Positions 1 through 64,000 of a stretch of 64,000 nt of DNA are shown in pieces (the stretch's first letter is position 1; every line of letters begins with the position of its first letter). This DNA is from Thelephora terrestris (lineage: Eukaryota > Basidiomycota > Agaricomycetes > Thelephorales > Thelephoraceae). The notes under the pieces are model-generated. The model was not told where the DNA came from. It searched no databases and was given only the letters and a program-made list of their open reading frames with translations. The stretch is from NCBI GenBank assembly GCA_015956445.1, contig WIUZ02000005.1, forward strand, positions 124,001 to 188,000, read 5' to 3'. Both the position numbers and the translations under genes were made by a program.

Positions 1-989
1 CTTGGGCCTTGTTGAACTGGGGCCTCTATTATGCCTTTGAGCTCTGGGTAGTTCCTGACAAGATTGACGTACTTTACTAGGTAGTCTGGTTTGTTGAGTT
101 TCAGCCCACTCATGCTTTCAACTAGCTTGTTAAGTTCCTTGTCATCTTTCCCTTTGCCCTTCTTGGTCCTGGGAGGTGTCTTGGGTGGGGTGATGGGTGA
201 CTTCCGTTGTGTAAGGGGTTTTACATCATGGTCTGACTCATCTCCAGAACTGTATCCGTGCTTCTTCTCCTTCTCATCATCATCCTCATCTGAGTCAGAT
301 TCAGAGTCCGAGGAATCGTACCTAGTCCTTGTAGTGAGATGCTGGTCAAACCTGTTGGGGTTGAGGACTGAGTTAGCCGCCTTCTCTATGTCAGATATTT
401 CAAATGGGATGGTAACATCCAACTCAGGGTTCACCATCCTCATATGAGATTCTGCCTGTCTTCTGAACAAGGAATTCAGTCCTTCCCAGAAATATCTGCG
501 AACCTCTCGGTTGGAGATCCTCTTCCTTTCTTTGGCTAGGCCAACCAGCTTCCAGAATTCTAGCTGATATTTCTTAAACTCATCCAAGGTACGCATCTTG
601 CGTTGTCTCCATTTGGCTGTGAATCCATCGATTTTTCCCATGTTCAGACATACTTCTTTGACTCCAAAGTAGTACTCCAAATCCTTCAAGAGATCGTGGT
701 AATCTCTCTCAGCATGGGAAGGCAAACTCCGGAGCTTCCGAGCTACCTTATCACTGCAATATCTAATAAGCCCTTGGTACTTTTCTCTGGATGAGGTCAC
801 TCTGTAACGCTCACAGAGGTGCTCATATGTCTCCAGGAAAGGTTCCAGGCTGTAGGGCTCCCCATCAAAGGTTCGGGGTGCTCTTGATCTGTTGGGGGAG
901 GGCAGTTCCAAATAGGAACCAGAGTAGTGTCGATCTTCATTCCTGAAGATGGGGGAGTGTTCGTTTTCTGACTCTGATAGACGAGTCAT
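1..989 (-). CDS. Retrotransposon Gag-like protein, 5' part (runs off left edge)
   Basis: The minus frame is open from an ATG at 989 to the window edge (about 329 codons, no stop). It is predicted to be the structural protein of an LTR retrotransposon. A Gag-like helical region (motifs RTFDGEPYSLEPFLETYEHL and EFWKLVGLAKERKRISNREV) is followed by an acidic/basic linker rich in S, D, E and K, as in the Gag of fungal Ty3/gypsy elements upstream of the zinc knuckle, which would lie outside the window. The upstream PBS and LTR (1074-2401) fit this reading and orientation. The specific clade cannot be judged without pol. Confidence 0.7.
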   Translation of the reverse strand, partial: MTRLSESENEHSPIFRNEDRHYSGSYLELPSPNRSRAPRTFDGEPYSLEPFLETYEHLCERYRVTSSREKYQGLIRYCSDKVARKLRSLPSHAERDYHDLLKDLEYYFGVKEVCLNMGKIDGFTAKWRQRKMRTLDEFKKYQLEFWKLVGLAKERKRISNREVRRYFWEGLNSLFRRQAESHMRMVNPELDVTIPFEISDIEKAANSVLNPNRFDQHLTTRTRYDSSDSESDSDEDDDEKEKKHGYSSGDESDHDVKPLTQRKSPITPPKTPPRTKKGKGKDDKELNKLVESMSGLKLNKPDYLVKYVNLVRNYPELKGIIEAPVQQGP

Positions 990-1073
990 ACTGTGAGTGG
1001 GGTGGGGATTAAGGGTAGAAGAGGGTCTAATGGTGAATGAGATGTCCTGGGTGATGTGGGTTTGTTTACTGGA

Positions 1074-1093
1074 ATCCCTCGCCGTGGGCTCCA
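1074..1093 (-). other. Primer-binding site of the left-edge retroelement
   Basis: Read on the minus strand, two bases after the LTR end (..CCGACA) comes TGGAGCCCACGGCGAG. It starts with the TGG that pairs with the CCA end of a tRNA primer. It resembles the PBS of the complete element (TGGAACCCACGCCG at 21595-21613), so related tRNAs may be used. The tRNA was not identified. Confidence 0.55.
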
Positions 1094-1095
1094 GT

Positions 1096-2401
1096 TGTCG
1101 GGTTCGTGGGGAGTGTAGTGTTATTTCCTATACGGAAGATAACTAACACCCTTTGGTTTGCTTAGAGACTAGAGTATAGAAACCAAGCAGGCTGGTTGAT
1201 TAGTCAATGAACTCAACTAACAACTCCACAGGGTAGAGCGGGGTTCCTCTTTCCGGCTCTTGGTCCTGATGAGTTCGCTGGGGATCTACTAGTAGTGTGT
1301 CCCTCAGTAATTATTCTAGGGAATCAGTAATGTTATCACTCAGGGGCTCTGTACACTCTGATTAGACACCTAACTTCACCGTGGGAATCTATGTTCTGAT
1401 AGGAATGGGGTTCCTGACTCAAGGATGGGCCTTGAGGCTGTGCTTGAGGCTGTGTAATAGTCCTGTCCTTAGGCTGTACCTAAAGCTGTGTCGAGGCTGT
1501 GTCGTGAAACTAAACCAAATAAGGAAGGTGTACGCTTACACCTGAGGCTGTGCTTGATATGTCGTAAAAGTGACAAGATATGTCGTAGAGCTTATAGAGG
1601 TATGTCAGATACCTTAAACTTGCTACAGATGATGCCTAGTGCGTCAAACAAATATAACTTCAAACAAACTTGGGATAAAATGATATGTCGTAGAATATGT
1701 CGTAGACCTTTGTAGTACCTGCTAAATCTGGCTGTTACCTAGACAAACACTCTTCTGAAGTGGAGGGCTATCTGCCTAAAGTATCAGACTTCAGCAATAC
1801 AGACACCAAAAACTCCAACGTCACAAGTGTGCTAGGCTTGATCAGTACTTCTGACTTAGTGCTTCTTCACACAGAGGATGAGGCTGAAAGTGGTATGTGA
1901 TTACTCAAAATCACTCAACCAATCAGTCCTAAGGGGTAGGGGGTAGATGAAAAGTTGTGGGGGAAAACTAGCAAAGAGAGCCTCAGTCTAGGTGAAGACT
2001 GAGCTGTTGGTGATTCTCCCTGAGTAGTGGGTGAGCTGCTGTCCTCATGGGGTGAACTGATTGTCCCTTAGAAGTGTGGTTGAGGTCTATATATACTAAT
2101 TTACAGGAGAATGTGTGATGATTTCGCCGTTTACCCTCTTTCATTTCCTTTATTTAACGCCTCATCACCACTAAGTCAGTTGGTGCCCTGCCCTAAACAC
2201 GGCGGTAAACTGTTTATTATGCAGTATGCCCTATGCTTAACGACTCAAAGTCCAATACGTGGAACGTGCTACTAGTCAAGATACCCCAGAAGACCCGAGG
2301 TATAATACGTGAACATGTACCGGCGGACCTTCACACGAAGATCCCCCCTACCTGGCCCTCCGTTGCCCCTGAACGACTAGTAGATATTCAGGCTACCGAC
2401 A
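1096..2401 (-). repeat. Probable long LTR of the left-edge retroelement (right limit uncertain)
   Basis: The segment starts TGTCGG next to the PBS and has an inverted CCGACA at 2396-2401, giving TG..CA ends with a 6-bp inverted repeat. A minus-strand TATA box lies at 2088-2095. Short degenerate repeats (GAGGCTGTG, GATATGTCGTAG) occur at 1430-1700. The right end is doubtful: the bases across it (2393-2412) recur exactly at 8557-8576, so homology does not stop at the supposed LTR border. No second LTR is in the window to test it. Confidence 0.4.
2088..2095 (-). promoter_or_regulatory. TATA box in the left LTR
   Basis: TATATATA in an AT-poor setting, oriented by context towards the gag frame at 989. 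The distance (about 1.1 kb) implies a long leader. Inferred only from sequence and layout. Confidence 0.4.
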
Positions 2402-2573
2402 ACAAGGGATGTATTAATAAGCGTCGCGTGCTGACCTCTCGCAGAAGTCAACCGGCTTATTAATCTGACCCTTGGATTGGACTTATGAAAATCATTATGC
2501 TTTACGACTCATGGATCACACGCAATAGACAATATAGAAAATGCATTGGAAGTCAACAGTACAAAAGAGTTAT

Positions 2574-4791
2574 CTAATCAATATCTCTTCGGATCCTTTG
2601 TACTACTTCCAATGCCGACCTCACCAACTCCTCATTCAGCCAGTTCTGCTCCCGGATCTCGTTCGGGTCTACGTCCAACAGGTCGTCGTAATCTGGAAGC
2701 TCTGTGTCAGAGTTCGGTTCGCTATCAGGAACGAACTCGGCATACGGATCGTACTCCAGAGCAGGCCATTGACGGCGACTACCCCAAGGAGTAGATATGA
2801 ATCCAGGATGAGGGGTGTCCCTACGAACAACTCCCAAGTTCTGATAGAACTCGTCGCTCCCGATCTCGATAACCTCATCATCAACGGGAACCAACCTGTT
2901 CTCGTGACGAACCAACAAACGAGCGGGTGGCGACTCAGCCCGGTTAGGGATAATCGGCGACCCAGCCCGATGCAGAACCTCCTCTCCCTCCTCTTCTTCG
3001 ACTTGGACCTCCGGCTCGTTACACCTCCTCTCACTGGGGGCAAGGGGTCAAATACCTGGTGGGTACATGCTGAATACATTGTGATCACAGTCAAAAAGTG
3101 ATCGCAATGTGCCCAGTGGGGAAATTTTGAATACATTCAAAATGTACCTGGCCATGTGAACCCAATGTGTCCAGTGGGCACATTTTGATTGTGATCACAA
3201 TGTACCCATCAATGTGATCTCAATGTGCTCACTGGGGACATTTTGATTGTGATCACAATGTACACATCAATGTGATCTCAATGTGCCAGCTGTGCACATT
3301 TTAATTTCTTTCACAATGTTCCCATCAATGTGTTCCCAATGTACCCAGCTCATTACATAATAGTTTCTTTCACAATGTTGTCCACAATGTGTCCAGCATG
3401 TGGCTGAGCCACTCATTCAAAATTCTTTCACAAAGTATCCAGTGATGTGTCTAGAATGTGTACAGCCATACACATAGTGATTTCTTTGAAAGTTCATGAT
3501 GAAATTGAACAATATTGTGATTACATTGTGATTACTTCAAAAAGAACCCCCTGGGAACATTATGGACACATCACTGGATAATCTTTGAAAGAATTTTGAA
3601 TGAGTGGCTCAGCCACATGCTGGACACATTGTGGACAATATTGTGAAAGAAACTATTATGTAATGAGCTGGGTACATTGGGAACACATTGATGGGAACAT
3701 TGTGAAAGAAATTAAAATGTGCACAGCTGGCACATTGAGATCACATTGATGTGTACATTGTGATCACAATCAAAATGTCCCCAGTGAGCACATTGAGATC
3801 ACATTGATGGGTACATTGTGATCGCAATCAAAATGTGCCCACTGGACACATTGGGTTCACATGGCCAGGTACATTTTGAATGTATTCAAAATTTCCCCAC
3901 TGGGCACATTGCGATCACTTTTTGACTGTGATCACAATGTATTCAGCATGTACCCACCGGGTATTTGACCCCTTGCCCCCAGTGTCTGGAGATCCCGGAC
4001 TTCTCCGGTCAACTCGGAGACACGACGAGTAAGGCGAGCCTAAAAGTAATAGGGTTAGAAGAAATCAATTATCTTCAACCCCTACCCCTTACCTTATCGT
4101 CCTCCAACTCTCCGGTTTTAGTAACAAGGGCCCGAACCAAGTCCTTAAGAGTGGTCACCTCTCCCTAAAGAAAATGTTGGGTTAGAAAAGTCAATTATCT
4201 CCCGACCCCACATTTACCTTTAGTAAATCGATATCGGCCCCCTGTCGGACAACGCTATCCTCTTGTCCATGAATAACTCCCTGCATATCCTCCTTCCAAT
4301 TCTCCAAGGCTTCTATCTCTTCTCGACGACCATCAACTCGCTCATTGACATGAGCAATCTCATCCATCAACATGGACCCAACGTTACCCGTATGGATAAC
4401 GCTGGCCTCCAACACAGAGTTGAAGGTCTCATTGGTCTCGGTGACGAACTCGACACCCCTGTTAAGGAGTTTGGTCGCATAGGGGTTCGTCTCGATACGC
4501 GCCAACTTGCGCCGAGACACCCTACGAGAAGCTTGGATGAAGTCCCTAAAACCTAAAACGAAATGTCAGAAGACACGCCAAATATGTCAACCGACATCCC
4601 GAACCTAAGTCGGTAAAACCCTCATTAGGGTCGGCGGTGGCGGTCCGGTCCATGACATTTCCCAAAGTGGGATAAGGGCGGGAAGCGTCCCGACGAGCAT
4701 GAGAGAAGCGGTCGATATTGAAGTTGTTCTCCTGAACAGGAGAGTAGGAGGAAGAGCGACGAGTGGGAACACGAGTAGAAGCACGAGGCAT
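2574..4791 (-). CDS. Spliced coiled-coil protein of a mobile element, interrupted by palindrome copy A
   Basis: Unknown protein, 367 aa once introns and palindrome A are removed. Exons (minus): 4791-4605, 4552-4218, 4164-4093, 4039-3985, then after the palindrome 3028-2574. Introns 2 and 3 have clear GTAAAT/GTAAGG donors and CTTTAG/TTTTAG acceptors; intron 1 uses the donor GTTCGG. Residues about 60-200 are helical and charged (EEIEALENWKEDMQGVI; TTLKDLVRALVTKTGELEDD), suggesting a coiled coil. The C-terminal half is acidic. Removing the palindrome plus one TCT copy restores the frame exactly (510 nt, no stop), so the insertion is recent. The probable TATA box (7166-7176) is separated from the start by the 2.3-kb unit at 4832-7140. 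No catalytic motif was seen. It may belong to the left-edge LTR element or an older relative. Confidence 0.6.
3032..3984. mobile_element. Palindromic CACTG element, copy A (TSD TCT)
   Basis: 953 bp running from CACTGGGGGCAAGGGG to CCCCTTGCCCCCAGTG. It is flanked by the 3-bp duplication TCT (3029-3031 and 3985-3987). The two halves, each over 400 bp, are near-perfect inverted repeats around a loop of about 110 bp near 3455-3570. The arms are built of repeated AT-rich modules containing CACATTG, CACAATG and TGATC. No coding capacity. CACTR ends and a 3-bp TSD point to a non-autonomous CACTA/CMC-type DNA transposon (inference). It lies in the last exon of the coiled-coil gene. Confidence 0.85.
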
Positions 4792-4936
4792 GTTGGCTGT
4801 GTGTGTAACAAAGGTGGGTTTGTTGAGAGACTGTCACGAACGCGTGACATAGTAGCCAAAATCGCACAGGTAATCCAAGACATTGGTCTTATTCGCAGTA
4901 ATAATAGTACACGAGTGGTTAAAAAGAACTACAAAG

Positions 4937-5840
4937 TCAGACAAGAACAAATGGGTCGACATCGCATGAACAGTTCTGGGGAAGAGGGCAACGGTGAGCG
5001 AAGTGGTGAGGGTTATAAACGCTCTCAGGACAATAGGACCACTCTCGCGTCACCGGATCCTGCCAACATTCCCTACACCCCAACACATCATGAGAGAGAC
5101 TCTCATACATCTCTCGTCGCACGTCCAGCAAGGCCCCGCTCACTAAGGAGAACCCATAACGGTCCTGGAGACCCGCCACTTCCACCTTCAACTTCATCTT
5201 CACCTGCCGTGACTTGTCGGAGGGACGACAGCGTTGACCAGAACGAGTCATCGGACTCTTGCGGGTCTTCTTCTTCAGGGACCTCTCCACCATCTGGCGA
5301 ACTGGGGCAGGACTCCAAGGAGGGGATGGAGGGAGAGGAACGCCCTGATCCTGGTGGTGGCGAAGGGACGACTGGGGACTTGCAAGGGGGGTCGGCGCAA
5401 TAAGCCCCGTGGCATTTGTGTCCGAAATATCGGAAGAGAGATGCCTGAAAAGGTCCCCAATGTTCCAAAGCAAAGTGAGAGAAGTCATCATTCAAACTGT
5501 TCATGATGACGTACATGAGGTCCACGCGCTTCTCCAACTTCGCGATCCTATCCTCCCTCTCCCTCTCCATGACGTCCAATAAGCGAGAGGCCGCAGGGTG
5601 TTGAGCCTGCATCCGAGGCAGGGGAAGCCTGGGGTCTTCGTACCCAGCCTGTTCCCAGAACTCGGCAGGGGCGTTATGAGCGGTGAGGAAGTCGATGGCA
5701 ACTTGGTTGTCATGAGCGATGTTGGCGGCAGAGTCGTACAGGTGTTGCTCCACGTTGTAAGGAGCATCCGTCTCGAAGGACGGGGTGAAGGAGGTGGCGA
5801 CGGCGTTGAGCACGGCATTGTTGGCATTGAAAGAAGACAT
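4937..5840 (-). CDS. Unit protein 1 (Cys/His-rich, 280 aa), copy 1
   Basis: Unknown function; not matched to a family I know. Two exons, 5840-5204 and 5142-4937, with a 61-nt intron (donor GTGAAG, acceptor TTCTCCTTAG). The N-terminal about 130 residues are predicted mixed/helical (NIAHDNQVAIDFLTAHNAPA; EDRIAKLEKRVDLMYVIMN). A first Cys/His patch is GHKCHGAYC, followed by an acidic Ser/Pro-rich linker. The C-terminal exon is rich in Cys and His (GCRECW, YNPHHFAHRC, NCSCDVDPF) and looks metal-binding. The copy at 27849-28746 keeps intron position, intron length, stop position and every one of these Cys/His residues, while differing mostly by conservative changes. That pattern suggests both copies evolved under constraint. 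Confidence 0.7.
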
Positions 5841-6496
5841 AGTAGCGAGGAGTTGTTGAAAAGGTAGTACTGGTGTTTGGTGGGAGTGGAAAAGAGACGA
5901 TGAGGGGAAAAGATCATTAATCCCCCTGACTTAAATACATCCTGACTCAAAGGATACCGAAAAGGGAAAAACAAAAACTCATTATCCATTAAACGTCTCC
6001 ATTAGGGTAAACGAACCCTCAACCCCAATTGCGATCCCATCAAACCAGAGAAATCCCCATCGATTACGGGAAATCCCCATCCGCCTTCTACTGCTACCAT
6101 GAAACGAGAGAAATCCCCACCGATCATGGGAAATCCCCATCAATCTTCTATTACCCCCGTCGATCATGAGAAATCCCCATTGTGCTTCTAATAAACTCCT
6201 CACGACTGCTCCCCTATTTCATTTCGTCATTTGTCATTCTAAAAGTCCCACGTCTCTGACTCATTCCTCCTGCCCTAAACTACGCACAGACCATGTTGAC
6301 TCCTGTTTGACTCGTTGTAGAATAGTGACTCCTGTAGAGGATTGGGTATATAAGGAAGAGCGTTCGCTCCTTTCTTTCCCCATTCTCAATCTCTTCTGTA
6401 CTCCTCTACCCACAACCTGAATAAAAGTAAGCTGAGGAATTCTCCTCACGACTTACCTTCTCTAACTCATTTCAGCAGGAATCCTCCTGCCAGTGT
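5841..6496. promoter_or_regulatory. Divergent promoter region of the unit, copy 1
   Basis: 656 bp between the two divergent start codons. A TATA box (TATATAAG, 6347-6354) lies 143 bp before the plus-strand ATG. Between about 6050 and 6190 the motif GAAATCCCCATC is repeated several times in an imperfect tandem array (unit about 45-60 bp, spaced by CTTCTATT). The same array and TATA arrangement occur in copy 2, so they are part of the unit and may bind a regulator (inference). Confidence 0.55.
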
Positions 6497-7120
6497 ATGT
6501 TCAGTGCCCCTAACCCCTTTCCCTCTACCAGTCCAGTCCAGCGACCAGTCATCCCTGACGCTAGAAGATCTATCTGGGAGTATAAGCTCATCAGAAGTCT
6601 TCAAGTAAACCGAACCGCCGGTTTACTTACCCATTTTCCTTACTACCGACCCTTTGCAGCTCTCGACGCCGGAGTCACTACTCCTCCATTTCTACTAGGA
6701 GCTGATCATCAATTCCTTTGGAATTCTGATCTTACTGAGAGCGTCCTTGCGACCGTCTACTTCAGTATCAGTCCGGCCTTTTACTTTCCCTCTCCACGTG
6801 TTCACCTCACGACTAATATCCACACCCATTCTCCTGCTATTATCGTTCTTTGGTGGGAGATCCCAGCTGAATTACCTTATTCTGTCATAGAATATCTCGT
6901 CAACTTCGAACGTCTTAGTGATCAAGACTTCAAACCGTTTGTGCAGCAGCTCAATCAGTTCTGCCAAGACTACCACTCGCCCGTTCATCCTTATCAAACC
7001 AAGTCACCCCTCTCTCTTGATATTCCCCCTCCCCTCGTCTCCACACCCGGAACCCCCTTCAAAACCAGACCCGATACCCCTCACCCCGCCGCTAATCCTC
7101 TAGCGCCCCACAAACAGTAA
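6497..7120 (+). CDS. Unit protein 2 (207 aa), copy 1
   Basis: Single-exon frame starting at an ATG downstream of the TATA box and stopping 20 bp before the end of the unit. No family recognised. The middle (residues about 30-160) looks like a compact mixed fold (RRSIWEYKLIRSLQVNR, VLATVYFSISPAFYF, IIVLWWEIPAELPYSVIEYL). The tail is Pro/Thr-rich (TPGTPF..RPDTPHP). No signal peptide or transmembrane segment is evident. The second copy (29435-30052) is intact, clearly similar along its whole length and of nearly the same size, which argues that the product matters to the unit. Confidence 0.7.
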   Translation: MFSAPNPFPSTSPVQRPVIPDARRSIWEYKLIRSLQVNRTAGLLTHFPYYRPFAALDAGVTTPPFLLGADHQFLWNSDLTESVLATVYFSISPAFYFPSPRVHLTTNIHTHSPAIIVLWWEIPAELPYSVIEYLVNFERLSDQDFKPFVQQLNQFCQDYHSPVHPYQTKSPLSLDIPPPLVSTPGTPFKTRPDTPHPAANPLAPHKQ

Positions 7121-7165
7121 GCAGGCCCACAACCCTGACAGAGACCTAGTCATCCAACCCCCTTT

Positions 7166-7176
7166 GGTTATATACC
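7166..7176 (-). promoter_or_regulatory. Probable displaced TATA box of the coiled-coil gene
   Basis: Minus-strand GGTATATAACC. If unit copy 1 and one GAGAC are removed, it lies about 65 bp upstream of the ATG at 4791, a normal distance. The insertion now puts it 2.3 kb away. Confidence 0.4.
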
Positions 7177-7799
7177 AAATACCACGCCCCTTCCACGACT
7201 CAGGAGTTGAGTCATCATTTCTATTGTTTACTGCGCATGACCCACATGACATCATATGCCCCTATTTCTTAGTCATATGCTCCCCTTTTGCCATTGGCTG
7301 TTAGTCAGTCATACCCACATTCCTTCCGAACATTCGCAGGATATGTCATGCTTTGTAATTGCTCTGTAATGCTCTCAAATTGCTATTGGCCGCCACACTT
7401 TCGTTTATCAGCTGATAATTTGTAGCATTAGTCACCACGTAACGCACAGACCATGCAGTGCTGCGCACGGACCATGTTTGTCTGTGTTTGTATCTTTAGG
7501 GTAGTTACATGTCACTGTCATGTCACAAATCTAAGTAGTATATATACTCAGAGTAGTTTAGCCTGTACTCCTTAGATTTGTTATCATCAGACTCTCCGTG
7601 ACCTCTACTGCTGTGTGCTTAGAGCAAGAGTGCCTGAAGACCCTTGTCTCCTTCTTTCTCCTCTTCTCCAATCTAGTCTGTGAAGAGACTTCCGATATCC
7701 CTGGGTTTGCAACAGGGTTATAACTGTGTGTTTGATCCCTGCGAGTGATAGGTTTGGATAGCAAGAGTGCTATTGAACTGTAGAGGTCGCGTCGGCCTG

Positions 7800-8010
7800 A
7801 CAGAATGTCCCAGAACATTCCAACGCATTCCACATTATTCCATAACATTCCATCATGTTCCATGGCATTCCGTCTTGTTCCTTTGGGTGACCAGTGATCA
7901 CATCTGTGACATTCCGTCACCTTCTAGAATGTTCCATTACCTTCTAATACGTTCCAGTGTTCTCCAGTAGGCTCCAAGGAATTCCATGATTTTCCATGAT
8001 TTTCCAGGCT
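7800..8010 (+). repeat. Degenerate CATTCC-rich tandem array
   Basis: About twenty imperfect copies of a 9-12 bp unit containing CATTCCA or GTTCCA, visible by eye. No coding signal. Confidence 0.6.
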
Positions 8011-8731
8011 TTATCTTATCTCTTATCTTATCTATTGTCCTTATCTTATCAAATGAATAAACAATTATCCATAAAATATTCTTGCTTGGGCTGTAAGTAC
8101 ACTATTAATTGTGCGAAAAATCGTAAATAAATCATGATTAATCCAGGGGTCCGACAACGGCCTTGGAAGAACTTCGTTCCGGAACGCCTAGAACGCGCGC
8201 GCACTAAAAATAGGTCTCATGACCTTGACGACCCCTTTACAAACCCCTTTACGACCCTGATGACTCATTTATGACATCATGATAACGACCAACCCTGGAC
8301 CCTGGAACACACACGTGGGCACGGGGTATCAACATTTGGACACTGTGCTTCTAATCGGATAGTAGCCCTATCTGATCTGGTTGTGCTTTGGAAGCAGAGT
8401 AGGCCTGAGCCGAGAACAGCAGCTGAAGAATATAATCCCTGGTGCCACTTAGGAAGAACGATATTCCCAGGTGCTATGCCTAATCAAGACTGGGTCTGAT
8501 CAAGCGATTACGGTTGCAACTCCCAGGTTACTGCCTGTCCGTTGGTATCATACCACCTACCGACAACAAGGGATGTGTAGAGTTCCTCGCTATCTCTGGC
8601 CAATTGCAGAAGCCACGAGACGGGCTCACCTGACCCTTGGGTGTGGTCTAGATCCAGGGACGAACTTTCATGACCCATGCCCCTATTTCTTTTAGGACTA
8701 GTGTTATCTTTTACCCCTATGTTTCATGCGG

Positions 8732-9851
8732 TGAACTAGCTGAACACTCCGGGTAGTCGGATACCCTAAAAAGAGTGTACAAGCAGTTGAGGTGGGTACC
8801 GGTTGAGTGTTGAGTTCTGTACGACCACCGGAACAGAAGATCTGTTCAGAGATGCCCGAAGATGTCTGGAGAATCGCCGGGGAAGACCGCAACGACTAGA
8901 GTAAAGCGCGAGTTTCGAGACAAAGCAGAGGGGGGATGGGAACCGAGGTTGCGGAGAGTTGCGATGGAGAATCACCGCGAAGTCGTAAAGTAGCTGAAGC
9001 AGGTTTTTGGTAGGAGCAAGAGAGAAGGCACAGAGAAGCCGAGAACTTGACTTGAGAACTGGAGAGCGAACCGGAGAACTGGAGAACTCGGACTGAAACT
9101 GAACTGGGGGATCTGAGTCAATGCATTCCAGGTTATCTAAGACACAGTATATAAAGGAAACCGAAGAATCTCCTAAATAAGCAGTGTCGAGATAGTCCAT
9201 GAGAGAGAAGGGGAACGGAAAAGCAAAACTAAGAGGAACTTGGTAAGAGGGGTAACTACTAGGGGGGGAAACGACGACGAAGGCTGAGTAACTACAGGGA
9301 CGATGACGAAGGGGTGACGACGGCATGAGAGGAAGCCGCGTCATACAGGAGAAAACGCAGGGGAACAGAAATCGAGAGCGGAAGATAGAAATGGAGGCAA
9401 ATGCCCGGAGAACGGAACGGTGCGGGGAATGGAACTGATCGATCGACCGGGAAGTTCCGATCAATAAGGAATCGCGGGGACGAGGGCGCAGAACGGTGGG
9501 ATAACCGGAGATCAATGGTGGGAGGGATCGATAACGATAGATAACGATGGCGAAGGGCTAGAACGAGAGTCGAAACGAGGATGAAAGGCGAGGGGGACGA
9601 GGCGTCGGGGATATCAGAGTTCCGGAGGGTCGGATAGCGTGTGGCGGATGGCAGAACGCGAGGATTCAAAACAGGGTTCCCGAGGGGGGGTGTGAAGCGG
9701 GGAAGAACGTCCGAGAAACAATAGAGGCGGTCCGGTGATCAGGGTGAAGGCTGCCTCGAGGCAGTCGCGAGGCCAAGAAGAGTCCGGAACTCAATGGAGT
9801 CGAACGACCAATAGGAAGAAATCGGAGATTGGGAGTTTCGATGTCGCGACA
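8732..9851 (-). repeat. 3' LTR of the Ty3/gypsy element
   Basis: 1120 bp, TGAACTAGCTGAAC to GTCGCGACA on the plus strand, nearly identical to 21616-22735. GTATATAAAGG at about 9148 is a TATA-like site. Open frames inside are low-complexity and identical in both LTRs, so they are not evidence of coding. Confidence 0.93.
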
Positions 9852-9917
9852 TCTCCTCGGGACTTTAAAAATCAACCGTCCTCGGTTGCCAATCCGATAA
9901 CCTTTCCTTCGTTCTCT

Positions 9918-12900
9918 ATGACCTGGTGCCCATCTGACGCCAAGGGGAATCCCCTTCCTCCGTTCGGTCCTCTTGACGCGATTGATCGTAAGGGAGGATT
10001 GTTCCCATCTATCGAGAACGACTCTCCGTGGACTTTTGAAGAGGTGAAGGTTGCATATCCGTCGACTAAGGGGATCTGGGAATCTGTTCGCGAGGTGTGG
10101 AGGTTGAGTACGTTTGAGGAACTAGGTACCGGGGACAGAACGTGGACCGTTCTCGTAAAGGCTTGGATAGTGAGTTCCTCCTAGAGATACCTTCGCGCGA
10201 GAGCTTCCTATTAATGATGAAACCCAGGTGAGGCACTATGAAGTGTGCCGGGAAGCGGGGGTGCAGCCGTACGGCCCAGTTGTCGAGTACCTGCGACACG
10301 TGGTTCAACGGAACCTTATCAGCGGGGAGGGGCTTCCATCGACGGAAGTGAAGGCGCTGAAGACTCCAAAGACGGGGAGACCTTCGCCTAGAGCGAAGCT
10401 TCCGTATGTTCTCGTACCTCCTTCTCCAGTGCCGCGCATCCCGAAGAGGAAAGAGGTAACTCCAGACTCGCCGACCACCACTACTCGGGACGAGGAAACG
10501 GAAGCCATGGACGAGGAATGGAAGGAGACTCAGGGGAGCCCTCCAACGCCGAAGTTGCGCAGTCTCAGGGGAAAAGGGCAGAAGAAGGTAAAGAGAGAAA
10601 CGAAAAAGGAGACCCCGGCGAAGCAGGAGAAGGAGAAGACGGTGATTGCGAAGGATATGAGCGATATGAAAGTTCTTGAGGACTCCAGGCTGTCACCGGG
10701 GACGAAGAAGCTTTTCCCGACGGTGAGTCTCGATTTGCGAGGACCGCGAGGGGTCAGGAACTGATCGGAGAATGGGATAGGCCTGCCGAGAGTGCCAGTC
10801 GAAGAAGAAGAAGTGCGTTCCGCTCTGGAGGAAGTACTATCTTGCCTACGTCACCGTCTGGTGCGAATACTGCATGAAGAACAAGTGCCGGTGCTCGTTT
10901 ACAGACGAGTTCACCATGCTTCATCCGCCGTCGATCATGGAGAGCCTAGCACTGGGGGCAAGGGCTCACTTACCCAGCAGTTACATTGTGATTACATTGT
11001 GATTTTTTAGACAATGTATCCAGCCTGTGGCCAGGAGGTACATGCTGAGTTCTTTTAGAAAGTACCCATCAATGTGACCACAATGTGGCCAGTGGGTCCA
11101 TCTTGATCACTTTTACAAAGTGCCCATCAATTCGATCACAATGTGCCCTGTGGGTCCATGCAGGATACATTGTAAAATTATCCATCAAAGTGGCCACTGG
11201 GCACTTTGTGAAAGAAACCCATGGGTTCTTTCACAATTTTGTTCACAATGTATCCTACTGAGTGCCTGAGCCACTCATTGAGAGTTCTTTCAAGAAGTAC
11301 CCAACAATGCAACCACAATGTCCCCAGGGGGTTCTCCCCAATGTTTTCACAATGAACTCTCAATGTGGTTGGATTTCACAACAAACTCCCAAAGAAACCA
11401 TTGAGTATCTGGTTGAATACTTTGTAGACACATTGCTGGATATTTTCTGAAAGAACTCTCAATGAGTGGCTCAGGTGTATGCTGGACACTTCGTGAAAAA
11501 AATTGTGAAAGAACTCAGGGGTTTCTTTCACAAAGTGCCCAGTGGCCACTTTGATGGATACTTTTACAATGTATCCTGCATGGACCCACAGGGCACATTG
11601 TGATCGAATTGATGGGCACTTTGTAAAAGTGATCAAGATGGACCCACTGGCCACATTGTGGTTGCATTGATGGGTACTTTGTAAAAGCACTCAGCATGTA
11701 CCTCCTGGCCACAGGCTGGACACATTGTCTAAAAAATCACAATGTAATCACAATGTATCTGCTGGGTAAGTGACCCCTTGCCCCCAGTGTAGGGGGGATC
11801 GGGAGGAGGAAGAAGGCCGTTGAGGCGAAGAGGAAGGCTGCCGCGACTCCGATAAAGAAGGCCTTCTCCGAGGGGAGCAACGTAGAGGTGCAGGAGACCG
11901 AACCGGGTGCCGGTCGGGGGGGGGCTCGAGTCCCTTCAAATGTTCGATGACATAGTCGACAATCTGGATCTCCCGAGGATGACGATCAGGGAATGGTACG
12001 CGGACTTCCTAGGTGCTCGCCTCGCCGAGGATTCCCGGAGGATGCGACTTGATTTGCGAAAGAGTGCCTGGGAGGACATTGATCGGAAGTTCCAGGCTCG
12101 CTTGCTGGGAGCCAGTGCCATGTCCGTGGATAGTTCACCAGTTGCGGGGCCGTCGCAGCCTCGAGTTGCCAGTCCTCAGGCGGAAGAGACCATGGCCGAA
12201 GAACTGGAGAGGGTCGTCGAAGATCCGGGTACTCCAGCGCGATCCGAAGTTCCTTCCACTGGGGGCAAGGGGTCAAATACCCAGTGGGTACATGCTGAAT
12301 ACATTGTGATCACAGTCAAAAAGTGATCACAATGTGCCCAGTGGGGAAAATTTGAATACATTCAAAATGTACCTGGCCATGTGAACCCAATGTGCCCAGT
12401 GGGCACATTTTGATTGCGATCACAATGTACCCATCAATGTGATCTCAATGTGCCCACTGGGGACATTTTGATTGCGATCACAATGTACACATCAATGTGA
12501 TCTCAATGTGCCTGCTGTGCACATTTTAATTTCTTTCACAATGTCCCCATCAATGTGTTCCCAATGTACCCAGCTCATTACATAAAAGTTTCTTTCACAA
12601 TGTTGTCCACAATGTGTCCAGCATGTGGCTGAGCCACTCATTCAAAATTCTTTCACAAAGTATCCAGTGATGTGTCTAGAATGTGTACAGCCATACACAT
12701 AGTGATTTCTTTGAAAGTTCATGATGAAATTGAACAATATTGTGATTACATTGTGATTACTTCAAAAAGAACCCCCTGGGGACATTATGGACACATCACT
12801 GAATAATCTTTGAAAGAATTTTGAATGAGTGGCTCAGCCACATGCTGGACACATTGTGGACAACATTGTGAAAGAAACTTTTATGTAATGAGCTGGGTAC

Positions 12901-13304
12901 ATTGGGAACACATTGATGGGGACATTGTGAAAGAAATTAAAATGTGCACAGCAGGCACATTGAGATCACATTGATGTGTACATTGTGATCGCAATCAAAA
13001 TGTCCCCAGTGGGCACATTGAGATCACATTGATGGGTACATTGTGATCGCAATCAAAATGTGCCCACTGGGCACATGGCCAGGTACATTTTGAATGTATT
13101 CAAATTTTCCCCACTGGGCACATTGTGATCACTTTTTGACTGTGATCACAATGTATTCAGCATGTACCCACTGGGTATTTGACCCCTTGCCCCCAGTGTT
13201 CATCCTCTGAGTCCGAAGACGAGTTGGCGATGTCGAAGAAGGAGGGGAAGAGGAGGGCGGTTTCGAGGGAGGAGAAGCAGCCGGAGGAGGCCGAGGGGGA
13301 ATGA
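9918..13304 (+). CDS. Antisense Zn2Cys6 zinc-cluster gene inside the retrotransposon, split by palindromes B and C
   Basis: Gene on the strand opposite to gag-pol, between integrase and 3' LTR. Exons 9918-10169 and 10228-10722, then 10781-13304 interrupted by palindromes B and C. Both 58-nt introns are canonical (GTGAGT..CAG; GTGAGT..TAG). Residues 251-287 read C-x2-C-x6-C-x15-C-x2-C-x6-C (CRECQSKKKKC, CEYCMKNKCRC), the fungal Zn2Cys6 DNA-binding pattern. A Lys-rich stretch (KKVKRETKKETPAKQEKEK) precedes it and an acidic tail (SSSESEDEL) ends it. With both palindromes and one TSD each removed, the last part is 736 nt. One base must be lost, most simply from the 9-G run at 11915-11923, for a continuous frame of about 493 aa. 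So this copy is frameshifted, or the base is a sequencing error. Role unknown; perhaps transcriptional control. Confidence 0.72.
10950..11789. mobile_element. Palindromic CACTG element, copy B (TSD TAG)
   Basis: 840 bp, CACTGGGGGCAAGGGCTC to ..CCCTTGCCCCCAGTG, flanked by TAG (10947-10949, 11790-11792). It is the most diverged copy: the subterminal bases and internal modules differ, but the build is the same, with long inverted arms and no coding capacity. It lies in exon 3 of the antisense zinc-cluster gene. Confidence 0.85.
12257..13198. mobile_element. Palindromic CACTG element, copy C (TSD TTC)
   Basis: 942 bp with the same ends and arms as copies A and D, flanked by TTC (12254-12256, 13199-13201). 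Removing it and one TTC continues the zinc-cluster protein through VPSSSESEDEL to a stop at 13304. Confidence 0.86.
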
Positions 13305-13884
13305 AGGACTATCTGGCTGGGGACCCTTGGTAACGCTTCCTTTCTCTTTCCATATTTGCTAGTTTTGCCGTGTCCACACTTTGTCACCGCCGTGCGTTTT
13401 GAATGTGACAACGTTTTCTTGGTTCTCGCGAAGGGAAGGAATGAAGAATGAAGATGAAAAGTATCTAAGAAAAGAGTCCGTGGTGAAAACTTGTGGAAAC
13501 AAAGAGGGACGCTCCTCGGGACTTTAGAAACGAAGCGGGACGTTGCATAGAAGTGGGAAATTGAACATCGGAACTGGAAACCTGGTGGAGAAACTTGGGG
13601 AACTCGTTGCGGAACATAAACTGGTAGGAGGGATGGGAAAGATAGGATCTGGAATTCGCGGAAAAGGGTGAAAGAAAACGGTAGGAACTAAAAGGGACTT
13701 TTCGAAGAAAGAGAATCGAGGTAATGCAATGGTGATGGAGGGATAGGCTCGGGTTTTGTGGGGGGTGGCAGAAAGGAGCTTGGAAAATAAAAAGGAAGAT
13801 GCGTGGAGATTCGTAGAATGAAGGATGGGAAGGTCATGAAAAATCGTAACGGGTCGTGAAAGGGGTCATAAACTGGAAACAAAA
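13305..13884. other. Spacer between antisense gene and pol stop, with a second polypurine-like site
   Basis: 580 bp without a supported gene. It contains CTCCTCGGGACTTTA (13512-13526), identical to the 15 bp next to the 3' LTR (9853-9867), where the polypurine tract is expected. On the minus strand this reads TAAAGTCCCGAGGAG. The duplication brackets the antisense gene. Confidence 0.5.
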
Positions 13885-16800
13885 TCATAGCAGAGGAGGA
13901 GAAGAAGAAATATAACGCCTATCGTCAACAGGCAGAGAGGAAAAGAACCGAGTGTCCTCGGGATCTTCCCACGTCGAGTCCTCTTCCTCGGGAACGTCTG
14001 AAACGATGGGGATCTCTGTAGACGACCGGGGAAAGTAGGGAACCAAACGGAAACCAGCCACTCGCAGCTCGGACTGAGCGCCGTCAAGTTCTGCGACAAT
14101 GTAGGACTTCCCGATAGTCTTGCGAACAACTACCATGGGTCCCAGATAGCGGGGCTTGGTCTTCCGATTGAGGGACTCCTCAATGCGGGTATTGCGAACT
14201 AGAACAAGGGCTCCAGACTTGAAGTCAAAGTCGATGATCCGAGAGCCGTGCTGCTTCTCGAACTGCTCGATGTTCCGTTGTCGCGACTTTGTGACCCTTG
14301 ATCTCATTTCTTCTAGATCCTCAGGCCGTTTCGCCAATTGCCTCGCTCGGAGCGCTACTAGTTCCTCGGTGGAGATTCCGAAATCCTGCTTGGGTGCTAG
14401 GAACGTGGACTCGAGGATATCGAAGGGCAGAAGGGGGTGGACTCCGTGAGCGAGGAAGTAGGGGGAATATCCAGTAGACTTCCGGATAGTAACTCGTTCA
14501 GCCCAGAAAACTTGGGGAAGGACTTCCCGCCATTTTGACTCGTTGCTTCCGCAAGTCTTCATAATCGCCTCGCGAATGTCGAAGTGCTTAGACTCAACGA
14601 TGCCGTTTGCCTGAGAGTTGTAGCCAGAGATCCTGATGTGGTGGATACCGTACTGTTCGCCGAGAAGGTCCACCGCGGCGATGTAAGGAGCGGCGTTATC
14701 GGTAACGATCTCAGCAAGACCTCCCCAGCGACAGAGGATGTCCTGGAAGATAAAGGCGGCGATAGTCCGATGGGACTCAGCGGTAACAGCTCGTCCTTCC
14801 GGCCAAGAACTCATCGCACATCGGGCATGAAGAACATAGCGGTAACTTCCAACGCGAGGCATGAGGAAAGTGTCCATGTGAGCCTTTCGGAACAAGGAGG
14901 GAACCGTAGGAACGACCGGTGGTATGTGGAAGTACTTGGTCTGGCGTACTTGGCACTCGTGACAAGTCCTGACATACCACTTGACGTCCTTGGCTACCTC
15001 GGGCCACCAAAACCGGACAAGAAGGGACTGGGTAGTAGCGAAGATTCCCTTGTGTCCCATAACATCGTGAGCGTAGCGAATGAGCTCAAGACGATCGTCG
15101 GGTTCGGGGACGAGCTGGGGAATACCGGTCTTATTCTTCCGATAGAGACTTCCTTTGAACAAGAAGAACTCCGTGGCCTGTCGAATGAAGAGCCGGTACT
15201 GCTCATCAGAGAGGGCTGGAGGACGCTGGGGATCGGCGAGGAACTGCCAAATGAGGGAAGTCTTCTTGTCGCGAAGGATAGCCTTTGGAGATCTGGGAAT
15301 CTCCGGGGAAAGAGGGGGCGGAGGAGGAGAAACGGAAGAAGAGGAGAAAACAGAGGAGGAAGAAACCGAAGGAGAGCCGAAGGAAAATACATGCTTTTTC
15401 GCCACATGAGAACGAATGAGAGGAAGCAAAGGGTCAGTAGAAGAAAAAGGGGAATGGAGTCCAATGAAAAAGCCAGCGTTCTCATCAATCCAATCTTTGA
15501 GCTCTTCACCGTCATCGCGAGGAGGATCTACTGAAGCTCGGGGGCGTCGGGAGAGTCCGTCAGCTCCAGTGTGTTTCTCTGCGGGGACGTGAACGAGCTC
15601 GAAGTCAAAGAGGAGGATAGCAGCGATCCAGCGGTTGATAGCGTCATTGGGGTGGAGAGTAGGGCTATTAATCATGCCTTTGATGTACTTGGCATCCATC
15701 TCGACGACTAGCTTCCGAACACCAATCGTGAATAGCTGAGTGTGGCGAAGGGCTCGAAAGAGGCCATACAACTCGAGCTTCGCCTGAGAGTAGCGGGATT
15801 CACAATCGTTGAAGGTGATGGAGCCAAACCTGCTGGGATACCGCTTTCCGTTGTCACTGAGCTGAAAGAGGATATACCCTACTCCATTCGCGCACGAGTC
15901 GACTGCTAAGATAACAGGACGATCGCACTCATACTCGATGGGAAGTAGAGCCGGAGAACTGAGCACGGCTAGCTTCAGTCTCTCGAAAGCCTCTAACTGC
16001 TGGGGACCGATCTCAAAGGGGACGTCCTTTCGAGTCAGCTGAATCAGCAGCCGTGCGATGAGCGTATATCCTTTAATGAAGATTCGCAAGACTCCGCACG
16101 TTCCTAGGAACGCACGAACCTCGGAGACGCTCTTCGGGATAGGCCAGTCCTGAAGTGCCTGAACTCGGGAAGGATCCGCGATTCTCCCTTCGTAGGTACA
16201 CACATGTCCGATGATGTCAGCCTGCGGAACGCCAATGAATGCTTTCTTTCCGCTGAAGGTGGCGCCGTAGGACTGAACGCGATGCACTGGGGGCAAGGGG
16301 TCAAATACCCAGTGGGTACATGCTGAATACATTGTGATCACAGTCAAAAAGTGATCACAATGTGCCCAGTGGGGGAAATTTGAATACATTAAAAATGTAC
16401 CTGGCCATGTGAACCCAATGTGCCCAGTGGGCACATTTTGATTGCAATCATGATGTACCCATCAATTTGATCTCAATGTACCCACTGGGGACATTTTGAT
16501 TGCGATCACAATGTACACATCAATGTGATCTCAATGTGCCTGCTGTGCACATTTTAATTTCTTTCACAATGTTCCCATCAATGTCTTCACAATGTACCCA
16601 GCTTATTACATAATAGTTTCTTTCACAATGTTGTCCACAATGTGTCCAGCATGTGGTTGAGCCACTCATTCAAACTTCTTTCACAAAGTATCCAGTGATG
16701 TGTCTAGAATGTGTGCAGCCATATACATAGTGATTTCTTTGAAAGTTCATGGTGAAATTGAACAATATTGAGATTACATTATGATTACTTCAAAAAGAAC

Positions 16801-19037
16801 CCCCTGGGGACATTATGGACACATCGCTGGATACTTTGTGAAAGAAGTTTGAATGAGTGGCTCAGCCACATGCTGGACACTTTGTGGACAACATTGTGAA
16901 AGAAACTATTATGTAATAAGCTGGGTACATTGTGAAGACATTGATGGGAACATTGTGAAAGAAATTAAAATGTGCACAGCAGGCACATTGAGATCACATT
17001 GATGTGTACATTGTGATCGCAATCAAAATGTCCCCAGTGGGTACATTGAGATCAAATTGATGGGTACATCATGATTGCAATCAAAATGTGCCCACTGGGC
17101 ACATTGGGTTCACATGGCCAGGTACATTTTTAATGTATTCAAATTTTCCCCACTGGGCACATTGTGATCACTTGTTGACTGTGATCACAATGTATTCAGC
17201 ATGTACCCACTGGGTATTTGACCCCTTGCCCCCAGTGATGGATGATTCGATTAACGGCCTCAAGATGTTCCCAGACGAATCGACGGATACCGGAGTTTCC
17301 GTCAATCGTCTCGAAGGATCCGTCGGGGAACTCGTAGCGAGTCTTGGGGCCTTTAATCGGAACGTCGTCGGTGAAGGGCTGAGTCCAATGTGGAATCTCA
17401 GGGCGAAGAATGTGCGTGATGTCACCTTGGAGAACTGCGGGAGAGTTAGTCCATCCCATAGGAAGAACCGTAAGCCTGAAGGAGCCGAGAGGAGTGTTAA
17501 ACGTCGTCATGTCGCGGGACTTCTCGTGTAACTGTCGCTGGTCGAAAGACACATAGAGATCTAAAGTGGTGTAGATCGATCTTCCAGCAAAGTCCTCAGC
17601 GACTACCTCAGTATAGGGAGGCATCGCGGTGTTGCGAACGGTAACGGCGTTCAACGGCTCGAGCGAGTGGACCAGACGAAGAGACTTGCCATCCTTCTTG
17701 AAGACACAGAACCAGCGGCTGTTGTACAATGAAGAAGAGGGTTCGTACACTCCAGACCGCCACTTGTCTTCGATGATTTTTATGACTTCTCGAAGGATGC
17801 CGCGAGGGATCGGACCTTGCTTCAGTACCCAAGGGATGTGAGAGATATGCGGAATCTCGATGGGGGCAAAGTACTGGGGGTCAAAAGATCCTCGTTCGTC
17901 ATCTGTCCAGGCAAAGGCTGAATCGTGTTTGGACACGATCCACTCGGCAAGCTTGATTTCCTCGGGCCAAAGTAAGTCCTTTCCGATAGCCATATTGTCC
18001 CGTCTCTTGCTAGTGAACCTCCCGGTAGGGCGGAAGTTAGGAGGGTGGACCGGAAGATCTAGTAGTCCAGCGAGAGGGTCAGGATGCTCATGGCGAATAA
18101 TTTGGAAATTCTCCGGAAGAGTCGTCGCAACCGGCCTAGTTTTGTTCGCAACCTTCTTGTAGAGGAAAGCCACACCATCCCGTTCTAGCTCGATAAAGGG
18201 ATTCTCCGTGAACTGCTCGGAGATCCAGAGGCTAGCAAGCTGGATGGGAGTGTAGGGATTGGTGGGTGAAGGAGGAATAGCGTTGCGAAGGGTAGCGAAG
18301 GAGGAGTAGGCGGTCCGACGATCCAAGGAGGATAGGGACTGGAAGAAGGTGTGGAGAACGCTGGCAGGAGGCGAACGAAGTGAAGAATCGAAGGGAAACA
18401 GAACATGCGAAGATGAAGATACATGCTGAGAAAGAGAGAGAGAGGGAATCAAAGTCAGGACACGAGAAGAAGAAGATACAGGAAGGGAGGAATGGAGAGA
18501 GGAATCCGGAGAAACAAAGATCGGCACATGCGAAGGAGAAGATACAGGTTGAGGTGAGTGGAGAGAAAAGCAAGAGGATACATGCGAAGGTGAAAATACA
18601 TGCCGAGTTTCAGAGGAACTTGCAGAGGGAACGGGGGAATACGAGCTCAAAATAGATGCATTATCGGGAAGTACAGTAGGCTCGAGAAGGGACTCACTAT
18701 TGTCCCAGAAAATGGAGGCGGAAACAGGTAGCGGTAGTTGCGCCGGGGAAAGGACATTCGCAGACGAGGAGGGAGAAATCGAGGAAGAAGAAGAAGCAAC
18801 GGTCCACAACGAAGAAGAAGGAGCAATAGATTCAAAACGAGTCACAGGCGACGAAGGGGAAAGGGGAGAATCGAACTGGGGGAAAGACGACGAAAGTGAA
18901 GGGGGTGCAGATGAACCAGAAGTGGCTCTAAGAGAACTGGGTAATTGCGACGGAACTTCGACGAGGGCGAACGTTTCCCGGGGCTGGGAACATTGCCGAG
19001 AGGAGGACATCTCTCTCGAAGGACCGTCTACATACGA
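13885..19037 (-). CDS. pol: Pol polyprotein (RT-RNase H-integrase), -1 frame, split by palindrome D
   Basis: Copies the element and inserts it into the genome. The frame is entered by -1 slippage at 19037-19043 and ends at 13885; removing palindrome D and one ATG leaves 4197 nt (1398 aa) with no stop. Order: a Ser/Pro-rich leader; RT with FTDDVPIKG (F-x-D-D), TTLDLYVSFDQ and LPMGWTNSP; RNase H with AVDSCANGVG, AKLELYG and EMDAKYIKGM; an integrase zinc finger (HDVMGHKG..TCHEC); a D,D,E core (HMDTF, TDNAAPY, VESKH); and a C-terminal GPY/F-like module (KPRYLGPMVVV). Except for palindrome D between RT and RNase H the copy looks intact, so it was probably active until that insertion. Confidence 0.9.
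16285..17237. mobile_element. Palindromic CACTG element, copy D (TSD ATG)
   Basis: 953 bp, ends as in copies A and C, flanked by ATG (16282-16284, 17238-17240). It splits pol just after the RT palm (..AVNRIIH) and before the connection region (RVQSYGATFSGKK). Excision with one ATG restores the frame exactly. Confidence 0.87.
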
Positions 19038-21193
19038 AAATTTACCGCAGATCCCTTAGAGTTCTTATGCTGGTGCGGCTGCGTGGCGAACACATATGGA
19101 GTTCCTGTCTCGGGGTCCTTTATTTCGATCTCGTGAACACCGCCGGCTCGGCTGTATTCAGTGCAGTTGAGGACATCGAAAAAGGGCCTTCCGAGAAGGA
19201 CTTCGAATGGAGCTGAAGGGACGACTTGGATCTGAAGGTGGACGGTAACTGGTCCAATCTTCATGGGGAAGTTCTCGATTTCTCCGAGAGTGAGGGTCGT
19301 CCCGGAGTTCGCAGACTCCATCTTCATAGCTCTGTCTGCCGTGATAGGTACACGGAGCTTCTCCCAGACGTCGCATCTCATGACCACAATCTGCGATCCT
19401 CCGTCGAGGATACACTCGGGTGTCACTCCTGGAGCGAGGTTGAGAGTGATCACCCGTAGCGGGAGGAACGGAGCGGCAGATGGAGACGAGTACTCATAGA
19501 CGTCGAATGGGGAAGTTTCCGCGATCCTATAAGTAGAGTCAGTGGTCCCTGCTTCCAGTAGATTCGCCGAAACCTTTTTAGAGGTTACAAGGTCCTTCAC
19601 CTGTCTCCGGGCATCGTTGGAGACGGCGAGGATTTCGCGAGCAGATACCGGAATCTTTATATCGAGAACTTGTTCGAGAATGTCGGAGGCTTTGGCTGAG
19701 TCCTCGATAGCGGTGTGGTAGCGAGTTCTAGATTCGTCGGCGGATGGCTTGGGCTGCATAGCGATAGGCTTAATTGGACCTTGTGGGCGATTCTGGGAAG
19801 TTCCTGCGAGAGCTCCTGGTTTCCCGGCGAGATGAGGAGGTGGATCTTTGTTGATTGGATTAAATGGATCTCGCTGGCCGTGAACGTTAGGCTGGGGAAC
19901 AGGAGGATTCCTGCGGGGAGGGGGACCAGTCTTTCTCTGGGGGACTTCGACTCCGTCGAACTTTTCTCGGCGACCCTGCTGCGTAGCTAGGACTTGGGCT
20001 TCCCGAAGAGACTCGAGCTCGGCTTTCATGATGTTGAACCGCTCGTTGATCTCATCTTCTTCGGTAGGCTGCGCTGGGTCGTCGGGAGAGAGGTCGAACT
20101 CGAACACGTATTCGTTCGGACCTTCTAGGTAGTTCGCGGAAACGGCGTTGAAGTCCTGTTGTCCGGTTGTCGCGCAATTGTCCACCCGTTCGCGCATGTT
20201 GCGACCGGGGGTATTGCGGGGAGGATACCTTCCATTGGGGAGAGTAAGCCGCCCTTGTTGGTTGCGGACGACTTTCCCTAATCGGAGGTATTCTTCGACA
20301 ACGGGACATACTCGCACGTAATGGTCCTTGGCACTGCAGAACATACAGTCGTTCCCTTCAGGCACTCGCGGGGGGTTCCACTGGGGAACGTTTGGAACTG
20401 CTCCTCCCGGAGCTGGGAGAGGAGCGCGAGGGTACTGAGCGACTGGGGGTGCCTGGGGCTGTGAGGTGTTCTGCGGTTGCTGCTGCGATTGGATGTTCGA
20501 AGCGACCAAGTTCGTGAGGTTGGTTACAAGTTTGAGCAGATCATCTATACCCTGTGGCTGAGTGACATCGCGAGGGGCGGAAACGATGTCATCGTCTATC
20601 TCAGCCGACAGAACATAGAGAGCGGCTTCGTGAATCGCTGCAAACTTGTAACCATCCTCCGGAAGTGCGTCAAGATCCTTGGCGGCAAGGCGGCGACGGA
20701 TAGAAGCGTGAAGCGGTTGCGGAAAACCTCTAAGGTAAGATGCTCCCTGTTCCCGCGTGGATAGCCGACCTTTGGAGATCAAGTACTGGGAGATTGCGAG
20801 GAACTCTCGATAGTAATCTCCAACATCTTCGCGCGTCATATCTGCCGACTTCTGAGTCCGTTCGACGAGTCTAGTAAGTTCGTTATGGGTGTAGCGGCGT
20901 GCATCGTCAAGGGCAGGATATCCCTTGCGAACCGCGAGCTTGAACTCGTCAAAGGTGGGGTTGCCAGCCATGCACAGTAGGAATTCCCAACCGTCCCCGG
21001 CATCTCCGGCATATCGAATAGCCCAATCGATCATTTCAGCGTCCTCTAAACCACAGCGCTTTCCAAGTGCGGCAACGCTCCTAAAGAACTCTTTGAAAGC
21101 CGGAGCTGATGCGCGGGAGAAGACTGGGGCACTTTTGGTATGCGATAGTGGCATGTAGTGATCATTACCACCGGAGGAGGAACCGTCAGGCAT
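19028..21193 (-). CDS. gag: Gag-protease polyprotein
   Basis: Forms the particle and matures it. From the first ATG (21193) it is 721 aa; the same frame stays open upstream to about 21600 without an ATG, so initiation is uncertain. It contains a Gag helical domain (TFDEFKLAVRKGYPALDDAR, DVGDYYREFLAISQYLISKG), a CCHC zinc knuckle (CMFCSAKDHYVRVC, C-x2-C-x4-H-x4-C, about residue 283), a Pro/Arg-rich linker, and an aspartic protease (active site LDGGSQIVV near residue 596, flap-side motif EVLLGRPFFD). The stop is immediately preceded by the slippery heptamer that leads into pol. Confidence 0.88.
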   Translation of the reverse strand: MPDGSSSGGNDHYMPLSHTKSAPVFSRASAPAFKEFFRSVAALGKRCGLEDAEMIDWAIRYAGDAGDGWEFLLCMAGNPTFDEFKLAVRKGYPALDDARRYTHNELTRLVERTQKSADMTREDVGDYYREFLAISQYLISKGRLSTREQGASYLRGFPQPLHASIRRRLAAKDLDALPEDGYKFAAIHEAALYVLSAEIDDDIVSAPRDVTQPQGIDDLLKLVTNLTNLVASNIQSQQQPQNTSQPQAPPVAQYPRAPLPAPGGAVPNVPQWNPPRVPEGNDCMFCSAKDHYVRVCPVVEEYLRLGKVVRNQQGRLTLPNGRYPPRNTPGRNMRERVDNCATTGQQDFNAVSANYLEGPNEYVFEFDLSPDDPAQPTEEDEINERFNIMKAELESLREAQVLATQQGRREKFDGVEVPQRKTGPPPRRNPPVPQPNVHGQRDPFNPINKDPPPHLAGKPGALAGTSQNRPQGPIKPIAMQPKPSADESRTRYHTAIEDSAKASDILEQVLDIKIPVSAREILAVSNDARRQVKDLVTSKKVSANLLEAGTTDSTYRIAETSPFDVYEYSSPSAAPFLPLRVITLNLAPGVTPECILDGGSQIVVMRCDVWEKLRVPITADRAMKMESANSGTTLTLGEIENFPMKIGPVTVHLQIQVVPSAPFEVLLGRPFFDVLNCTEYSRAGGVHEIEIKDPETGTPYVFATQPHQHKNSKGSAVNFRM
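19037..19043 (-). promoter_or_regulatory. -1 ribosomal frameshift heptamer A AAT TTT
   Basis: In the gag frame the minus strand reads GTA AAT TTT CGT ATG TAG, an X XXY YYZ heptamer two codons before the gag stop. Slipping back one base gives TCG TAT GTA GAC, which is the pol frame and stays open through RT. Position, frame and direction all agree. The downstream RNA structure was not evaluated. Confidence 0.75.
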
Positions 21194-21594
21194 TGGAGAA
21201 GAAATTGAAGGTAAAAGGGAAAAAGGGGGTTGCGAAGTATCGGAAAACGGCGAAGAAGGCCACGGCGGAGAAGAAGTAGAAGAGCGAGCAGGAGATCCAG
21301 AGAGTTGCGAAGAGAGTCGCGAAGAAGACCAGATATGATTCAAAGAGGGAGAGTAGTGGAGATAGCGTTGCGAAGCAGGCTCTGGGGAAGGAGTTAAAGA
21401 AGATAAAGAAGAAAGATAATCCTCCTCCAGGCTGTGTTCGCGGGTGGGTGGGTAGGATAAAACGACTCTCTCGATCCGCTGAAGAGTGCGGAAGGTCTGG
21501 TGGATCTCTGCAAAAGTAGCTCGAAGTTCGGCAAGATCTCGAGCTTCAGCTCGAGTGGTAGGAATGGTGGAAATTCGGAGAACACAACGTTACC

Positions 21595-21613
21595 GGTCCC
21601 GGCGTGGGTTCCA
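21595..21613 (-). other. Primer-binding site of the Ty3/gypsy element
   Basis: Two bases inside the 5' LTR, the minus strand reads TGGAACCCACGCCGGGACC, beginning with the TGG complementary to tRNA CCA. The priming tRNA was not identified. Confidence 0.65.
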
Positions 21614-21615
21614 GG

Positions 21616-22735
21616 TGAACTAGCTGAACACTCCGGGTAGTCGGATACCCTAAAAAGAGTATACAAGCAGTTGAGGTGGGTACCGGTTGAGTGTTGAGTT
21701 CTGTACGACCACCGGAACAGAAGATCTGTTCAGAGATGCCCGAAGATGTCTGGAGAATCGCCGGGGAAGACCGCAACGACTAGAGTAAAGCGCGAGTTTC
21801 GAGACAAAGCAGAGGGGGGATGGGAACCGAGGTTGCGGAGAGTTGCGATGGAGAATCACCGCGAAGTCGTAAAGTAGCTGAAGCAGGTTTTTGGTAGGAG
21901 CAAGAGAGAAGGCACAGAGAAGCCGAGAACTTGACTTGAGAACTGGAGAGCGAACCGGAGAACTGGAGAACTCGGACTGAAACTGAACTGGGGGATCTGA
22001 GTCAATGCATTCCAGGTTATCTAAGACACAGTATATAAAGGAAACCGAAGAATCTCCTAAATAAGCAGTGTCGAGATAGTCCATGAGAGAGAAGGGGAAC
22101 GGAAAAGCAAAACTAAGAGGAACTTGGTAAGAGGGGTAACTACTAGGGGGGGAAACGACGACGAAGGCTGAGTAACTACAGGGACGATGACGAAGGGGTG
22201 ACGACGGCATGAGAGGAAGCCGCGTCATACAGGAGAAAACGCAGGGGAACAGGAATCGAGAGCGGAAGATAGAAATGGAGGCAAATGCCCGGAGAACGGA
22301 ACGGTGCGGGGAATGGAACTGATCGATCGACCGGGAAGTTCCGATCAATAAGGAATCGCGGGGACGAGGGCGCAGAACGGTGGGATAACCGGAGATCAAT
22401 GGCGGGAGGGATCGATAACGATAGATAACGATGGCGAAGGGCTAGAACGAGAGTCGAAACGAGGATGAAAGGCGAGGGGGACGAGGCGTCGGGGATATCA
22501 GAGTTCCGGAGGGTCGGATAGCGTGTGGCGGATGGCAGAACGCGAGGATTCAAAACAGGGTTCCCGAGGGGGGGTGCAAAGTGGGGAAGAACGTCCGAGA
22601 AACAATAGAGGCGGTCCGGTGATCAGGGTGAAGGCTGCCTCGAGGCAGTCGCGAGGCCAAGAAGAGTCCGGAACTCAATGGAGTCGAACGACCAATAGGA
22701 AGGAATCGGAGATTGGGAGTTTCGACGTCGCGACA
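21616..22735 (-). repeat. 5' LTR of the Ty3/gypsy element
   Basis: 1120 bp, same ends as the LTR at 8732-9851. By eye about eight differences, all transitions, indicating recent insertion. Confidence 0.93.
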
Positions 22736-22739
22736 GCGG

Positions 22740-23368
22740 ACTATTGTTATCTTTTATGCAATCCTTCACACGCTAATAAGGCCCTTTGTCCTTTATTCTC
22801 CCATGCGTCATCTTTGTTCGCTTCCCTTACTTAGCGTTCTCACACTCCTTATCTCCCTTTGTTCTGGATTGATAAGGGTATATTAGGGTATTGACGTCAT
22901 GGCCACTCCTTTAGTATAAGTAGCAACGGTGGCTGTATCGTAGTACCTTAGTTTTGTTACCTCAGGAAATCCTCTGCCCTTCTCAGCCCAGTTGCAGTTA
23001 AGGACAAGTCAGAGTTTCTTGTTTGATCCAAGACATCCCCATCTGCTCTCCCTCCCGCTCTGCGCGTCAACTGCGCCTTGTAACTATAAAACCTCAGCAT
23101 TCATATTAGAACACCTCGAGCGTCCAGTCGATCAACTGGTGGAGTCATCAATCCTGTTGTAGGGATAAACCCTTGTTGGATAAACCGAACGAAGTACGGT
23201 TTAGGTTGGGTTTCTCTTTAGGATTTCAACCTGACTTATAGTGACCTCGGACAACCTACCGGAAGAATAGAGATGTGATCGTTCTCTCACAAGCTAGTTG
23301 GACTAGTGAGTACTCTGCGGAGTCGGCTCAGTGCACTGGTAGTTGTTGGGGTAGAGTGGCCCTGACAT
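22740..23368. other. TE-derived leader/LTR-like sequence
   Basis: Continuation of the sequence interrupted at 8731. It has a TATA-like TAGTATAAG (about 22912) and a long non-coding stretch ending near 23368, where a transposase-like frame begins. No gene supported. Confidence 0.35.
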
Positions 23369-24268
23369 ATGATAATCGGCAAACCATCGCTCTTGATCGG
23401 TGATACCGTCTCGCACACGACGGGGGCTTTCTATGGAACCCCATGGAATCAGGACACGGTCGATTGCATACGATCTCGCCAAAACCAACTACCTCACCTT
23501 GAACACGCTCTCGTTGCATTCTTCAAAGGTGCCCGAGCAAAGTGGCCGGCTTTCACAGAAGAATTCCACCCCAATTCAGAAGCTTCTCAGTTGACAGCCG
23601 AAGAGAAGGCGTTGGTGTTTCGTTCTCCGACCAACGACCACAGTGAAGGAGCTGGTGCAATGTGCAAGCAGTGGTCAAGATGTGCGCCCACGATGACAAC
23701 ACACCAAAGAAACGCACGTGTTCAGGTACAGCTCAGTGGACCTGGGCTCCTTGAGTTTAACCATAGTCTTGGGCAAGAGGATCTCGCCTTCACCCGTCGC
23801 AGGGCAAGAGAGATAGATGCATCAAAACTCCCACTGAAGGAAAGGCAAGCCCAGGCTACAGCAGACGATGAAGCAATTGCGGAGGAGCAGAAGAAATCTG
23901 AGGATCGTGTCAGGCGAAAGGAAGCAAGGGAAGTTGAGGAAGCCGAGATGATTGAGGATTTTGTACCTATCCTTGATCTCGACAAGTTCCGCTCACTACC
24001 AGCATCACTCCCCTCGAACGACTTTCTCAGGCGGCAGTTGGTCTGGCATCGGGTTGTATGTGGCAATGATAGTTTGCCATCAGGGTTGTTCAAAAGCATA
24101 AAGAAGGAAAAGATGAAGAAGCTGGTTGTGGAGGCTTTGCAACGTCACGATGAGACGGCGGTCGTTGAACACGATGTGTTGATGGCGGACGACACCGGTG
24201 AGATGCCAATATATACGCAGGCGAGGATCGATGATCCAAACGTACACAAACACAACTCTCATCTCTGA
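23369..24268 (+). pseudogene. Transposase-like C-terminal fragment
   Basis: A 5'-truncated open frame without a convincing ATG. It contains a conserved-looking block VFRSPTNDHSEGAGAMCK followed by APTMTTHQRNARVQ, resembling the C-terminal catalytic-Glu region of large fungal DDE-type transposases (KDZ/Plavaka-like, judged from memory and unverified). A long charged helix (about residues 130-200) follows, then a small C-terminal domain (LRRQLVWHRVVCGNDSLP). Near 24240-24268 the frame breaks; the next frame (DDSENELELIDEV, to 24356) continues the acidic tail, suggesting one lost or gained base. Probably a decayed element that also carried the downstream peptidase. Confidence 0.5.
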
Positions 24269-24405
24269 TGATTCCGAAAATGAGCTGGAGCTCATTGATG
24301 AGGTCGGGTTGGGCCCGCAAAACGTCGAGCACCTCAAACAGCCCCCCACAGACCTTGTTCGTAGTCATTTGTACTCTTCCTCAACCTTCTGACTTGCTAA
24401 CTTAG

Positions 24406-26261
24406 ATCACACCGGTCTACAATTTTGGATGCAGATGGGATGCCACCGACTACTCTTGCTCCTATGACTGTGTCTTCATGACTTTCGCCTGGGCTTACTT
24501 CCATGCCACTGAGCATTGGAGGACAACGTGGACAGGCCGGTCCGTGGCAGCAAAATCACTTTCACACCACTTCAAGTTGATCCTTCATGCCATCGAACGT
24601 CCGGCTGACCATGGGCCGGCTCCGCAAATCCCCGCCTTATTTTCGTGTGGACGCAACGCCTTCAGAGACGTGCTTTCGGAGCAAAACCCTGTGATGTTCA
24701 AACGTCACGGCGAAGTCAATGCTTGCTTGGCCAACATTCTTCACTCCCTCTCACACGATGATCTCCCATCTCGATATTTTTCCGTATTCTCCTCTTGCGG
24801 TGGCCGAAACTGCAAGATCAAGGTCAAGACACCTGCAGGTGCACCTTATATGTTGACCCCCAGTGTGTGGGCCTCAATCACCCATTCGGAAAACACGCCG
24901 CATTACGAGTCGCTACAGGAGTGGGTCACCCGGTGGTTCGATCAGAAGGCATCATCCTTGCAGCGTGTTTGCGCGGGCTGCGGTGCAGAATGCTCCTTGA
25001 CCCGCTCGTTTTTACAGCCACCCTGGATCTGGTTCGAGATTTTCGTCAAGCAACCACACGTTGTGACACCCGCCCTCGAGTTGGTATTTTGGTCACATAC
25101 TTACCGGCTCACTGCGGTCATATATGGTAATGGCCGCCATTTCGTTTCGCGCCTCAGCACTTCTTCGGGCGTCTGGTGGAACTATGACGGCCAAGCCAAC
25201 GGCGGCAGGCCAAAGGCAATTGCACCTATCCGCACGGGATTCGACGTTCTCACTGGGGACAAGGGGTCAAATACCTGGTGGGTACATGCTGAACACATTG
25301 TGATCACAGTCAACAAGTGATCACAATGTGCGCAGTGGGGGAAATTTAAATACATTCAAAATGTGCCCAGCCATGTGAGTCCAATGTGCCCAGTAGGCAC
25401 ATTTTGATTGTGATCACAATGTACCCATCAATGTGATCTCAATGTGCCCACTGGGGACATTTTGATTGCAATCACAATGTACACATCAATGTGAACTCAA
25501 TGTGCCTGCTTTGCACATTTTGATTGTGATCACAATGTTCCCATCAATGTGTTCTCAATGTACCCAGCTCATTACATAATAGTTTCTTTCACAATGTTGT
25601 CCACAATGTGTCCAGCATGTGGCTGAGCCACTCATTCAAACTTCTTTCACAAAGTATCCAGTGATGTGTCCATAATGTCCCCAGGGGGTTCTTTTTGAAG
25701 TAATCACAATGTAATCTCAATATTGTTTGATTTCACCATGAACTTTCAAAGAAATCACTATGTGTATGGCTGTACACATTCCAGACACATCACTGGATAC
25801 TTTGTGAAAGAAGTTTGAATGAGTGGCTCAGCCACATGCTGGACACATTGTGGACAACATTGTGAAAGAAACTATTATGTAATGAGCTGGGTACATTGAG
25901 AACACATTGATGGGAACATTGTGATCACAATCAAAATGTGCACAGCAGGCACATTGAGTTCACATTGATGTGTACATTGTGATTGCAATCAAAATGTCCC
26001 CAGTGGGCACATTGAGATCACATTGATGGGTACATTGTGATCACAATCAAAATGTGCCTACTGGGCACATTGGACTCACATGGCTGGGCACATTTTGAAT
26101 GTATTTAAATTTCCCCCACTGCGCACATTGTGATCACTTGTTGACTGTGATCACAATGTGTTCAGCATGTACCCACCAGGTATTTGACCCCTTGCCCCCA
26201 GTGTCTGGGGTATGGACATGGATATATAGTGAATGCATTGGTTTACTGCTTGAGGTGTTGA
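24406..26261 (+). CDS. C19-like (USP-like) cysteine peptidase of a mobile element, split by palindrome E
   Basis: 299 codons from an acceptor at 24405 (branch-like TTGCTAAC, CTTAG) through 25250, then after palindrome E and one TCT 26207-26261; no stop in between. A 49-nt intron (24357-24405, donor GTTCGT) would link it in phase to the preceding acidic exon. It contains a Cys box (ATDYSCSYDCVFM), a Cys-rich zinc-like region (CGGRNC..CAGCGAEC) and a His box (GNGRHFVSRL..WWNYDG), followed by GYGHGYIVNALVYC. These fit papain-fold ubiquitin peptidases carried by some fungal transposons (family assignment inferred). The N-terminal exon is decayed. Confidence 0.55.
25251..26203. mobile_element. Palindromic CACTG element, copy E (TSD TCT), loop inverted
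   Basis: 953 bp, CACTGGGGACAAGGGG to CCCCTTGCCCCCAGTG, flanked by TCT (25248-25250, 26204-26206). The arms match copies A, C and D, but the central loop of about 110 bp (CATAATGTCCCCAGG.. to ..TACACATTCCA) is in the opposite orientation. Excision restores the peptidase frame. Confidence 0.87.
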
Positions 26262-26698
26262 TAAACTTTGCCATTCATGCAATATATGCTATCTCTTCCA
26301 TTCCAAATGCATGCTGTGTGAATATTTTGTCCTACGTGTGTTCGCTCAGCAACTTATATCTGCTTTTCGACCTTGAGTTTGGTCGCCGATCGTTGTGGCG
26401 GATATGTCCCGATCTCCGGTCATAACACGGACATAAGTTTGCACGAGAGATGAAAATCTGAGAAAAAATTATCTCCTCAGCCTGACACAAGGCTTTTGGG
26501 GAGTTGTAAGTGTGATGTAAGTGGCAACCTCAACTATGATGAAAATATCAATATATATAACATCGCGACCCCCAAAGAAGGCTACTTCTTTTGCAACCAC
26601 TTCGATGAGGTTCTACATGAAGTATTAGGTTTTGAAAAAATCGCCGTCACCGATAGATGCACGGTTGCATCGCGTGGCAATTCCGGGAAGTTAGTCTG
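26262..26698 (+). pseudogene. Decayed TE coding fragment upstream of unit copy 2
   Basis: Mostly non-coding. A plus frame at 26496-26698 (ends RGNSGKLVWH) is cut by unit copy 2. Joining across the unit with one GCATC continues in frame as PRLRCARKQGIIPLTQ for about 37 codons (30085 onward) before a stop, so the unit probably landed in an old coding exon. Family not recognised. Confidence 0.35.
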
Positions 26699-26711
26699 GC
26701 ATCTGTCACGA

Positions 26712-27747
26712 TGAACTAGCCACAAAGCCTTCGGAGTCCGAGAGGGCAGAGATGGCAGTTAGAAGGTCGGGTCCTCGGTTTAGAGGCGCGAGCCTCTAGG
26801 GAATCTGCGGGAAGCGAATGAACAGCAAGAGGGAAAGTCGGGATACGAACGGGAGAACGAGGCAGAGGACAACGGGAAAGCCAGAGAACGAAACTACCGA
26901 TAACAAACAAAGGGAAACGTCGGGATACGTCGGGACAACAGAGTCAGAAATCGGGACACCAGCGGGACACGAGAGACCAGAGGGACAACAAGAACGAGGG
27001 CGAGACGACAAGGGAACCGAAGGGAGGACTGTAGCAACGCTGCTAGGCCTCAGAAGAGAGAGAGAGAGAGAGAGAGAGAGGAAGAGAGAGAGAGGGAACG
27101 CTGCTGAATGATTCTGTGGTCTATCGAATACAGGGGCCTTTATATACAATGCTAAGGGCTCTGAGAACGAAGGGAACCAAAGGGAACGAACCAAAATGAT
27201 GTCAAGAGACCTTATGACGAGTCTATGACATAGGGAAGGCGGGGGATCGAAGGGAATGATGAAGGAAAGGAATGTGGTTGAGAAACGAACCAGAGGGAGG
27301 TCTGGAGTCGCAAGCAGGGCAATCGATCGAGACGTGATCGGGACGCAGAGAATGGAGATAGGGAGATGAGAACTAAAGATATAAAACGTACTGAAAAGTC
27401 GGGACACAATCGGGACTGATCGGGACGTGATCGGGAGGGAATGTGAAGGAAACAAAGTCCTAGGGATACTAAATGCTAAGAAACGCAGGTTGCAGGTCGC
27501 GGGTCGAGGGGGCGCAGGTCGCAGGTCGCAGGTCGCAGGTCGCAGGTCGAAAGGGGAAAACGTCGGGACGTTGTGATGTCGCGAAGGGGGATAAGGAGAG
27601 AGGGAAGTGTAGCGAAGCAAAGGGACAGCGAATCCTCATCGGGACAGTCGAGAATGCTGAGGGAAGTCATCTAGACCTCGCGCAGCGGTTGTCGATAGTC
27701 GAGGGAAGGTCGCGATTCCGGATAGTGTCCGAAATACGGTCACGACA
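26712..27747. repeat. Solo LTR related to the Ty3/gypsy LTR
   Basis: Starts TGAACTAGCC and ends GTCACGACA, like the ends of the 14-kb element's LTR (TGAACTAGCT..GTCGCGACA). It is flanked by ACGA/ACAA, a 4-bp duplication with one transition. It contains a GA dinucleotide run (about 27059-27090), a CAGGTCG heptad array (about 27485-27549) and a TATATA site near 27141. The long frame inside is low-complexity and is not called. Confidence 0.65.
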
Positions 27748-27848
27748 ACAAACGCATGACATAGTGTCTAAAATCACACAGATAATCCAAGACATTGGTC
27801 TTATTCGTAGTAATAAAAGTACAAAAGCGACTAACAAAAACTATAAAA

Positions 27849-28746
27849 CTAAACAAGAACAAAAGGGTCCACGTCACAAGTACAGTCCTGAGGAAACCGA
27901 CAACGATGAGCGAAGTGGTGAGGGTTATGTACACTCTGAGGACAGTACGAGTACACTCGAGTTACCGGATCTTGCCAACACTCACTACACCCCAACACAT
28001 CATGAAACAAGCTATCATGCATCTCCCGTTTCACATCCGTCAACGCCGCGCTCACTAATGCAAACCCATACTGGTCCTGGAGACCCGCTACTTCCACCTT
28101 CAACTTCATCCGAACCTGACGTGACTTGTCGGAGGGACGACAGCGTTGACCAGTACGAGTCATCGGATTCTTGCGACTTTTCTTCTTCTGGGTCCTCTCC
28201 ACCATCTGACGCATCGGAGCAGGACTCCAAGGAGGGGACTGAGGAAGAGGAACTCCCTGATCGCGAAGGTGGCAGAGGGACGACGGGGGAGTGAGGAGCT
28301 GCGTCGGTGCAGTACGCTCCGTGGCATCTATGGCCGAAATACCAGAGGAGAGATTCCTGGAAAGGTTTCCAATGTTCCAAAGCAGAGTGAGAGAAGTCCT
28401 CGTTGAGACTATTGACGACCACATACATGACATCCATCCTTTTCTCCAACTTCAAAATCCTGTCCTCCCTCTCCTGCTCCATTGCGTCTTGCAAGGGAGC
28501 GACCCCAGGAGCCCACCTTCGAGTCCTGTTAGGATCGTCGTATCCAGCTTGCTCCCAGAACTCGGCGGGAGCATTGTGGGCGGTCAAGAAGTCCACCGCC
28601 ACCTGGTTGTCATGGGCGATGTTGGCGGGGGTATCATACAAGTGTTGTTCCATGTCGAAGGGAGCATCTGTCTCAAAGGACGGAGAGAAGTCAAAAGGGG
28701 TGGCGGCAGCATTGAGCAAAGTGTTGTTGGCGGCGTAAGCAGACAT
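27849..28746 (-). CDS. Unit protein 1 (278 aa), copy 2
   Basis: Exons 28746-28116 and 28054-27849 with a 61-nt intron (donor GTTCGG, acceptor TTTGCATTAG) at the same position as in copy 1. The N-terminal helical part (NIAHDNQVAVDFLTAHNAPA) and the Cys/His motifs (GHRCHGAYC; GCSECW; HNPHHFAHRC; DCTCDVDPF) are kept. The stop is at the same site but is TAG rather than TGA. Function unknown; probable metal-binding C-terminus. No frameshift or stop seen. Confidence 0.7.
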
Positions 28747-29434
28747 TGTAGTAAAGGAGTAGCTTGAGAAGGGAGATGGTAGTAGTTTTGGTGGGAAAGG
28801 AAGAGAGACGATGAGAGGAAAGAACCAATAACTCTCCTAGATTATATATGACCAAGTCAATAGGAAACCGAAAGAGGAGAACAACAAACCACCACTCATT
28901 AAAAACCCAATTAGGGAAAACAAACCCTCAACCCCAAATCACGATCCCATCAAATCCTGAGAAATCCCCAGCGATCACGAGAAATCCCCATCACTCTTCT
29001 ATTGCTACCATGAAACGAGGAAAATCCCCATCAATCATGGGATATCCCCATCACTCTTCTATTGCTACCATGAAACAAGAGAAATCCCCACCGATCATGG
29101 GATATCCCCATCGAACTCCTAAATAACTGGTTCGCTATTGTTTCTCTATTTCGCACTCGATATCTATCGTTCTAAGTCCCACTCCTCTGACTCATTCATC
29201 CTACCCTAAAGTACGCACAGACCACGTTGACCCCTGTTTGGTTCGTCGTAGAATAATGACTCCTGTAGAGGACTGGGTATATAAGGAAGAGCGTTCGCTC
29301 CTTTCTTTTCCCCATTCTCAATCTCTTCTGTACTCCTCTAGTCACAAACCTCAATAAACAAAGTAAGCTGAGGAATTCTCCTCACGCCTTACTCCTTTCT
29401 AACTCATTCGAAGCAGGAATTCTCCTGCTAGTGT
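28747..29434. promoter_or_regulatory. Divergent promoter region of the unit, copy 2
   Basis: 688 bp between divergent starts. The GAAATCCCCATC array is longer here (about 28958-29115), with near-identical units of about 60 bp that include CTTCTATTGCTACCATGAAAC. TATATAAG at 29278-29285 precedes the plus-strand gene. Confidence 0.55.
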
Positions 29435-30052
29435 ATGTTTAGAGCCCCTAACCCATTCCCCTCCACCAGACCCATTCAACGTCCGGTTATACCAGACGCC
29501 AGGAGATCTATCTGGGAGTATAAACTCATCAGAAGTCTTCAAGTAAACCGTACCGCCGGTTTACTTACTCATTTCCCTTACTATCGACCCTTTGCAGCCC
29601 TCGACTCTGGAGTCACTACTCCCCCTTTCCTCTTAGGAGCCAACCACCAGTTCCTCTGGAACTCCGACTGTACTGGTAGCGTTCTAGCAACCATTTACTT
29701 CAGTATAAGTCCGGCCTTTTATTTCCCCAACCTGCGCATTCACCTCACCACTAACGTTCATACTCACTCCCCTGCTATCATTGTCTTGTGGTGGGAAATT
29801 CCAACTGAATTACCTTATTCGGTTATAGAATACCTCATAAGCTTCAAACACCTCAGCGATCAAGACTTCAATCCATTCATCCAGCAACTCGGTCAGTTTT
29901 GCCACGACTACCACTCGCCGGTCCACCCTTATCAAACCGAGTCACCACTCGCCCTCGATACTCCTCCTCCTCTCACCCCCACACCCGGAACTCCCTTCAA
30001 GGTTCGACCCGACACCCCTCATCCATCCGCTAATCCTCTAGCGCCCCTTTAA
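29435..30052 (+). CDS. Unit protein 2 (205 aa), copy 2
   Basis: Intact single-exon frame, clearly similar to 6497-7120 along its length (shared YKLIRSLQVNRTAGLLTHFP, SVLAT.YFSISPAFYFP, IIVLWWEIP.ELPYSVIEYL). It ends 27 bp before the end of the unit. Function unknown; no motif recognised. Differences from copy 1 are mostly conservative. Confidence 0.7.
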   Translation: MFRAPNPFPSTRPIQRPVIPDARRSIWEYKLIRSLQVNRTAGLLTHFPYYRPFAALDSGVTTPPFLLGANHQFLWNSDCTGSVLATIYFSISPAFYFPNLRIHLTTNVHTHSPAIIVLWWEIPTELPYSVIEYLISFKHLSDQDFNPFIQQLGQFCHDYHSPVHPYQTESPLALDTPPPLTPTPGTPFKVRPDTPHPSANPLAPL

Positions 30053-30084
30053 ACAGTAAGCAGGCCCACAACCCTGACAGCATC

Positions 30085-30475
30085 CTCGCCTCCGTTGTGC
30101 TCGAAAACAGGGTATCATACCTCTCACTCAAAATGAATTTCACATCCGGCCACAGGACCAAGGCGGGTTGCCGGTCCCCAATTGAAGACAGTATCGGCCA
30201 TCGCCCACACCGATTACGAGTGTTACTTCATCAACCTCCACGCACTTCACAATTGTGCATACCTGCAAAAAGTCCTCCCCAGAAATTTGATTGTGCCAGT
30301 GCCGTGGACCCAAGATCGTCAAGAATTGCACAATAGGATGGCTAAGAAGTTGCAAAAGGAAAACCCCGGAAAATGTGCTGAAGCAGTGGCAAAGGCCAAG
30401 GTAACAAGGGACCGGAAGAAACATAAGATGGAATCAGGGGCATGCACCGCAGATGGGGAAAATAATAAATCTTAA
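30085..30475 (+). pseudogene. Decayed TE coding fragment downstream of unit copy 2
   Basis: Continues the frame cut at 26698 (see there) to about 30180, then, after an apparent 1-base shift, reads KTVSAIAHTDYECYFINLHA..ALHNCAYLQK and ends in a basic tail (KAKVTRDRKKHK) at 30475. It looks like the C-terminus of an old element protein. Family not identified. Confidence 0.4.
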
Positions 30476-30479
30476 TTAG

Positions 30480-31159
30480 TAAGCAATGACATATGGTCGA
30501 TATCGACGGGATCTCTTCTTGAGTTCGAGCAGGCTCGAGCCGTGGATACCCACCGACACCTCGGCTGACGTCTGGAGATACCCGATCTGATTGGCCGTGT
30601 AGGAGCCTGCGCGACGGGTCGATGTTTTTGCCGAAGTCACGAGATGGTGAGTATGACACTTAAATGACGTCAATCGGCCCGGTCGGCGCGGCATACACAC
30701 TGCTTGGGGGGAGGTGCCAGGTACGTTTGTTCACGGACAAACCCTCCTCCTGTTCGGAGTCGGGGAAGATACCCCACGGACTCGTGCAGAGTCCCGCTCG
30801 TTAACCAGTCACAATATCCAAAAACCAGGCTCTACGGCTAATTTTGATTGAACAGAACACAATTTGACCCCTCCCCGTCGGTCGTGGAGATCAAGCCATA
30901 TTTCTTCGGGTACATGACTACGTGCAACGCGAATTGGCCCACGAGCAAATAACGGGTAGTACTGTAGTACTTCGTAGATGACAAGGTCGCTACCAGCGAT
31001 GCGCAGAAAAATAGCGATACTGATATCATTAGTCCACGAAAGAAAGCGGTGGTTATGCCCAAAGAAGGGAAAGGAATGACAAGTGCATCTGTGTCAACGG
31101 AACCCAACGGGAAGACCCCGGCGGGGTAGAAAACAGAGTCGAAAGTTTTCGGTGGTCAT
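30480..31159. other. No supported feature
   Basis: 680 bp at the border between the TE cluster and host sequence. A minus frame at 30838-31107 has two hydrophobic stretches but no convincing gene structure. Confidence 0.3.
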
Positions 31160-31850
31160 TTAAACCTTTGCCGCATTCCCATACGACGGTCCTTGTGCCT
31201 CCCTGTCAGACCCCCGTTTGGCGACGAGCGAGAACAGAGAAGTATAATGATCAGTGCCAGTGAATCCCATGCCGTTGAGTTTGACGACAGCGTCCAAGAT
31301 GGCTGAATACCCAACAAACAGCAGAGGAGCGCTAGCTCAGACACAGAGAAGAGAGAGATAAATTGAAGGCCATCTCGCGTATCTGGCGACGGTGTTATAA
31401 TGGCCGAGACTATGACAACCCTGGGCCTTGACCGAATCCCATCGCGCCTCGTCTCTCTCGTCGCTTGTCGTAATAACAAGCCTGACGTTCATACCAGGAT
31501 CCTTGGCAGACCGGTCCTCCAGGACCTCCCTGACGCGGTTGGCGATGGCAGAAATTGTAGCGAAACGCTCCCCGAGGCATTGCCGCTGCACGAGTCACCG
31601 TGCCCCATGTGGATAGTAATGTACCCCGCATCGATCAGTGGTGCATCGTTACAAACGGGATGCATTGAATTCGACTCGCGGAGGAATCAACTGGTCGGAC
31701 ACAACGTCAAATGCAGACCTGAGATACAACTCGAGAATGGCTTGGAGCCGCTCAGTCCAGTGCACCGGTGGGCTACAACGCATCTCCATGAAGGTGCGAA
31801 TCGTACTCATATTTACCTTCCTGAAGGGTGGAGGGTTGGAAGGTGGTCAC
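31160..31850 (-). pseudogene. O-fucosyltransferase-like gene remnant
   Basis: Minus-strand pieces in family order: FMEMRCSPPVHWTERLQAIL (about 31820-31690); YITIHMGHGD, resembling the substrate-binding H-M-R-H-G-D motif but with Gly for Arg; FATISAIANRVREVLEDRSA..VRLVITTSDERDE; and MGFTGTDHYTSLFSLVAKR, resembling the family's C-terminal block. The stop is TAA at 31160-31162. The pieces lie in different frames; some changes could be introns, but the shift right after HGD has no good splice sites and the Arg is lost. An N-terminus was not found. Family inferred from motif memory. Confidence 0.45.
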
Positions 31851-32643
31851 TGGAGGCTACGAGTCCGACACCGGGGTATGCGAGCGCCAATACAGTGAGC
31901 GTAAGGTATGCAAAGCATTCGCCCGTCGGGATCCTCGATAACACCGAGAACGGTAAGAAAGCCTGTTGGATGAGCTTGATACCATTCAGTCCCTCTCGGC
32001 AGGCGTCGGGGAAGCTGGGTTGAGCGAGATCCCAGAGACAAGAAGACTTGTTGTTGTCCCCCCCCCCCGAGCCAGCCGGGAACTTTAATAAATGAGACGT
32101 CTGGAAGAAATCTCAGGCGAATGATGAGGAAGGGTGGGGATCCACTGGGCAGGAAACTCACCCAATCCGGAGTTAGGGTGTAACCTTCGTGGTCTGTTCG
32201 TGAGGAACCGCCCACGGTCTCCGCAACAGGTGATCGATGATCCGCCAGGCAGTCCCACGACGCGCACCGGGGTACCCTCACGGTTCTGTTCAAGGAGATG
32301 TAGACGAGCAGCGGCGACCTCAGCGAGAGGTGGCAAAGGGAGCAGGGAAGGAACGAGACGAGAAGAGGGAGCTCATGAGCAGGGGCAGGGGCAGGGGGAA
32401 TAGATAGCAAATCTGGCGAACGAACGGCCCGGCTGGCCTTTTAACTTACCTCGCCGTCATCGCCATCTTGGCATCGTTCGTGACGATCATCTTGGTTGAC
32501 TCGTCCTTGGCAATACGAAAACGATGGGACGGCGTTGGGAACAACGGAGTCGGAAACGGGACTGTCCAAATGGCCGCCGTTCGCGTTTAGCATTCAAATC
32601 ACGATCATCACCTTATCTATCTTCGTTACGTATACCTTGAGTT
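31851..32643. other. Unassigned stretch upstream of VTA1
   Basis: 793 bp. It may hold eroded 5' exons of the fucosyltransferase-like remnant (minus) and the VTA1 promoter. A C10+ run lies at about 32057-32068. No gene supported. Confidence 0.3.
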
Positions 32644-34021
32644 ATGTCCACTCAACCTTTGAAGAACCTGGGGTTGCCCCCCGTCCCACCGGAACTCAAA
32701 CCTATACTTGGGTTTCTGCAAAGAGCAGACGAGCTCAAGGTGCACGAGCCGGTTGTGGCCTACTGGGGTGAGAGTTTACACCTGTGCTTTGAGAGGGGGA
32801 GGGGTCATTGGACTGATCCTTTTTCCTTCAGCTTTGTATCATGCGGCGCAGGTCGGGATCTCCGCAAGAGTAAAGGACCCCGCCTCAAGGGCTTACCTCT
32901 CCCCGTTACTCAATCTGCTCGAGAACCTGAAGAAGGAGATCGGTCCGAACGACCTCGTCGACAATGATGTGGCTGCTGCGGCGCATGTCGAAAACTTCGC
33001 CTTGAAGATCTTCGAGATGACAGACGCAGAGGACCGTAGTGGGAAGGCGACTCGCGGGACGGCCAAGAAGTTCCTCGTGTCCGCGAGTCTGCTGGAACTG
33101 TTGCAAGTCTTCGGCGACGCCAACGTCTCTGATTCCGTCAGTTGTCCCCGAACGTCACTCCCCCATTCCGTGACGTCATCAAACTGACCCTATTCCCCAA
33201 CTCAGATCAACGACAAAATCCGATACGCAAAGTGGAAAGCAGCGGACATCGCGAAAGCGTTCCGTGAGGGACGGATGCCCACCCCCGGACCTGCCAATCA
33301 AGAAGTCCAAGAGAGCCCTGTTCCCGACATCAGTATCGAAGCCGCATCTCCAGAGCAATCCCTCCCCGCAGGTTCGACCAGCAGTTGGCCGGTAACGCCG
33401 TCTCGGTTTGATTCCGATCCTATGAATCCTGGAAGCTGGAGCACGGTCGCTACGCCGGGCACGGCAGACCATCGCACGTTTGATTTTCCCGTTAGTCCCC
33501 CTACTGGCGATCCACGGAGAGCAACGGTGAGCGGTGAGGTGGAAGGTCCTCCGGAACAACACCCATCCCCTGAGGAATCTTTATTTGGAGACCCTAACAT
33601 TAGGCGACCTACGCAACCGCCGTACGAACAAGCGCCTCCACAACAACAACCCCAGTCCTTTGAGCCCGGATCGATCCTACCTTCGGAAATTGTGCCTACG
33701 CATACTGAATCTTACGCGGGTGCTCTTAAAGACACCGCGGTGGATACTACCCCGCAACCGCCCATTCAATCATATCAACAGATCTCCCAGCCGACAGCCA
33801 CTCCTCCCATCCCAACCCAACAGCAACAATTTCGAACGATCAGGAACGTTGCACCACCGCCGCAACCGCCAACAGCGCCCGTTCCTCCCCCTCAATTAAC
33901 CCCAAAACAAATCGCACAGGCTCAAAAACACTGCCGGTACGCGATTTCGGCGCTCGATTACGAAGATTTTGAAAGGGCGAGGCAAGACCTGATGGACGCT
34001 TTGAGGATAATTGACGGCTAG
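32644..34021 (+). CDS. VTA1: VTA1/LIP5 homologue, ESCRT regulator
   Basis: Binds and activates the AAA ATPase Vps4 in late ESCRT disassembly at endosomes (known for the family). Exons 32644-32767, 32832-33136 and 33206-34021 (414 aa). The N-terminal domain is typical (PPELKPILGFLQRADELKVH, VVAYW, ENFALKIFEMTDAEDRSGKA, KIRYAKWKAADIAKAFREGR). A long Pro/Gln-rich linker (about residues 170-370) leads to the C-terminal Vps4-binding helices (QAQKHCRYAISALDYEDFER..DLMDALRII). Introns have GTGAGA and GTCAGT donors. All key regions are present; length is normal for a fungal VTA1. First clear host gene to the right of the TE cluster. Confidence 0.9.
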
Positions 34022-37000
34022 GTCGAGGAGTTGCGAGAGAGGAAGTTACATACGCCCTCCCGGCCTCCACCCCTTTCTTACAGATTTTCCTGACTCGTTG
34101 AGTTGATTGACGCAAGATGGAAGTTCCCTGTGCGGTCCGTGGTTTGACCCGACATCATCGTCATCTTTTCATTGCGCTGATGCCGTACTATTTGGAATCA
34201 ACTTCTCGACTTAATGAAGATTTTTTCTTACTGCTCGTGGCCGACGGCACTCCATCGGCACGCCGGACGAATACCTGTGAATGGTGATAATCCCCTGGAA
34301 ATCCGCGACTTTTTTCCGGTACCTTGCACCAACCGCGTACGACAGAACCCATCACCGCATCTCATCGGGTCATTGAGAAATTGAAGTGAGTGGGGGAGGG
34401 GAGAAGAGAAGAGAAGACCGGATGGCGACAGAATCCATATACGCGAGGGCCGCTCCGGGTCAGCGACCCTTGCTATTGATGATTACTGTATACGGACGCC
34501 TTCCATCATCAAGGGCACATACAGCAGCTCCCATTGATCCAAAACAAGAACGGGTCTGGGGATTTACGTCCATTCGCAGTCCTCCCAACAGAGCCATAGA
34601 GCGATAACGCATCTCCATCAAATCAGAGCTCCATCAACGGAACGCCCACTAACCCTCCTTATGCGTCTTACCCAGCACTGTTGGCCGGTTGACTTGAACA
34701 TCGTCCAAGTTTACGCTTGTCAAACAGAGGATGAGGCAGCATCGCTCGAGGTGATAAGGTTTCTAGGCGAACGAACATTGCTTCCGGGGTAGTTCAAAGT
34801 CTGACGGGGCACAGCCGAAGAGCCGCAAAGTGAATTGGACCGGAACAGTGAGAGGGAGATGAAATTCGACTTGATGTGGGTTGTTCAGGGGCACCCCGCC
34901 CCGTGGTGTAGTGACGCTGCTCGTGTTTCAACTGATCACTGGAGGAAGACGTGACGTGCGAACTGAGAGGGGACGTAGCTGGGTCTTGGACCGTATGGGA
35001 GCCCCAGACCGTTATCATCTTTCGAATTCTGCCATTGGTTGTGGCGTTCCGAGCACGGTGAGAGAACCACGCCCTTACATGAACGCCTCCCTAGGCGTTT
35101 GCGAGGATAGCAAGGATCAATGATCAGTAACGTCCAAACTTAGCTTCACCCAGCCCCCAGAAGTATGTTCAAAAGCCCTCTCTGAGATCACGATTGAAAT
35201 GATATTGACAGGCCCACCATACGACAACCCTGGGAGCGAGCGAGACGTTGGTTTGTATCCGCTCCGATCCTGGGTTAGCGTATTACTCTAGAAATACTTT
35301 GAATTGCTGTCAGAAGCTGTGACGAGATGACGACCGAAAGCGAGATCTTCCGCTTTTTTGTATCTCTTCATTCTCCGGGTGAATCGAAGTGGAAGGTGCC
35401 TGTCAAGCTTGGACCAGTTCTTCGCCTGTCACGCCCTTAGATGATCTCGATTAGGGGGCAGCCACCAGCCGACTCTCGCTCGCACGGAGGTCAAGCGTAC
35501 GAAGTCACCCTCCCTCTCCATTCCGAAAAGTACGGGTTGCTTAACCTTAACCGCGCCTCGAAACCAACCACCCACCCACACATCGACCTCACTGCCCATA
35601 TAGCCCGGCTCGCTAGAAAGACTGATTACATCATTGTTATATCACTCGTCAGACGCACGAGGAACCGTAACCTTTCCACCCGCCCCAGCGTCTCGGAGCG
35701 GGTCTACACCTTTTCCAAGCAGTCGGGGCTGGTGTGCGCTCGAGAGGGCTCAGACGTTCGCTATTAGTCAAAGGAAGAAAAAAACACCCCCCTCCTTGGC
35801 TGATTCAGCCCTTTTGAATCCTCACGAAGGGGGGAAGGGTCGTCAAGCGGCGCCGCCCAGCACCACCCGACTATATACTTCCGGGGCTTCTTAGAGAGTT
35901 GATACCGGGGCCGCGGCATAATCGTTCGGCCTTGGCGGGTCGTAAGAAATGTCGTGCGAGCAACGGGAACGGTTGTGGTTATATATTATACTAAGCGAAA
36001 AGAAACGGCGATGTATCTTCTGGCCTGGGATAGCGACATATTGTGCGATAATGATACATCGTTAAATACCGGCGGAAGCTTGACGAGGGATCCAAAGGAT
36101 GAGGGCGCTCGAAATGAAGCCCAAGCAGTTCAACAATCAAAACCGCGGCCGTACGGGTCGTACATGCAACATTCCTCCGACGCGGAACTGAAAAAAAAAA
36201 GAGCCTCCCATGCACACACGCACACACTCCGCGGATGTCCACCACGCGAACAAATAAGATACGCTATCACACTCTATTACCCCCCCACCAAAGCATTTCG
36301 AATTCGATGTTTCGTACAGGGATCCGCATGGTGACTTACGTTCGCTCCATGCAAAAAAAAAAATTCCCCAGGGTTCCCCCAGCTCTAACGAAGCGAAAGC
36401 CACGAGGGCATGAGAGTTGCATTTCCACTCTAAGTGAACTTTCTCTCCGACCGCGTTGTTCGATCGACGCTAGACCGGATTTGGGGAGATCGGGCCGTCA
36501 TGCTAAGAGAGTTTGTGTGTGGGGCACACGTTACTCTCCACACGCCAAACTTGCAGTATTAGGAAGATGTCCCTTCTCGACGCTTTGCGAAAAAAATGAA
36601 TGACGTGGTCGCCCGCATAGCCCCCCTAATTGGCTGTACGTGCCCAGTGCCCACGCAAGAGGAGGCCCGACAAAAAGTAGGGTTTTCCATTTTTTCATTT
36701 ACAAATTTGCCCCACAGGAAAACTTGTTGGTCAAACAAAGGCCGTCCAACTTTACGTCCTTCGACCTGTGTGCGGATTTTTTTTTTGCTTGATCGGACGG
36801 TGTAAGGGTATCAAAGAGAGATGAGTGCCCCTGGAAGTTGGCTAGCCTCAAATTCCATCCCACAAAGGCAAATAAGTATAAAAAAGATTGCCCATCTGAA
36901 ACAATGATGGTCGGCACAGGGTGACAACAAACACCGCCTTTGGTATTAAAACTAGTACATGGGGGGATGGGGGGAAGAGGGGTAAAAGAGCAGGATAAGT

Positions 37001-37350
37001 TAAGGGGTGGTTCACAGCATCGACGCGTCGTACGGGGAGAGGAACTAATCGATAACATGGTGTAGCAAGTTAGGGGGAGGCGGGGGATATATGCGAAATA
37101 GTCGAGCATATAGTAGTGTCCGTGTAAGCTAATCGGGCGAGCGGACTAATGATACATATTATAGTCAACCTGTGGGCGTGTCACGGTAATGGGTCGGTGG
37201 TGCTGATAAGTGTGCAGACGAATGAGCGGAGGGTTGGGATGCAGACATCGCATCGTCGGGGGCAGACATGTGCAGACCGTTGGATACGGTCTGTACCCGA
37301 AGGCCCATGGTGTGGTGGGGCCGTTTTCTTGGAGGTACTCCCGGTACATC
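34022..37350. other. Long intergenic stretch, nothing supported
   Basis: 3.3 kb of mixed sequence with short A/T and C runs (36353-36363, 36778-36787). Small open frames lack codon structure, splice context or recognisable motifs. No tRNA-like T-loop seen. Confidence 0.4.
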
Positions 37351-39158
37351 CTAATGGGGTAATAGGGTATTCAGTAAAAATGGACGTCCACAAAGGTATT
37401 GTCCATCTACCTCAGGGTCTGGAATGAATTACAGATGAGGACCGGTCAGTGGCTTGAATGGATAACTGATTGATGAACGTGAGCGCTGATTACCTTCTAT
37501 GCTTCCATAGGGCCAGTCACGTTTTCGCGCCCGATTCACGGGCAGCTCAGACATGAACTCGGGGGGCATCGACATTGTTCCCTGCAACAGTCAGGTCATC
37601 ATCGCGTTCGTGTGTGCAGATCCAGATCATCTACCTGTCGCATCGCAGAAGGGTCACCCGAACCCATGGTGTGTCCGTTTAGGGTCATCCTGGCATCCGG
37701 CTGCCAGGGCTGCCGGTCGTTGTTTGTCGTTGGAAACTGCTGGACGGTCATCTGAGGATTTTGGAAGCTGGGCCCGGGACGTTCTTGGCGATCGTTATCC
37801 CAGCCGGACAATGGAGACGTCAACGGCTGCCGGTTGGGAGTGGTGAACGACGGGCTCGCGAGCGTCTGGTGAGCGGATAGTGTGGGAGTGAATTGAGTGG
37901 GGACGCGTGGGTCGGAATGTAGTGGAGACCCATTGACGGGTGGTGGAGGGTCTTGCGGATCTCAGTCTCTGTCCGCTAGTCAGCAGTAAAAGGACACTCA
38001 CAAGAAAGCATGCTATGGTGGTTCGTGCTCATGTATTCCATGAAGGAGTTGACTGCCAGAGTTCAGCAGCGGTCCAAAAGGAGGGAACAATGGTCTCACT
38101 TAATTCACCTCTTCGATCCTCAGCAGCCGCCAGGGCTGTTTGGGCCTTGCGTTCGGTATCCCACGCTTGAGTAAACTTTTGGAAAGCTCCATGCGTCTCC
38201 TTCCGAGCCATGAGAAGGTTTCGACGAAGGTGATCGATTTCCTGCTCTGCTTCACGAGGCATGGTCAACGGGAGGGATGGTAAGAGGGGAGAAAGGGGGG
38301 GTACATACTACTAACCGCGACGTCCTTATCCCATGTAGATATACGTGAGCGAGTACCTGATTGAGAGGTCATGGTGGAGGATGAGCCATTATGGTCTTCA
38401 TCTGGGGGACAGAGATCGAAGTGGGCATTACGTTCCATAGGTCGGAAGAAGGCAAGAACGAACCTAATAAGCGGGCGGGACCGTCAACAAATGATGTTGA
38501 TGCACGGGAGTCTTCAGGTGTCTCAGACCGATGAAGGCCGACGGGAAGTTGATGTTCATTTCCGGGTGACAACCCTCGCAACCGGGGGTTATGGGATACG
38601 TTAACTCTCTGGCGTTCGATGAACTTGCGGAGGAAGGGGAACTCTTGGTCATCGGACATGACGTATGGGGGACCGCGAATCTCTCCTTTGGCGATGAGCA
38701 TTTCCAAATGAGCCATGACTTTGTCTTTCAGTTGCTGGTGTGACGGAAGATGAGGGAGTGAGATCAAAACAGATGGGCAACGAATGAATGTGAGATTGTT
38801 GGGGAGGGGATGAGCGAGGGTGACATTGAACGGATCGGGAACTGACCTGAAGCCACTCGTTTAGCTCGATGTGATCCTGGTCGGCCTGGGCATCGTAGTC
38901 CTGTCGTCTTCTAGCCTTCCTCCAAAAACCCTTGGTGAGCTTGAGGGCACTTGTGACCGCGTCGTCAAGAATGCGATAATGTTCGCTTGCTTGACGGGTG
39001 AGAGTGACGGCGAGCACACCGGGTTGAACACGCAATTGGAGGGTACAACGGCCGTCCGGGCCCGGTGGGGAGAGGGATCCTTTTGAGCCTTGATTCCCTC
39101 TGGTCGCGCCTCTAGAGACACTGCCGATTTCTGGCCAAGGATGGTCGTCTGGAGTCAT
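37351..39158 (-). CDS. Unknown conserved-looking protein, 435 aa, eight exons
   Basis: Not recognised. Exons (minus): 39158-38847, 38734-38464, 38401-38357, 38246-38100, 38052-38002, 37960-37635, 37581-37494, 37418-37351. All joins keep phase and use GT..AG; intron 5 is only 41 nt and is the least certain. The N-terminal about 180 residues are helical (ASEHYRILDDAVTSALKLTK; LKDKVMAHLEMLIAKGEIRG). A coiled-coil-like segment follows (EQEIDHLRRNLLMARKET..AQTALAAAEDRRGEL), then a Pro/Ser/Gln-rich low-complexity tail and a short C-terminal block (DPEVDGQYLCGRPFLLNTLL). No signal peptide or transmembrane segment. Possibly a nuclear or scaffold protein (inference). Confidence 0.6.
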
Positions 39159-39530
39159 GTAGAGGTTATCGATGCAAACCGAGAGTGAAAGGGGAAGGGA
39201 TGGAGACGGAAGCAAGAAGAAAAGAGGAAAGAGATGAGAGGGATATTCATGTAATTGGCGGATGGCTCGTCCCTCTCTCTTTCTAAACAGTCGGATGGGA
39301 ATTTTCAATCACACAGCAAAGTCCATTTCGGCGGGTTTTCAATTTGTCAACTTGTTCACTTGTCTCTCTGTTCAACTGTCCAACATCAAACTCTCCCAAT
39401 CAGGCAACTCGGCGCCACAGCCCTACCCGGCCGCTTATCCCCTCTCCTCCTTCCCACGCTCGACCCAAACCTCCCCCTTCTTCCCCCGGTCATGACTGAA
39501 AAAGAGGGCGCGCGAATACACGTGGCGCTC
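39159..39530. other. Intergenic, tandem minus-strand genes
   Basis: 372 bp with pyrimidine-rich tracts (39380-39490). It is upstream of the 435-aa gene and downstream of the next. No other feature seen. Confidence 0.4.
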
Positions 39531-40524
39531 TCAACTACCCGAAGCGACTTTCTCACCAAGATTGCCGACCCGCACAGGTACCGGGCTCTTCAAGAACGTA
39601 CTATGCTGCTCCCTCGGCGGAGGGACGGTAATCAGCGGGGGGTCCAACGGCTGCGTGCCCGATTCTTCGGTGAACAAGTCTTCGGCGAGAGGGTTCGATC
39701 GTGAGCCGTAGAAGTCCACGACCGGTGTCCGTAAGGCGTGAAATGCCGTCACGACCCGCGACAGCTCATCGAGCTACCGGCAACTTGATGAGCACACGAA
39801 TAAAGTTGCAATAGAGAACTTCACAAAACACCTTTGTCATTATGTTCTCCGTCGCTTCCTTCCGCCCGTGGAACTTGTTCGCCAACTTTGTAAACTCCTG
39901 CTCCCTCGCCTCCTTCTCCTTCACCTCATCGTCGACCCCCTCATCCGCATCTTCCCATTTCTCCCCCTCCGAGGCCGCCGTAGAATGCACACGTTCCACT
40001 GTGAATTGCTCCGCCTGATGCCCGAGTCCGATATTCTCCATCGCGACGTGCATGTTCGCGATTTGTGCTTGAATGTCCCTGATGTCTGTCATGTGCGACC
40101 ACAGATCCTCCTTTCTCGTTTCAAAGTGTGTTCGGTCGTTGTGGGCGTCGTCTCCATCATCGTGAATCGATAATCCAATGAGAGAACCCGCAAAGGGGTC
40201 ATGGAGCGGCGTTCGGACAGGTGACCGAGGTCGGTAACTTGTCTCCCCCTCGTCCCTTCGTGGGACAAACTCGGGAATGTCTGGGACAGCCTCTGCTCTG
40301 TCGGAAATAGAGCCTGGCCGGTGCGAGAACAGTTCTGCGAGGACCGCGTCATGAGGGTTGGACAACGCCGTGGTCACGCTGCGCTCGAGGGATGGTCGTG
40401 CGGGCGGGACCTGAGACTGTTGCTCCGATGCCCGCTGTACGTGAGAATCAGCAGGTGTAGATGAGCGCGGACGTTCGTGATCCCTGCCAGCAACGGATTT
40501 GTCCTGCGCGTGTTTCAAAAACAT
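39531..40524 (-). CDS. Unknown protein, 311 aa
   Basis: Two exons, 40524-39832 and 39773-39531, with a 58-nt intron (GTGTTT..CGGTAG). The protein is largely hydrophilic. It has an Arg/Ser/Pro-rich N-terminus, a helix likely to form a coiled coil (DLWSHMTDIRDIQAQIANMH), an acidic Lys/Glu stretch (EGVDDEVKEKEAREQEF) and a C-terminal helix followed by FHALRTPVVDFYG. No enzyme motif. It resembles small fungal cytoskeleton or septum scaffold proteins only in composition, so no function is assigned. Confidence 0.55.
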
Positions 40525-40720
40525 AACGGAAGAAGAAGAAAGAGGCCGTCCTTTCCTGATCGGGCCGCTCCTCCCCCAAGCCACAAAGTCTAACTACCAC
40601 CGGGCAACGAGAGTTCGGAAGATTCCAGAGAGAAGATCTAATCTACGTGTGGCCTCATGCTCTAATCTTCCCTTTCATCTTCATTGCCATTCCGACAACT
40701 GCTCATTTCACGTAGATCCC

Positions 40721-43005
40721 TCACTCTTCTTCCGTCGCATCCGTCACCGAACCTTCCAACGCAAGCGCTCCGAACCTTCCACCGATTGTTGCCCCGTTTA
40801 GTCCTTCCGCTTCTTCGTCTGAGAAACTGTCCACCTCCTCTTCTTCGCCCGATTCCGAAACACGATCTTCTTCCCCCTCCCCGTCACTCTCTGAATTGAC
40901 ACTCACGTCATCGTCGTACCGGATCCAAATCCCATCCCCTGTTTCGCCGAGGTTTGACGGGTCCGTACCTGGTGGCCAAAACGCCCATCGCACTCTGCCT
41001 TCTGCTAACGCTCGGAGAACTGTTTCGGAATGACATCCGTCAAACTGCTCAACAACACCCGCGTGGTTAAAAGTTTACGCACTAGCATTCCCTGCGCGAT
41101 TGACATCAGGGCGTCCGGCTTTGGCTGTAACCCAGTTCTTGACGTTTGCATAAGCGGTCAGAACATCCATCGCCGTCCAAGTTGCCTCTGCTTCCTTTGA
41201 TTGATCGTGTGTCCTGGGTTGCCGCCATGTTCTCTTGTCCTCAGCTGCCAGCGTCGAAAGGGAAGGATGTTTAAGGTTGAACACCCGTTCCAACGGCAAA
41301 AGCTGTGATGCGTGATGGACACACGCTGAGACTGCCGAGACTTTTGAGATCGGAAGTATCCCACTCAAAACCTGCAACAGCAGTCCGCTTAGCTCAGGGG
41401 ATTTATCAACTTTTGTTGCCTATCACGACGGATACTCACCTGTGTCTCCATTGGGACAAAATTGGGCATAACTAACCCAGGGCAATCTACGAGCCGTACA
41501 TCGGGCGTCCAAAAAAGTGTTTGAAAGTGTTTAGTCTGAAACAAAGATCGTTGGGGGCTGCCACGAGTTTCCAAAACACCCAAATTTGTTGCCGTACCTT
41601 CCCAGGCGTTCTTGAAGCGCGAACCCGGACCGTACCAAACAATGCATTCAATAGAGAAGACTTCCCAACGTTGGGTTGGCCTGAAATCCAAAGTTCCAAT
41701 GGAGAATCACAGCGCCAGCGTTTGAGTGAAGGGATGTGGTAACCAGGCATTTTCTCACATACCTATCAGACCGATTGTTAAGAAGTCGGGTTCTTCAACC
41801 TCGGCTATCTCTTGCTTTTCGTCCACTAGTCCTTGATCGTCAGCACTTGATTCAAGCGCAGTCGGTCGTGGGGCGACGGGTCCGCCGACAGCCTGCCCAA
41901 CTCTATCTCCGCAAGCGCTGAGTGCCATAGCCCAATCCACATCTGCTTTGACAGTCGGTTTCCAGTGTTTCATCTTCTCCTCGTGCCCTCGGACCATGGG
42001 AGGCGGTCGGAGAAGCTCCTGGTGAACTTCGCGGAGAGCTTCTATGAGTCTCTCACGGAACGTCTGAGGTAAGTGTGGTTCGAAACGTTGCCCGCGTTTA
42101 CTCGTCCCCTCGTTGTTTGGTCCCAGCTCCTTGGGAACGTAAGCTTCCACCTGAACAACGCGAACTTCTGGGTACCGCTTCTTGAGGTAATCGGACCATG
42201 CTTTTGCCCGGTCCGGACCTGATATGTCGACCTTGGTGAGAACCAAAATGATCTTCCGATTTGGAAGGCCGGCAAGATACGACGCCAGTGATGGAGGATA
42301 GTGCAAGAGAGGACAGCGAGAGTCTAATAGAATCAAGAGGATCTGAGAAATCTCAGTCACTCTCCATCTGATTGGATTCTACGTGAGAAGTTTCGTGGAA
42401 GAGGCGTAGCGGAATCAGGTGTGCACTCACAGCTGCCTCCACACTTCGAGGTTGCGTTCGAAATGTGTCGGTGCCCGTGGCATCACAGCTTCGCCTTGGT
42501 TACCTGTGTCCCCGTCGGGAGGGGATCTGCCGCGGTCCACCCATTCATCAAGCACTTGATCGGTCTGATCAAGCCATTTCTTGAACAACCCCTCTTCGTT
42601 TTTCTCGACCTCGTTCTTACTCATGTCATACCTCCACTTTGGCCTCTTCGGGCAGGTTAACTGTTGTGCGTCTCCTTCGTTCAATTGATCCAAGTCGTCA
42701 ATACTAAACGCCGCAACCGTGGGAGGAATCGGACGAGGCAGGGGCTCTTTGGCTGCTATGAGCCTAGACTTTTCGAGGAACGCGGGCGAGAGCCTGACGA
42801 AAGCAGACTGTAGCTTGCGAGATGAGTCGACGGCCTGTGTGTTCACGGTCCCGGCAACGGCGGATCTCGACGTCAAGGGGCGTCTTTTCTGTTTTGGATT
42901 GCGTTTGGCTGGTGGCGGAGGGGACACATCGCCCCGCTTTATTGCGCGTTTCTCCTGGAGTTGGACTTTGCGCTGTTTGTTTGAGAAAGGTTGCTTGCGT
43001 GGCAT
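40721..43005 (-). CDS. GNL1: GNL1-type circularly permuted GTPase
   Basis: Member of the YlqF/YawG (HSR1-MMR1) GTPases, implicated in ribosome biogenesis. Exons (minus): 43005-42431, 42367-41763, 41680-41598, 41535-41440, 41371-41083, 41019-40721; total 1947 nt, 648 aa, all phases agree. The basic N-terminus (KQRKVQLQEKRAIKRGD) suits a nuclear/nucleolar protein. G motifs come in permuted order: G4 LTKVD, then G1 GQPNVGKSS, then G3 DCPG (RLVDCPGLVMP). An RTPGK segment and the family's C-terminal region (SGILPISKVSAVSA; AGNAILRALAEGRVRWAFWP) follow, and it ends in an acidic tail (GEGEEDRVSESGEEEEVDSF). The adjacent FERNLEVWRQLWRV..ILLILLDSR is characteristic of GNL1. Confidence 0.9.
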
Positions 43006-43504
43006 ATTAGGTGGTCGGCGAGGAGATGAGACTGCGGGGGGGAGAGATGACGATTGTAACGATCGCGGTTGATCGGGATGATTGTTAACTTTAAAAGATT
43101 GGCTTTGACTCGGAGCTGTAAACATCCACTCCGCCAGGCCAAAGAAGGCAAGGACAGAGAGGTAGAGATGATTAGCCGAGGGACCTATTGGATTTGAACG
43201 CCGCGAGCCTTTTACGCTCGGAAGTTTCTGCGGGGTCGATGAAGCCCCAGGAAGAATGGATTTGGCAGTTGTATGTTCAGCCGTCACTGGCAAGCCTCCG
43301 CAAGCTGTTGTTTAGAACACTCTCATGGTCGCGTGCATGGAAAGGGAGAGCTGCCCACCACCGGACAATTTCTAACCGCGTCCGCGTTGTCCCAAAAGTC
43401 ATGAAGATCACGTGGGTTTCACAGAGCGTGGTCGACACTCTCCATTATATATAGGTTACAGCTCGTTCAATGTTTACACCCGCACGTCATCCTATCCTCC
43501 TTCC
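43006..43504. promoter_or_regulatory. Divergent promoter between GNL1 and the FAD oxidoreductase
   Basis: 499 bp. A TATATATA-like site at 43444-43452 lies about 55 bp before the plus-strand ATG. Otherwise featureless. Confidence 0.4.
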
Positions 43505-45016
43505 ATGTCGACCCCCACGCCAACAAAGAACGTCGTGGTCCTCGGCGGTGGTGGCGCTGGCGTCGCCGTCGCTCTTGCTCTCTCCAAGAAGCTGAATCAC
43601 ACTCGGTATAACCTCATCCTCGTCGACATGCGTCCACATATGGTTTGGCTCCCCGCTGGTGCTAGGATGGTTGTTACCCACGACGAGGCATTTACGGATA
43701 CGGTCCGTTCCTTCCCTTTCGTTCTGCATCGTCATTAGTTGGAACTCCACCCCGTAGGCCGTGTTTCCGTACGATAAGGTCTTCCCGCTGGGAAGGGGAA
43801 CTTTCAAGCTGGTACATGACCCTTCCACGACATTTCTATTGTAGTAACCCGAAGGCAGGGTAAAGTCGTGACGATCAACGAGGCCGAGGATCAGCGTGGT
43901 GGAGAACTCGAGTTTGAGAACGGGGAGACATTGGGGTATGAGGGTGGGTCGTCCGCAGCCCCCCACGTTTATTTGCTTCGTTCATTCAGCAGCAATGCAG
44001 TTCTCGCCGTGTGTGCCGGTTCACATTGGCCTGGACCTCTTAATTTCCCCAGTTCGAGGGATCAGCTTGACCGCTTCGTAGGGGAATGGGGTACCAAGTT
44101 CAAGGAGGCTAAAGATATCCTCCTTGTTGGGGCTGGTGCGGTGGGGCTGGGTAAGACACTGCGCACTTTTCTCGCCCTGTTGCTCATCCTCGTTAAGAAC
44201 TGTCTGGGGAGTTGAGAGACAGATACCCGGTGAGGCATCCCCTTCCCGTTTTAAATATCTCAGTCCCTAATCGCTTCCACCGCAAAGACTAAGCAGATTA
44301 CCATTGTTCACAGTCAAACTCTTGTGCTCAACCAGACGTACCCCGTCAAGTTCCGAGAGATGGTCGGAAAACTGTTCGAGGCCAGGAACATCGAGTTCGT
44401 CTTGAACGATGTTGTGGAGACTTTTCCCAATTCAGACTCTGGCGAGGTTGGCCTCAAGTCCGGACGGAAACTCCAGGCTGATTTGATTGTGAGTTGGCCT
44501 GTCTGCATCCAGCTCTATTGCCCTGAACACTTCTTGTCGATCAGGTACGCACGTCGGGACCGCGTCCGAATACAGAATTCCTTGCGTCATCCCTTGGTGA
44601 AGACATCCTCAATGAAGAGAAGTTCGTCCATGTTTCTCCTCAGCTCCAGGTCGTCAACCACCCGTCGGTATTTGCTGCCGGTGACATTGTGGAGTGGGAA
44701 GAGGAAAAGCAGTTCGGGAAGGCGGCTGGCCAAGCTGTTATCGTGGCGGACAATATCATGAGCTACCTCGCGGGTAAACCACTGAAGAAACGATATACCG
44801 GCTGGCCGGAGATAATAATCCTGACAAACGGAAAGGTTTGGGTCTCAGCTCCTTTATATATGAAGGTTTCTGATCCTTTAACGTCACTAATACCAGTCCT
44901 CTGGCGCTGCTTATCTGCCTATGCTATGGGGACTCGTCCTCGGCCCGTTGTTTGCTCGGATGATCAAGTCGAAGTCTCTCTTCCTAGGATCGGTGCGTTC
45001 CAGGATGGGCCGATGA
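43505..45016 (+). CDS. AIF2/FSP1-like FAD-dependent oxidoreductase
   Basis: Predicted NAD(P)H:quinone-type oxidoreductase of the AMID/FSP1 group. Eight exons: 43505-43702, 43758-43811, 43859-43943, 44001-44150, 44198-44229, 44288-44488, 44545-44835, 44897-45016 (376 aa, phases consistent). The acceptor at 44287 is one of three in-frame choices. The N-terminal FAD Rossmann motif is VVVLGGGGAGVAVALAL. A second dinucleotide motif (ILLVGAGAVGLELSGEL) binds NAD(P)H, and VFAAGDIVEW is the FAD-proximal GD motif. The C-terminus (YLPMLWGLVLGPLFARMIKS) is hydrophobic and could sit on a membrane. Family members act at mitochondria or lipid droplets; location here is unknown. Confidence 0.82.
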
Positions 45017-45311
45017 TGATCCACATCCAGCTAGGGTCTGTGGTTTTGGTTCCGGCTGGGGCTTGCTATGTGCGTCTACTTTCCCAACGGATTGTGTACA
45101 TAATATAGAGTATATATGACTTTCCATCGTGACCTTGTCGCGAGTATGTACTATACCCTAATAGACAATAACGGCAGCGCGAAGGACGAACGTTGCTTGC
45201 CTTGGAGCATAAAAATATCCACCGAGTCAATACTCTGCTATGCATTTTTCCTCTGCTCCGGGGGAGGCCAACCGTTGAGGCGACGCGACTCTGAGACCCT
45301 GAGGTCCCATC

Positions 45312-48035
45312 ATGGACTACCTGTTCATCTCAAATGCCTTTCCAGGAGAGGTATTCTCACCCTCCTCTCCTAGACCTCGATCTCGATCTCGCCAACGGTC
45401 AGTGGCCTCGCACATGTCTTCGTGCCCTCGTTCTAGCCTTGCACAAGAAAGGTTTGGAGCGCGTTCGGCCGAAGGACCCGGGAGCAAAAGAATGAGAGGA
45501 CCGAAGGAGGATAATTTCACCATCAAACATGGCAGCCGTCACCACTCCTACGATCCCGAGAAAGCACCTTACCCGCTGTCATACGACAAGGAATACATCG
45601 GAATGTGAGCAGTCTGAACCTCCTACCCCACCCTTGCTTTGAGCACACACAAACGCTTCTTATCGTGGAGGAGAGAGAGGGAGGACGCGCGCTGATGACG
45701 GTAATTCTAGGGACCTACTAGATCACGCATTTATGTGGTCCATCGCCAGAACTTCGTCCGTAGACTTCCGGGTGCCTCCAAAGAAAGTGCTGGAACTGGG
45801 GTGCGGGGTATGTCTCTTTCTTCTTTCCCTCTTCACAAACTTCTGTTGCCTGGGGACCCTTGATGGGGACAGTGCCCCCCCCCTCCCTCACCCGCGATCC
45901 GTGTTGCCACGCGCTGATCGTTTTGCTTCTTTATGACCCCTTCGCCCCTATAAACTGCCCGCCGTTTCTTCCGCGGGGTGAACTGTTTAGCCGGGTCACT
46001 GGGTTATCGACGCCGCGAAGGAATGGCCGGAATGCGAATTTGTGCGTCTAATTCATCTCCCGTGTACCTCATTTCTTTACTGATTTGATGGGGGGGTATA
46101 AAAAATGATGGGACATCGCCTCTCTGCTTCCTTTTTCGTTGCGATAGGTCGGGTTCGATTTAGTGAATATCCAGCCTTCGGCCAGCTACTTGGACCCGTC
46201 GATTTCGAAGCGGATAAAGTGGGTGCATGGGAATTTGTACGTCCGTTCGGGTTCAGGATGCACTCTTAAAAGTTCAACGTTCGGTTTTTTGCTGACTTGA
46301 GAATCTCGTTTCTGTCACGAAAGTTTGACGAAGAGGCTTCCGTTCGATGAGGACGAGTTTGACTACGTCAGGGTGAAGTTCATTGCAAAGTAAACCTTTT
46401 CCCCGCCTCTCGGGTCGAGAGGATCTGGACTGACTGATCCGTTCGTGACAGAGGTGTACCAGAGAACAAGGTACGCAATTAACGCAACACGTCTGTCGTT
46501 CCTGTTCTCACTGGGAGACGGGCTGGCGTCATAGTGGACGTCATTGTATGAGGTAAAGATCAATAATGCGAGTTATGTTCTCTGTCAGTTGAACACTCTG
46601 TGTAGGAGATCCATCGCGTCCTTTGTCCGGGTGGGATCATGGAAGCAATGGAGGAAGGTGAGATATGACTGAATTGGACATCGTAGCTGGAAATCTCACT
46701 TTCATATCTCCGTATTCCAGACATTCGGTTTCCGACCTTGCCAAAATGGTTCACGGCTCCACTGCGGGCTCACGCGAAAAGGGCGGAGATGATACATCTC
46801 CCTGACGGCTCATCTCGACCAAGTTCGCCGATACCGTCGAGCTCAAAGCATCTACCGCACGATCACGCCTTGCTTGAATTGTTGTATTATTCTGTATTCG
46901 AGACCAGATTTGTGAATATCAGACCAACGGGTACGTCATCATTCCATCTTTGCTGTCAAAGTCCTAAGAGGTGACGATGAAATGACGCACTGTCGGGATA
47001 TACGGAACCTTTTAGCCATCTGTCCCGCACACGCCTCGGCCATCTTTCGACATGTACGAAGTGTACCAATCTCGATAAAGTTACCGCCGTTCGCCCCTCC
47101 TCCTCCGCTGATCGATGCCTCTCAGTGTCCACCGCCTGTTCCGCCTTTACCCCTTGACATAGTCACTAAACCGGACGCGGACAGAAAGTCCGAACTGCCC
47201 CCACTATCTAGTTCTGTTCCAACTATCTCGACGGATCCGCTGGACAGCCCATCCTCTGGTTCAGACTCGGAGTCGATACGCACCCCTCCCTCGGATGTAG
47301 ACAGGGCGAAGGGTACGCCGGAACCCGAGAGACAGCTCCAGGCGGCGGAGAGGACGTCGGAGCGTGAGGGTTCAGGCTCATTTTCCGAATTAACACCAAG
47401 AGACGGGCCCGTGCTGGCACGGATGAGCAAATCTTTCCGAGCGATGGCTGGGGCTTCGCCGAAGGTACACCTTTCAGAGGTAGAAGACATGTTCGAGTAC
47501 GACATCAGTTCGTTGATGGCCGGTCTCCCTGGGGCTGAGACGTTCCTCAGTGCGGAGACGTTGATGGCGCATCTGCATCGGATGGTTATGGGAGTTTTGG
47601 CGTGTAAGGAGAGCATGTGGGAGGTATTGAAGGATAAGTTGAGACATAAGAAAAACGAGAAGGAGTTGAGGCAACTGGGGTGGGAGGACGAGGGAGGTGA
47701 GGTGCGGGAACGAATGAAGTTCGAGAAGATGGTTGAACAATACAGAGAGTGGGCCTGTTCCCTCTGCTCTCCCTTCTTCACTATCGCTAACTGCGTTGAT
47801 CTTATCGCTGCATAGTGATATGCATCACAGGGTCGCTCATTGGAGAACGCTGGTCAAGATGGGGTGGGAGCTTCCACCTCATGGCCCGATGTCACGACCA
47901 GAAGCCATCGAAGAAGAGAGGTTGCGACAAGCGATGGTTGATGCGCAGAAGTTGGCGACGGAAGATGATTTGCAGACTCCTCTACGAACTTTCAGAATCA
48001 TAATTGGCATCAAGGGCATCGATTGCGAAGGGTGA
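45312..48035 (+). CDS. SAM-dependent methyltransferase with long C-terminal extension
   Basis: Ten exons: 45312-45604, 45711-45807, 45991-46041, 46148-46236, 46324-46389, 46452-46470, 46606-46657, 46721-46930, 47016-47748, 47816-48035 (609 aa). Motif I spans a splice junction (VLELGCG|PGHWVIDAAKEW, about residues 124-140). It is followed by FVGFDLVNIQPS (acidic loop), LPFDEDEFDYVRVKFIAKGV (motif II) and VLCPGGIMEAMEED (motif III). This is a class I fold of the type common in basidiomycetes, substrate unknown. The N-terminus is basic and Ser/Arg-rich. Between the catalytic domain and a helical C-terminus (HHRVAHWRTLVKMGWELPP) lies a disordered acidic Ser/Pro stretch. The 19-nt exon and the junction at 46470/46606 are the least certain parts. 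Confidence 0.75.
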
Positions 48036-48667
48036 CTGGGGTAGGGGCGAGTTGGGATGCGTCGGCTTTCTGCATTCCAGTGGGGTCTTTTTTTGTCGTT
48101 CTTCATTTTTCGTTCCATTTCGCTGCAGGCGGGCCGGGAACTTTCTCCCCTTTGGTGTGTGTGTTTGTGTGTGTGTGTACGAACTGTGATACCCGTTTTT
48201 GGAACACCTTTTTTTATTTCTTTGTTTATGGTCGCGCTGGTCGATGACAAGTGCATTTCCAAGATCACGGCGCGAGAGAGCGAGAAACGAAAACAGCAGG
48301 ATGTACGATGACGTGTGTGGCGTGTACTTCTATCATTTGGGCTAGAGGACTTGGAAGGTGTTACCCAGAAGTAGACCGATATATCTAAGTCTTGTGGAGT
48401 GCAAGAATTGGGCCCGAGATGACCGGGAAGTAGGAAAAGGGTAAATTACAAGAGTATGAACTTTGTTAGGCATGATGAGAGAAGATGGGGTAATACTATA
48501 TGAGGTTCTAATGGTGAGGGAGATTAATTATTGGGAGTGGACAAAAACAAGCAGAGTTATGTAGCGGGCAAAGGGGTGTGAACGACAACGGAGCCCCCCG
48601 AGGAGAATCTCCCCCCCACGTGACTCCGTTCAACGGAGGGTCGATGAATATGGATGGTGTGGGGTTT
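48036..48667. other. Convergent intergenic region
   Basis: 632 bp between the methyltransferase and acetyltransferase 3' ends, with a GT dinucleotide run (about 48155-48178). No gene seen. Confidence 0.4.
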
Positions 48668-50013
48668 TCACCAGTGACCCAAAACGACAGATTTGCGATC
48701 AAACCCGAGCTCTAGCCAATCTTCCACGCCCTCCGCGACGGCCTTTGGAGGTTCTAGACCTTGAAAACCGACCTTGTGGTACACCTTGGAGGCAGCGGGG
48801 TTATTGTACGCAACGTAAAGGACGACGCTCTCGTGCGATTGGAGCAGGCTGACCATGGGAAAAAAATCAATTGGGTTGGGTTAGTCAGCAAGTCCGATGA
48901 ATTACTGGTGGGGGAAAGGAAGGAAGAAGCAAGGGGTGGGCCCGGGGAAATGAAGTGGGTGGGGCAAACACACAAAGCGAAATGAATTGGATGACAAAAA
49001 AAAAGAGGGGACGGAATGTTTGGGGGTGGGGGATGTTGTGCCGTACCTTTGGCAGACGGTTCTCACAAGACGTTCTGCACAGCCCATGTTCCTTGCTTCG
49101 GGGTTGGTGAAGACTTTGGTGATTCCCGCTACGGATTCGCTGCTCCTCGTGGTAGCAACGATAGAAGCGACCTCGGCGGGTTTTCCGGGACGAATAACTT
49201 CGTGCACCCAAAGCATGTTGTTCTGCGCGAGATAAGTGGCCTCCTCCACTGCTTCTTCTCGAGAGAGCGTGAAGGGATCCTGTTCGCAGAATGAAAAATG
49301 AAGAGATAAAAATTTGACGCCATGAGCGCACGTTCTTTTACGTGTAGAGGGGGGGTGGGGAAAAAAACAAGTGAGAAAAGAATTAGGCTCACGGATACGG
49401 CGGCAAAGCCATGACAAAGCTCCGCGGCTGCTGGGATGTCAGCGAGAACCGCCGGACGCATTATATAAGATCGATCGAGGGGCAGAGTCGAACGACGGTT
49501 CCGGAACGTGTTGGAATCGCAGTAGGTGAGTCTGGCGGAGTAGTACTCTGGGTCGGAATCCAGCTCTATTCCGGTGAGGCGCGTCCAAGCGTCGGTGAAC
49601 GCGTGAGTTATCGAAGCGGGGGCGAAGACGGAGTACACCCGTTCGAGGGGAACGGATGCGCACAAAGCTTCGACCATCTGCCCCATCCGTGGAAGGATGT
49701 ATTCGGGCTTGAGCTGATCCAGGGGCAGAGGCGTGCAGATGAAAACAGGATATGCGCCTTGAGGGCCTGGAGTGACGGAGAGGACGAAATCTAGGGTGGG
49801 ATCTGTGGCGGAGTTGTGGTTCGTTGAGCAGGTTAGCCACAGGGCATCTGCGGGAACGTCTCCGCTGGACTCGCGATCGAGGAGCTTCTTTGCGACGGGG
49901 TACATGACGTTCGTGTGTTGTTGGTACTTTTCGAAGAAAGACCAAACGAAGGGAGGCAAAGCGGAGGGGGTGGTGAAGGACTGGAGGATGTACTTGGTGG
50001 TGGTGACGGGCAT
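48668..50013 (-). CDS. GNAT-family N-acetyltransferase
   Basis: Three exons, 50013-49393, 49279-49047 and 48848-48668 (344 aa, phases consistent). The C-terminal half is a GNAT domain: VIRPGKPAEVASIVATTRSS (beta strands), AGITKVFTNPEARNMGCAER (motif A, acetyl-CoA loop; the usual R/Q-x-x-G-x-G/A is present as R-N-M-G-C-A), then VVLYVAYNNPAASKVYHKVG (motif B). The N-terminal about 200 residues form a domain common in fungal two-domain GNATs (ILPRMGQMVEALC, ARLTYCDSN). Substrate unknown. Promoter shared with the POP3-like gene on the other strand. Confidence 0.8.
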
Positions 50014-50395
50014 TGTGGCGAAGGACGGGGTGGGGATATTTGGATGAGGTTACGGAGGGTAGACTGGAGGGCTTATATACCCATAATTTCCTAAATGCAA
50101 CTAGGCCATAAGTGCGTTAGGATATGGAGAGATCGGTTACGCTCAAGGCACAGATCCTCTCCCACACGTCTTTGCGTCACCCTTGGACTTGGCACCGTTT
50201 CGGCTTCCCTTCCTTAGCCGAATATACCGAGGGAAGAAGAAGCAAGAGGCCCAGATCTCATAGATCTCATAGCTCTTAGTAGCCTGGTGGCCGTCACCTT
50301 GGGCTGTGTGAAATTTCGTGTTTCGTACGCTTTTACCGGTTTGGCCTTAACTCCCACGTCCCCGTCGCACAGGCTCGATCTTGACGCGAGAGGAA
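50014..50395. promoter_or_regulatory. Divergent promoter between GNAT and POP3-like genes
   Basis: 382 bp; a TATATA at 50075-50080 faces the GNAT gene. No other feature. Confidence 0.35.
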
Positions 50396-51513
50396 ATGGC
50401 CTCAGCGAACAAAGAGGGAATCGCAAAAGTCCACTCACACCTTTCGAATAGGGCGAAGAACAAGCAAACGTTGGAGAGGAAACCGGCGTTCAAGCAGTGT
50501 CTGAGCAACCCATTTGAAATCCCCTGGTCCGTCTGCTTCCACCTATTAGTCGAAATCGTGGTGGGTTTCCAACTCAGCAAGGCAGGCCATCCGTTCCGAT
50601 TAACGTGCAGAATGCCGTACTCGCCCGTCTTGTCCTTTCTTTGGAAGGCGTCGCTGCGCACCACGAGTCAAGGAAAAGGGCGCGTGGTGGCCAAGTGACC
50701 GGTCCGAATAAACGCAGGAAAACGACCGCCGAAAAAGAAGACGGTATCCGCCCACCGGTCGGAACTTCGACCACACCGGACGAGATGATGGGCGTCGAAG
50801 TGGCGGATCAAGTGTCAGTCGTGCTGACCGCACCACCAATCGTCCCCCATCTCGTTCTGGGTATAAACCAAGTCACGAAGAGATTGGAACACCAGGCACG
50901 CGCATACAGACAGTCTTTGCACGTAACCGAGACAATTGCGGACGATGACACTTCCCAGTCGCCACCTTCTCGACCCATCTCGATCGTGTTCGTATGTCGG
51001 GCAGACGTGGACCCTCCCCTCTTGATTTCACACCTTCCTACTCTTATCGCCTCATGCAATTCATCTCGCAATGCGTCAACGGATCCGGGATCATATCCAC
51101 CAATCAGACTCGTTACCGTTCCAAAGGGTTCTGAATCATTATTGGCAGATAATATGGGCTTGAGGAGGCTTGCTGTGCTGGCATTGGATGTAATTGTTCC
51201 CTTTCATTCTGCTGCGATCTAATGACTGTGCTGACCCCTTAGTTGGAAACCCAAGAACGCTACTCCCGAGTTGGAAGACTTTATATCTCTATTAGATTCA
51301 GTTCCGGTCCTCCGAGCTTCGTGGCTGTCACAGCCAGAGGCCACATCGAACTCTAGCCCCGACCGGTTGGGTGCTTTGTTGGTTCCCACACATATCAAGC
51401 AACTGCGTACGACGGTTCCAAAGGACCTGAAGGCTTCCAAAGAACAAAGAACGAAGGGAAGAGCGGAGGCAAAACGGAGGAAAAAGGAACTCAAGGCGGC
51501 GAAACCCAAATAA
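50396..51513 (+). CDS. POP3: POP3-like RNase P/MRP protein subunit
   Basis: Predicted L7Ae-like RNA-binding subunit of nuclear RNase P/MRP. Exon 1 is 50396-50526, intron 50527-50585, exon 2 begins at 50586. Characteristic parts are FKQCLSNPFEIPWPSVP (N-terminal), ISIVFVCRADVDPPLLISHL..IRLVTVPKGSES (L7Ae-like core), and PTHIKQLRTTVPKDLKASKE followed by a Lys/Arg-rich tail. The junction between exon 2 (ends ..LAVLALD) and the last exon (about 51241-51513, WKPKNATPELEDF) does not keep phase with any GT..AG pair I could find. Either a splice site is unusual or a base is lost or gained there. Confidence 0.7.
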
Positions 51514-52131
51514 CTACGCCTCAAGTTCACGACAGTTCATACCAACCCCAAGAAGAACTGCTTCCAGTGCAATGCCGTACTGCTCAAGATCCGAGAGGGA
51601 CCACCACATTGACAATGAGCTCCCTTCGCGATCTGAATGGTTTAGTTGGCTCCCATGCCGGCATAACTCCAGTGTAGTACCTTCCCGCTAGCTTCAACGG
51701 TTAGATTCTTTCCCGAAATCCATCCGTATCATTTTTCGTGTGGCTCGAATCTGTCGTGTGGTCGATTGACGTCACGGGTCTAACTCGCTCGAGCTGACGG
51801 AGTTCGAATTCCCCCATTCGAGGACAAGCGTGGGTCCAAATTTCGTGCATTTCATCCACCCCCCGAGGCACGGAAGCGGGCGGCGTCCGGATTGCAATGA
51901 CCGGGTGAAAATTTGAAAAAAAAAACCCATTCTGCAACTCCGTTGTCGAAAGGGAGACGAACTGTCAGACGACGACAGCTGTTATCAACCTTGGAAACAT
52001 TCCTCCAACTGTTGCCCTGTCCATTTATTCCGGGCGGAGGTGAACGTGGGCAAATCAGCGGGAATTGAGTCGCTCTTGTACCCTGCGCGTCGTGCTTCCT
52101 TCCTCACAACCCATCGCAAAGAATCGCCATC
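51514..52131. other. Intergenic between two plus-strand genes
   Basis: 618 bp; an A-run at 51916-51925. Nothing else seen. Contains the dCMP deaminase promoter. Confidence 0.4.
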
Positions 52132-54135
52132 ATGTTTATCGTCATCGTTGGTACGATGTACTCAGGGTAAGCAAAATGTCTTTAATCGTATCGTGGATCA
52201 AGAAGAGGTGTCCGCCAGCGTGCAAACTTCTTTCTTGCTGTGTCCACCTCCTCGTGGGTGCATCCGAGCCGAGTACAGATTCCGTTGCCAAACAGCCACT
52301 GCATGCCCCGCTTCTCCCTCCTGCTTGTCTGATAAATAAATGGCTTTGACGGACAGGAAATCGACGCTAGAAGACTACCTCGTCTCGCGACACGGTTTCA
52401 CTTCGATCCATCTCGAATCCGCCAATCACTACGTGAGTTTTGCAGCATATCCGTAAATTTGCCTTTGTTTTTTTTGCTTCTCGTCGCTTGTGCCTGTTCT
52501 GCGGCTTTTTGCGTTCTCCCCCCCCCCCCCCCCCCCCCCCCCAAACCTTGAGGTGGGAAAAGCGAATTCGAATCCCCCCGCGCGCACCTTGATCTTGTCC
52601 CATTTGAAAAAAAATCGTGTGGAGAGGAAACTAACCTCCCACCCCCACCTCTATTCGGTTCAGGTTCGACTCGGAGATGATCGCGGACCCGGGTCCGGCC
52701 CTTCCCAACAACAGGCACGGTGAGTGAACCTCTCATATCGAAATCAAATCTTTCTCCCCCCAAAAAAATCCCTTCATTCGACATTTCCACATGGAAGGAG
52801 AGGAAGTGTTTACTTGAGGGAACACGTACATGTTACAATAACAAATAACCACCACCCACAGGGACGGAAACGCGGATTCGTTCCTCACCTTGAACTCTCC
52901 AATCCCCGCCGATTCGAGCGAAGGGATCGGAGGCATTCTCACGCAGAGGGTGTGGAGCCGGAACCCTCGAGAGATCTTGGATCACGTCACGAGAGATTGG
53001 AGGAACAATTATGTGACCGCGGCCGTGTTGTCTACGGACGAGCTCCGCGAGTTCGCGATAAGGCCTTTCGTCTTGATCGTCAGCGTGGACGCGCCGATTT
53101 TGGAGAGGTTTAGGAGGATGACGAGGTATCGAACTCTCTCCCTGGCCGGTCTCTTTCGTTTCGTTGAAGAAAGGGATTTCGAATTTGCAGGTTGGCGAAA
53201 CAACACGTCTCGTTGGAGAAATTCGTCATCGAGCACGACGCGGAGGTGTACGGGAAAAACCTCCTACGCCCCCAACAACACGACGGGCGTTCGCCCATCC
53301 AGGAGCTGGAGAAACTAGCTCACCTACGGATCGATAACCCGTTCCTGACCGTCCCGGAATTCCAAGCTCATCTGGAATCCGTGGATCTGCTGAACGTGGA
53401 GAGGCTAAGGCCTCATTGGGACACTTACTTCATGGTAAGCGCGTACCAAGAGTGGGAACCGCTGACGACTATAGTCTGACCGATAGCTGGGTCCTATTTT
53501 TACCTCCATCTTTCACTAAATTAGCACCTCGCCTCGTTGGCGTCCCGCCGCTCGAATTGCATGAAGAGGAGGGTCGGAGCGATTCTGGTCCGCAACAACC
53601 GTGTGGTAGCCACCGGGTACGTTACGTCCCTTCGCTCTCAATTCATTCACGTACGCATAGCTAAGGTTACCGCGCCCCATCTTATCCCCGTCCACCGATT
53701 CGTTGGGACTCTGAACAGATACAATGGGACCCCCAGAGGCTTACGGAATTGCAACGACGGAGGCTGCCCTAGGTGCAACACCGGCGGCTCGTCGGGCCAC
53801 GATTTGGATCAGTGCGTTTGCCTTCACGCCGAGGAGAACGCCCTTCTAGAGTCAGGCAGAGAACGGCTGGAAGACACCGTGTTGTATTGCAACACGTGCC
53901 CGTGTCTCGGCTGTTCGGTGAAGATAATTCAATGCGGAGTGAAAGAGGTCGTGTACCATTTGGGTTACAAAGTGTACGTTTGATCTTTCTTTTTGGGAGG
54001 GCTGTGCCACATGCTAAAACGCCGTCCCCTCAACTCTCGTACACGACTTACGAGAACAGAGACGACGGGTCCGCTGCTCTCTTCCGAGAAGCTGGGGTTA
54101 CGATCCGCCGTCACGCTCCTCCGGATCCGTTGTAA
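52132..54135 (+). CDS. DCD1: Deoxycytidylate (dCMP) deaminase
   Basis: Converts dCMP to dUMP for thymidylate synthesis. Eight exons: 52132-52166, 52357-52432, 52664-52719, 52862-53125, 53191-53434, 53525-53616, 53719-53973, 54060-54135 (365 aa, phases agree). The N-terminal half is a P-loop-like domain (GTMYSGKST across the first intron, then LEDYLVSRHGF), as in fungal dCMP deaminases. The C-terminal deaminase has CMKRRVGAILVRNNRVVATG, GYNGTPRGLRNCNDGGCPRC, the zinc motif H-A-E (CLHAEENALL) and P-C-L-G-C (CPCLGCSVKI). Intron 2 carries a run of 25 C. The 3' end lies 43 bp from the convergent TTI1 stop. Confidence 0.92.
52518..52542 (+). repeat. Poly-C run in dCMP deaminase intron 2
   Basis: 25 consecutive C on the plus strand, between donor 52433 and acceptor 52663. 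Its length may be unstable in the genome or in the read data. Confidence 0.9.
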
Positions 54136-54178
54136 CCCCGGAAGACCAACGGGCAACTAACGAAATACCGCACCCATT

Positions 54179-57100
54179 TCATCCGCCTATCGAACCAAGG
54201 ACCAATGCCACGTTTTCCCTGACATCCCACTTCTCTTCCAACCACTTCGTACGAGGGCCACCGCCTCGTATACCCCCCACGGTACCCTCCAAAACTAACC
54301 AGACCGCGTCCGCGTTTTGTTTCGCCACCCCAATGTACAACTCCCTCGCGTACTTTTGCAATTCTTCGTGTACACCTTTACCCAAGAACCGTCTGAACAG
54401 TAAGGTGACCTCAAACAACGTGGCATCCTCCGTTCGAACCTTTTGAGTTCCTGTGATGACCGTTCTCAAGATCGACCGGTAGAGTCGATGAGAATGGGTG
54501 TAAGCTGATTCCGTCCCGATACCGCCCTCAAATCCACGTCGCGCCAGAGCGCTCGACTTGTCCCCCGCCTCCAGCTTATCCAACAACATCCTAAACTTGG
54601 GCCACACGTCGTCCCAAACCCTCCTCTGCATAAAACTCCCCACGTTCACAGACAAACTCTCTACCAACCCCGCGGCGGCGCTGACGACCCACCCCTCCTT
54701 GTCCGAAAATCTATTGAGCACGAACGGCCAAGCTTGGTGGATCGACGGTAACACCGCCGATGCCGGTAGAACAGGTACCGAGTTCGTGAGGAGCGTTAGG
54801 ATGCGAGCCCGGATCAGCGGAGAAGGGTGTGTCAGGAAGTATATCGACCGAGAGACGATCTGTTTCGTTAAAGACTGCGTGGGGGTTGGAGCAGGGTCTC
54901 CCTTGTCCTGGTTGGGTGGTTCTTCGCCCACCTGGTCCGATTCGCTGGGATCCTTACCCCACGCCTTTCGCGGAGCTGGTCCGTAGTCTGTCGTGTCCTC
55001 TTCAAGAGCCGGTACGTCGTTTCTGTGTTCTAGCCAAACGAAGAAATCTTCGAACCGCTCGTCGTCCGTGGGTGGTTCAGGCCCTGGGGGTGGGTTTTCA
55101 TTGGTTCGGTCGACCCGAGAGCTTTCGTCTTCACCGACGATCCGCACGACCTCAGCAAGAACCTCCACAAGTCCTTCAACAAGAACCTGGTAACCGTGGT
55201 ATTCATCCAGCCGATCGAAGCACTCTTCTACAACATCACCAGCCTTCTCGACCACGTCCTTGCCGATGAGCCGGACAAGAAGCAAGAGAACCTTGGTAGC
55301 GTCCAGGTCGAGCCATCTTCGACTCAACCTACGAGATATTGCGTCCAACGCGTAGTCGAAGTTGGCCAAAAGGAGGTTTGCCGGAGAAGCGTATGACGTG
55401 CTGTTCGTGACGTACTTCAACCCTGCCAAAGCAGTCGACGAAAGGTGGATGTTGGCGGAGACGATGGAATGAAGGATGGGGTAGAGAACCCGGAGGAAGA
55501 GGGATGAAAATCGTGCTTGTAGTATACCAGAAGATATTGACAGGAGTTGGATCGACAACACCCCGTGCAAATATGGTTGAGATCTGGGTTTACTTCTCTT
55601 CTCCTGTGAATAATCCGAAGTACCAGGAGCTCGAACGGTCAGGAGTCCGAATTTGTGTTCGATGATCGTATTTTCATCAACGACGTCGACAAGTGCCTGA
55701 CTTTGAGTTTCTGGAGTCGATTGCGTCACCTCGTCTTCCTTCGGCTCGTCCCATAGTTCAGATATTGACTTCGCCACAGACCGCGCCAACTTTTCAATTC
55801 GCTTGTTCCTCTTTCGGACGATCCCTCCGGAACTCGAATCAAGCGACACCCCTCCAGCACCCTCCAACAAACGAGTAGCGCACCAAAGAGCAGCGATGGA
55901 ATCGTGCTTCTTGCTCTTTCGTCCGACACCGATAAACCACTCGATGGCGAAAACACACCCTTCCCCAGTGGCCTGTCCCAGAGCCCGCAGCATCCGAACC
56001 AAAGAATTCGAAGTGCTGCGGGAGGTGACGTTCTTGAGGGTCAGCTCGGGGAAGGGAACATCCACGGGGCCTGCGTATTCTGCGTCGAGAATTTGGGCGA
56101 CGGAGAAATCTGCGGTACTGAACTCGGGTTCACCGAATTCCAAGACGGAAAGAAGTACCCATCCCCACTTCTCGATTCCCCCCATAGGCCCTGTGAGTTT
56201 TTGCAGTCGAGTGGAGATCGACGGGTTGCGCTCCTCTCCGCTGGAATCACGGGAGCATAACCTGCAGATGGCTTCGATTAACCCTGCCGTGTGCTCCACC
56301 TTGGCTTCCGATTGAATGGAGATGAGGCGTGGTAGCGAGGAAAGGTAGTCGGAAGTCATGCCCGAGAGTGTCTGCATGAGAGGGTGGTGTGTTTTCGTTC
56401 CCGGTAGTAGCAATTCAGTGAGATGTGATGACGCCCCTTGAGAGACGGATGGAAAAGGGGAATTCGATAGCGAAAGAAGGTAGGACAAGAGCAACGGCTG
56501 TGTTTGCGGAAGGGTAAGAGTGGTCGCGGAGAGGACTTTATAGGAAAAATTGCACAATGCCAGGAGGGCTGAGGGGGTAGGATGCGATGGCAGTGAGGAT
56601 AGGGAGTTCATGGAGATATGTAGCTGGGAAGAGCTCGCGCGCAGCCAGGATTCTGTGCGCTTCGTGGCGTATGGTATATCTTCCGAGGATCCTCCTGCGA
56701 CAGGCGCGGATGTACTGAGTTCCAGGAGGTCCTCAAGGTCGTCCACGCGTCGTATCGCCCCTTCCTCGACGCAAACATCGTCACCGATAGCTCCCACAAC
56801 AACGACTTGCATGACCCCTAGTGCTTCGGCGACGATTTCGCCATTTGACCAGCCCTTCCGCGTGGATGTTCCCAACGCGGCTTTGACCATGGTACTAACA
56901 ACCCCGGGTAGAATAGATGGGATGAAGTAAGGCGGAGCGTAATCCTCAATCATAGCGCGCAACGCTTGCAAGCAAGCGCGTTGGAGGGATACAGTGGTCG
57001 TCAAGGAAGTTTCCATGACGGATGTGAGGGTTTGACCAAAGATGGGGAAGAACTGGCGTGAACGAGCGTGGAGAGCAAGCCTCGCTGTGTTCGCCTCGCG

Positions 57101-57665
57101 ACGAGGATCTTGTTTGGACCCTTCATCGGTGGAAGGACCACGTAGAAGTTTGAGCAAACACTGCACGGCGACTTCGCGAGTTTCATCGTCTCTACCTCTT
57201 CCTTTGCCCTTGTCGCCGAGTCCGATGACGATCGAGCCACACAACATGTAGATCTGTTCCCAGGTCTGGAGGTCAATCGTCCACCACCATACCTCCAACA
57301 AGATACGAAGGACAATGAGGAGTTTCTCGAGCACTTGATCCGGAATGGAAGAGGAAGGGTTCCTTCGGATTATCGTGGATATTGGGATGAAGACGTAGTG
57401 GACCAAGTTCGGGGCGAGCCCACCATCCGAGAGGGCTGCATCTGACAAGGTCGCGATTACTTCGGATAACAGTCTTGATACGAGCGGGATGGAGGATGGG
57501 GAAAGTTGCGTATTCGCGAGCAGCGGGACGCACGATGATTTCAGCTTTGGACGTTCATTTCGTTTCAACTACACCGCCCTGTGGAGATTTTACACGAATA
57601 CATACTTGACTGAAGACCGGGGATGGTGCAGGTTTATCGTTTGTGGCAGTATGAGGCGAGGACAT
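54179..57665 (-). CDS. TTI1: TTI1, TEL2-interacting HEAT-repeat protein (TTT complex)
   Basis: Scaffold of the Tel2-Tti1-Tti2 chaperone complex that stabilises PIKK kinases (TOR, ATM/ATR). Exon 1 57665-57606 (starts ATG TCC TCG) and exon 2 57568-54179, joined in phase through a short intron of 37 nt; 1149 aa, close to family length. HEAT-like helical repeats throughout: CVPLLANTQLSPSSIPLVSR and VVSTMVKAALGTSTRKGWSN in the N-terminal half; ILTLLTNSVPVLPASAVLPS, HQAWPFVLNRFSDKEGWVVS and MLLDKLEAGDKSSALARRGF in the C-terminal TTI1 region. The acidic loop (EDESSRVDRTNENPPPGPEP) is typical. Divergent from ADC synthase (156 bp between starts). Confidence 0.87.
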
Positions 57666-57821
57666 TAACGGAGATCGAGTCGGTAGCAGACATCAACGTC
57701 AATCGCAAAAACAACGCGTCTAACACTCTGGTCTGTTCTCACAGGATGGGGTCCGTTCGTAGCCCCGGGTCTCCCTCCTCTCCGCCTCCCACAACCTTCG
57801 TTTCCTCCCTCTCAGCCGGGG

Positions 57822-60205
57822 ATGTCTCCTCCAAAAATACTATTCATAGACTCTTATGATTCGTTCACTTTCAAGTAAGTTGTGTTGCTCGATTGGGACG
57901 TTCGTCACCGCAAGGCGCTCATGTGATCTCAGTATTGCAGCTTTATGCAGAACATCTATCCCCGGCTGCGAAATCCAAATCATCAAGAACGACCAGTTCA
58001 CAATCCAACAGCTAACCCCACATCTCCCCCATTTCGCTGCGGTGGTCGTTGGTCCAGGCCCAGGTTCACCGGAAAATTTGCAGGACATCGGAGTCATCAA
58101 ATACCTATGGAAGCTGCCAGATGAATTGCTCCCCCCTGTGCTCGGGGTTTGCCTCGGTCTCCAGAGCCTTTGCGTCGAGTTCGGGGCACGGCTAAAACGG
58201 TTGTCGGTCGTGAAGCACGGGCTCATCTCTAAAATTCACCACACCAACAAAGATTTATTTGAAGGCGCTGGCCTCATCGAGGCCGTTCGGTACCATTCTC
58301 TGCACGTCGATGTGTCCGGTTGCCCCGAAATTGAAGAATTGGCGTGGGCCGATGACGGCTCGGAAAACGGCAGGGTCGTAATGGGCGTCCGTCACGCCAC
58401 GAAACCGTTCTGGGCAGTTCAGTATCATCCCGAGTCGGTGCGGACCATCGGAGGAGGGAAGCAAATCGTCCAGAACTTTTGGTCGTTTGCGAGCACTTGG
58501 AACGCCGCTAGGGGCGTGAAGCCTTGGGGGTCAACCCAGTCTTCCGTTTTCGGGTTCCCTTGGCCCCCGCTCTCGATACAGGACGCCATCGTCACGAAGT
58601 CGCCAATAATCATTCCCCGGACCGTGAACACCGCAATTATCCACCTTCCACACCTCTCGACACCACATATCTGCGAGCTTCTTGGCGCTAAGGATGAATC
58701 GTCCCCGTTCGTTGTACTTGATTCCGTCGCCAAACCTGGTCGCTTTACCATCATCGGTTCCTTGTCAAGATCTTCCCCTCAATTTACTTATCACTGTCGC
58801 GACTTGTTTGTCACCGTCAGGACCGGTGATAATGTTCGAAGGGAGCAATTAGGGACCAACGACATATGGTCCTGGATGAAGTCCTTCATGTGTCAGAAAC
58901 GTGGTTTCGTCGGCTCTCCGGACATTCCTTTTTGGGGAGGGCTTGTCGGAATTCTGAGTTACGAGATCGGTGTGGACAAACTCAAGGCTTTAGGCCAACG
59001 CCGTTGGAGAGGACGAAGGCATCCAGACCTCAACATGGTCTTCGTAGAACGGTCTGTTGTAGTGGATTCAGTAACAAGGAACGTCTATGTCCAATCATTG
59101 TTGTCGAACGACGACGCCTGGGTGTCAAAGACCGTTACTTCCTTGAAGGATCTCACTACCCATGGCGCAACGGAGCCCCCTCCCACGAAACTGGTTCCAA
59201 AAATTACCACGCCCAAGGAATCCTTGTACAAATCGCGCATCACTCTCGCCAAGGAGAAACTCTTCGCTGGAGAATCATACGAGTTGTGCCTCACGGCTCT
59301 CAGTCACATCTCACTCCCTCATGTTCAAAGCGACACTTCCTCGTCTTGGAGACTTTTCCGCGACCTGCGGAAGGCAAACCCTGCCCCGCATGCCGCCTAT
59401 CTGCGGCTCCATCCAACCACCCTCGTTTCATCTTCACCAGAACGATTCCTCTCCTTCTCTCGTCCGTCCAACCCAGTTTATCAACTTCGACCCATCAAGG
59501 GGACGGTTAGTAAAGGACCGGGGATCACGCGAGCTGTTGCAGAGGATGCCCTGATCGGGAGCCCTAAAGAAGTCGGTGTGTGCTTTCCGAAGTCGTGATG
59601 GGCTGAGCACTTACTTTGTCGATAGCCGAGAATCTCATGATCGTTGACCTTATCACCCACGACCTCCACGGGGTCGTAGGCGAGAATGTTACGGTCAAGA
59701 AGTTCTGTGCAGTCGAGGAATACGAAACCGTTTGGCAGCTCGTCAGTGTTATCGAAGGCACACTACCTCAAACAACCCATAGTCTCGAGGCCGAGTGGGG
59801 ACTAGGGTGGGATCTCCTGAGCAACAGCCTCCCACCAGGTCAATCCCCTTCACCCTTTCTTTCTGCCGTAAGCTAACTCTCAGACGTTTGATAGGTAGTA
59901 TGACTGGAGCTCCCAAGAAACGCAGCGTCGAGATACTCCAAACACTCGAGGATTCTGACAGAAGCATATACTCTGGCACCTTTGGGTATTGGTGTGTCAG
60001 TGGGGCTGGCGACTGGGCAGTGACAATCCGCAGCTGTTTTAAGTATGATGATGGTTCTTGTGCCGCGGACTCAGGCAAGGAAGAATGGAGAATAGGTGCA
60101 GGTGGAGCCATAACGGCGCTGTCAACGGTGGAAGGGGAGTGGGACGAAATGCACCTAAAGCTGCAGTCCGTCTTCAGGATGTTTGGGGCGAAGCAGCCCT
60201 CTTGA
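57822..60205 (+). CDS. ABZ1: Aminodeoxychorismate synthase (bifunctional PabA-PabB)
   Basis: Makes 4-amino-4-deoxychorismate from chorismate and glutamine for folate synthesis. Exons 57822-57874, 57933-59575, 59626-59838, 59895-60205 (739 aa). N-terminal class I glutamine amidotransferase: FIDSYDSFT, oxyanion region VVVGPGPGSP, nucleophile Cys near residue 91 (GVCLGLQSL), and His-x-Glu near residue 183 (YHPESV). The C-terminal chorismate-binding domain has SSPERFLSF, PIKGT near residue 537 (the Lys is diagnostic of PabB rather than TrpE, which has PIAGT), ENLMIVDLITHDL and SMTGAPKKRSVEILQTLE. All catalytic motifs present. Confidence 0.93.
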
Positions 60206-60376
60206 TCTCCGTTTTTGCTCTTGTTTCTATCCCGCCTTCTTTTCTTAGATTTAGCCGGGATTGATCCCAATGGACCTTTGCACGTTAGTCCATCGGCACA
60301 AAAACGTTGTGGGATAAGCCAGCTACATTCGCAATTTCTTTTACCAATTTAAATTTACAATCATCGTGAGTTTCCT

Positions 60377-63300
60377 CTAATAGTTATTGCCACCGCCATG
60401 ACGGCCGCCTCCGTGCCCCTGGCTTTGGCCGTAGCCTCCGCCGCCGCCATGCCCACGACGATGCTTACCGTCATCATCGTCACCGAGGTTCAACCTCTCA
60501 GCCCCGTAGGTCTCGTCATCGTCGTCGTGGTGCTTTTCATGATGACCTTTCTTGCTGTGACCTTCCTGGTGGCCTCCGCCACTGTGACCGCTTCTTTCGT
60601 CGCTGCCATAAGAGCCGTCACCACCTCTGTAGTCGCTCGAAGTGTTGTAACTGGCTTCCGTCTGTCGACCTCCACCGGAACCTCCCCCGGGGTAGGTATT
60701 ACCGGAAGAGTAGTCGCCGCTGGCGGGGTAGGTGCTCTGCGATGGCTGATACGATGGCTGATATGAAGGTTGGTATCCCGAACGATAACCACCAGTCTCA
60801 TAGGACTTATCGCCATCGTTTCTCTTGGGACCATGACCTCCAGAGTCGCCATATCCTGAAGAGGTCGTGAGCGAGTGTTTGCGGAGTGAGCACCGCAGAA
60901 CTTTCTCACCACTGCTATGCTCCTCCTGTCGGCCATATGAGCCAGAGTTGTAGTTATTGTCAGCTCTTACGGAGGCGGTCAACGAAGTTCTAGCAGAGGC
61001 ATCATCCGATCCACCATGGCGGGTGGAGCTTCTCCCGTAGGTATTTTCGATTCGACTGTAGCTGTTGTCATCCGGTTTCCCATAACCACCACGATTTCCC
61101 CCGTAGTTGTCGTCAGACTGCCCGTAGCCGCTCTGGGTGGTTTCGTACGTTTTGCCCTCAGACCGACCATAACCACTCTGGGTGTTATCATAAGATCTGT
61201 TGTCAACCCCCCCACGACGGCCACCTTGGTTGCCCCCATAAGTATCGTCTGATCGTCCGTAACTGCTCTGGGTGCTTCCATGCGGTTTGTTATCGGTTCC
61301 ACCTCGGTTGTCTCCGTATGCGTCGTCCGATCGCCCGTAGCTCTGCTTCTTGTTGCCATAAGTGTCTTCCGATCGTCCGTACCCGCTTTGAGTGTCTCGG
61401 GATGTGCTATTGTCAGATTGACCATAGCTACTTTGTTTTTGGCTGCCGTAGGAGTTGTCATCGGATCGACCGTAACCGCCTTGCTTGCTGCCTCCAGAGT
61501 TGCCACCCGATTGTCCGTATCCGGTTTGGGTGTTTCCGTACGAGCTTTCGTCGGAGCGACCGTAGCTAGTTTGTTTGTTGCCGTAAGACTTGTCGTCTGA
61601 CTTGCCATACGAACCGCCTCCGTACTCGTTTTTCCCAGAACCTATCGGAATGTCAGAACCAACGCCGTCCGCTCTTGCTTTGGAACCCACCACTGCCGTG
61701 GCTGGTTTTTGGTTGCTGGTAGCCCCCGCTACTGTAACCTACGAAACGGGTATTAAACCTTGGAAACGCCTTGTAGAAGATCGCTAATCCTACTCTGCTG
61801 GGTGGAACCTCCCCCAAGATCTTCTCCATAACTTCCGCCAGTCTGGTTACCAGTGGAATATCCGCCACTGTAGCCAGCGTTGCTCCCTTCGCCGTCGGAA
61901 CCTTCCCCTTGACGCTTGTTCCTGCCTTCGCGGATAGCTTCCTTGGTGAGGCACCCAGTCGTTTCTCGAGCCTTGGATTGACCCATGCCACCTGCTACAC
62001 GTCAGACTGCGGGCAACGGATGGAGACAGCGCACTTACCAAGCCATTGGTCAACGACTTTGATCATTTTATTTTGGATCTCGGAACGGCCGTTGCTGTAG
62101 TAGGGGTGGTGAAACGCCTCGAGGATCTAGCAAGTAGTTAGCATGGCAGCACCGAGCCACCCTCAGCCTCAAGTACCTTGTTGATAGCATCGTCGGGGTT
62201 TGAGTTGTTTGACCAAGCCTTCAATCAAATTCGAATTCAGCGCCCCATCGAACGTGCAATGCGTTCGTATGACGAACCTCGACGACGAGATTTACGGAAT
62301 GTTCGACGACGACCTTTGCAACCTTGCCTGCTGGCTCATTCAGTATGATGCCAAAGTGGTCCTGTCTGGGGGTTAGTGCCGTCTCTATTGCACGAAAATC
62401 CGACGTGCCTTGGAGAGTACACTGTGGGTCGGGTCGGAAGCATTGGGACTATTGAACACCTGGGGCGGTTCTGAACACAAGAAGGTATAGTATGGCAATA
62501 GAATTCACCTCCCACTGGTCAGCAGAAGAGATGACAGCGGCGGAACCCTCTCCAATGGTAGAGGTGACCTGCATAAGTACCGGCTAAAGCTTGCCAGTAA
62601 GCATGATAGTTGTGGGAACTGGATGGAGAAACTCACTGCGACATATGGCGCGATTGTTGTGTATACGACTGGGAAATAGGTGTAAACGCACTGGTAACGA
62701 AGTCAGCTGAAACTACTCACAAGCGTTGAGGGCGTTGCTCAATCCGTCGAGCAAGTCGGTCAGGCCAGGAACCATCTCCATCTTCTTAATGATGCTTCGC
62801 ATAACATCATCGTGGAACTTGAGGACATCTTTCAAGTTCTTGACCACTTCGGGAGGGAAAGATTGGTTAGGATCGAAGTGGTAAGCCTCAGACTTGCGCT
62901 TCATCTCCTCAGCCTGATTCATCTGAGAATCACTGTCACTGCCGCCCAGAACCTTCAGCTTGCTCAAGATATTCTTGAGACCAGAAATCGCATTGTTGTT
63001 CTTATCTGACTGCACTGTGGTCAACGGACGGGACACACGTGAAAGTGGGTGACATCGCACCATCTTTGCGGAGAGGTCTGTGACACTTGACTGGCTGATC
63101 TTGCTGCAAGGGAGCCGGTCTCAGTTCCTCCGAGGTGAGAGAAGGCCGAAAGGACCTACTCCGTGGTTTCCCCGAGAAGGGAATGGAAGAAGTCTGCTCC
63201 GCCGAAGGTACCAGTAACGATTGGTGGGACCCTACCATTCGGGGAATCAACATACACTGTTTAGAACAAAAGGGTCAGCGTCCTAGGAAAAAATTCCCTA

Positions 63301-64000
63301 TTCAAACCAACCGTTGTCGCCAACATGACAGAAAACCTTATTGTGACCAAGCTTGTGTAAAGCAATCTCGACCCAGTTACTATGAGCAGTAAAGTCCTCG
63401 AGGGTATGGAGACCCTGTCCGAGAAGCCTGTAAGCTTCCCAGAGCTCGGGCCCCTCCTTCCCTCCGGCATTGCGCCCATTCTGAATACACCCGCGAAGAG
63501 TGCGGCGGATGAACGCGGTAGAGGTATCCCAGCCGCGGTTTTCGGTGGCCATGTAGTTCTAGACACGAAGATTCAGTCCTTTCGCTTTCACCACAGAATT
63601 TCCCACTGACCTTCATGCCGGTGCGGGGGTCGATCTCGAGCTCGCGTGGATCAACCGGGGGGCGGAGCTGCAGGTAACATAAGCGACAATTCGTCATGAG
63701 TGGTTGCTTCAAACCTTTTGGTTATAGGTACGAGCATCTCCTTCCTTTTCAGCATACCCCCTGAGGGGGGTCAATGCTCGTGCCCAGGTTGAGGCAAGTT
63801 ACAAGAAACGTACCTCGGATTATCGATGTGTTCTACAGGGAGATAAACACCTAGGCGATCTTGGGTCACCTCGAACTCATTGGTCTATGCCCCAGGTCAG
63901 CAGGGTTCTTAGCATCTGGAAGTCTCAACCCTACAGCAAATCCAAATTCCTGGAGTAATTTTATTCACAAATCATGCACTGGTAGTAAACGAAAGACTCA
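60377..64000 (-). CDS. het-c: Het-C family protein (5' end beyond right edge)
   Basis: Homologue of the fungal Het-C protein family (Neurospora HET-C controls vegetative incompatibility; its role in basidiomycetes is unclear). Many exons; well-supported ones are 63884-63814, 63760-63715, 63667-63611, 63558-63312, 63256-63160, 63103-63061 and 63009-62721. Family blocks: TNEFEVTQDRLGVYLPVEHI, LRPPVDPRELEIDPRTGMK, ENRGWDTSTAFIRRTLRGC, GLHTLEDFTAHSNWVEIAL, TGTFGGADFFHSLLGETT and DHFGIILNEPAGKVAKVVVE. The tail (about 61.9-60.4 kb) is a Gly/Ser/Tyr-rich array of YGRSDD- and YGNTQ-type repeats, matching the glycine-rich C-terminus known for Het-C. The junctions near 62700 and 61740 are uncertain; the N-terminus is missing. 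Confidence 0.88.
60415..61640 (-). repeat. Gly/Ser/Tyr/Asp repeat array in the het-c tail
   Basis: About twenty degenerate units of 10-17 residues built on SYGRSDD, GYGQSDD and NTQSGYG, then a YQPSYQPS run and a His/Gly-rich end. Such arrays expand and contract easily; predicted disordered. Confidence 0.8.

Follow-up and report, generated by a model that had tools for sequence, protein, structure and literature searches.

A mobile 2.3-kb unit with LTR-type ends and a divergent gene pair in the genome of Thelephora terrestris

Introduction

A unit with the shape of a solo LTR is usually regarded as a dead remnant. The window analysed here, a stretch of 64,000 nucleotides from the basidiomycete Thelephora terrestris (contig WIUZ02000005.1, positions 124,001 to 188,000), holds a unit of this shape, called U in this study, which carries two divergent genes (Table 1). 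This raises the question of whether U is the LTR of a large retroelement or a small element moved in trans by an integrase, both of which had been proposed in a preliminary description of the window made from its sequence. In this genome such units number in the hundreds and appear to be the mobile form itself; there are at least two families of them, U and a second one called X, with nearly the same ends, and the genes of U are under strong purifying selection.

Table 1. Features of unit U and its surroundings in the window
Feature	Position	Strand	Remarks
Left 5-bp target duplication GAGAC	4827..4831		
Mobile unit U, copy 1 (TGTCACG..CCCTGACA)	4832..7140	+	2309 bp
Minus gene, second frame, 184-aa ORF	4937..5491	-	Selected from about 4937 to 5335; Cys/His-rich end
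Minus gene, first frame, 245-aa ORF	5103..5840	-	Coiled coil, acidic tail; selected from about 5330 to 5840
Divergent promoter region	5841..6496		Repeated GAAATCCCCAT motifs at 6037-6196; TATATAA at 6347-6353; AATAAA at 6420-6425
GTAAG donor-like site and two leader hairpins	within 5841..6496		GTAAG at 6427-6431
Mosaic-breakpoint block, R-like	6300..6420		
Plus gene, orphan, 207 aa	6497..7120	+	Median dN/dS 0.07; stop codon lies 20 bp short of unit end
Right 5-bp target duplication GAGAC	7141..7145		
Further X-like piece, opposite side of inserted Gypsy element	8157..8731		
Right part of family X copy, ends GTGGCCCTGACA	22736..23367	+	
Mobile unit U, copy 2, split by solo LTR	26704..30079	+	GCATC at 26699-26703 and 30080-30084
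Solo LTR of Gypsy-like element within copy 2	26712..27747	+	Duplication ACGA/ACAA

Boundaries and insertion of the unit

U inserts as a single 2.3-kb unit with short TGTCA..TGACA ends and a 5-bp target duplication. Copy 1 starts with TGTCACGAAC and finishes with CAACCCTGACA. When its ends were searched as 22-mers with up to three mismatches through the whole genome (40.6 Mb in 60 contigs), the right end gave 318 matches and the left end 282, and reversed control patterns of both gave none. A search of the genome with the whole unit gave 53 matches, many of them spanning positions 1 to 2309 of U exactly (40 of 396 candidates were scored). After merging, 139 left and 145 right ends were listed, that is, part of all the pattern matches. 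On the same strand and within 20 kb, a listed right end accompanies 105 of the listed left ends, and in 81 of these the spacing is 2.15-2.45 kb; the lists include full-length BLAST copies and so favour the 2.3-kb spacing.

A perfect 5-bp duplication flanks 28 of 31 full copies. The three others are copy 2 of the window, in which a nested LTR masked the duplication from the script, one copy with an altered right end (L013) and one with no duplication (L008). Ten further copies all have a perfect duplication, giving 38 of the 41 with both ends read; these copies rank among the top matches to the copies in the window and form a non-random sample. Four insertions of U lie within the repeat X, and in each case joining the flanks and removing one duplication gives a sequence that matches an uninterrupted copy of X (identities of 88.5, 76, 90 and 100%, with 0, 6, 5 and 0 gaps). 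An insertion of U into U, at C6, has junction overlaps of 5 and 6 bp. The proposal that 4832-7140 is a mobile unit with LTR-type ends is thus borne out by its TGTCA..TGACA termini, the perfect GAGAC on both sides and the hundreds of end matches. Homology running past these termini would have pointed to a larger repeat, and the homology of U stops at both ends. Rfam gave no match over 4500-7500. At the left end, positions 4832-4849 form a short palindrome (TGTCACG AACG CGTGACA) that places TGTCA twice, inverted, within 18 bp.

Two apparent longer forms of U were rejected. Three of the 24 long left-right spacings, at 5.5-5.7 kb, might have represented a longer autonomous U, and mid-region samples of all three proved to be X sequence; one of them, followed further, is an X copy inserted in U between two GATGC. 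The second copy in the window, reported earlier with its own perfect duplication, does have GCATC on both sides, and its additional length is that of a solo LTR (TGAACTAG..CACGACA) that lies within an ordinary U of about 2.3 kb, 8 bp in from the left end. The flanks of this LTR, ACGA and ACAA, are a 4-bp duplication with one change, and its matches elsewhere in the genome form same-strand pairs about 8.2 kb apart. The family to which it belongs has TGAACTAG..CGACA ends and 4-bp duplications, and U was rejected as its LTR; mobilisation of U by this Gypsy family likewise disagrees with the ends and with the stagger length (4 bp vs 5 bp). Another Gypsy element, of about 14 kb, occupies 8732-22735 within an X copy, with LTRs of 1,122 bp that are 99.3% identical and a 4-bp duplication, GCGG; at its LTR ends it resembles the 8.2-kb family.

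Genes of the unit

Both genes of U are kept under purifying selection. The divergent pair reported at the outset is present as a plus-strand ORF of 207 aa and a minus-strand ORF of 245 aa. An intact plus ORF occurs in 25 of the 31 copies (dN/dS has a median of 0.07 over 300 pairs), and an intact 245-aa ORF in 19 of 31, five of the twelve misses only having no stop at the aligned place (median dN/dS 0.25 over 171 pairs). These counts qualify the earlier wording, intact small genes. The minus gene also extends past the 245-aa ORF. Its wobble phase switches near 5230-5330, and the second frame has a dN/dS of 0.070 at 4937-5101, with a stop in 3 of 31 copies, and of 0.139 at 5102-5227. Between 5228 and 5335 dN/dS is about 0.4 in each of the overlapping minus-strand frames (21 of 31 copies are free of indels here). 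As both frames look constrained in this interval, an intron or dual coding is possible, and the passage from the first frame of the gene to the second would involve either an intron or a frame change. A third gene, on the plus strand and entering from the left end of U in a frame open in 30 of 31 copies, was rejected for 4843-5102: dN/dS is 0.97 there among 28 copies (0.52 in the first 130 bp alone), and the periodicity at the left end belongs to the second frame of the minus gene.

Neither protein has a significant match in Pfam, PHROGs (best E 0.21) or PDB, and no reverse transcriptase, integrase or transposase domain or similarity was found in them with Pfam over the ORF sets or in profile and structure-database searches. 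Relatives at E <= 0.001 number 9 and 36 for the two proteins, the named ones all from T. terrestris, and a profile search adds one; a scan of viral contigs with the plus protein (one of eight scans) found no relative. AlphaFold2 models reached a mean pLDDT of 38.5 for the plus protein (8 sequences) and 52.6 for the minus protein (13 sequences), values too poor to judge the fold; the minus model predicts helices, one of them of 34 residues in the likely coiled coil. We infer that the genes serve the spread of the unit itself.

Promoter region and mosaic copies

The region between the two genes gives U an anatomy like the U3-R-U5 of an LTR, with a TATA box followed about 70 bp downstream by AATAAA. 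TATATAA is kept in 44 and AATAAA in 41 of 46 copies. The GTAAG donor is present in all 46 aligned copies; of the conserved intron described earlier it is this donor that stands, the intron itself being putative. The leader of the plus gene can form two hairpins at 6427-6456, the first of which pairs the donor-like GTAAG with CTTAC (z -2.9) and could hide the splice site.

The copies of U do not share a single history along their length. Nearest neighbours chosen from the left and from the right part of the unit agree in only 5 of 31 copies, and in a two-rate test corrected for site variability 20 of 465 pairs exceeded a likelihood ratio (LR) of 12, the simulated maximum being 6.9. The breakpoints of these 20 pairs are spread, the largest group falling at about 6250-6330 and consisting mostly of pairs with one copy, L024. 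For the right part, from which 13 of 59 copies were dropped for coverage and 46 kept, 96 of 1,035 pairs exceeded an LR of 10, and 52 of them broke at 6360-6420 (counts that carry no separate null). Among 16 pairs sharing no copy, nine have their breakpoint at 6300-6420. U copies are mosaics whose breakpoints cluster at the TATA/AATAAA block, a pattern suggestive of strand transfer in R during reverse transcription. The same block is the most conserved stretch of U, and for this reason ordinary homologous recombination could also favour it; promoters are recombination hot spots in fungi.

The two copies of the target duplication differ by at most about 1.6%, a 95% bound that is optimistic since it rests on the 38 perfect duplications. 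Perfect duplications imply young insertions, yet the median dS between plus genes of U copies is 0.86, and most of the divergence would therefore predate insertion, having arisen in active lineages under selection.

A second family with similar ends

Family X is about 3.30 kb long, runs from TGTCAGGAACATGG to GTGGCCCTGACA (TGTCAGG..CCTGACA) and has 402 left-end and 416 right-end matches in the genome; one copy lies at L104:88-3410. Of the X left ends in the lists, 67 have a listed right end no more than 15 kb away, and in 41 of these the spacing is 3.0-3.34 kb. Listed X pairs comprise 17 in the same and 20 in opposite orientation, and three of the 17 direct ones are 5.2-5.4 kb apart. U and X are often found within each other, and at C10 an X copy inserted in U is flanked by GATGC on either side. 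The left 1.9 kb of X has a wobble periodicity fitting a split minus-strand gene, and none is clear in the right part. Four X ORF pieces gave no Pfam match, the best hhalign probability between the terminal domain of the U minus gene and the X gene pieces was 3.65%, and no plus gene was recognisable in X. All four ends of U and X fit TGTCASG, which suggests one mobilising enzyme, and to judge by these sequences X is probably moved by the machinery that moves U. The flanks of L003, L008 and L025 contain distant relatives of the X gene pieces, at 34-48% identity, and there may be more families of this kind.

Search for a larger retroelement

U has the TG..CA ends and a duplication within the 4-6 bp expected of an LTR. 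A direct pair of copies around gag-pol, with a single outer duplication, was not found with the 145 of 318 right ends that were placed. Judged by these ends, the intervals between direct U right ends up to 12 kb apart contain none of the 78 Copia reverse transcriptase hits used (of 99) and none of the 90 hits to the integrase zinc domain. The listed right ends form 19 direct and 20 inverted pairs at 2.6-20 kb, and the direct pairs have no common spacing. No internal sequence is shared in register among 68 right flanks (58, and ten added mainly from direct pairs), nor among 47 left flanks except for two head-to-head left ends at L028. One pair of right flanks (L016 and L019) has a weak similarity over 95 nt that is out of register by 6 nt; one of the 68 starts with TGG, about chance; and no sequence shared among the 68 right or 47 left flanks supplies a PBS 3' of the right end or a PPT 5' of the left end. 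The LTR that interrupts copy 2 serves as a positive control, as it does form its 8.2-kb pairs in this genome, and the Gypsy element at 8732-22735 has both of its LTRs.

The reading of U as the LTR of a large retroelement is thus not supported by the tests run, in view of the want of gag-pol between direct copies, the even pair orientations and the 68 unshared flanks; a rare full-length master could make up as much as about 4% of the copies, given 68 negative flanks. What stands of the preliminary interpretation is the mobile unit with its LTR-type ends, 5-bp duplications and divergent genes. Many units with target duplications and no flanking gag-pol had been named as the pattern of a small trans-mobilised element, and this is the pattern observed.

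It could still be argued that U and X are true gene-carrying LTRs like that of MMTV, the full-length copies being rare, lost from the strain or missing from the assembly, and the observed copies solo LTRs left by LTR-LTR recombination. Such an origin would account for the TG..CA ends, the 5-bp duplications, the order of TATA and AATAAA and the breaks at the R-like block. It would also suit the stop codon of the plus gene, which lies so near the end of the unit that its transcript must end outside it, and the three direct X pairs at 5.2-5.4 kb. We nevertheless consider it unlikely, though by no means negligible: besides the flank, pol and orientation results above, young perfect duplications would sit on units that had all already become solo, and two masterless families would be needed in a genome where another family retains its LTR pairs.

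Target sites and the mobilising enzyme

The 38 insertion sites show a weak symmetric target preference. A T at the first or an A at the last position of the duplication is avoided (7 of 76, p = 0.0004) and A/T at +-10 is favoured (59 of 76, p = 8e-6), these positions having been chosen after looking. Symmetry of this kind is in keeping with DDE enzymes generally, integrases and transposases alike. Copia integrases cut with a 5-bp stagger, and of the 99 Copia reverse transcriptase hits in the genome more than 30 lie within open frames at least 1,400 aa long. On account of the stagger and these long frames Copia is the leading candidate for the mobiliser of U, and a candidate only.

The symmetric target, the single-unit structure, the precise ends, the selected genes and the missing PBS and PPT would also suit a self-sufficient DNA transposon, with a new transposase, acting on TGTCA ends with a 5-bp stagger, encoded by one of the orphan genes or by both. 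PMC2836005 describes Ginger2/TDD transposons with TGTNR ends, to which the TGTCA of U conforms, and 5-bp duplications for TDD-4 and TDD-5, as in U; it also gives Ginger elements a Gypsy-like integrase and terminal inverted repeats of about 40-270 bp. In U neither ORF set has a Pfam match to such an integrase, and no inverted repeat of 12 bp or more joins the ends, 5 bp being visible by eye. A transposon of this kind seems to us rather improbable, given that the U proteins have no similarity to transposases, that the inverted ends measure only 5-7 bp, and that X has nearly identical ends yet neither a detected homolog of the terminal domain of the U minus gene nor a recognised plus gene. Two host genes that had been amplified together with their flanks, and were selected in place for a host function, would explain the open plus frame in 25 of 31 copies and the low dN/dS; such an origin is very hard to reconcile with 318 dispersed right ends, some inside other repeats and each other, with their 5-bp duplications and with no single-copy ancestor seen.

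A proposed model for the spread of the unit

The reading that we prefer, and to which we give about an even chance, is that U stands alone as a mobile unit, carries its genes with it and is inserted by an integrase of retroviral type that is probably provided in trans. Joining would be performed by a DDE integrase of resident LTR retrotransposons and, less certainly, new units would pass through RNA. Given the U3-R-U5-like anatomy of U, a strand transfer within R would couple the U3 from one parental copy with the R-U5 from another and so place breakpoints at the TATA/AATAAA block. The minus protein, with its coiled coil, acidic tail, basic stretch and Cys/His-rich end, might be a nucleic-acid-binding or packaging factor, and the plus protein might be its partner; both roles are guesses.

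Several points weigh against this reading. The search found no mobilising enzyme, and LTR-type replication needs an outside PBS and PPT, which no shared flank carries. Purifying selection on genes that are simply moved in trans is unexpected unless they act in cis. The symmetric target, moreover, fits DNA transposases too.

U does not match any of the compared known families in full. With the solo LTRs of Copia and Gypsy elements it has in common the TG..CA ends, the 5-bp duplication (Copia), a TATA box followed by AATAAA and the form of a single unit; unlike them it carries a selected divergent gene pair, and it has no full-length partner among the flanks examined. The LTR of MMTV, with its sag gene, is the textbook case of a gene inside an LTR, and U resembles it as an LTR-type unit that codes for protein. 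MMTV, however, forms full proviruses and has one LTR gene, whereas U has a divergent pair and no provirus was found. TRIM, LARD and TR-GAG elements are moved in trans by retroelement proteins, and TR-GAG keeps a gene; these have two LTRs with PBS and PPT, whereas U is a single unit in which neither was found. In the accessible portions of open-licence papers no account was found of such an element from Thelephora or of fungal LTRs that carry a gene pair, and the organism-level passages of PMC7550596 make no mention of U.

It is a tentative and somewhat doubtful suggestion that U and X together represent a new class of eukaryotic element, a self-contained LTR-shaped module that would replicate as a single piece through RNA, with strand transfer in an R-like block, would use its own orphan genes and a borrowed integrase and would never take the form LTR-pol-LTR. 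If it is true that such units are themselves mobile, annotations of solo LTRs in fungi deserve re-examination, U would be a case of the bulk spread of genes on borrowed retroelement machinery, and both orphan proteins would be candidates for a novel role in integration or in packaging.

Elsewhere in the window, positions 54179-59598 hold ordinary host genes, namely a TTI1-like ORF on the minus strand and a GATase/anthranilate-synthase-type ORF on the plus strand.
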